A DNA stretch of 32,745 nucleotides. Source: a virus. Numbering within the stretch: the stretch's first letter is position 1; every line of letters starts with the position of its first letter. This document shows, piece by piece, positions 1-32,745 of the stretch. Under the pieces are notes generated by a model, which saw only the letters and a program-made list of their open reading frames with translations, did not search any database and was not told the DNA's origin. The translations under genes and the position numbers were made by a program. The stretch covers positions 1 to 32,745 of the IMG/VR virus record IMGVR_UViG_3300025570_002156; one strand, 5' to 3'.

Positions 1-370
1 TAATCCTAAAATGTAACTGATCAGCATGTATTACATTACTTGCGTCTGTTAGTGTTTTATTCGTGAACGAAATAGGACCATCAGCAAGGTCAGTAACATC
101 ACTCATCAAATGAGTGTGTATGGCTGGAGCAAAATCACCAGAAACATTTATAGCATCTAAAGCTATTTGAGTAGCGGTGCTTATTGGTTTGTTGAGATCA
201 GAAGTATTGTTGACGTTTTCAAGACCAGCAACATCAGCTTGAGTTAAAAGAACATCTCCAACTCTGCCAGCAACAGAAGTTACAGCGCTTTCAGCTACCT
301 TATTAGTAACTTTCGCAGTTCTAATTGGGCTGTTTAAATTGGTTATTGTTACTGTGATTGGTTCAGCCAT
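1..370 (-). CDS. Tail-fibre-like protein, N-terminal part (gene continues beyond window start)
   Basis: The start codon at 368-370 shares a base with the stop of the upstream gene (TAATG), so the two are probably translationally coupled. The visible 123 residues contain GRVGDVLLTQADVAGLENVN followed by NTSDLNKPISTATQIALD. This pairing recurs in phage tail fibres and other virion appendage proteins (GxVGxVxLTxADVxxLxNVxNTSDxxKPxSTATQxAL). A later stretch, ASNVIHADQLHFRI, resembles the beginning of another repeated fibre module. The C-terminal, probably receptor-binding part lies outside the window. Assignment as a virion fibre rests on the motifs; the exact position on the tail is inference. 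Confidence 0.7.
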   Translation of the reverse strand, partial: MAEPITVTITNLNSPIRTAKVTNKVAESAVTSVAGRVGDVLLTQADVAGLENVNNTSDLNKPISTATQIALDAINVSGDFAPAIHTHLMSDVTDLADGPISFTNKTLTDASNVIHADQLHFRI

Positions 371-714
371 TAGTCTGTTATGTGTCTGCTTGTTTTAAGA
401 TACATGGTTTCAGTATAATAGACTGCGCCACTAGGCTCTACGAACTTAATATCGTATTGCAAGCTATAATCAGCTGGTAATACTAATGTTTCGGCTGGTG
501 TAGCAGAAATGCCTACAATACCACTAGCGAAAGAGCCGCTATCAACAGCAAAAGACAAAAGTCCGCTGGCACCTGGTGACTCTTTTAAATCGCTACTAAC
601 GCCCCAACCACTTATGTTTACAGCTATATCAGACTCATCCAAACAGGTAATAACTTGTTCAAAAGTGGAGCCTCTTTTGATTTCTGTTACAGTTTTTTCC
701 AAATCACAAGACAT
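370..714 (-). CDS. Small Ig-like tail/baseplate protein (BppU-N-like fold)
   Basis: This 114-residue protein has the layout of the small beta-sandwich modules found in many phage baseplate and tail genes. A charged start (KTVTEIKRGSTFEQVITCLD) is followed by a segment meaning 'DxxGxPVDLSGxxVxxxLK' in the family (here IAVNISGWGVSSDLKES). It ends with a strand pair, LPADYSLQYDIKFVEPSGAV and YYTETMYLKTSRHITD. It sits directly upstream of the fibre gene with a one-base TAATG overlap. No enzymatic motif is visible. A structural role in the tail is likely; the family name is from pattern recognition, not a search. Confidence 0.5.
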   Translation of the reverse strand: MSCDLEKTVTEIKRGSTFEQVITCLDESDIAVNISGWGVSSDLKESPGASGLLSFAVDSGSFASGIVGISATPAETLVLPADYSLQYDIKFVEPSGAVYYTETMYLKTSRHITD

Positions 715-724
715 CTTATATGTT

Positions 725-752
725 AATACACAAAATAGGAAGAAGGTGTATT
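725..752. repeat. Inverted repeat in the gap upstream of the 370-714 gene
   Basis: Perfect 7-bp arms (aatacac at 725-731, gtgtatt at 746-752) enclose a 14-nt spacer. They lie about 10 nt before the start codon at 714, in the 221-nt gap (715-935) between the fibre genes and the FkbM gene. The gap is very AT-rich and holds no ORF I can support. The repeat could be an operator or a weak hairpin in the 5' leader, but arms this short may arise by chance in such DNA. Confidence 0.3.
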
Positions 753-935
753 GACTTTTAGCAAGTTACTTGTTTAATGAGAATTAGTGGAAAAGTTGTA
801 TTTATTTTTCAAACAGAAATATTTTAAGTGTATAAGGGAGAATTTTTCGTTTTGAAAATTTTTTCATTCTGTAAAATTGTAACCAAATTTTTCAATTACC
901 AAAGACTCCTTCTCCGCAACCATAGTCTGTCTATA

Positions 936-1577
936 CTATAGTTCATTGTTAAATAGCAATTCCCTTCTAAAATATGTATCATTTATCCATATATCATTAT
1001 GGATATGTGTTCGAACATGTTTAAAGCCATGTTCCACTAAAATAGATTTACATAAGTCCCAATTCGGATGATAGCTTTCAATAATAATAATATAAACAGG
1101 GATGTCCCAGTTCATTGTCTGCAATACTTCATGTTCGCACCCCTCAACATCTATAGAAAATAAATCAATATAATTGATTTTAGATTCCATTAAAACTCCA
1201 TGCATTGGTTTTGCTGGAACTGAAATTATTTCCGAATCTTGGTGCCAGCGCTCCTTAAATTTAGAAGAAGTTTGATTAACCACGCTAGATACCAACGGTT
1301 GTTTTGAAACATACATATCAACTTGTGATTGATCTTTTGATATTGCACAGTTGAAACATTGGCTGTTAGGGCGGTTATGCTCTAATAATTTAAATTGTTG
1401 TGGGTCTGGTTCTATTAATACTCCAGAAAACCCCAATGATCTTTCAAACATACATGAGTTGGATTGCTTAACCCCATCTACAGCACCTAACTCAACAAAG
1501 CAACCATCATCTATACTTTGATTAATATAATTTTCGAAAATAAAGGTATCTTCTCCATGCAAACTATATGACTTCAT
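936..1577 (-). CDS. FkbM-family SAM-dependent methyltransferase
   Basis: Predicted 213-residue methyltransferase of the FkbM / Methyltransf_21 type, which commonly O-methylates sugars or other small hydroxylated groups. Seen: SAM-binding motif I FVELGAVDG at about 27-35, the acidic motif EPDP at 56-59, and the family motif IDLFSIDVEGCEHEVL at 137-152. The N-terminus YSLHGEDTFIFENY matches the usual FkbM opening (YSQxGED). I chose the start at 1577, not the longer frame opening at 1619, because it gives an ATGA overlap with the preceding glycosyltransferase stop and begins right at the conserved motif. It is the last gene of the five-gene sulfation/glycosylation run and may cap or modify its glycan product. 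The acceptor is unknown. Confidence 0.85.
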   Translation of the reverse strand: MKSYSLHGEDTFIFENYINQSIDDGCFVELGAVDGVKQSNSCMFERSLGFSGVLIEPDPQQFKLLEHNRPNSQCFNCAISKDQSQVDMYVSKQPLVSSVVNQTSSKFKERWHQDSEIISVPAKPMHGVLMESKINYIDLFSIDVEGCEHEVLQTMNWDIPVYIIIIESYHPNWDLCKSILVEHGFKHVRTHIHNDIWINDTYFRRELLFNNEL

Positions 1578-2557
1578 AATTTTGCTTTCAATCCTTTTAG
1601 TGTTAATATTTCTGAGCAAATAAACTTATCATCTATCTTCTCAATATCAAAATCATTTTTATATATCTCAATACACTTCGCCAATAAAAATTCACCAAAG
1701 CCAAAATCAGCAGAATGTCTAAAGAATATATTATAGAAGTTAGCAATGTTTTTCTTCATACGCAAGACACGCTCTTTATCTTCTAAAAGTAATACGACTT
1801 GCTCATGAATATATTCCATACTATGTTCTCGTAAATCAAATCGTAATATATAATCATCTACATTATCAAATATATTCTCCCATCCATAATCATTCATTGA
1901 TGAAATCATAATTGGAATACATCCCGACATAATAACATCAAAAAAAGAATGCGCCCAAGGCTTGTCGCCTCTAATTATATATGCAGCATCTGAATTCGAT
2001 AGCCTAATAATATGATCAGTAAACACTTTAGGATCGACTTTTGTTTTATAAACATCTTCCGCAAACTCCGATATTTCAAATCTAGAATCATCTATTGTAT
2101 TATAAAACTGAATAAATGGTCTCCGTGTGGTTATATGAGTTTTGCTACGACTGCACCAATAAACCTTATTATGAAATGATGTATTTTGAATATTATAGTC
2201 TAACCAGTATTTAGGTTTCTGTGATACAAGATTGTTATATATCGGGCCATTCGGCATTGGAATTAAATACGGTATATTACAAAAATCATGGATTGAAAAA
2301 CAAAAGTTCTTAAAGGTGGGTATATTATCTATTCTATCATCAACACAATAACCATTTCTAATACCTTTCCTATCGCTATTTAATATGCCTTTTAAAATAT
2401 AGATATGTTTGTCTTCTGGTTTAAGATTACTATTAAAATCTTTTTTCTCAATAACAATATCCGCTTCAATCTTCGAATTGACAAAATTAATACCATCGAA
2501 AGAAAAATCTTTAAAATACCTATCCTTGGTATTAGATCTAGTGAAGATTGAAATCAT
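1574..2557 (-). CDS. Exostosin-like (GT47-type) glycosyltransferase
   Basis: 327 residues. The C-terminal half carries the exostosin signature: IIRGDKPWAHSFFDVIMSGC (about 194-213), then IPIMISS. This corresponds to the family pattern (R)GDxxxxxRxxDxIxxGCIPVIIS that binds the nucleotide sugar. The N-terminal half (HIYILKGILN, CFSIHDFCNIPYLIPMPNG) looks like the divergent acceptor domain of a GT-B fold. No signal peptide or membrane segment is seen, so it would be cytoplasmic. It overlaps the sulfotransferase upstream by 20 bp and the methyltransferase downstream by an ATGA. Exostosins elongate glycosaminoglycan-like chains in animals, and bacterial and viral relatives have varied specificities. 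The sugar transferred cannot be told from sequence. Confidence 0.7.
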   Translation of the reverse strand: MISIFTRSNTKDRYFKDFSFDGINFVNSKIEADIVIEKKDFNSNLKPEDKHIYILKGILNSDRKGIRNGYCVDDRIDNIPTFKNFCFSIHDFCNIPYLIPMPNGPIYNNLVSQKPKYWLDYNIQNTSFHNKVYWCSRSKTHITTRRPFIQFYNTIDDSRFEISEFAEDVYKTKVDPKVFTDHIIRLSNSDAAYIIRGDKPWAHSFFDVIMSGCIPIMISSMNDYGWENIFDNVDDYILRFDLREHSMEYIHEQVVLLLEDKERVLRMKKNIANFYNIFFRHSADFGFGEFLLAKCIEIYKNDFDIEKIDDKFICSEILTLKGLKAKL

Positions 2558-3200
2558 AATTAAATTTATTTATTGCCCACTTTTCCTTTTCTGCGACCAT
2601 ATCAATAAGTTCCTGAGTGAATAAATCTTTCTTGTTGATATTTAAATTCGATGATTTGTTTCTATGTGGAAATTGTTGTTTAGGAAGATTAACCAACTGA
2701 CAAAAATCATTAAAATCGTTTTGAATGTTTTCTAGTTGACCAATTCTATCCATTATTATATTGTTATTACTATCGATAAGATAAGACATTTGAGAGGGAT
2801 TATTTATAATTAAATCTCTTAAAACCTCTTTGTAAGTTTTATTATCAAACCTTTTGACGACGTTCATCTTTTGTCTCTCTTTATTTTCATTTAAAGGTTC
2901 GTTGTCATTTCTGTAGAACTCTAGCTTTGATTTATAATAAGTTAAAAAGGAAAAATACCTATCCCAAGGATTTCTTACAATGCTATATTTAAAATAGTCA
3001 TTATAATCCCAGCCTCGTTTATTAAATTCAGTAATTGCTTCACTAATGGTTCCGTGTTGTTTAAACTCATCATTGCAAACTGGCCTAGGACTCACCTTCT
3101 CCTCAATAACGCCTAAAGGTAGCAAGCTCTTTCTAATCGAGTTTGATGCGGTTTTGGGTATGGCTATTATTAAAAACTTATGTTTATGTGATATTATCAT
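2538..3200 (-). CDS. PAPS-dependent sulfotransferase (Sulfotransfer_2-like)
   Basis: 220 residues with both PAPS-binding elements: the 5'-phosphosulfate loop IPKTASNSIRKS (about 14-25) and the 3'-phosphate motif YSIVRNPWDRYFSF (about 72-85). Spacing and the short C-terminus fit carbohydrate sulfotransferases of the Sulfotransfer_2 group, which transfer sulfate from PAPS to sugar hydroxyls. The start forms an ATGA overlap with the fusion gene upstream. The end overlaps the exostosin-like gene by 20 bp. No membrane anchor is present, unlike Golgi relatives, so a cytoplasmic reaction is expected. The host would have to supply PAPS, since no APS kinase is seen here. Confidence 0.85.
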   Translation of the reverse strand: MIISHKHKFLIIAIPKTASNSIRKSLLPLGVIEEKVSPRPVCNDEFKQHGTISEAITEFNKRGWDYNDYFKYSIVRNPWDRYFSFLTYYKSKLEFYRNDNEPLNENKERQKMNVVKRFDNKTYKEVLRDLIINNPSQMSYLIDSNNNIIMDRIGQLENIQNDFNDFCQLVNLPKQQFPHRNKSSNLNINKKDLFTQELIDMVAEKEKWAINKFNYDFNLH

Positions 3201-4924
3201 TTTATGAGGTTTAGTTTAACTGGAGTGCTGAAAATCTTAGCTATCCAATAAATAAAGCCAGAACCATGTTTATATACACTATGTGACTCCACAGAATTCG
3301 CCAATGTTACTAATTTCATATCAAATACAGCATGGAAAATACCATCATCAGTTGTTTTTATTTCACCAGAAAACCCAGAAGGGTTCTTTTGAATGTGATT
3401 ACTTTCCAAATGAAGAATATGGATTGGTAGTGTTTTGTTTTTTTCTTTTAAATATTTTTTTAAATCGTTTGAGTCTGATAAAACTATAATTGGCTTATCA
3501 TCCTCATTTGATTTGAAAAAGCATTTAACTAAACAATCTTTATATAGTTCTTCTAGGTTTTTACCATGATCAGAAAAGCTGTTTTGATCTCCAAGTCTGA
3601 AATGAATAATGTTATAACCAATGGGCTTTAAGCCTTCTTGTTTCAAACAATCGTCAACAAAACTATTAATTTGGTCTGTAAATTGCAGCCTACTTTTTAG
3701 AAAAGCACAACATCTATTATTAAGCGGCGGCATTAAATTCAAATAATTTATGACATCTCTACTGTCTGTTAAGCATGGATGGTAATTTGAGAAAATGTAT
3801 TTAGTTTCTTGTGGTTTTGTTGTTAGTATGCAGTTTTCTGTATGTTTTTTTAACGAATGCATAAAGTTTCGTGTGTTTTGAAGCTTTAAAGGAATGTCAT
3901 CAATCTTGAAGTTTTTATGTTGGCTTTTTCTATGCTTGAAGTATTTGCTGATCTTATGCCTGTTAATATCAATATCAAAATCAAAACCCTTACTCATACA
4001 ATGGTTAAATAAGTTTACAGAACCCCTTAAAAAATCTCCAAAACCCCCATTTGAACCTTCATAAAAACAGTTTATGACCTTACCTTTAGTTTGTTTTTCG
4101 TCTATGATTTTATTGTTGGCAAACTTTTCATAAAGTAATCTGTCCCATTTTGTTTTGTTGTCAAAGTGTTTTTGAGCGTCTTTATCTAAGTCTTTGTATA
4201 GCGTAATTTGTTTGGTGCTGTTTTCATTTCTCATTTCTTGTTTGTCTTTTATTTTTAGATCAAAGTCTTTTAAATTAAAACACTCCTTACATACTTTTAA
4301 GATGATTGAATCCACATCCGATAAGTTAGAGACCAACATTCCATCTAGCGTGTCGCATGTTTTATTAAAATGTTCTTCAGTAACAATTGTTTCGTCCGAC
4401 AATTTAAGCATCCGTCTAATTAACCAAGACTCCTCTAGGTCATAAGATTTTAAATAATCAGAGAAATTTTTATGATTAAAGCCTTTTGCTGTAGGTTCGT
4501 GGTTAGACTGTTCTGACGATAAGTAATTATATAAGGATAAAGTTTTTTCGTAAGGCTCTCTTAAAAATATAAACTCATAAGGATCTAAATTATCTGAAAG
4601 ATTTTTATATATGTAATCTTTATAATCATTAAAGCTTCTTCCGCACACCTCAATAAATAACAAATTCAAATCATTAAGATCAAAATCGTCATAATCAACA
4701 GAATATGTCCAGCGATCATTGATGCATTTATATTTACCATCAAGATCCTCTTCTGAAGAACAAATCAAACGATAGAGGATATACTCACCCCTCTTTACCA
4801 TGATGTGTCTTATATTGGGACCACATATATAATTTCTAATAACGTAAAAAATTTTATTGAAAGTATATGTTCCCGCACATTTTGGGACATGAAAAAATAC
4901 TGGAAGTTTTTTATTAAAGCTCAT
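3197..4924 (-). CDS. Two-domain fusion: sulfotransferase plus HxRxGD (fucosyltransferase-like) glycosyltransferase
   Basis: 575 residues in two parts. Residues 1 to about 270 are a Sulfotransfer_2-type domain, with 5'-PAPS loop FHVPKCAGTYTFNK (11-24) and 3' motif FLREPYEKTLSLYNYL (120-135). The LREPxExxLSxYxYL form resembles heparan-sulfate-2-O-type sulfotransferases. Residues about 285-575 hold GGFGDFLRG (293-301) and HFRLGD (441-446). HxRxGD is the nucleotide-binding signature of GT-B fucosyltransferases (GT11, GT23 and protein O-fucosyltransferase groups). The two domains are joined by a lysine-rich linker. The gene overlaps both neighbouring sulfotransferase genes (ATGA downstream, 11 bp upstream). 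The sulfotransferase half is well supported. The sugar added by the second half is a guess from one motif. Confidence 0.7.
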   Translation of the reverse strand: MSFNKKLPVFFHVPKCAGTYTFNKIFYVIRNYICGPNIRHIMVKRGEYILYRLICSSEEDLDGKYKCINDRWTYSVDYDDFDLNDLNLLFIEVCGRSFNDYKDYIYKNLSDNLDPYEFIFLREPYEKTLSLYNYLSSEQSNHEPTAKGFNHKNFSDYLKSYDLEESWLIRRMLKLSDETIVTEEHFNKTCDTLDGMLVSNLSDVDSIILKVCKECFNLKDFDLKIKDKQEMRNENSTKQITLYKDLDKDAQKHFDNKTKWDRLLYEKFANNKIIDEKQTKGKVINCFYEGSNGGFGDFLRGSVNLFNHCMSKGFDFDIDINRHKISKYFKHRKSQHKNFKIDDIPLKLQNTRNFMHSLKKHTENCILTTKPQETKYIFSNYHPCLTDSRDVINYLNLMPPLNNRCCAFLKSRLQFTDQINSFVDDCLKQEGLKPIGYNIIHFRLGDQNSFSDHGKNLEELYKDCLVKCFFKSNEDDKPIIVLSDSNDLKKYLKEKNKTLPIHILHLESNHIQKNPSGFSGEIKTTDDGIFHAVFDMKLVTLANSVESHSVYKHGSGFIYWIAKIFSTPVKLNLIK

Positions 4925-5711
4925 TTATCCAGTCAAAGCTTTGTTTGATCTGTTCTGAGAACTCTCTGCCTAAAACATCATGCCAATCTGGCTCAAGTGG
5001 CTTAACTACATTGCGGATACTATGCTCACCATACGGCCATCCAAGCTCATGTTCTTCAGTATATTGCTCCACATTCATTGGATTAACTTCAAACCTATCC
5101 ATCTCAAGGTAATCCCAGATTTTATTCATCTCTTCTACTGGATTGCTAGTGAGTTCTTCTGCGTGAACAAAGTATAATTTATCTTTGTGGCGTTTAATAG
5201 CATCGTGAAGTCTTTCAACCGCAATACCAAGAGGTGGAGTTTGTAACCATCCTTGTGATCTCTTTTCAATGGTCGTCCAGTTCTGTGGGTTTTGTTTTTC
5301 AATACCAACAAACCGTGATGGGTGTTTAATTCTTAGCTTCTCAAAACTAGATAAAATACCACGAATATCCCTTACTGGCACTAATACTTTTGCATCTGGA
5401 AATACTTTAAACAATTGATCCAAATGACCAACCCAACTTCTGCATTTATCTACCACAACTGGTCGATCAGTGTCATCATTAAAAGCATTTTGAACGCCGC
5501 CTTTTACAAAATTAATGTATTGTCTTTCACCATCTAGTGGGGTTTTAAATGTTTTAAATTCCTCTGTTTCAAAGAAGTCTCTAGCAATATATCCCATCTC
5601 ATGAACGCCAGATGTGGCAGTGGCATGAACTTTCGGGTTTTGGGCTAATAGGTTTTGAAGAAGAGTAGAGCAAGCTCTAGGAAGACCAGATGTGAAATGA
5701 ACTGTTTTCAT
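4914..5711 (-). CDS. Sulfotransferase family protein (P-loop, PAPS-dependent)
   Basis: 265 residues beginning almost immediately with the 5'-PAPS loop, SGLPRACSTLLQNLLAQNP (8-26). The 3'-phosphate motif is VLVPVRDIRGILSSFEK (109-125). The phrase VVVDKCRSW (85-93) and the aromatic/acidic C-terminus fit the single-domain sulfotransferase type that occurs in cyanophage and other marine phage genomes. It is the first gene of the five-gene run. A near-consensus promoter ends 8 nt before its ATG, so its mRNA would be nearly leaderless. It overlaps the next gene by 11 bp. The acceptor is unknown; candidates are the glycan built by the downstream glycosyltransferases or a host or phage surface sugar. 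Confidence 0.85.
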   Translation of the reverse strand: MKTVHFTSGLPRACSTLLQNLLAQNPKVHATATSGVHEMGYIARDFFETEEFKTFKTPLDGERQYINFVKGGVQNAFNDDTDRPVVVDKCRSWVGHLDQLFKVFPDAKVLVPVRDIRGILSSFEKLRIKHPSRFVGIEKQNPQNWTTIEKRSQGWLQTPPLGIAVERLHDAIKRHKDKLYFVHAEELTSNPVEEMNKIWDYLEMDRFEVNPMNVEQYTEEHELGWPYGEHSIRNVVKPLEPDWHDVLGREFSEQIKQSFDWINEL

Positions 5712-5719
5712 ATACTAGT

Positions 5720-5747
5720 ATTATATATACTAATAAAAAAAAGTCAA
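5720..5747 (-). promoter_or_regulatory. Sigma-70-like promoter of the sulfotransferase operon
   Basis: Read on the minus strand: -35 TTGACT (5742-5747), a 16-nt spacer, then a perfect -10 TATAAT (5720-5725). The ATG follows after only 8 nt, so a start 6-7 nt past the -10 would give an almost leaderless mRNA. The -10 sits within a small inverted repeat (tagtat 5716-5721 / atacta 5727-5732), a possible operator. It lies in the 42-nt gap after the LRR gene. Confidence 0.7.
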
Positions 5748-5753
5748 CAAAAA

Positions 5754-6626
5754 TTATGGTATGTTAGGGTAGTTTGTCCAATCTATTACGGTGACTCCTG
5801 TTTTGCCGCCAACTGTTTGACCAGCGCCCAATGTCCAGCCGCTGGCTACTGCATCTTTAGCATAGACGGTAGTTAGTCCAGAGACGTAAAATGCCTGACT
5901 ACCAACGTTTGCTAATGGAGGCGCTAGATATGCTGTAGTCAAGAGAGAGCAATAAAAAAAAGCATAATTCGAAATACTCGTAACACTATTCGGAATCACT
6001 AATGGACCAGTTAAGCCAGAACAACCACCAAAAGAATAACTCGTAATAGTTGTAACACTATTTCCAATAGTTAATGAACCGTTAAAGCCTTGGCAATAAT
6101 AAAAAGCATAACTCCCAATACTCGTAACACTATCTGGAATCACTAAATCACCAGTTAAGCCAATGCAATATCTAAAAGCATAACTCCCAATACTTGTAAC
6201 ACTATTTCCAATCGTTAATGGACCAGACCAAGAATCGCTACTGAAACCCATATTAAAAGCATAATCCCCAATAGTTGTAACACTATCTGGAATAACTAAT
6301 GAACCAGTTAAGCCATTGCAATAATAAAAAGCACTACTCCCAATACTCGTGCAACTTGTGCCAATTACTAATCCTTTTAAAGAGGCGTCGTTGCTTTTCC
6401 AGTTATCTGGTATATCTCCTTGGATTTGGTCATAAGATGGACCAGTAGAATCAAAAACAATAGTTTGAGTTCCAATACCGCCGCCTTCTATAGCGTCCCA
6501 TGATGATCCGTTAAATGATTTGTGTTCGCTTGTTGTTTCATCAAACACAATAGTCCCAACGGCAACGTCAGTTGGAAGATCTGAAGTTGCGTATTTAGCT
6601 GGTGGTATTTTAGTTGTGTGTGACAT
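5754..6626 (-). CDS. BspA-like leucine-rich-repeat protein, copy 1 (virion-associated?)
   Basis: 290 residues. The N-terminus (SHTTKIPPAKYATSDLP, then VGTIVFDETT and FNGSSWDAI) follows the pattern GTxxYDxTxxxxxxxNGSxW that opens many phage fibre and virion proteins. The rest is a string of LRR_5 (BspA/TpLRR-type) repeats of about 23-27 residues, with the core SIGxxAFxxCxxLxGxLxIxxSVT, about six in all. It ends WTNYPNIP. Such repeats form a curved solenoid used for protein or carbohydrate binding in bacterial surface proteins. The codons around the Cys of each repeat vary while the framework is constant. The gene follows copy 2 with one base between stop and start. A receptor-binding or adhesion role is inference. 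Confidence 0.8.
   Translation of the reverse strand: MSHTTKIPPAKYATSDLPTDVAVGTIVFDETTSEHKSFNGSSWDAIEGGGIGTQTIVFDSTGPSYDQIQGDIPDNWKSNDASLKGLVIGTSCTSIGSSAFYYCNGLTGSLVIPDSVTTIGDYAFNMGFSSDSWSGPLTIGNSVTSIGSYAFRYCIGLTGDLVIPDSVTSIGSYAFYYCQGFNGSLTIGNSVTTITSYSFGGCSGLTGPLVIPNSVTSISNYAFFYCSLLTTAYLAPPLANVGSQAFYVSGLTTVYAKDAVASGWTLGAGQTVGGKTGVTVIDWTNYPNIP
5969..6356. repeat. Tandem imperfect coding repeats (LRR units, copy 1)
   Basis: About six units of roughly 70-80 bp share the plus-strand core cccaatactcgtaacactat or close variants (near 5969, 6041, 6116, 6186, 6267 and 6340). They encode the LRR_5 repeats of the overlapping gene. The same core recurs in the two sister genes, which gives ample homology for unequal recombination or gene conversion. 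Confidence 0.75.
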
Positions 6627-6627
6627 C

Positions 6628-7344
6628 TTATGGTATGTTAGGGTAGTTTGTCCATTCGGTTATAGTCAATGATTTACCTTGAAATGTTTGCGCTCCAGAA
6701 GTATATCCTAATGCTGTTACACCATTAACATATATAGTAGTGAGACCAGCCCCTCCTAAAGCGTTTACCCCAACCCATGATGATGCTGGTGTGTTAACAT
6801 AGAGTGTAGAGAAACTATTGCAATAATAAAACGTATAACTCCCAATACTTGTAACACTATCTGGTATAACTATTGCTCCTCCAAAAGTAGTATCAGTAAA
6901 AGCATAAGCCCCAATACTCGTAACACTATTTCCAATAATTAATGAACCAGTTAAGTCAACGCAATTCTGAAAAGCCCTATTCCCAATACTTGTAACACTA
7001 TCTGGGATAACTAATGAACCAGTTAAGGCGGAGCAACTATAAAAAGCATTACTCCCAATACTTGTACATGATGTCCCAATTACTAATCCTTTTAAAGAGC
7101 TGTCGCTGATTTTCCAGTTGGCGGGAATGTCTCCTTGGATTTGGTCGATTACCCCAGCTACATTATCTCTAACGTAAGTAGTAGAGCCTACACCTCCAGA
7201 ACCCCCGAAGTCACCCCAAGAACTATTCTTAAACGCAACCATCTTTTGGTTGGTTTTATCATAAGCAACTGTTCCTTCTGGCGGGTTGCTAGGAAGGTCG
7301 CCAGCTGCATATTGGCTAGGTGGCTCTTTACTTGTGTGGCTCAT
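6628..7344 (-). CDS. BspA-like leucine-rich-repeat protein, copy 2
   Basis: 238 residues, paralogous to the genes on either side. The N-terminus SHTSKEPPSQYAAGDLP, with EGTVAYDKT and FKNSSWGDF, is the same virion-type opening. A linker IDQIQGDIPANWKISDSSLK is shared by all three copies. Four LRR_5 units follow (TSIGSNAFYSCSALTGSLVI and variants), then a short tail, STLYVNTPASSWVGVNALGG, also found in copy 3. The end is WTNYPNIP. The gene starts 1 nt after the stop of the DUF4376-like gene. It is shorter than copy 1 by about two repeats, which fits expansion and contraction of the array. Confidence 0.8.
   Translation of the reverse strand: MSHTSKEPPSQYAAGDLPSNPPEGTVAYDKTNQKMVAFKNSSWGDFGGSGGVGSTTYVRDNVAGVIDQIQGDIPANWKISDSSLKGLVIGTSCTSIGSNAFYSCSALTGSLVIPDSVTSIGNRAFQNCVDLTGSLIIGNSVTSIGAYAFTDTTFGGAIVIPDSVTSIGSYTFYYCNSFSTLYVNTPASSWVGVNALGGAGLTTIYVNGVTALGYTSGAQTFQGKSLTITEWTNYPNIP
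6839..7075. repeat. Tandem imperfect coding repeats (LRR units, copy 2)
   Basis: Four units share the cccaatact(c/t)gtaacactat core near 6839, 6910, 6980 and 7056, matching the LRR_5 repeats of the gene they lie in. They are close in sequence to the arrays near 5969-6356 and 8143-8305. Confidence 0.7.
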
Positions 7345-7345
7345 A

Positions 7346-7909
7346 TTACCATTGAACGGCTTTTAATTCTGCAACAGTAGTTGCGGCATCGATTGACCCA
7401 TTGGCTACTTTTTCTTTTGTAAATGCTTCTTTAAGGTGGGCAGTAACAGCATCAGATAGACCAATTATAGTTGGGGAATCGATTGTCATGAATGTTCCAT
7501 TGCCTAGTTTCCAATCCGTAGTAAATGCGGCATCTTCTTTTGCCAAGAATCTTGCTTGATAAATTCTCTCAACTGTAAACCTATCGGTTCTTACGTCAAG
7601 TCCGTTCCAAACTATACCTCCAACCTCAAAATCATATCTTCTTTCTGCGAAATGATCTCTAAGAATCTCTTTACCTGCATCAAGATCGGCACTGTTGTCT
7701 ATTTTTTCATCAATAAAGCTTCTTCTCATTTTTTGGAAGCCTTCTTCTTGTGTCAGTAGAATACCATCAATGATAAAGAATCTATCCTCACTTGCTTGCA
7801 CTGTGGCTGCATCTGCATCTGAAATTTCGCTGTAGTTTGGAGCCTCTGTTGGCTCTGTATCTACTATGTTAAAAATTGCCCCTCTTGGGCCTGTGATTGC
7901 GTATTTCAT
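7346..7909 (-). CDS. Tail-fibre-associated protein with DUF4376-like C-terminus
   Basis: 187 residues. The N-terminal part (MKYAITGPRGAIFNIVDTEP) resembles the short virion-anchoring or chaperone-like starts of phage fibre-assembly proteins. The C-terminal half (about 90-170) reads RRYDFEVGGIVWNGLDVRTD, then YQARFLAKED, a Trp-containing strand, then a helix LSDAVTAHLKEAFTKEK. That order matches DUF4376, a domain common in phage genes next to tail fibres. It lies between two LRR genes. Its product may assist or connect the LRR fibres, but this is inferred from position only. Confidence 0.55.
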   Translation of the reverse strand: MKYAITGPRGAIFNIVDTEPTEAPNYSEISDADAATVQASEDRFFIIDGILLTQEEGFQKMRRSFIDEKIDNSADLDAGKEILRDHFAERRYDFEVGGIVWNGLDVRTDRFTVERIYQARFLAKEDAAFTTDWKLGNGTFMTIDSPTIIGLSDAVTAHLKEAFTKEKVANGSIDAATTVAELKAVQW

Positions 7910-7933
7910 ATTGTTTTTTAGTTAAAATTTGTA

Positions 7934-8578
7934 TTATGGTATGTTAGGGTAGTTTGTCCATGCGGATACAGTCATTCCAGATCCTCCTTGGAATGTAGCA
8001 CTGTATTGACCAGTGACATCTGGTCCTTCGTAGATGTTGACAAGTGCTGTTGTTCCGTTTAAAGCATTTGTTCCGACCCATGATGCTGCTGGTGTGTTGG
8101 TGTAAAGAGCGGTGATGGAAGAGCAACCATTAAAAGCATTATCCCCAATACTCGTAACACTATTCCCAATAGTTAATGAACCATTTAAGCCAGTGCAAAA
8201 GAAAAAAGAAGCAAGCCCAATAGTCGTGACACTATCTGGTATCACTAATGAGCCAGTTAAGCCAAAGCAATAATCAAAAGCAAGACTCCCAATACTTGTG
8301 CAAGATGTGCCAATTACTAATCCTCTTAAAGAGGAGTCGTTCTGTTTCCAGTCAGCAGGAATATCTCCTTGGATTTGGTCCGTGTTACCAATAGCAGCAC
8401 CATCATCATAAACAACGGTAGGTGTACCACCACCACCACCAGCAATACTCTCCCATGCGCCATTTATTCTTGCTACTGGCTTACCCGCAGCAGCATCATA
8501 AGCAACAGTGCCATCTTTCGCATCTGGAAGATCTGCAATTGCATTAGCTGTTGGAGGAGTTTTCGCAGTGTGGCTCAT
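7934..8578 (-). CDS. BspA-like leucine-rich-repeat protein, copy 3
   Basis: 214 residues with the same three-part plan as its paralogues. The opening is SHTAKTPPTANAIADLP with DGTVAYDAA and INGAWESIAGGGG, and the linker is TDQIQGDIPADWKQNDSSLR. About three LRR_5 units follow, with Cys-flanking residues differing between units (AFDYCFGL, ASFFCTGL, AFNGCSSI). The tail ALYTNTPAASWVGTNALNG matches copy 2 and the end is WTNYPNIP. It is the first of the three copies to be transcribed. Its start codon shares a base with the stop of the upstream fibre gene (TAATG). Confidence 0.8.
   Translation of the reverse strand: MSHTAKTPPTANAIADLPDAKDGTVAYDAAAGKPVARINGAWESIAGGGGGTPTVVYDDGAAIGNTDQIQGDIPADWKQNDSSLRGLVIGTSCTSIGSLAFDYCFGLTGSLVIPDSVTTIGLASFFFCTGLNGSLTIGNSVTSIGDNAFNGCSSITALYTNTPAASWVGTNALNGTTALVNIYEGPDVTGQYSATFQGGSGMTVSAWTNYPNIP
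8143..8305. repeat. Tandem imperfect coding repeats (LRR units, copy 3)
   Basis: Three units of about 70 bp with cores near 8143, 8213 and 8288 encode the LRR_5 repeats of the overlapping gene. This is the shortest of the three arrays. Confidence 0.65.
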
Positions 8579-9162
8579 TATTGTATATAGTAACCAGATA
8601 CTCCATCACTGAATATAGAGATAGCTTCGTTTTGAGATGTTAAGGTATAACCGCTTACAAGACCATCACTTACAACACCGTCAATAGTGCAACCACTAGG
8701 AGGAAGAAGCAGAACATCGCAACTATTGCCTATTTTTTTGTGGACAGTAACAGCTTCATGTAGTGTTGGGTCGAGAAGATCAACCGCGATACAAGCTCCA
8801 CCTCCACCGCTACCGTTATCACCAAGATCTGTGTCATCGTAAAGGTGATGTGTGTGCTGTGGGATTTGTGTATAAGTTGGGGTGTCTACCGTGACAACGC
8901 TAAAATTAGCGGCACCTCCACCGCCTTGAGCTTCTTCCCAGGTTGCGTTTCCACCGCCATCTGCAGTGATAACGTAACCGCTTACGGCTGTCGCAGAATC
9001 AATATCACCAACCACATGTTGGTGACTTGCAGGAGCGTAGTTCCCAGACACAGCTTCAACACCAGATATACGAGATTCGATCTCTGATATATTGGTATTA
9101 TAATTGTTGCGGAATGTCAAGTGAGTTGATCCACTTGTGGGTATGAAAGGATTTAGTGCCAT
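8578..9162 (-). CDS. Tail fibre / virion appendage protein
   Basis: 194 residues of low-complexity, fibre-like composition. The start MALNPFIPTSGSTHLTFRNN and the helix ISEIESRISGVEAVSGNYAP resemble short trimerising fibre stems. The segment HQHVVGDIDSATAVSGYVIT, with ADGGGNATWEEA, is a common module of phage fibres (HxHxxxDI..., VLTADGxGxxxW). Glycine runs and a second His-rich patch, IPQHTHHLYDD, follow. The last part is beta-rich and could be a small head domain. Coupled by TAATG to LRR copy 3, which suggests they are made together and perhaps assemble together. Confidence 0.6.
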   Translation of the reverse strand: MALNPFIPTSGSTHLTFRNNYNTNISEIESRISGVEAVSGNYAPASHQHVVGDIDSATAVSGYVITADGGGNATWEEAQGGGGAANFSVVTVDTPTYTQIPQHTHHLYDDTDLGDNGSGGGGACIAVDLLDPTLHEAVTVHKKIGNSCDVLLLPPSGCTIDGVVSDGLVSGYTLTSQNEAISIFSDGVSGYYIQ

Positions 9163-9183
9163 TATTTTTTATTTTTAAATTTA

Positions 9184-9648
9184 TTAATCGAAGGTCGCAG
9201 CAAGCTCAATATAACCGTCTACTTTTTCTTGAGTCCAACCAAGATAAGCAACAGCACCAAGAAATAATGCATTGTCTCTTTTGAATACAGCAGCATGAGA
9301 CCAACCATCAATAACATTTTGGTCGCCACTGCCAGCAACAAAAGCATCTACAGCAGCACGATCAGCAGGGACCGTGTTGAGGGCTTGTTTGATCTGATAG
9401 TTTGTTACCTCGTTAATTACTTGAACAGGGACATCCTCAAGCTTCCAACCATAAGAATCAACAGTAAGTTCTCTAACATAACGCTGTCCTTCTGGGGCAT
9501 CATTTGGGACGGTAAGGTTTTCAACGTATTTGTAACCATCTGGTGTTTGCGGGGCCGCAGCTTCACGGGTAATAGATGACGGCAGACCATTCAAACTCTT
9601 ATAGCGGAGTTTAAGAGGGCTAAGGTTTATTAGTTGATAAGTTTTCAT
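9184..9648 (-). CDS. Fibre-associated protein with helical C-terminal domain
   Basis: 154 residues, not recognised as a named family. The N-terminal half is beta-rich, with TVPNDAPEGQRYVRELTVDS. The C-terminal half (about 80-150) is helical: VTNYQIKQALN, then WSHAAVFKRDNALFLGAVAYLGWTQEKVDGYIELA (split by short turns). This resembles the small helical domain often encoded beside phage tail fibres (VTxxQxxxAL...W..A..F.RxxxL...L...LGxTxxxxDxLF). It sits between two fibre-type genes. Role unknown; assembly or attachment is a guess from context. Confidence 0.4.
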   Translation of the reverse strand: MKTYQLINLSPLKLRYKSLNGLPSSITREAAAPQTPDGYKYVENLTVPNDAPEGQRYVRELTVDSYGWKLEDVPVQVINEVTNYQIKQALNTVPADRAAVDAFVAGSGDQNVIDGWSHAAVFKRDNALFLGAVAYLGWTQEKVDGYIELAATFD

Positions 9649-9660
9649 TTTAAAAAGTGT

Positions 9661-10089
9661 TTAGGTTGCTTGGCTAACATAAAGATAATTATCTGTACCG
9701 TCGTGATACCAACCAACAGAAGCCGCTCCAATGCCAGAGGCTGTAATCGAAGCTATATCTGCGAGATCGCCAGCAAGAACGTCATATGTGCTAGTGAATG
9801 TCCAGCCAGCTGTGTTGTCTTGCTCGACAAGAATCAGGCCAGAATCTCCAGACGCAGCGTTTGTAATGGAAAAGGTAGTTACGTCCTCGGTGAGGGTTGT
9901 TGTAGCATTACCTCCAAGGGATGTATCAAAAGCAAGTGAACCAGCTGAAGAACTTATTGGTTGTTGTAAGGTTTTATCCTCTAAGCCTCCAATTCTCGTC
10001 TCAGAATCAGCAAAGTTTGCATTCATCCCGCTGAGAACGTTCTCATGCGTAGTAACCCCTGTAGTAATTGAAATTTGATTTTGTGCCAT
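9661..10089 (-). CDS. Small virion/fibre-like protein
   Basis: 142 residues, no named family. It starts MAQNQISITTGVTTHENVLS, then a short heptad-like helix NANFADSETRIGGLEDKTLQ like the stalks of trimeric fibres. A beta-rich region with repeating T/S/A/G follows (GGNATTTLTEDVTTFSITNA), ending GWYHDGTDNYLYVSQAT. That ending is similar in type to fibre and head-fibre knob domains (WxxDGxxxYL). The gene lies in the minus-strand run of fibre genes, 12 nt after the previous stop. Structural role probable, exact location unknown. Confidence 0.45.
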   Translation of the reverse strand: MAQNQISITTGVTTHENVLSGMNANFADSETRIGGLEDKTLQQPISSSAGSLAFDTSLGGNATTTLTEDVTTFSITNAASGDSGLILVEQDNTAGWTFTSTYDVLAGDLADIASITASGIGAASVGWYHDGTDNYLYVSQAT

Positions 10090-10093
10090 GTTG

Positions 10094-10429
10094 TTAAGTT
10101 ATTGTTACGTTACCGTTTTCGTCCGTAGTCGTGGCTGGTTTTGCCGCCACCTTGGCAAAGATATTATCAAGATCTGATTGGCGACGACCACCTAGAACAT
10201 TGTTTAAATATATTAATGTTTGTTCGTTTATATCAAAAAGTTCGCCAGCATCTTCACCAAGAGCGTCAAGAACTGCTTGCGGGTTTGGATCGCTCCATAT
10301 CATGTCCCAGCCTTCATGCCAGCATCTTATAATCTCATTAGCTAACGCGACATTGAGGTATTTAATCCTAGAGGCTTTTCTCTTTGGACTGTTTTGTGAT
10401 GGTTGTTGTATTTCGTTAAGTAAGCTCAT
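10094..10429 (-). CDS. Hypothetical phage protein
   Basis: 111 residues, not recognised. Mostly helical, with an aromatic patch ALANEIIRCWHEGWDMIWS (about 29-47) and a later segment LFDINEQTLIYLNNVLGGRR. The C-terminus is a disordered TTTDENGNVTIT. The order (helix, short loop naming an alanine-rich 'LDALGEDAGELF' stretch, helix) resembles small proteins found among marine phage tail genes, but I cannot name a function. It sits in tight series with the small genes on either side. Confidence 0.4.
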   Translation of the reverse strand: MSLLNEIQQPSQNSPKRKASRIKYLNVALANEIIRCWHEGWDMIWSDPNPQAVLDALGEDAGELFDINEQTLIYLNNVLGGRRQSDLDNIFAKVAAKPATTTDENGNVTIT

Positions 10430-10441
10430 TTTTGTTTTAAG

Positions 10442-10642
10442 TTATTCGGTAGGCCAAATAGATTCATTATTCCAAACATCTCCATTAACCCATAATGTTT
10501 CATCACCCTCAACCCAAAGGCAAGAATCTTGCCATGCGATAGAATCTTTCCAAAGATTAGAACAACAAACGAGTATAGAAGCAGTCTTAGTGCGAAGTCT
10601 GCTAAATACAGTGTTTAATCCTCGTATTGAGAGAGATTTCAT
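10442..10642 (-). CDS. Small tryptophan-periodic protein
   Basis: 66 residues, function unknown. After a basic N-terminus and a CC pair (26-27), six tryptophans fall at 31, 37, 43, 51, 57 and 63, with spacings of 6, 6, 8, 6, 6. Each is followed by short polar or acidic residues (LWVEGDETLWVNGDVW). Such regular spacing suggests a small repeating beta structure or turn motif and not random coding. It is packed 3 nt from the upstream stop in the fibre gene run, which supports a real gene. Confidence 0.45.
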   Translation of the reverse strand: MKSLSIRGLNTVFSRLRTKTASILVCCSNLWKDSIAWQDSCLWVEGDETLWVNGDVWNNESIWPTE

Positions 10643-10645
10643 TTT

Positions 10646-10897
10646 TTAGCTTGAGTAATAAAGGATTGCGTCTCCAGCAGTAAGTTCAATAGAAGTCCAA
10701 TCTCCAACGATTACATCGCCAAGAGCTATTGCTGCTCCGTCAAAATTTGATATGCTACCCACTGTTCCTGCACCAATAGTGCAATCATCAAGGGCATGAA
10801 TTGCCATGAAATTTCCAGTGTGGGTCCCTACCCCTACTCTTTCTCCTCCGTAGTGACCTACTTGTTTTAAAAGGGTTGATTGTGTTGATGTTGACAT
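10646..10897 (-). CDS. Small beta-rich virion-type protein
   Basis: 83 residues without a recognised family. Rich in Gly, Ala, Thr and Ile, with no charged catalytic pattern. The series CTIGAGTVGSISNFDGAAIA, then GDVIVGDWTSIELTAGDAIL, reads as alternating short strands, as in small decoration or fibre-tip proteins of phages. Starts after a 28-nt AT-rich gap. A structural guess only. Confidence 0.35.
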   Translation of the reverse strand: MSTSTQSTLLKQVGHYGGERVGVGTHTGNFMAIHALDDCTIGAGTVGSISNFDGAAIALGDVIVGDWTSIELTAGDAILYYSS

Positions 10898-10925
10898 ATA
10901 AATACATACACATCTAATCTATTTT

Positions 10926-11171
10926 TTACAAATATTTAAAGGAGATTCTTCCTACGTTTTTGTTTTCGTCAGAAATGAAACCAGACAATAATATACCCTT
11001 GTCACAAAAAGTAACAGATTTCATATCAAACAAATAAGCATCACCATTGCAATGCGCATCTAAGGCTTGCTGTCTTTGAGTGAACACGAAGTCTCCAATC
11101 TCGAAAACCTTATTTTCTAGGTGTTTTGTGGTCGAGTTTGTTCCTATTACTTTGAACTTGCAATTCTTCAC
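10926..11171 (-). CDS. Hypothetical protein
   Basis: 81 residues, not recognised. Beta-rich throughout (FKVIGTNSTTKHLENKVFEI, YLFDMKSVTFCDKGILLSGF). It opens with MKNCKFKVIG and ends NVGRISFKYL, possibly one small barrel. Its first 62 bp overlap the 3' end of the upstream gene in another frame. There is no later in-frame Met until about residue 51, so the long overlap is probably real. No functional claim. Confidence 0.35.
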   Translation of the reverse strand: MKNCKFKVIGTNSTTKHLENKVFEIGDFVFTQRQQALDAHCNGDAYLFDMKSVTFCDKGILLSGFISDENKNVGRISFKYL

Positions 11172-11685
11172 GGTGATTTAGTATGGATTCTTTAGTTAAA
11201 TACACAGAATCATAAGGTAGATCTTCATTTTCTTTGTAGGTCATGGCTTTTATATATCTTTTAAAAAATAACTTCATTGAATTTTTTTTGTTTTTTCTAT
11301 AAATTAAACCTTCTATGTTGTCTATAGAGAAGTAATTAATAGCATATAAGCAAAGAGAATAAAAGTTATGCCGCATTATATCTGCGGAAAGGTTGAGGTT
11401 TGTGTTGGGCATCGCAAAATACAAGTCAATGAAACCGCCCTTATCTTTTTTGAAAAAGGTAAAAAACAAATAATCTTCTTCGGATTTAGCCGTAATTGAT
11501 AATTGACATTTTTCTTTTAAGTGTTCAAGGAAGTTTTCGGACGCGATATCCCTGCAAGAAATAGAATAAAAATTATGAATTTGGTCGAATGGTGCCGAAT
11601 GTAAACAGTATTTTTTTATAATATTGTTTGATTCTTGATCGCCAAAATCAACGAGTTCTATTTTTGTGTTATTTGTTTTCGGCAT
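11110..11685 (-). CDS. Hypothetical protein, possibly GNAT-like
   Basis: 191 residues, not recognised with confidence. The middle is beta-rich (DYLFFTFFKKDKGGFIDLYF). It continues into helices and then NIEGLIYRKNKKNSMKLFFK followed by RYIKAMTYKENEDLPYDSVYL. The phrase 'NKxSxxxFKR...' after a strand is reminiscent of the C-terminal part of GNAT acetyltransferases. However, the acetyl-CoA loop (R/QxxGxG/A) is not visible. It overlaps the gene upstream by 17 bp and the gene downstream by 62 bp. Function left open. Confidence 0.35.
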   Translation of the reverse strand: MPKTNNTKIELVDFGDQESNNIIKKYCLHSAPFDQIHNFYSISCRDIASENFLEHLKEKCQLSITAKSEEDYLFFTFFKKDKGGFIDLYFAMPNTNLNLSADIMRHNFYSLCLYAINYFSIDNIEGLIYRKNKKNSMKLFFKRYIKAMTYKENEDLPYDSVYLTKESILNHREELQVQSNRNKLDHKTPRK

Positions 11686-11863
11686 TGAATATAACCTTTG
11701 AGCTTTTCACCGCACCAAGCTCATCCAAACAGTCTTCTTTTACAGACCCTTTTATTAAAGCGGCACAATCAACAGCCCAGGATTTGCCGTCTTGCAGTTT
11801 TGGGGAATAGCTTTGATGAAACCTGTTTTTCTTGTCATAAACTCTGTAGATGATGTTTTCCAT
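11669..11863 (-). CDS. Small hypothetical protein, first gene of the minus-strand run
   Basis: 64 residues from the second Met; an earlier ATG exists at 11869. I prefer 11863 because the -10 element TAATAT ends at 11870, so a transcript starting 6-7 nt later could not include the earlier ATG and would begin at about this one. The sequence YRVYDKKNRFHQSY then WAVDCAALIKGSVKEDC is compact and contains two Cys (residues 33 and 45 of this form), without a recognised family. It overlaps the next gene by 17 bp. Function unknown. Confidence 0.45.
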   Translation of the reverse strand: MENIIYRVYDKKNRFHQSYSPKLQDGKSWAVDCAALIKGSVKEDCLDELGAVKSSKVIFNAENK

Positions 11864-11869
11864 ATCCAT

Positions 11870-11898
11870 ATATTACGGCAAACAAATGGTTTGTCCAG
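11870..11898 (-). promoter_or_regulatory. Sigma-70-like promoter for the minus-strand run
   Basis: Minus strand: TGGACA (11893-11898), 17-nt spacer, TAATAT (11870-11875), then 6 nt to the ATG at 11863. It lies in the divergent region 11870-11979 between the fibre/LRR genes and the plus-strand tail tip genes. No comparable plus-strand promoter was found there. Confidence 0.55.
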
Positions 11899-11979
11899 TG
11901 TTTTTTTTAATTAACATTAATTAGGTGTTTAAAAATCAATAAAATGTCATAAAATAGGATAAGAAGTGTAACTTATTTC

Positions 11980-13755
11980 ATGGGAGAAGGATTAGATAAG
12001 ATAGCAAAATCTCTGTTGGATTTAGAGCCGACAGCTATTTTAGATTTGTTTTTGGTTTTCCCTGATGCTATTAAAAAACCAGAAACATCTTATGCTATAC
12101 ATAATGGGTCTAACTTTAAGAAGGGCGTGGTTTGGCAAGGCAGGGCTTATATGCCAATAGGTCTTGAGATAGAGGGTTTTGAAATCAATGCTGATGGAAG
12201 AGTTAATAGGCCCAAAATGAAAATATCAAACAAGGATTATTTTGTAACAAACCTTTTAAGGAAAAATGACGATTTTAAAAACGCCAGAATAACAAGAATA
12301 AGAACATTTGTTAAATTTCTTGACGACGAAAACTTTGACGGAGGAAACCCTTTCGGAAATTCAGACTCAACAGCCGAACTATCTAGGCAAACTTATATAG
12401 TTTCTCAAAAAGCGCAAGAGAATAAAATATATGTAGAGCTCGAGTTAACATCTCCGCTAGACTTAGACAACTTCGAAATAAACAGCAGAAGAATAATGGG
12501 GAAGTATTGCTATTGGCAATACAGGGGTATGGGATGTCAATACCAAGGCATTCCAGTACAGAAAGAAGATGGTAAGGCGTTTACAGATATAAACGGAAAT
12601 CAGATAAATGTTAAAGATGGATTTTCGTTCGGAAATGCACAAGATGAATATAACGACTCTAAGGATTACACAACTGGAGACTTGGTTTTTATAAAAAATA
12701 ACAGGGTAACAATAGAAGATCCTGGTTCCGTCGAAGATTCTCGACCTTTATTAAATTATTATATTGCAAAAACAGACGTTAGGGGTTTGTCTCCAGATGA
12801 TAATCCTGAATTTTGGGACAAAGAAGGATGTAATAAAAAACTTTCCTCTTGTAAACTTAGATTCACTGAAGGTAGATCTGTGACAAGATTTTTGGCGCAA
12901 GAGCAAGTCTCATTAGGTACTTTAAATCTTATAAACTACAGCGATGAAAAGTTAAAAAGCTTTTATGAACCAGAAAATCAACTACCATTTTTGCAAGCCT
13001 TAAGTGGCAATAGGCCTTGGACAATGGCTTTTAATTTTAATGAAGACCTAATAGGCAGCAAGTCGTACACGGATATATTAAGCACTTCTAACGCAACAAG
13101 AGGTAGCTATAAAGGTCTTACACTCACTTATGTTTCTAAGTCTATTAGGGCTTACCTAAGAAAATATAACAATGGAACTACAACAAAAAGTCTAAAAATA
13201 ACCCCAGAAGATCAAGGCCAAAATAAATTAATAGTAAGAAGGGGCGAAGATGGTTATGGTTTCTCTTTATACAACCCCTATACAAAAGCAGAGAACTTTT
13301 CAACCTTACAATATACTGGGAAACTTTACGAACATTTTCATGTTTACAGCCAAAACGACGGACTGAGGGGAGCCTCTGAAGGCGTTTGTTTTTGGGACAG
13401 GTACCTAGAAAATAAAGAATTAGATCTTCTTTATAGACCTGTTGTTGGCGGCGGTTCAAGAATGAGACCTATAGAATACTTTAAAGATAGCGATATTCCA
13501 GAAGAGCGAGCTATACTAGACGGGCTTTTAGCGTGGTGGTCAGAACCATCCTCAGATGAAGATGGATTTATAGAGAAGATTATCGACCAGTCAACTCAGA
13601 AAAATGACTTAATATATAATGGTCCAGATCAAAAAGCAGCATCCGTGAATACTTACTCATACGCAGTAAACAAAAATGTCACTACACAAGAAGAAATATC
13701 ATTCTTACCATTTGGAGGCTTCCCTGGAACTGATGGTTTTGATTTCCAAAGATAA
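11980..13755 (+). CDS. Minor tail protein L-like, with inserted and appended binding domains
   Basis: 591 residues related to lambda gpL, a tail-tip protein that binds an iron-sulfur cluster. The first about 190 residues follow the gpL plan (YAIHNGSNFKKGVVWQGRAY, ELTSPLDLDNFEINSRRIMG). The cluster cysteines are probably C177 and C186 (CYWQYRGMGC), then C284 and C291 (GCNKKLSSCKLRF). Between the pairs an insert of about 97 residues looks like a small CBM5/12-type carbohydrate-binding module (YTTGDLVF ... YYIAKTD ... FW). Residues about 345-500 look like a LamG/concanavalin-like domain (GVCFWDRYLENKELDLLYR). Near the end GLLAWWSEPS resembles the start of another. First gene of the tail tip run. 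Confidence 0.7.
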   Translation: MGEGLDKIAKSLLDLEPTAILDLFLVFPDAIKKPETSYAIHNGSNFKKGVVWQGRAYMPIGLEIEGFEINADGRVNRPKMKISNKDYFVTNLLRKNDDFKNARITRIRTFVKFLDDENFDGGNPFGNSDSTAELSRQTYIVSQKAQENKIYVELELTSPLDLDNFEINSRRIMGKYCYWQYRGMGCQYQGIPVQKEDGKAFTDINGNQINVKDGFSFGNAQDEYNDSKDYTTGDLVFIKNNRVTIEDPGSVEDSRPLLNYYIAKTDVRGLSPDDNPEFWDKEGCNKKLSSCKLRFTEGRSVTRFLAQEQVSLGTLNLINYSDEKLKSFYEPENQLPFLQALSGNRPWTMAFNFNEDLIGSKSYTDILSTSNATRGSYKGLTLTYVSKSIRAYLRKYNNGTTTKSLKITPEDQGQNKLIVRRGEDGYGFSLYNPYTKAENFSTLQYTGKLYEHFHVYSQNDGLRGASEGVCFWDRYLENKELDLLYRPVVGGGSRMRPIEYFKDSDIPEERAILDGLLAWWSEPSSDEDGFIEKIIDQSTQKNDLIYNGPDQKAASVNTYSYAVNKNVTTQEEISFLPFGGFPGTDGFDFQR

Positions 13756-13763
13756 ACATAACA

Positions 13764-14168
13764 ATGAATAAAGAATCGTTAACTACCCAAGACCCGAAAA
13801 GCATACTGAACAAAATAGACGAGTGGTCTTTTTTAAATGTTTCTCAGGAAATATGCGGTTTTATTGGAGAGTCGGAAGGTAAATTTACTGTTTTTTTATG
13901 CGAGAATAAATCAACAACGCCAAGGGAAAGCTTTACAATAGACCCTTTAGAATATTTGCTTTTTCTAAAGCGTTATAAACCTGTCGCATTGTTTCATAGC
14001 CACGTATTCGGCAACGAAGAAGAGTCGGAAAAAGACGTATTGATGTCAGAGAACAGTTGTCTTCCATTTTTTATATACTCGTTGAATACTAAAAAATTCA
14101 ACTTTTACACGCCCAAAAAGTCTATTGCTGATGTAACAACAATAGATAAGTTCAAATTAATTAAATGA
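13764..14168 (+). CDS. Tail assembly protein K-like, JAMM peptidase domain only
   Basis: 134 residues. The metal-binding JAMM (Mov34/MPN) motif is complete: E29 (SQEICGF), then H78-S-H80 with S88 and D91 (HSHVFGNEEESEKD). This corresponds to ExnHxHx10D and would hold a zinc-dependent isopeptidase or peptidase site. Lambda gpK has this domain followed by an NlpC/P60 cell-wall peptidase. Here the second domain is absent and the gene stops after about 40 further residues. It lies between gpL and gpI as in lambda and overlaps gpI by ATGA. A role in tail tip maturation or passage of the cell wall is inferred from the family. Confidence 0.75.
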   Translation: MNKESLTTQDPKSILNKIDEWSFLNVSQEICGFIGESEGKFTVFLCENKSTTPRESFTIDPLEYLLFLKRYKPVALFHSHVFGNEEESEKDVLMSENSCLPFFIYSLNTKKFNFYTPKKSIADVTTIDKFKLIK

Positions 14169-14752
14169 CCAATATAAAACTATACGGCCTTTTGGCTGAT
14201 GAATTCGGGGATTGTTTTTCTATGGAGATAGACGAACCTAAAGATGTTTTTGACGCCATAGATGCAAACAGAAGTGGGTTCAAGAAAAGAATATTTGATT
14301 TGGGTTCTTCTGGTTTTCATTACTGCGTTATAGTTGATGGCGAAAAAATAGAAAACCCAAAAGAAATTTTAACAAAAAGAAAAGCAGAAACAATAGACCT
14401 TGTGCCTATTCTGTCAGGAGATGGGCCCCCGACTTGGATTGCTATTGCAATTGTTGTCGTTTCAACAGCGCTGCAAATAATCTTAGCTCCAGATCCGCCA
14501 AAGCCCCCAGAAATATCACAAACGGCAGCTGGTTTAGAAAAGTCATTTACATTTAGCAGTGTGCAAAACAGGGCGGCGCAAGGAACACCCGTGCCTGTTT
14601 GTTATGGTGAATTACTTATTGGCTCTGAGATAATACAAACATGCTTAAAGAGTTACCCTCAAAACCAAGAAACATTTAAATCGTTCAGAAGAAATCCTTT
14701 AAATGAACAGTCAGAAAAAACAGAAGCAGCAAGTCAAATAGCAAACCTATAA
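14165..14752 (+). CDS. Tail assembly protein I-like
   Basis: 195 residues matching lambda gpI in position and plan. An N-terminal ubiquitin-like region (IKLYGLLADEFGDCFSMEID) is followed by VIVDGEKIENPKEIL and a Gly/Pro turn (PILSGDGPPTW). A hydrophobic segment WIAIAIVVVSTALQIILAP (about 91-109) comes next. The tail contains AAQGTPVPVCYGELLIGSEI, the 'GxPVPVxYGxxxxGS' phrase shared by tail tip proteins of this group. It overlaps gpK by ATGA and ends 5 nt before gpJ. gpI is needed for tail tip assembly in lambda; the exact mechanism is not known from sequence. Confidence 0.75.
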   Translation: MTNIKLYGLLADEFGDCFSMEIDEPKDVFDAIDANRSGFKKRIFDLGSSGFHYCVIVDGEKIENPKEILTKRKAETIDLVPILSGDGPPTWIAIAIVVVSTALQIILAPDPPKPPEISQTAAGLEKSFTFSSVQNRAAQGTPVPVCYGELLIGSEIIQTCLKSYPQNQETFKSFRRNPLNEQSEKTEAASQIANL

Positions 14753-14757
14753 AATAG

Positions 14758-17700
14758 ATGAAACATTTTGAAATAAAAAATACACTTGCTGGCGCTAAAG
14801 GAGGAGCCTCTAAACCAAAACCTGCTACACTTAAACCTCCTAAGATAGGAGATTACTCTGTCGCCGCGTCTTTTTCTTATTCAGAAACTGTTGATTTACT
14901 TTCTGACGGACCTATAGAGGGCCTTTCAAATTCAAACAGTTATGTTTTAAATCCAACATCTTACCTTCAAGGGGTTTATTTAAACGATGTCCCAGTGGAA
15001 CAGACAAGCGAAGCATTCATAGAAAGATCGCAAGAAAATATAACAACTTTAATAGGTAGCGGCCAAAGTGCTGAGTCATTTACTGGTGCTATATCACAAG
15101 CTTTTGGAACAGTAAGTGACTTTTCTTATAATGAAATAATTGTTCCGAAAAATTTAAGAATGCGATATGTATATAGTGATAGGTCAATCATTTGGAATAG
15201 CTCAAACCCTAGCAGCAGGGATCGTGTATATGGGGCTAATAATATTCCTTCTGAACGATATAGAGCCTTTTCAGATATAAGAAATCTTTTTTCACCAATC
15301 GCTGATTATACATTAATATCTCAAAACTTTTACGGACAAGGTACTACAAACAACAGGTGGCGTGATACTATGTTTGGGTGTATTGACCTTGAGCCAGCTT
15401 TTTCGGGGCAAGTAGTTTCTTATGGCACAAATGAGGTGTATGGGGGATTACACACTAGCATAAATGAGGGTTTATATAGGTACCAGGAAAGAAGGATTAG
15501 GCAGAATTACCTGGAGGCTGGTAGCTCATCTAATTTTAGTATATACGCGAAGCAAACAAGGGAGTTTTGGTTCGCTGATGGAGATAAATATAAAATAAAT
15601 GCTTCCGCACAAGCGTTGTCTGATGCAAAAAAAGTAGCTGGCGGAACCTGCTTTTTTACCAAGCAGTCTACTGAAGAAGGCGGGGCTAATACTTTTTATA
15701 CAGAAATTTGCCTTCAGGTTTCAGAGTGGGAAGAATCTATCAATAGTGCAAATCCATTAGGGATTTTCAGAAAAGAAATATCAGACTCTATAAATCAATT
15801 AGTAGATACAGTAAACGTACAAGATGACAGCCGCTCTTCAGGAAAACTTTCGTCGGAATTTTTGAGAGAAAGACTAAAAGCTTTAGGTTTTAATTTAAAT
15901 GCAACTCCAATCGAAAATAACGAAGTAATTTACGAACAAATAACTAGAAACGATATTACAGATCTCGTTAAAACTAAGCTAAAAACAGATCAGCCAGGGT
16001 TGGACGTAATAAATCCTTATCTTTTTGTTAATCATGATGAAGGTTACGCTATTGATGGCTATATAGAGTCGGAGCATAAAGATATATTCAAAACAGAAAC
16101 ATTTGTTGATACGGTAGAATACGGAAAACAATATAATAGTCAAGATTTATTCTTTTATGGAGATGTTTATTATATATGTACAGCAAGCGTATTAACATCT
16201 CCCGCAAGCGCAGCGGTACAAGAGATTGGCGCTTGGATTACACAACAACTAGCACTAGCTACTCCGACAATAGCTACAACAGGTAAACCTGGAGATCAAC
16301 TTGATTATTCTCTATCAATAGAGCCTGTATCTACAGAGATAAGGTCACAGTCCTCTGGAAAAGTGATTAATCTTATTATACCAAAGTTAGATTCAAACGG
16401 GAATTGGAACGGACAAGTTTGGGGTTTTAATATAGAATCTTTTAATTTATCTATTGGCATTGGTGGGGCGTTAAGAGTAAATGATGATGGTAAATACAAA
16501 AAAACCAGAGATGGTTATTTTTTACAATCATTAATGCCGTCTAAGGAAATAAACTACCTTAAAAACATTACTGGATTAGGTGTTTTTTCTTTTGGATATA
16601 GATCTAATTCTTTGGGTGCTAAGAAATATAATTACTCAAATGTAATGATGGAATTTAGAAATGGACAACAATTTCAAGAGCCATTAGATTACTTCAAAAA
16701 TATTTACATAGACAAATTTTATAATTCGGAATTGTTGGGGCCATTCAATACTAGGGGGGCATTAAAACCAGATTTATTTGGAATTTTAGATAGCGATTAT
16801 TATGGGGTTCAAAAAATAAAGGCAAATGGAACTTTGAAAAAGTTAGAGCTGGGTGGAGACAAAATCCCTGATTTGAATTTTCCACTTGATCCCAACACCG
16901 ATAACTACTTACTAAATTCAATCCCAGAGATGGACGAGTCTTACCTTGCTGCAATAGAAGAAGGTAGTAAAGATATAAGACAAAATACAAAATCCTTTTC
17001 AGACTGGAATACAAGCAAGGTAGATTATGACGAAAGAGCACAACCAGTAACACATATAATAGAAAATCCGAACGTTTCTTCTTGCTTTGTTACTTTGTCT
17101 TTAAAATCTTTATCTGATACGGTAGATAAAGAGGGTATCCTTAGCCTTGGAGCAGGAAACGGCAATGCCGATATTGGGACTAAGATCCCAGCACCACTAA
17201 ACATAAGAATAGAAACAGGATTAATAGACGAAAATGGAGGCGAAACAATTTTAGTAGAAAAGTTTTTTCAAATAATTGCGCTTGTAGAGGCTCCCAACTA
17301 CTTAGATATAGGTAACCCAGATGCTAAAGATTCTATTGGCGAATATGATGATGTGAAAGAAATAAACCAAACCTTAGAAGGTATTGCTCAGGGAGGGATA
17401 TCCCAGCCTTTTATATTACCTCCTATACCTTACAATGATATAGAAGAAGATACGGCGGGTAGGGAAGATAAAAAAGAAAAAAGGTATATAAAAATAACGA
17501 AACTTTCGACAGAGTCTAACTCAACTTTAATATCTAAAGTTATTTCATTAGTAAAAGTCACTGAAATAATTGAATCTCAATGCAGCTACCCTTTTTCAGC
17601 TATAGTAGGAACCAAGATAGACTCTAGGGTTTTTAACGACATACCAAAAAGAACTTACAGAGGTAAGTTCAAAAAAGTAAAAATACCATCAAACTACTTC

Positions 17701-19851
17701 CCAATAGATGGAGATGGTAAGGATAAAAGATATTTTAAAAAAGAGTCTGAGTTTAACTCTCAAACAAAATCATCTAGTCTATTGTATAATGGAGATTGGA
17801 ATGGGTCTTTTAAGTTTGAATGGACAGATAACCCAGCTTGGATTTTATATGATATGATTGTGGCCACAAGGTACGGTTTGGGTCAACAAATATCAGAAAG
17901 CGAAGTTAACAAATGGGATCTTTACAAGATAGGCAGGTTTTGTGACGCTGTCGATGAAGACGGTTATTTTTTGGGAGTCAAAGATGGAAGGGGAGGTATC
18001 GAACCAAGATTTACATGTAACATAGCATTTACACAAGGAACTAAAATCTTTGACGCTATAAACTCTATAGCCGCCATATTCAGGGGTATAGTTTATTTTC
18101 AAAACTCGACAATAAGCTTTTTAGACGACAGATTAAAAAGCCCTATAGCTTTATTTACAAATGCAAGTGTAAAAGATGGGTTCTTTTCTTATTCAAGCTA
18201 CAAGAGAGATGAAAAATATAACGCAGTTGAGGTTGCTTATTTAGATAGAAACGACAGTTTCAAATCAAAAATAGAGTATATTGAAAACGAAAAAGATATC
18301 GTTGATAGAGGCTTATTCAAAAAAGAAATAACCGCAGCGGGGATAACATCAAAAGCAATGGCAAGAAGAGCAGCAAAGCATTTGATGTACCAAACCACAA
18401 AAGAAAATGAAACTGTAGCATTTACGGCTGGGAATGAAGTTTTGCTGTGTAAGCCTGGCGATTTAATTATTATAGAAGATGACTTAAAAACACTAAGACA
18501 CAACATAGGAAGAGTTTTAAGCGTAGACGCAGACAACTTAACTATAAAGACTTCGGAACCCTTTAAAACCAGCGAATACGAAAAAAGAATAACTGTTTAT
18601 TTACCAACAGGAAATAAGCAAAAAAGCGATTTAGACGAAGAGGCGCAACTAAAAAGACTTAGACTGAAAGATTTTGAAATAGAACAAGGAGCTTTGTCTT
18701 ATCCTGATTTTGATGTTAATTTTATAGGTGATTATGGTTTTAATAGTTACTCGCAAGGTTATTCTGACATATCTAATGGGGATGTAGAAATTGATAACGA
18801 AGCGGAGCTTTATGAACAATACGCTGTATACACAGGATCTCAAAATCAAATAATATGGTTTAATACAGGTGTTACTGGTTGGGTATTCTCTACTGGTAAA
18901 GCTTTTACTGACGACGATAATTATAATTTATTCATAAACAGCACTGGGCAAGGCACCTTTAATTTTAAATCTTTAACGTTAGGAGACGCCTACTCTTCTT
19001 CGGGATTCGTTTATGATTCGGCAGAAGGCGATAAAAGAGCAAAGCCAGCAAGCTTTAATCTTGAGGGGAAATTTACGTATCAGAGTAACGCTGATTTGAA
19101 TTATTTCGGAGGCCTCCAAGAAAGCGACATAAATGTAAACGGATACCAGCAAATAAGAGACTTTAATGTCACTGGGTGGGGAGGGTTTAAAGGTATACAA
19201 GCAAATGAATACGGAGACACTGTATACATAGACGAAAACGACCCTAGCGCAAACCTGTTGAAATTTGTTCCAGAAGGTTCCACCTATAGATTCCCAAGTA
19301 AGGACGCTTCGGATCAAGTTTACAAAATAATTTCCATAATGGAAGATGAAAATTATTCCTATAAGGTTATAGCCTCAAAGTATCTAAGCGGAAAATACGA
19401 AGAAATAGAAAACGACATAAATATACCAGAGGCCGAAAACACATTTGGTTATAATAAAAATGAGTTTAATGTAAACGAAATAAGTTATATAAGCCTGGAA
19501 GCTCCAACAATTACATTAGATGTTTTAGATTACGTTTTAGATGAAAGCCCAACAATTATAACAGGAAGCTGGGAGCCAGTAGAAAATGCAACTGGTTACT
19601 ATTATTACTTAGAACTACCAAACGGCCAAAAGTCTGAAGTCGCCACAACTCCAGTAACAAACTTTTCTTATACTCCTGATTTAATAGGGAACTATACAAT
19701 AAGAGCTCAATCATTGGCGGACACATTCAATAACGCAGATTACAATAAAAGATACGACGATTCATCTCCAGCATCTGAAAGTATATACGTTTCAGGGCAG
19801 GATCTAGAAAATTTAGATGGCTCGGTCGTTGTAGGCGTTGTAATCGAATAA
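14758..19851 (+). CDS. Tail tip attachment / host-specificity protein J-like (very large)
   Basis: 1697 residues, longer than lambda gpJ (about 1130). The N-terminus has the gpJ hallmark DLLSDGPIEGLSN. The central hub is clear near residues 1010-1110: WNGSFKFEWTDNPAWILYDM, RYGLGQQISESEVNKWDLYK and EPRFTCNIAFTQGTKIFDAI, then SIAAIFRGIVYFQ. Several hundred extra residues lie between these two regions, including a module near 455 (YNSQDLFFYGDVYYICTAS) similar to the carbohydrate-binding insert in the L-like gene. The C-terminus (about 1600-1680) is a fibronectin-III-like domain (ITGSWEPVENATGYYYYLEL). gpJ forms the tail tip and binds the receptor. The last protein domain may face the host. Confidence 0.85.
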   Translation: MKHFEIKNTLAGAKGGASKPKPATLKPPKIGDYSVAASFSYSETVDLLSDGPIEGLSNSNSYVLNPTSYLQGVYLNDVPVEQTSEAFIERSQENITTLIGSGQSAESFTGAISQAFGTVSDFSYNEIIVPKNLRMRYVYSDRSIIWNSSNPSSRDRVYGANNIPSERYRAFSDIRNLFSPIADYTLISQNFYGQGTTNNRWRDTMFGCIDLEPAFSGQVVSYGTNEVYGGLHTSINEGLYRYQERRIRQNYLEAGSSSNFSIYAKQTREFWFADGDKYKINASAQALSDAKKVAGGTCFFTKQSTEEGGANTFYTEICLQVSEWEESINSANPLGIFRKEISDSINQLVDTVNVQDDSRSSGKLSSEFLRERLKALGFNLNATPIENNEVIYEQITRNDITDLVKTKLKTDQPGLDVINPYLFVNHDEGYAIDGYIESEHKDIFKTETFVDTVEYGKQYNSQDLFFYGDVYYICTASVLTSPASAAVQEIGAWITQQLALATPTIATTGKPGDQLDYSLSIEPVSTEIRSQSSGKVINLIIPKLDSNGNWNGQVWGFNIESFNLSIGIGGALRVNDDGKYKKTRDGYFLQSLMPSKEINYLKNITGLGVFSFGYRSNSLGAKKYNYSNVMMEFRNGQQFQEPLDYFKNIYIDKFYNSELLGPFNTRGALKPDLFGILDSDYYGVQKIKANGTLKKLELGGDKIPDLNFPLDPNTDNYLLNSIPEMDESYLAAIEEGSKDIRQNTKSFSDWNTSKVDYDERAQPVTHIIENPNVSSCFVTLSLKSLSDTVDKEGILSLGAGNGNADIGTKIPAPLNIRIETGLIDENGGETILVEKFFQIIALVEAPNYLDIGNPDAKDSIGEYDDVKEINQTLEGIAQGGISQPFILPPIPYNDIEEDTAGREDKKEKRYIKITKLSTESNSTLISKVISLVKVTEIIESQCSYPFSAIVGTKIDSRVFNDIPKRTYRGKFKKVKIPSNYFPIDGDGKDKRYFKKESEFNSQTKSSSLLYNGDWNGSFKFEWTDNPAWILYDMIVATRYGLGQQISESEVNKWDLYKIGRFCDAVDEDGYFLGVKDGRGGIEPRFTCNIAFTQGTKIFDAINSIAAIFRGIVYFQNSTISFLDDRLKSPIALFTNASVKDGFFSYSSYKRDEKYNAVEVAYLDRNDSFKSKIEYIENEKDIVDRGLFKKEITAAGITSKAMARRAAKHLMYQTTKENETVAFTAGNEVLLCKPGDLIIIEDDLKTLRHNIGRVLSVDADNLTIKTSEPFKTSEYEKRITVYLPTGNKQKSDLDEEAQLKRLRLKDFEIEQGALSYPDFDVNFIGDYGFNSYSQGYSDISNGDVEIDNEAELYEQYAVYTGSQNQIIWFNTGVTGWVFSTGKAFTDDDNYNLFINSTGQGTFNFKSLTLGDAYSSSGFVYDSAEGDKRAKPASFNLEGKFTYQSNADLNYFGGLQESDINVNGYQQIRDFNVTGWGGFKGIQANEYGDTVYIDENDPSANLLKFVPEGSTYRFPSKDASDQVYKIISIMEDENYSYKVIASKYLSGKYEEIENDINIPEAENTFGYNKNEFNVNEISYISLEAPTITLDVLDYVLDESPTIITGSWEPVENATGYYYYLELPNGQKSEVATTPVTNFSYTPDLIGNYTIRAQSLADTFNNADYNKRYDDSSPASESIYVSGQDLENLDGSVVVGVVIE

Positions 19852-19868
19852 TATATAAAATAAAAAAA

Positions 19869-21461
19869 ATGTCAGATTGTTGCACACCATTATATGTAAA
19901 AATTCCCTTTCTAAGCCCGACTGGCGATATAAGGCTGAAAAGGGGTACTGGTAACCATCCTAGCTGCGGCTACTATGAAAACTACTCAGGATCGCCAGAG
20001 TTGGATAATTATGATTACTATACAGTAGATATAAACTATGATTCTGGAAGCGGTTTCTGGACCTTTTCTGGAAACTCAACTGGGTTCAACGATCCATCTA
20101 TTTATGTGTCAGTTCAGACTGGTAACCCTTGTAATCCAGTTGGGGAATATACTGGTGGAATATTTGGCAGCATTAGAGTAAACCCAGATCCTTTTGGCAT
20201 TTTCCCAGTATATAACTTTGAGCCTAATTTTGAGTTCGACCCAACAAGCACTTATACAGTTGGAAGGGGAAGTGGCATACATCTAGAGAGAGATGTTAAG
20301 TTTAAATTTAAATTTTTGGATAACTCAAAATCTTATATAAAGACGCCAAAAGAAATGGCAAAAAGCGTATATTTTGATGGAGTTAGTTATGACATATTAA
20401 ACCAAAACGGGGCGACAGTTTACGAAAATTATTTAAGTGGCTACTCAACAGATCTATTAATAACAGAACAGGAAAACATTAGAATATTCGGTTCTTATCA
20501 GCCTAATTTCGGTGTAAGAGCAAAAACAAAGGATTCTATAATTGGAGATGCTGGCTCTGCAGAATATTATACATACGGAAATAGTCTTTATATAACACAA
20601 GTAGAAACGCAAGACGATCAAGGAACGGCAAGTTGGCAAGTTGACGAAGATGGTGCTACTTCTACTGGGGCCGTTCCATCTGGAAGGGTAGAAAACAAAA
20701 TAACAATAAAAGCTAGATTTATAGAAGAACCTAAATACATAAAACCTTCACATGTAGATCTTTACGCTTCTCAAGACGAAAACTTCGAGCTTAACGGGTC
20801 TACGTTTATTGGCAAAAGAAACTTAAGCGCAGGATCTGCGGCTACAAGTGTGGATATAAATAAGAGTCTAGGAATAGAGCCAAACAAAGATTATTGGTTT
20901 AGTATTATCCCCAGTTCTAAAATAGGCTCTGGCAATGCAGTAAAGGTCGGCCCAAACAAGCTGTTTGAAAGAGAAGAGGCGGGTTCTACTATTGAAAGTA
21001 ACGAGCTAAACCTTTCTTACAAGGGCTCAAGTATAAATAATAGTTTTAAAACTGGAGTTATAACTGGAGAAATAACAGGAAACTCTGGAATAATAGATAA
21101 ATTGTTTGTTTATAAAGAGTCTTTTGGGAGCTCTGTAGGAATATATGACGGCCCAAATTTATTATTTTCCACACTGCCTACAAACGCTAGCGGAGAGTGG
21201 TTGTATACAACGTTTGATTATTCAATGGAGTTTAAAGATCCGCTAAACCCTTATAGCAATTTATCAAAGAATATAAAACTAAACGCAACTGGCACATCTA
21301 CAGACCCACTAAATAGCGGTATGCCTTTATTTAACTTGGTAGATCACAGTACAGGAGTTCCAATAGAATTGGGAGTTAACTATACTGAAAGCGGTTTTTA
21401 CCTTGTGTCTAATACTGGACACTTATACAAAAACTTTAAGTATCAGAGGAATTCTTTTTAA
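19869..21461 (+). CDS. Probable tail tip / receptor-binding protein, unknown family
   Basis: 530 residues directly after gpJ on the same strand, behind an A-rich leader. The composition is that of an extended beta protein, rich in Gly, Ser, Asn, Tyr and Thr. The N-terminus carries cysteines (MSDCCTPLYVKIPFLSPTGD; HPSCGYY; NPCNPVG). Internal phrases such as YKGSSINNSFKTGVITGEIT and PTNASGEWLYTTFDYS look like small carbohydrate-binding or Ig-like sandwiches. No enzyme motif is seen. Position after J suggests an accessory fibre or receptor-binding protein. The 3' end overlaps the last gene of the facing minus-strand operon by 26 bp. Confidence 0.5.
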   Translation: MSDCCTPLYVKIPFLSPTGDIRLKRGTGNHPSCGYYENYSGSPELDNYDYYTVDINYDSGSGFWTFSGNSTGFNDPSIYVSVQTGNPCNPVGEYTGGIFGSIRVNPDPFGIFPVYNFEPNFEFDPTSTYTVGRGSGIHLERDVKFKFKFLDNSKSYIKTPKEMAKSVYFDGVSYDILNQNGATVYENYLSGYSTDLLITEQENIRIFGSYQPNFGVRAKTKDSIIGDAGSAEYYTYGNSLYITQVETQDDQGTASWQVDEDGATSTGAVPSGRVENKITIKARFIEEPKYIKPSHVDLYASQDENFELNGSTFIGKRNLSAGSAATSVDINKSLGIEPNKDYWFSIIPSSKIGSGNAVKVGPNKLFEREEAGSTIESNELNLSYKGSSINNSFKTGVITGEITGNSGIIDKLFVYKESFGSSVGIYDGPNLLFSTLPTNASGEWLYTTFDYSMEFKDPLNPYSNLSKNIKLNATGTSTDPLNSGMPLFNLVDHSTGVPIELGVNYTESGFYLVSNTGHLYKNFKYQRNSF

Positions 21462-21678
21462 ACGTAAAACAGTTGAAGTCTGGATTATTATCTTTCTTAT
21501 AGTCGTTTTTAAAAACAGCTAGCCTAATACTTATTGTTTCTCCGTCAGCCTCCAAGAAATTTTCTTTTAAATCTGAAAGTTTCATCTTTACTGTTCCAGA
21601 CATAAATTTATTACCGTTAGCTGTAGCCTTAACCCAGAATCCTCCAATTTGGTTTTCTGACCAATTAATCTTCTGCAT
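21436..21678 (-). CDS. Small DUF736-like protein
   Basis: 80 residues. The pattern IGGFWVKATANGNKFMSGTV, then ISIRLAVFKNDYKKDNNPDF, resembles DUF736 and related small phage and plasmid proteins (GxFxxxxxGxFxGxxxx...VxFxxNxxKxxDNxPDFxxF). Their function is not established. Last gene of the minus-strand replication/accessory run; the 3' 26 bp overlap the end of the plus-strand tail gene. Its first 14 bp overlap the end of a 57-residue gene. The resemblance is by eye. Confidence 0.45.
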   Translation of the reverse strand: MQKINWSENQIGGFWVKATANGNKFMSGTVKMKLSDLKENFLEADGETISIRLAVFKNDYKKDNNPDFNCFTFKKNSSDT

Positions 21679-21838
21679 GATTTGGAGACAACAAAACAGC
21701 TAAAGAGAGAAGAAAGTCAGATCTTAAGTGTTTTGGTGTTTTATTATATTGTTTTTTAGCCCTTCTGTAAACGCGCCTTGTGGTTGCGTCTTGTGGGTTA
21801 ATGATCTCTCTTATTTTTTTTGCTGCTGCGCTGTTCAT
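21665..21838 (-). CDS. Small basic protein (57 aa)
   Basis: A short frame, missed by a 60-residue cut-off. The start at 21836-21838 forms an ATGA overlap with the stop of the GNAT gene upstream. The stop at 21665-21667 lies 14 bp inside the DUF736-like gene. Residues 1-40 are basic and helical (AAAKKIREIINPQDATTRRV, then YRRAKKQYNKTPKHLRSD), followed by a hydrophobic helix FLLSLAVLLS. The tight coupling on both sides and the filled gap argue for a real gene. Its role is unknown; nucleic-acid or protein binding would fit the charge. Confidence 0.55.
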   Translation of the reverse strand: MNSAAAKKIREIINPQDATTRRVYRRAKKQYNKTPKHLRSDFLLSLAVLLSPNHAED

Positions 21839-22293
21839 AATCTTGCTATAAATGTTGTGCTGTCCTTTACAAATCCTAACTTCCTATAAAGCTTTTTGAG
21901 TTTTGGTTCGCTTGGGTTCATTGCCGCCGCAGAAACGACTACATACTCAAACTTTTTTTCCCTAGCGAATTTTATAGCTTCTTTGAAGACCTTAAAGCCA
22001 ACCCTTGGATTTTTAGACAACCATAAAAACTCTAGAAAAAGATTCTTACCAAACTTTACGCTTTTATCATTCAAGAAAATACACACCGCATTAAACTTGC
22101 CTTCGTCTTTATTGCCCCAGACAAAAACGTCCCAAGCTAGAAGTTGACTACTGCCAAAACTATTTATTATGGTTTCTTTATTGTGTTTCAAATCAAGAAC
22201 ATGTCCTTCTTCTGAGTTTTCAATATCAAACAGGTCATTCATATCGCAAATGACCTGTTTGAACTCTTCTGGATTTGTTATTCTTTTTATCAT
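21835..22293 (-). CDS. GNAT-family N-acetyltransferase
   Basis: 152 residues with the GNAT order. A strand carries LAWDVFVWGNKDEGKFNAVC (52-71), then ends LFLEFLWLSKNP (85-96). A helix VGFKVFKEAIKFAREKKFEY (98-117) stands where the acetyl-CoA loop normally is. A strand VVVSAAA follows, then the family C-terminal motif KLKKLYRKLGFVKDSTTF (131-148). The classical RxxGxG/A pyrophosphate loop is weak here (RVGFKVF), so substrate and activity are uncertain. Coupled by ATGA to the candidate annealing gene upstream and to the 57-residue gene downstream. Phage GNATs can modify host or phage proteins; the target is not known. Confidence 0.65.
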   Translation of the reverse strand: MIKRITNPEEFKQVICDMNDLFDIENSEEGHVLDLKHNKETIINSFGSSQLLAWDVFVWGNKDEGKFNAVCIFLNDKSVKFGKNLFLEFLWLSKNPRVGFKVFKEAIKFAREKKFEYVVVSAAAMNPSEPKLKKLYRKLGFVKDSTTFIARL

Positions 22294-23138
22294 TTTGATA
22301 TAATACCAATAAGCTTTCTAGCTTCCTTTGCAGAAATGTCATCGAAAGAATTCCAATCTTTAACCTCTTCATTAAGGTACTTTCCTTCTTTCCATAAATC
22401 CCTTAGCATGTCCTTAAACGAGTCAAAGGAGCTTACGTCGTGCTTTTCTAGTAAAGTTTTTTCAAGCAGACCAGAAGGCGTTATGGGAGCGTTGCTGGAA
22501 GGGCTTGGGGTAAAAGTGCTTTTGGATTCACTCCTGTTTCCTGATTTGTCTATTTCATCAGCGCCTACAATGTGAATGTTTAAGAAGTTTCTAACACACC
22601 TAACAAAAGATCTATTGCAAGCGATCGTTTCCAAAAACTTCTCGCAAAACGCATCTGTGTTTTCTAATGATGCATTAGCATAGTCTTCGTATGAAACCTC
22701 CATGTTCGATGATTCGTAATTACCAATCCAATCAATATCACAACGAGAAGTAACGTAGCCCTCTTCTACGTTTCGAACATCATAAGCTACAGCCCGAAAA
22801 CCCCTAAGCTTCGCTAATTCTTTAATGCCTCCAAGCATAATTAAAAGCTGGTTATCTCTCAGTCCTTCCGTAGAGCTCGGGACTTGCTGCCCTCGCATTT
22901 CAAACCATCCTTTATTGGGATAAAGGAACTCTGGCTTAATCATTGACCTCCAATCTACCGAGCCGTCCTCATTGAAATGGTATTCAGTGTTTTGCAATAA
23001 GCCGTGTTCGTCCCTTTTGTAGAGATCTGGGCCGTGCGGTTTTTTATTTTTGGTTGCTTTTTTAACAACCTTTGCGGTCTTCTTGGTAACTTTTTTTGCC
23101 GCCTTAACTGATTTTGTTTTAGTGTCTGTCTTGTTCAT
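22290..23138 (-). CDS. Candidate single-strand annealing / DNA-binding protein with Lys-rich N-terminus
   Basis: 282 residues from the ATG at 23138; a longer frame opens at 23177. I choose the shorter one because it starts the lysine-rich segment and lies downstream of the promoter-like element at 23176-23204. Residues 7-33 are a histone-H1-like KKA/KKT tail. The core (about 60-195) has DGSVDWRSMIKPEFLYPNK, then LLIMLGGIKELAKLRGFRAV, then FLETIACNRSFVRCVRNFLN. The last phrase resembles the 'AxTRAxxRAxRxxL' helix of Rad52/Erf-like annealing proteins. After a Ser/Pro linker comes a helical C-terminal domain (KDWNSFDDISAKEARKLIGI). Recombination role inferred; no search was possible. Confidence 0.45.
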   Translation of the reverse strand: MNKTDTKTKSVKAAKKVTKKTAKVVKKATKNKKPHGPDLYKRDEHGLLQNTEYHFNEDGSVDWRSMIKPEFLYPNKGWFEMRGQQVPSSTEGLRDNQLLIMLGGIKELAKLRGFRAVAYDVRNVEEGYVTSRCDIDWIGNYESSNMEVSYEDYANASLENTDAFCEKFLETIACNRSFVRCVRNFLNIHIVGADEIDKSGNRSESKSTFTPSPSSNAPITPSGLLEKTLLEKHDVSSFDSFKDMLRDLWKEGKYLNEEVKDWNSFDDISAKEARKLIGIISK

Positions 23139-24279
23139 AAATATAAAAGTAATCTGATTCTTCCCAGTAATCAGCATTATCTACTATATTATCCTCGTTG
23201 TCAATACTATTTTTCCAATGATAAGAGGATTTGTAAATCTTTTCTCCATCAACAACCATTTTAAAGGAGAAAAACTTATCATTAACGTCAATGTCTTTTG
23301 GCTTTTCTGATTTTGGATCGTAAAATTCTACGTTCTGGTCAAAATACTCGAACCTTATATCGTCTAATATTTCTTTGTTTTTCACAAAAATGTGAAAATC
23401 TATATTGAGTCTTTTAAGAAACTCAAAATACTTTTTGGGTATTGTTTCTGGTTTTGAATTTAAAAAAAGATTAATAGAGCCAATGTTTTTAGAAAAGTTT
23501 TTGATTCCGTCTGGTTGAATGATAACATCTTCAATAAATATATTGCATTTATGGTTTGCGCAATATTCATAAAACGCAGCTTCTTTGATCTTACCTTTAT
23601 CAAGCCTGATGTTTATTCTTGAGTTTTCGAAGATGGATAAGTTTACATAATTAGTAGGTATTACATCTATAGAAAAGTCTTTTATTTTATTGACTAATTT
23701 TGTTTTAAAGTTAATCAATGACTTCCTGTTGGGCTCTAATATTTTAAGGATAGATTCTGCAACTTTCTCCGCTGGTATTTTGTTTATACAATCGTCAGGA
23801 TCTTCAAGGGCTAAACAGGGTTTTGTGCTCCACTCTGGTTCAAGGTCTACTTTTTTGTTTTTGTTGGACCAATACGGAGTAGTTATAGATGGATAAATGT
23901 TTCCATATAGATTGACTATAGGAACATTTTGACTACTGGCATATTGGGTTATGGCGTTGTCAACTGATATCAATAGATCCGCCTTTGAAACTATGTAACA
24001 ATTTTTCCTGAAACTTAAATTTGGGTATACGTAGTCGGCCCTGTTACTCATGTCTTTTCCAGAACCTATGATAACAACTTTTATGTTTTTTCTTTTTAAT
24101 TCGTGGCTTATCAAATCAACAACCAAAGAATAATACCTGTAATTTTTTGAGCCAATATCTTGCTCGTTATACAGCACTATGTATTTCTCTGGAGTAACTG
24201 GGTAGAAGTGCTTGTTTACGACAGGCTTCTTAGGATTAACCTCTAAGCTTTTTGAATATTCTTTAAGTAAATGTGACAT
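23119..24279 (-). CDS. GT9 heptosyltransferase-like protein, C-terminal half plus extra domain (split gene)
   Basis: 386 residues from the ATG at 24279, which follows the preceding stop as TAA-T-ATG. The first about 180 residues are the second half of a GT9 (ADP-heptose transferase-like) enzyme. They carry VTPEKYIVLYNEQDI, a strand-helix KNIKVVIIGSGKDMSNRA, then SKADLLISVDNAITQYASSQ (98-117) and NVPIVNLYGNIYPS. The missing first half lies at the end of the upstream gene in another frame (see the split-GT9 finding). Residues about 200-386 are an unrecognised acidic domain (IFIEDVIIQPDGIKNFSKNI, FHIFVKNKEILDDIRFEYFD). Without the upstream half it should lack part of the acceptor-binding fold, unless the two chains associate. 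Confidence 0.65.
   Translation of the reverse strand: MSHLLKEYSKSLEVNPKKPVVNKHFYPVTPEKYIVLYNEQDIGSKNYRYYSLVVDLISHELKRKNIKVVIIGSGKDMSNRADYVYPNLSFRKNCYIVSKADLLISVDNAITQYASSQNVPIVNLYGNIYPSITTPYWSNKNKKVDLEPEWSTKPCLALEDPDDCINKIPAEKVAESILKILEPNRKSLINFKTKLVNKIKDFSIDVIPTNYVNLSIFENSRINIRLDKGKIKEAAFYEYCANHKCNIFIEDVIIQPDGIKNFSKNIGSINLFLNSKPETIPKKYFEFLKRLNIDFHIFVKNKEILDDIRFEYFDQNVEFYDPKSEKPKDIDVNDKFFSFKMVVDGEKIYKSSYHWKNSIDNEDNIVDNADYWEESDYFYIYEQDRH
23176..23204 (-). promoter_or_regulatory. Possible internal promoter upstream of the candidate annealing gene
   Basis: Minus strand TTGACA (23199-23204), 17-nt spacer, GATAAT (23176-23181). A start around 23169 would give about a 30-nt leader before the ATG at 23138. 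The element is inside the coding end of the GT9-like gene, so it may be fortuitous, but the -35 is a perfect match. Confidence 0.4.
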
Positions 24280-24280
24280 A

Positions 24281-26137
24281 TTAATTTCCGTTATGAATGT
24301 AGCATGGGACTTTTTGGGTTGTAGTAGCAGGGTAGTAAGCTGCCTCAAAAAACCCTTCGTGAGCGCCAAAACCCTCAAGCGATACAGGATTATCTAAAAC
24401 GTTTGAATAAGGGATACATTTATAAACACAGGGGTTATCTTCTATATATTCAAAATATTCTGGTCTAGTAAATATATAAATATTTAAGCCTTTGTGTTTT
24501 TTTTGTAGGTTTTTTAAGAGAGAGTTTAAAAAAAGCACATCTGTCCCAGATTCTGGCATTATAACTGCCACTCGCTTACCTTTATCGTCTGTAGATAGGA
24601 GGTCTTCGAAAGACACAGGTTTCTTTAAGTTCTCTTTTTTGGCTATCTCTATGAAGTGGTGATAAAGACTATTTTGATCAACCTCTCCAGATTTAATTTT
24701 ATTAAACCAGTGTTTAAATCCATCGTTCTTCTGATCCACATCATCATTTAATACGTTTTTATAAAGATCTATAATGAACTCTTTATCTTCGAGCCCTTCT
24801 GGTTTGAGATAAAACTCGTTGTGAGCTGAATTTTTTATATCAACATCCTCGTCTAGTAAGGGCATATCATCAATAATTGATTCAAGTTTTTTGCCTATAA
24901 CTTCTATAGAAAAGTTTTCCATTACCCAAGACCTAGCCTTCTCGCCAACACTTGACCTTTCTTCGTCGGACATATCAAAAACAGTATTTAGCATTTGCTT
25001 GATACTCTCAGCGTCTGTCGAAGCTTTGATGAATTGAGTACCTGGTTCCCTATACTCATGCCAACTAAGAGGTAACCCGCCGCTCTCTTCTGTGCAGCTG
25101 TCTTCGCCGCATGAGTAATCTGTGACCAAGGTTATGAGTTCTGTGAGTTTAGCCTCTTGGACTGGTATTTCCTGACCACCGCTAGTAAATGGGTGGCAGT
25201 ACACATCCATTAGATTATATACTTCGTTAAGCTGTTCTTCGGAAACGCCAGCGCTTACATTTGTAGTGTTTAAAGTTTCCTCACCGCACTCTCTGCATTT
25301 TTGATTTTGACCAGTAAAGTTTCTTACATGATATGAATTGCATGACGAACAGAAATAAGTTGTTAAAATATCCCTTCCGTCCATTCCTTTCTCTTCTAGA
25401 AGCCTCATTATATCCCAGCCTTCTGACCAATGGGTGTGCAATAAAAGTTTTACGTTTGGTTTGTCTTTTTTAAACATCTTAAAACCATCAAGCAAGTTAG
25501 GCACTGACTTCCTTAGTTGGTTTCTGAAAACAAAACCCACCACAAAATCATCTCCTTCAATGCCATGAAAGGATCTTAAATTACCCCTTGCCTCATCACT
25601 AATCCTATGAAAATTTTCTACATCTAATGAACCTCTAAGTGTTTTTACATGGTCGTAGCCCATTTCTTTGAAAGCCGTCTCGGCGAAAGTAGACCAAACG
25701 TAGTAGTTTTTTATTTTAGGGGCATACTCTACTGCTTGAGGCAAAATAGGCAAACTGTCCAAGGTTGTCCAAACCATACAATTAACTTTGTTCCACCAAG
25801 GTTTATGGTGAAAGTTTGTAAATGCCCAAATATCCTCTGCCCCGATATAAACGTCTGGTCTTACCTTTTCTACTATAGTATCTATTTCAAAAAAACCGTA
25901 ACCATCCATTCTCTTTTCTTCTTCAGATCTTGAAGAATAGCTATTAGAAACCGAACCATAACAATCCCAAGGAAGCAGTTCTAAACTCTTGTCTCCAGCC
26001 ATCTTCATGTTGGCGGCTTCAATTATCTTGTATTTGCCTGTTTTATAAAGATATTTTAAAACGTTTTTCTGATTCTTTCCAAAACCAGTGAAAGCTTTGC
26101 AGAAATTAGAGTGAATGAGTACGGTTTTTTTTCTCAT
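24281..26137 (-). CDS. Multidomain glycosyltransferase: GT4, zinc ribbon, DUF4214, GT9 N-terminal half
   Basis: 618 residues. About 1-430 is a GT-B GT4-type transferase: N-terminal RKKTVLIHSNFCKAFTGFGK and C-terminal PFTSGGQEIPVQEAK (316-330) with the EX4-7E acidic pair. A four-Cys zinc-ribbon-like insert, CSSC then CREC (C263, C266, C281, C284), interrupts the nucleotide-sugar domain. A DUF4214-like module follows (about 452-500; EFIIDLYKNVLNDD ... HWFNKI). From about 520 the sequence matches the beginning of GT9 enzymes: KRVAVIMPESGTDVLFLNSL, YIFTRPEYFEYIEDNPCVYK. It ends at a TAA, after which the next frame carries on the GT9 fold. The start shares a base with the upstream stop (TAATG). 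Confidence 0.75.
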   Translation of the reverse strand: MRKKTVLIHSNFCKAFTGFGKNQKNVLKYLYKTGKYKIIEAANMKMAGDKSLELLPWDCYGSVSNSYSSRSEEEKRMDGYGFFEIDTIVEKVRPDVYIGAEDIWAFTNFHHKPWWNKVNCMVWTTLDSLPILPQAVEYAPKIKNYYVWSTFAETAFKEMGYDHVKTLRGSLDVENFHRISDEARGNLRSFHGIEGDDFVVGFVFRNQLRKSVPNLLDGFKMFKKDKPNVKLLLHTHWSEGWDIMRLLEEKGMDGRDILTTYFCSSCNSYHVRNFTGQNQKCRECGEETLNTTNVSAGVSEEQLNEVYNLMDVYCHPFTSGGQEIPVQEAKLTELITLVTDYSCGEDSCTEESGGLPLSWHEYREPGTQFIKASTDAESIKQMLNTVFDMSDEERSSVGEKARSWVMENFSIEVIGKKLESIIDDMPLLDEDVDIKNSAHNEFYLKPEGLEDKEFIIDLYKNVLNDDVDQKNDGFKHWFNKIKSGEVDQNSLYHHFIEIAKKENLKKPVSFEDLLSTDDKGKRVAVIMPESGTDVLFLNSLLKNLQKKHKGLNIYIFTRPEYFEYIEDNPCVYKCIPYSNVLDNPVSLEGFGAHEGFFEAAYYPATTTQKVPCYIHNGN

Positions 26138-26598
26138 TATTTATTGTTTGTTTTGTAGGTGAATATTTCATTTAAAACGAATTTAAAATACTCAACCAGA
26201 AGATAGGCTTCCGACATCTCTAAGCCTATACCAAATTTATTGGCGGAGTTTCTAGACACAGAGAAGGAAAAAGCTTTTGTTCCATCGTTTTTTGTGTAAG
26301 GGCTTAACGATATAGATGTTTTATTGTCATCGAAACTATGAAAAGCATTGAATTTTTCGTAATTCTCAATCGCATAAATAAAACCGCCCAGTTCGATCTC
26401 ATTAAACTTAACAGAGGCGCACTTTTCTGGGTCCTTAGCATTTTCAGCAAACGAACCGCTCTTAGTCTTGTTATTCCAAGAGTGCTGCTTAATGGCTGTC
26501 ATATAAACACAAGGGGTTTCGCTTTTTCCTTTAATGCCTAAACGGAAACCAAAAGCGTTTCCTGTGTTTTTCGAATTTGGCTTGTAGAACTGAATCAT
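26137..26598 (-). CDS. Hypothetical protein, possibly a nucleic-acid-binding (Whirly/PC4-like) protein
   Basis: 153 residues, not recognised with certainty. Long antiparallel strands: FGFRLGIKGKSETPCVYMTA, then an exposed KQHSWNNKTKSGSFAENAKD. Next comes ASVKFNEIELGGFIYAIENY, followed by ISLSPYTKNDGTKAFSFSVS, and a C-terminal helix EAYLLVEYFKFVLNEIF. A curved sheet plus a C-terminal helix with a conserved 'KFNExExGGFIxAI' is the sort of layout seen in Whirly/PC4-like ssDNA-binding proteins, often found in replication regions. Next to it are the kinase-like and glycosyltransferase genes. Treat as a hypothesis. Confidence 0.35.
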   Translation of the reverse strand: MIQFYKPNSKNTGNAFGFRLGIKGKSETPCVYMTAIKQHSWNNKTKSGSFAENAKDPEKCASVKFNEIELGGFIYAIENYEKFNAFHSFDDNKTSISLSPYTKNDGTKAFSFSVSRNSANKFGIGLEMSEAYLLVEYFKFVLNEIFTYKTNNK

Positions 26599-26606
26599 CT
26601 TGCTAT

Positions 26607-26634
26607 ATAATATATACAGAACAAGCGTTTTCTA
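26607..26634 (-). promoter_or_regulatory. Possible promoter (TAGAAA/TATTAT) of the hypothetical gene ending at 26137
   Basis: Minus strand TAGAAA (26629-26634), 16-nt spacer, TATTAT (26607-26612), then 8 nt to the ATG at 26598. The same TAGAAA-N16-TATxAT arrangement, with a similarly short distance to ATG, stands before the kinase-like gene at 27718. It sits in the 49-nt gap between the two genes. Confidence 0.35.
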
Positions 26635-26647
26635 GTATATTTTTATT

Positions 26648-27718
26648 TTATTTTACTTTATCGGTAATAGGTCTTGTTATTATTCTGCTTAAAAGATCTT
26701 TGATATCATCGCCACAGGAAATTCTTTCTAGATTATGGTAGCATTTTGAAAAATCAACAGATAATGACAATAATTTATGAGGTCTTCTGGTTTCAAATAT
26801 TGTTTCCTCTATCAAGTAATCAAAGAAAAGTTTGGAGAAGAATAAGCAAGATGTTATTCTCATACAATATTCGTATTGGGGTCTTAGCGAGTTCATGTCT
26901 TTTTTATTGAAATCGCAGTATTTTTTAAAAAATAAAAGGGAAGATCTTTTGCTAAGGCCAGAGCTAACAGCAAAATAACAAACATCGAAAACTGGATTAC
27001 CAGAGAAATTGAATCCTAAATTCTTGTATTTATATAAACCGTGCCTAGTTATTATATTGTCTAACTCAAAATGTCCATGACAAGCTCTGTCTCCCTCAAG
27101 AATCGTTTCGTCATAATTTGAGAAGACTTCTTCGTAAAGAAGGGAAAAAACTTTTTTTATTTTGCCTATTTTATGAATGGAAGATATACTCTCTTTTAAA
27201 ATTTTAGACTGCTCTTCTATTTTTGTTTTGTTTAGAAACATGTCTAGATATTCACGGCAAGAGATTTTGCTTTTTAGATTGCTAAAGTGGTATAGGGTGT
27301 AAAAAAAAGATTCATCATTTTCTATGACGGACGCTATGCCTTCGCCTCTTATATCATAACCTTCATCATGAGCAGAGAGCAAAAACAGTATGTCGTTTCC
27401 TATCCTGATCTTTCCTGAGTCTAGAAAGTAAGGAATTAGTGGAGATTTATTATTTTTTAGAAACTCCGACTCGTTTTTTAGAACGAAACAATCGTCATCG
27501 AGAGAAATTTTGATAGAGTATAAAAGATCCCCGCTAATTATTTTGTAGTTATCAAAGTTCTCATTTCCAAAAAGCTCTACCAACGAATCTATTTTGATAT
27601 CTGTGTTGGACTTTGATATCACTTCCTTAATAATCTCGTAAGCAGCTTCGTTTTTATCTACTATTTTTTCGGTGTCAAAAGCGTAAGCCCTTCCAGAAAA
27701 TAATTGCGACGCGTTCAT
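26648..27718 (-). CDS. APH-like kinase-fold protein lacking catalytic acids (pseudokinase?)
   Basis: 356 residues. The layout is that of aminoglycoside/choline kinase-fold enzymes: an N-lobe with SGDLLYSIKISLDDDCFVLK (62-81) and LFLLSAHDEGYD, a helical middle, then the catalytic region. At HGHFELDN (214-221) the family has HGDxxxxN; the catalytic Asp is replaced by His216. At LGFNFSGNPVFDVC (234-247) the family has IDFxxxxxGxPxxDLA; the metal-binding Asp is Gly235. Both acids are therefore missing, although the fold-forming GNPxxD is kept. A perfect 12-bp inverted repeat encloses the start codon. Likely a binding or regulatory protein, or an unusual transferase. Confidence 0.55.
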   Translation of the reverse strand: MNASQLFSGRAYAFDTEKIVDKNEAAYEIIKEVISKSNTDIKIDSLVELFGNENFDNYKIISGDLLYSIKISLDDDCFVLKNESEFLKNNKSPLIPYFLDSGKIRIGNDILFLLSAHDEGYDIRGEGIASVIENDESFFYTLYHFSNLKSKISCREYLDMFLNKTKIEEQSKILKESISSIHKIGKIKKVFSLLYEEVFSNYDETILEGDRACHGHFELDNIITRHGLYKYKNLGFNFSGNPVFDVCYFAVSSGLSKRSSLLFFKKYCDFNKKDMNSLRPQYEYCMRITSCLFFSKLFFDYLIEETIFETRRPHKLLSLSVDFSKCYHNLERISCGDDIKDLLSRIITRPITDKVK

Positions 27719-27742
27719 CTACTAATTATACTGGAAGGGCTT
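27685..27742. repeat. Perfect 12-bp inverted repeat around a promoter and start codon
   Basis: aagcccttccag (27685-27696) and ctggaagggctt (27731-27742) are exact reverse complements separated by 34 bp. One arm is in codons 8-11 of the kinase-like gene. The other fills most of the spacer between the TAGAAA and TATAAT elements. The start codon and -10 are in the loop. It could be a two-site operator, or a hairpin in read-through RNA that hides the start codon. There is no T-run after it, so it is not a typical terminator. Confidence 0.65.
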
Positions 27743-27752
27743 GAGTTTTCTA
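27725..27752 (-). promoter_or_regulatory. Promoter of the kinase-like gene (perfect TATAAT, 6 nt before ATG)
   Basis: Minus strand: a perfect TATAAT (27725-27730) ends 6 nt before the ATG at 27718, so transcription would begin about at the start codon. The hexamer 16 nt upstream is TAGAAA (27747-27752), not TTGACA, as also seen at 26629-26634. The spacer contains one arm of the 12-bp inverted repeat. Confidence 0.5.
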
Positions 27753-27765
27753 TTTTGCTAAATAT

Positions 27766-27990
27766 CTAGGCGGCACCAATTTTCTGACCCTTAAGACTCA
27801 AACCTTTAAGGCTAGCTTTAGCAAACTTGCGAGTATTCTTCGCATTTCGATCATAAACAGTCACGTAAAGTGGGCTTTCAGAAACGAACTGAGCGTTCAC
27901 AGCCTCACCAGCTTTAGTATAAAGACCGAAGAAACGGCCCTTGCTGCTACGGATTGCTTTCATGATTTTGTTTTGTTGTGTTTTGTTCAT
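27766..27990 (-). CDS. Small basic protein, likely nucleic-acid associated
   Basis: 74 residues, strongly basic. After a helical KTQQNKIMKAIRSSKGRFFG come strands LYTKAGEAVNAQFVSESPLY and VTVYDRNAKNTRKFAKASLK, ending LSLKGQKIGAA. The composition suggests a small beta-barrel or histone-like binder, but no family is recognised. It has its own near-perfect promoter, overlapping the end of the Clp gene, with the -10 9 nt before the ATG. This suggests strong expression independent of the upstream operon. Confidence 0.5.
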   Translation of the reverse strand: MNKTQQNKIMKAIRSSKGRFFGLYTKAGEAVNAQFVSESPLYVTVYDRNAKNTRKFAKASLKGLSLKGQKIGAA

Positions 27991-27999
27991 ATAAGAAAT

Positions 28000-28028
28000 A
28001 TATTAGCATATACTTATTTTATTGTCAA
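28000..28028 (-). promoter_or_regulatory. Sigma-70 consensus promoter of the small basic gene
   Basis: Minus strand: perfect TTGACA (28023-28028), the optimal 17-nt spacer, then TAATAT (28000-28005), then 9 nt to the ATG at 27990. The -35 is inside the last codons of the Clp-type gene and the -10 overlaps its stop codon. This is the best promoter in the window, and it would give a 2-3 nt leader. Confidence 0.75.
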
Positions 28029-30435
28029 CACTTTTTAGCATTATCTCTGATGTTTTTGAGTTTTTGACAACTAGTTTTGCAATTGGAACTTGGACTTTTT
28101 CTTTGACGTATCTTTTTACATCCCTTACGTGCATCTTTTTGTTTTTAATATCGTTAAAAATGCAATCTATAGAGGTGTTTTTAACAATTATGCTTATGTT
28201 TTTCTTTTTTAATTTATCTTTTATCTTGTCAAGCTCAAATTTTATAATTCTTTTGATGTCGGAGTCTCCAAGGTCATCGAAAACCAGTACATCATTTATT
28301 CTAGCAAGAAGTTCTGGTTTAAGCTTTCCCTTTACTGACTCCTTGTAAGAATCAGACTTAACTCCTTCGTCTTGAACAAATCCCATGCTCGGCTTGTTGG
28401 CTTTTTCGTGCCCTATATTACTTGTTAAAATAACTATAGACTTAGAAAAGTCAACCTTGTTGTGCTTGTTGTCTTCTATGTAACCCTCATCTAAAAGGTG
28501 GAGCAATAAGTTTAAAACTTGTGGGTCGGCCTTCTCTACTTCGTCAAAAAGAACAACGCAGTTTGGATTGTCCTTAACAAACTTAGTAAGCATTCCTCCT
28601 TCTTCATAGCCGACATAGCCAGAATTAGAGCCAATAAGTTTGCTAATACCTGTCTTGTCATACAACTCACTCATGTTTATCTGAATAATGGCATTTTCAT
28701 TACCAAAAAAGTTTTTGGCTATTTTCTTTGCTGTGTATGTTTTCCCGACACTGGTCGGACCAACAAAGAACATGCTGGCTAAAGGCTTATCTTCATCCGT
28801 GAATCCAGCTTTAGCACAACTGAGTAGGTCATTAACCTTGTTAATAACAGAGTCTTGCCCGAAAATTTCCTTAGACATTCTTTGGGAGAAAGAAGAAAAG
28901 CCTTGTCTGCTTTCTTTTATCTGGTCAACAGAAACTTTTCCATGTTCAGAAATAATCTCAAGGATATCGCTCTTTTTAATGGTTACTGGATCTAAATAAG
29001 ATTCTTCATTTAATCTTTTTAAGTCCAAGAGAAACAAGTTGAATTTTTCTTTGACATCTTCAACATCTTGGTCTCCCTTAGATAAAAAGTCTACAAACTC
29101 TTTGTGGCTGTTTACTAGCTCATCGGACGGCTTAGAATTTTTTATTTTTATTCTAGAACCTACTTGGTCTATTATATCAAAAGCTTTATCTGGGAAATTT
29201 TTATTGCTAACCAAGTTGGAGGATAAATCTACAACACAATCAATAATTGTTTTGCTATATCTAACATTATGAAAGTCTTCGTATCTGGATTTGCAATTAT
29301 ATAATATTTTTTTTGTATCCTCTACCGAAGGTTCTGACACCTCTATATTAAAAAACCTTCTTTTCATTGCCGAGTCTTTCTTGAATATCTTTTCGTATTC
29401 GTCTGACGTCGTAGAACCTATGCATTTAATCTCTCCTCTGGCGAGCATTGGTTTTAGCATGTTTGCCGCATCGATGCTTCCTTCTTGGTTTCCTCCTGCA
29501 CCAAATATAGTATGAATCTCATCAAAGAAAAGAATGATGTGGGGGTTTTGTTTGGCCATTTCAAGGAGGTCTTTGAACTTAGCTTCAAACTGACCTCTAT
29601 ACTGAGTGCCAGACAACATAGAAGCAATATCAACGCTCATAATTTCCATTCCTAAAAGGTTAGAGGAAACATCTGCTTGGCAAATTTTAGTAGCCAAAGC
29701 TTCTACTATAGCTGTTTTACCAACGCCAGCGTCACCAGTTAATATTGCATTACTTTTGTTCTTTTTAGAGATGGTTTCTATGAGGAGTTTGATTTCCTCG
29801 TCCCTTCCATATACATCTGGGAGCTTTCCTTCCGAATAAAGATCGTTTAAGCTTGTTAAAAAAGAAGGTATTTTATTAGGTTCTTCATTAGGAGGGTCTG
29901 AAATTTCAACAAAGTCAGAAAGGTCCCCCAACAAATCGTCCAATGATAATGGGTCTGGATTATTAGATTGATCTCCCTTGGCATAGTTTTCCAAGGTATC
30001 ACTAAAGCTTTGGATTCCTATATCTGGGAAAACATACATTGATGTGTCTAATATTCCAAGAAGGATATGTTCAATTCCAACATAATGATGGTCAAGCTTC
30101 TGCGAAATTTTATTAGCAGAATTCATTGCATCTAAAACTTCTTTATGCCAAGGGTCTGAATTTTTGTTAGCATAGAACTTTTCACTCATTCCTGCCCTTT
30201 CTTCGAGTTGGTTTATTTTATCAACTATGTCTTCTGGTTTAAACTTAAAACCTATATCTTCTATAAGATCTTTTAAGGTCCCAGACATGTTTTCAGCACA
30301 ACCGAATACGACATGTAAATTATTGACATTGTTATGCCCCATCTCTTTAGAAAGATCAAAGGCGGATTTGTAAGCTTTTTTAGCTCTAGGCGTTAAGTTA
30401 AAGTCTTTAAATATCACGTTGTTAAATACACTCAT
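28003..30435 (-). CDS. ClpA/ClpC-like AAA+ protein unfoldase
   Basis: 810 residues with an N-domain (Clp-N-like, about 10-150) and two AAA+ modules. First module: Walker A GDAGVGKT (234-241), pore loop QYRGQFE (278-284), Walker B ILFFDEIH (301-308). Second: Walker A GPTSVGKT (559-566), pore loop GYVGYEEGG (606-614), Walker B VVLFDEVEK (627-635), sensor TSN (671-673). The linker is short, so there is no ClpB-type middle coiled coil. SMGFVQDE (683-690) stands exactly where ClpA and ClpC have their ClpP-binding loop (IGL/VGF). No ClpP is seen in the window, so it may dock on host ClpP. ATGA overlap with the polymerase gene. Confidence 0.85.
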   Translation of the reverse strand: MSVFNNVIFKDFNLTPRAKKAYKSAFDLSKEMGHNNVNNLHVVFGCAENMSGTLKDLIEDIGFKFKPEDIVDKINQLEERAGMSEKFYANKNSDPWHKEVLDAMNSANKISQKLDHHYVGIEHILLGILDTSMYVFPDIGIQSFSDTLENYAKGDQSNNPDPLSLDDLLGDLSDFVEISDPPNEEPNKIPSFLTSLNDLYSEGKLPDVYGRDEEIKLLIETISKKNKSNAILTGDAGVGKTAIVEALATKICQADVSSNLLGMEIMSVDIASMLSGTQYRGQFEAKFKDLLEMAKQNPHIILFFDEIHTIFGAGGNQEGSIDAANMLKPMLARGEIKCIGSTTSDEYEKIFKKDSAMKRRFFNIEVSEPSVEDTKKILYNCKSRYEDFHNVRYSKTIIDCVVDLSSNLVSNKNFPDKAFDIIDQVGSRIKIKNSKPSDELVNSHKEFVDFLSKGDQDVEDVKEKFNLFLLDLKRLNEESYLDPVTIKKSDILEIISEHGKVSVDQIKESRQGFSSFSQRMSKEIFGQDSVINKVNDLLSCAKAGFTDEDKPLASMFFVGPTSVGKTYTAKKIAKNFFGNENAIIQINMSELYDKTGISKLIGSNSGYVGYEEGGMLTKFVKDNPNCVVLFDEVEKADPQVLNLLLHLLDEGYIEDNKHNKVDFSKSIVILTSNIGHEKANKPSMGFVQDEGVKSDSYKESVKGKLKPELLARINDVLVFDDLGDSDIKRIIKFELDKIKDKLKKKNISIIVKNTSIDCIFNDIKNKKMHVRDVKRYVKEKVQVPIAKLVVKNSKTSEIMLKSVDNKISIC

Positions 30436-32745
30436 TTTAGTTCAGATAATTTCATATAAATTTTTTCTTCGATTGTGTTTATTGAATCTACAAACACAAT
30501 ATCATCTCCAACGTCTCCAGTAATAATGGTGACGTCACCCTTCTTAGGTAACTTTTTACCAGAACTTATATATTCTGTCAACCTTTCATTTCTATCGGAA
30601 TCGAGAAACAAGCCGCAAACTGGACCTAAATCATCCTGCATTTCTAATCTAGCGTACTTGTTTCCGTTTCTGCTTGTCCTCTTTGTTATATCTACGACGG
30701 TTCCAACAAATTTAACTCTTCTCCTAGAAGATGATCGCCTTATGTCCTCTGATGTGTTAAATGAGACAGAATCTCCAGCGCTAAAGATATCCCTTATTGT
30801 GTGAGAATAACTATAACCAAGTAGTTTTTCTTCAAAGAACCAGTTAGCATATTTTATGTGACTTGTGTTTTGCTCATATATTTTTTTATATTGATCATAC
30901 TTCTTTTTGAACGTTCCAAACCTTCTGTCAGCGAATAGAATTCTGCCGTCGTCAGCTGGAGCATTCTCTTGTCTAAAGTGCTGTATTGTATTTAATACGT
31001 CATAATTAAAGCGATCACCAACTTCAATTATGTTCCTTTTTTCTCTGTCCGTTAATATATTAAAGCTTTGAGCCTCAAGAACTAATCTACAACGATCAGT
31101 CGTAACAAAAGAATCTAATAGCCCAGCTTGGATAAACGCAGACATAGTGCCTATATTAACTCCACAATCTTTAGCAGCTGTAAATATATCATATTTGTTT
31201 TCAAAGTTGTTTTCTCTAAACTCGATTAGAGATTCGATAATCTTACCAGAAACACCTTTAATGGAGTTTAATCCGTATCTTATATTTTTGCCTTCGATCT
31301 TAAAATCAAAATCAGAAAGGTTTAAGTCTGGTGGCAAAAGTGTTATATCAAAAAACGAAAGCTCTTGAGATATTTTAGCTATCTCTTCATGAGAGTTAGG
31401 TTCGAACCTTGCCATCTTAAGTAAACTAAGAAAGAATTCCTGTGGATGGTTAAATTTAAGGTAGATAGTTATCGCCGCCAAGTAAGCGTAAGAAATACTG
31501 TGGGATTTGTTAAACGAATAATTAGCAGAATCTTCTGCGACTTTCCACAAAACCTCCCCTATAACTGGATCTAGGTTTTTCTCTTTGATTTTTTCTTCAA
31601 TCTTGGCTTTCCAAGCTGGCATATCCTCAACCTTCTTCTTTCCGACTATCCTTCTAAGCTGCTCTGACTCATCTAGGCTAAAGCCAACCTTAACAGCCAT
31701 TTTCATTAACTGCTCTTGGTAAAGAGGAATGCCCCCTGTATAACTAAGTATATCATCAAAAAATTCATGCACACAATTAAACTCTCCAGTTCTTACATAT
31801 TCAGCGTAACTGTCCTTAAAATCTAAAGCTCCTGGTCTGGCAATAGCCACAACTGCGGAAAGCTGTTCTAGGTTTCTGGGGGCAACCTGCTTGCATACTT
31901 TGAAGTTTACATCAGCTTCGATTTGGAACAAGCCTTTGGGTTGCTGTAGGCAAGCTAACGCAGCATAGATGCTTTCGTCGCTAGGGTCGATCTCAGAGGC
32001 TTTGATGCCTATTTGGTTACAGGTATCATTAACCACCGAAAGCGTCCTCAGTCCAAGTATATCGAACTTAACGCTAAGGCTGGCAACGTCATCCATATCA
32101 TAACCAGAAACCAAAGCTCCATCATTCGTTTTTTGGAGAGGCATTATATCCTCTTGGTTGTAATAACTAATAGAAATTCCAGAAGGGTGAACTCCTGTAT
32201 TTTTAATTAAGCCTTCTAATTTTTTTGCTATTTTATAACATCTCTCATGCTTATCAGCAAACTTTTTAAAAGATTCGCTTTCGTCGTAAGCAATATCTAA
32301 TTTTGCGACTTTGCCAAAATGCTTAGGTATAGTGTCACTAATCTGGTTGACATCCATTTCAGATAATTCTTCCACTATCTTTCCGCATTCTTTCATGCAT
32401 AGCTTCGAACTTAGTGTGTTAAGAGTTAAAATCTTGGAAGTTCTTCCTTCGTACTTGTCTTCAATATACTTAATAACTTCAGCCCTGCGATCATAAGAAA
32501 TATCGTTATCAATATCAGCGAGTAAAGAACCGTCAAGAAACACTTCTCCCTCATGCTCAATTTTCCTTGCTCTGCTTTTAGAGACAAATCTTTCAAAAAA
32601 TAGTTCATATTTAATTGGATCTATATTAGTTACACCGAGAAGAAATAAAACCAAACTACCAGCCGCACTTCCCCTTCCAGCACCAGTAGGGATTTTACTT
32701 CTTTGGCAGTAATCCATAATGTCCCAGTTGAGAAGTATATAGTCC
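30432..32745 (-). CDS. dnaE: DNA polymerase III alpha subunit (C-family), N-terminus outside window
   Basis: The frame runs off the window end; 761 residues follow the first Met and nine more precede it in frame (DYILLNWDI). They continue as the DnaE motif 'YFxIxWDxxxxA'. Seen in order: GAGRGSAAGSL (12-22), catalytic DIDND (D70, D72), the third acid in VKFDILGLRTL (D219), NTGVHPSGISIS (173-184), KSHSISYAYLAA and a helix-hairpin-helix-like region. It ends with an OB domain (VKFVGTVVDITKRTSRNGNK onward, about 675-745). The PHP domain and finger start are missing with the 5' end. No C-terminal tau-binding region as in E. coli is evident. The gene overlaps the Clp gene by ATGA. C-family polymerases are uncommon in phages; most use A or B family. 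Confidence 0.9.
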   Translation of the reverse strand, partial: DYILLNWDIMDYCQRSKIPTGAGRGSAAGSLVLFLLGVTNIDPIKYELFFERFVSKSRARKIEHEGEVFLDGSLLADIDNDISYDRRAEVIKYIEDKYEGRTSKILTLNTLSSKLCMKECGKIVEELSEMDVNQISDTIPKHFGKVAKLDIAYDESESFKKFADKHERCYKIAKKLEGLIKNTGVHPSGISISYYNQEDIMPLQKTNDGALVSGYDMDDVASLSVKFDILGLRTLSVVNDTCNQIGIKASEIDPSDESIYAALACLQQPKGLFQIEADVNFKVCKQVAPRNLEQLSAVVAIARPGALDFKDSYAEYVRTGEFNCVHEFFDDILSYTGGIPLYQEQLMKMAVKVGFSLDESEQLRRIVGKKKVEDMPAWKAKIEEKIKEKNLDPVIGEVLWKVAEDSANYSFNKSHSISYAYLAAITIYLKFNHPQEFFLSLLKMARFEPNSHEEIAKISQELSFFDITLLPPDLNLSDFDFKIEGKNIRYGLNSIKGVSGKIIESLIEFRENNFENKYDIFTAAKDCGVNIGTMSAFIQAGLLDSFVTTDRCRLVLEAQSFNILTDREKRNIIEVGDRFNYDVLNTIQHFRQENAPADDGRILFADRRFGTFKKKYDQYKKIYEQNTSHIKYANWFFEEKLLGYSYSHTIRDIFSAGDSVSFNTSEDIRRSSSRRRVKFVGTVVDITKRTSRNGNKYARLEMQDDLGPVCGLFLDSDRNERLTEYISSGKKLPKKGDVTIITGDVGDDIVFVDSINTIEEKIYMKLSELK

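Follow-up and report, generated by a model that had tools for sequence, protein, structure and literature searches.

In P22-like phages, tailspike and gtr genes travel together. The locus described here lies in a window of 32,745 bases (the whole stretch of viral DNA analysed), and it shares with such gtr-type morons and receptor-modifying cassettes its own promoter, a position beside a fibre gene, and absence from this site in close relatives, the last applying to a four-gene islet and not to the sulfotransferase gene, ST1, that precedes it. It differs from them in that no terminator-like site was found on the minus strand of window positions 1-8000, in that its relatives appear to be virulent, and in that it encodes enzymes predicted for sulfation instead of glucosylation. 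Annotated phage sulfotransferases are found in the cyanophages S-SCSM1, S-SRM01 and S-SKS1, and in phage DLP_6. These are single phage-encoded genes from the same broad families as those of the window, with identities of at most about 30%; the cyanophage genes examined, unlike ST1, are not beside LRR genes, and some are located within groups of replication genes. In virome surveys, phage sulfotransferases are counted among the genes of sulfur metabolism (PMC13079714). In the bacterium Xanthomonas, the sulfotransferase RaxST is encoded beside its secretion partners raxA/raxB (PMC4216712). RaxST resembles ST1 in gene setting, as a prokaryotic sulfotransferase gene that sits with genes of the same process, and differs from it in being bacterial and in serving a secreted signal instead of a phage fibre. 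Finally, BspA-type LRR_5 proteins of gut phages, such as that of Ruminococcus phage NatCom_23091, are encoded beside a minor tail gene as in the window, although in this phage no sulfotransferase is annotated beside the LRR_5 gene. Single phage sulfotransferases, and receptor-binding genes accompanied by a modifying enzyme, are already known; what appears to be new here is the pairing of sulfation with an LRR fibre-like gene, and a search of the open-licence literature found no paper joining a phage, a sulfotransferase and a leucine-rich-repeat fibre.

The window is the virus record of a siphovirus-like phage, with lambda-type J, K and L homologues, minor tail proteins, a DNA polymerase and an AAA ATPase. 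Five minus-strand ORFs, each overlapping the next, occupy positions 936-5711, within the fibre region, between LRR_5 genes on one side and gp370 and the fibre gene 2-370 on the other. The features of this region are as follows.

6628-8578, minus strand: further LRR_5 genes (6628-7344 and 7934-8578) around a DUF4376 tail-fibre gene (7346-7909).
5754-6626, minus strand: LRR1, BspA-type LRR_5 fibre-like protein of 290 aa, directly upstream of ST1 (Pfam LRR_5, E 7e-37).
5712-5753, minus strand: ST1 promoter, TTGACT-16-TATAAT, 11/12 consensus, with its -10 element 8 nt before the ST1 ATG.
4914-5711, minus strand: ST1, TPST-like PAPS-dependent sulfotransferase (Sulfotransfer_3) of 265 aa (Pfam E 6e-16, AlphaFold2, Foldseek, PDB profile).
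3197-4924, minus strand: FUS, 575 aa, an N-terminal sulfotransferase plus an HxRxGD domain at residues about 280-575 (alignment members, Foldseek).
2538-3200, minus strand: ST3, Sulfotransfer_2-type sulfotransferase of 220 aa (Pfam E 9e-11; phrog_3347).
1574-2557, minus strand: exostosin/GT47-like glycosyltransferase, partial match, 327 aa (Pfam E 2e-6, below cut-off).
936-1577, minus strand: FkbM-type methyltransferase of 213 aa, from ATG 1577 (Pfam Methyltransf_21, E 4e-18).
370-714, minus strand: gp370, a conserved gene beyond the variable site (phrog_1084).

The overlaps measure 11 nt (ST1/FUS), 4 nt (FUS/ST3), 20 nt (ST3/GT47-like) and 4 nt (GT47-like/FkbM). The TTG at 1619, listed as the start of FkbM, is probably wrong, ATG 1577 being the start in the relative L006. 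ST1 has a GC content of 38%, near the about 40% of its fibre neighbours; GC falls to 29-33% in the four AT-rich genes that follow. A Shine-Dalgarno-like site precedes only 1 of 29 window genes, and a search for Bacteroidota-type promoters (TTTG-N-TAnnTTTG), as a clue to the host, returned two matches, neither at a relevant gene. We additionally noted that the three minus-strand LRR_5 paralogues at 5754-8578, interrupted by the DUF4376 tail-fibre gene, have an N-terminal MSHTxKxPP segment in common.

We identified 38 viral loci with a gene of the ST1 subfamily (at least 63% identical), on contigs of 4 to 148 kb. In 35 of the 35 contigs with enough upstream sequence, the gene immediately before ST1, on the same strand, is an LRR_5 gene; this set includes near-identical contigs and related lineages and does not amount to 35 independent events. 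In the other three, the contig starts less than 180 nt before ST1. The spacing between the two genes is usually about 40 nt (range 0 to 304). The 90 remote homologues of the sulfotransferase are for the most part bacterial; 88 of them lack an LRR_5 gene within 3 kb, and the two exceptions, in L071 and L072, are second copies that follow an ST1. Window-type LRR genes are followed by ST1, or by FUS in L004 and L005, wherever the contig goes on. Most of the more distant ST1 loci (L074-L094) have no window gene in common beyond LRR, ST1 and, in some, the fibre-associated DUF4376, indicating that the LRR-ST1 pair travels between different phages. Gut-phage LRR_5 genes with no adjacent sulfotransferase do exist (e.g. 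L224), and a search for LRR_5 controls in ten bacterial genomes yielded none. As a variant of the arrangement, a tandem pair of ST1-family genes occupies positions 4280-6104 of L071, the second about 40% identical.

The LRR proteins of ST1 phages vary in their N-terminal and C-terminal regions, and the repeat domain is common to all ST1 partners, which favours the repeat domain as the conserved substrate of ST1. Tyrosine stands at the main position of the repeats in 42% of cases in ST1 phages, against 33% in a small control set of gut-phage LRRs, which does not amount to a clear enrichment, and few of the LRR tyrosines are in an acidic context. The LRR_5 genes sit among tail genes, as in L203, where an LRR_5 ORF of 2072 aa (5126-11344) lies close to a J homologue; the LRR proteins matched none of the PHROGs with a tail function. 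We infer a virion-fibre role for the LRR protein. An even longer LRR_5 ORF, of 4393 aa, was seen at positions 2491-15672 of L205.

ST1 itself is a member of a virus-specific sulfotransferase subfamily. A bacterial origin was considered and rejected, the best match in bacterial genomes being 40%, most being about 30%, and none lying beside an LRR gene. In a Foldseek search with the AlphaFold2 model (pLDDT 85), the top nine matches were human or tick TPST (best E 8e-9, with moderate TM-scores of 0.50-0.60), and heparan 3-O-sulfotransferases ranked closely behind. The sequence profile gave TPST1 in the PDB at E 4e-5, with a polyketide-synthase sulfotransferase equally close. TPST1 and TPST2 (Pfam Sulfotransfer_3) thus offer the closest solved fold, and share with ST1 the PAPS motifs (GLPRACSTLL and LVPVRDIRGILSS in ST1) and an aligned Lys and Arg: K89 and R114 of ST1, invariant in 26 sequences, align with TPST residues of NKDPF/VRDGR. 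They differ in being animal enzymes, and both the acceptor and the catalytic Glu of ST1 are predicted at most. Invariant H37-E38, at the start of the matching helix, is a candidate for the catalytic Glu, although the sequence alignment does not put it on TPST2 Glu99. As modelled, the fold class appears TPST-like, pointing to protein, perhaps tyrosine, sulfation.

The ST1 promoter block is near-invariant across 10 aligned sequences, and its 24-nt core is present in 12 IMG/VR contigs, as a single copy in each. An inverted repeat, AGTAT-ATATA-ATACT (5716-5732), overlaps the -10 element, is conserved in relatives and is possibly an operator. Sigma70-like promoters placed just before the ATG (at least 10/12 match) precede 8 of 18 ST1 starts, compared with 8 of 110 control genes, taken from non-ST1 genes preceded by a gap (Fisher p 2e-4; the near clade was reduced to one representative, and the lineages are not fully independent). 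No promoter was found before any of the four genes behind ST1 in the window, and FUS in L004 and L005, where it stands immediately behind the LRR gene, has its own (11/12). Other ST1 lineages have no promoter, and in several of them the LRR-ST1 gap is just 0 to about 30 nt. Read from the sequence, the promoter geometry would give transcripts with little or no leader, which agrees with the scarcity of Shine-Dalgarno sites. A terminator-like site precedes the islet in L006. In L080, we spotted by eye a terminator-like ACCTCG...CGAGGTTTTTTT between LRR and ST1, just before the promoter-like site of ST1.

We compared the enzymes with a first-pass annotation of the locus, which had described five genes overlapping end to end on one strand behind one near-consensus promoter, encoding three sulfotransferase domains with PAPS motif pairs, two glycosyltransferases, one of them exostosin-like GT47, and an FkbM methyltransferase. 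The ORF coordinates agree with this layout, and the promoter stands as described, before ST1 and conserved in relatives. ST1, ST3 and FkbM pass the Pfam cut-offs, and ST3 additionally matches the galactose-3-O-sulfotransferase family phrog_3347 (E 2e-19). The third sulfotransferase, in FUS, is borne out by three members of its alignment that match Sulfotransfer_2 (best E 2e-5), the FUS sequence itself having zero Pfam matches, and by weak Foldseek matches of its model to heparan 2-O/6-O-sulfotransferases. In each of the three proteins a 5'-PSB-like motif is paired with a 3'-PB motif; PKCAGT, the 5' member of the pair in FUS, was recognised by eye. The best matches of the three differ, being TPST for ST1, heparan sulfotransferases for the N-terminal half of FUS and carbohydrate-type families for ST3. 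The GT47 assignment survives in part: the match covers only the C-terminal, donor-binding part of the protein, at 28.0 bits against a cut-off of 33.4, and the profile of the protein reaches EXT2 at E 0.026. Homologues of this protein are present in L006, L057 and L058. The count of two glycosyltransferases was not upheld, as the HxRxGD half of FUS has no match in Pfam, in a PDB sequence profile or in Foldseek (the model has pLDDT below 50 there), and is a candidate glycosyltransferase, not an established one. A GT11-type fucosyltransferase was tried for this half and rejected (hhalign probability 0.2% against one GT11 member, with a shallow profile); a resemblance to fucosyltransferase motifs (HFRLGD, LSDSN, GSGF) does not count as a test. 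FUS looks like a fusion, because L054 has two adjacent genes at 15815-17473, one for a sulfotransferase and the other homologous to the C-terminal half of FUS. Among the named phages of INPHARED, FUS and GT47 have no match, and ST1, ST3 and FkbM have distant ones only.

The gene content between the LRR array and gp370 varies between relatives. gp370 lies downstream of the variable site in the window and in L003, L004, L006, L051, L053, L054 and L065. ST1 stands alone 49 nt before gp370 in L051 and L053, is followed by gp370 in L065, and is separated from it by about 300 nt in L054. In L003, ST1 is followed by a methyltransferase, FUS, ST3, two methyltransferase-like genes, an unknown gene and an epimerase-like gene. 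L004 has FUS, an unknown gene and ST3 behind its LRR gene, and L005 has FUS and a DUF6492-like gene behind its LRR gene up to the contig end, both without ST1. In L006, the order is FUS-N-like sulfotransferase, ST3, GT47, FkbM, with neither LRR nor ST1 in the 21-kb contig. The simplest reading is that glycan-modifying genes are gained and lost at the LRR array-gp370 site, which would act as an exchange site. Long gene runs with several sulfotransferases were also seen in L057, L058, L060 and L008, three of the four with GT47 homologues.

It is improbable that the five genes form one dedicated pathway to a sulfated, methylated glycan. Such a pathway would suit the overlapping genes behind a single promoter and the matching order of a FUS-N-like sulfotransferase, ST3, GT47 and FkbM in L006, but ST1 occurs alone in L051, L053 and L065, FUS occurs without ST1 in L004 and L005, and L003 holds another mixture; ST1 goes with LRR and not with the islet, and the second glycosyltransferase is a candidate only. 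Because the genes are shuffled among relatives at the LRR-gp370 site, the five are not one system, and the annotation, which had proposed a single five-gene sulfation/glycosylation system, had itself named such shuffling as speaking against it. What it missed is that ST1 is tied to the upstream LRR gene instead of the four downstream genes. Its broader view holds, namely that genes for sulfate, sugar and methyl transfer are co-transcribed in the fibre region and are likely to act on the virion or the receptor. We consider it more improbable still that the enzymes sulfate small molecules as auxiliary sulfur-metabolism genes: the literature does count sulfotransferases as sulfur AMGs (PMC13079714), but this would leave the fixed position behind LRR_5 genes unexplained.

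Two readings place the action of ST1 in host recognition. We favour, at a probability of roughly 45%, a cassette of a fibre and its modifying enzyme, with the LRR fibre protein as the acceptor of the sulfate that ST1 transfers. The locus is two-layered, with a conserved LRR_5-ST1 cassette and an exchangeable AT-rich islet. ST1 would take sulfate from PAPS, which must come from the host since no window gene matched to a family makes PAPS, and would transfer it to hydroxyl groups, with tyrosines the likeliest targets, on the LRR protein encoded by the neighbouring gene, altering the charge of the fibre and its receptor binding. The islet (FUS, ST3, GT47-like and FkbM), which in this phage is part of the ST1 transcript, would probably alter a glycan in the infected cell. 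Moderate TM-scores, the closeness of heparan 3-O-sulfotransferases, the lack of a clear tyrosine enrichment, the small number of tyrosines in an acidic context, the absence of LRR matches to tail PHROGs, a host-type promoter that permits expression ahead of the fibres, the carbohydrate-type enzymes encoded on the ST1 transcript and the gut-phage LRR_5 genes without a sulfotransferase speak against fibre sulfation. The more specific proposal, that a mobile receptor-binding cassette in diverse phages carries a dedicated tyrosine sulfotransferase that decorates the LRR fibre with sulfate, a modification for which the open-licence literature searched gave no description in phage virions, is on balance unlikely, though conceivable. 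Alternatively, ST1 and the islet enzymes may sulfate or otherwise alter a host surface glycan bound by the LRR fibre, preventing superinfection or the loss of progeny on debris, a reading that we regard as doubtful and nonetheless a serious competitor. It would explain the linkage to a binding protein equally well, and the islet enzymes are of carbohydrate-modifying types. The sigma70-like promoter at ST1, and at FUS in L004 and L005, permits early expression; this host-type promoter suggests expression of ST1 separate from the late fibre genes, with which a host target fits equally well. Against it, the nearest structures to ST1 are protein sulfotransferases, and ST1 is conserved over phages with different LRR proteins and backbones, which would be odd if their receptors differ. 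We additionally found no tyrosine recombinase in 18 related contigs, many of them partial, so that prophage conversion is unlikely and these phages are probably virulent.

Given its constant association with a fibre-like gene, one sulfotransferase subfamily may act in host recognition instead of sulfur metabolism. With a sulfated fibre, host range could hinge on a chemical change that the sequence of the fibre does not reveal; with a sulfated receptor, the result would be a superinfection barrier based on sulfation. Elsewhere in the window, we noted a second glycosyltransferase cluster on the minus strand (22290-26137), with a GT9 (heptosyltransferase-like) gene at 23119-24378 and a GT4 gene with DUF4214 at 24281-26137, adjoined by an acetyltransferase-like gene at 21835-22293.
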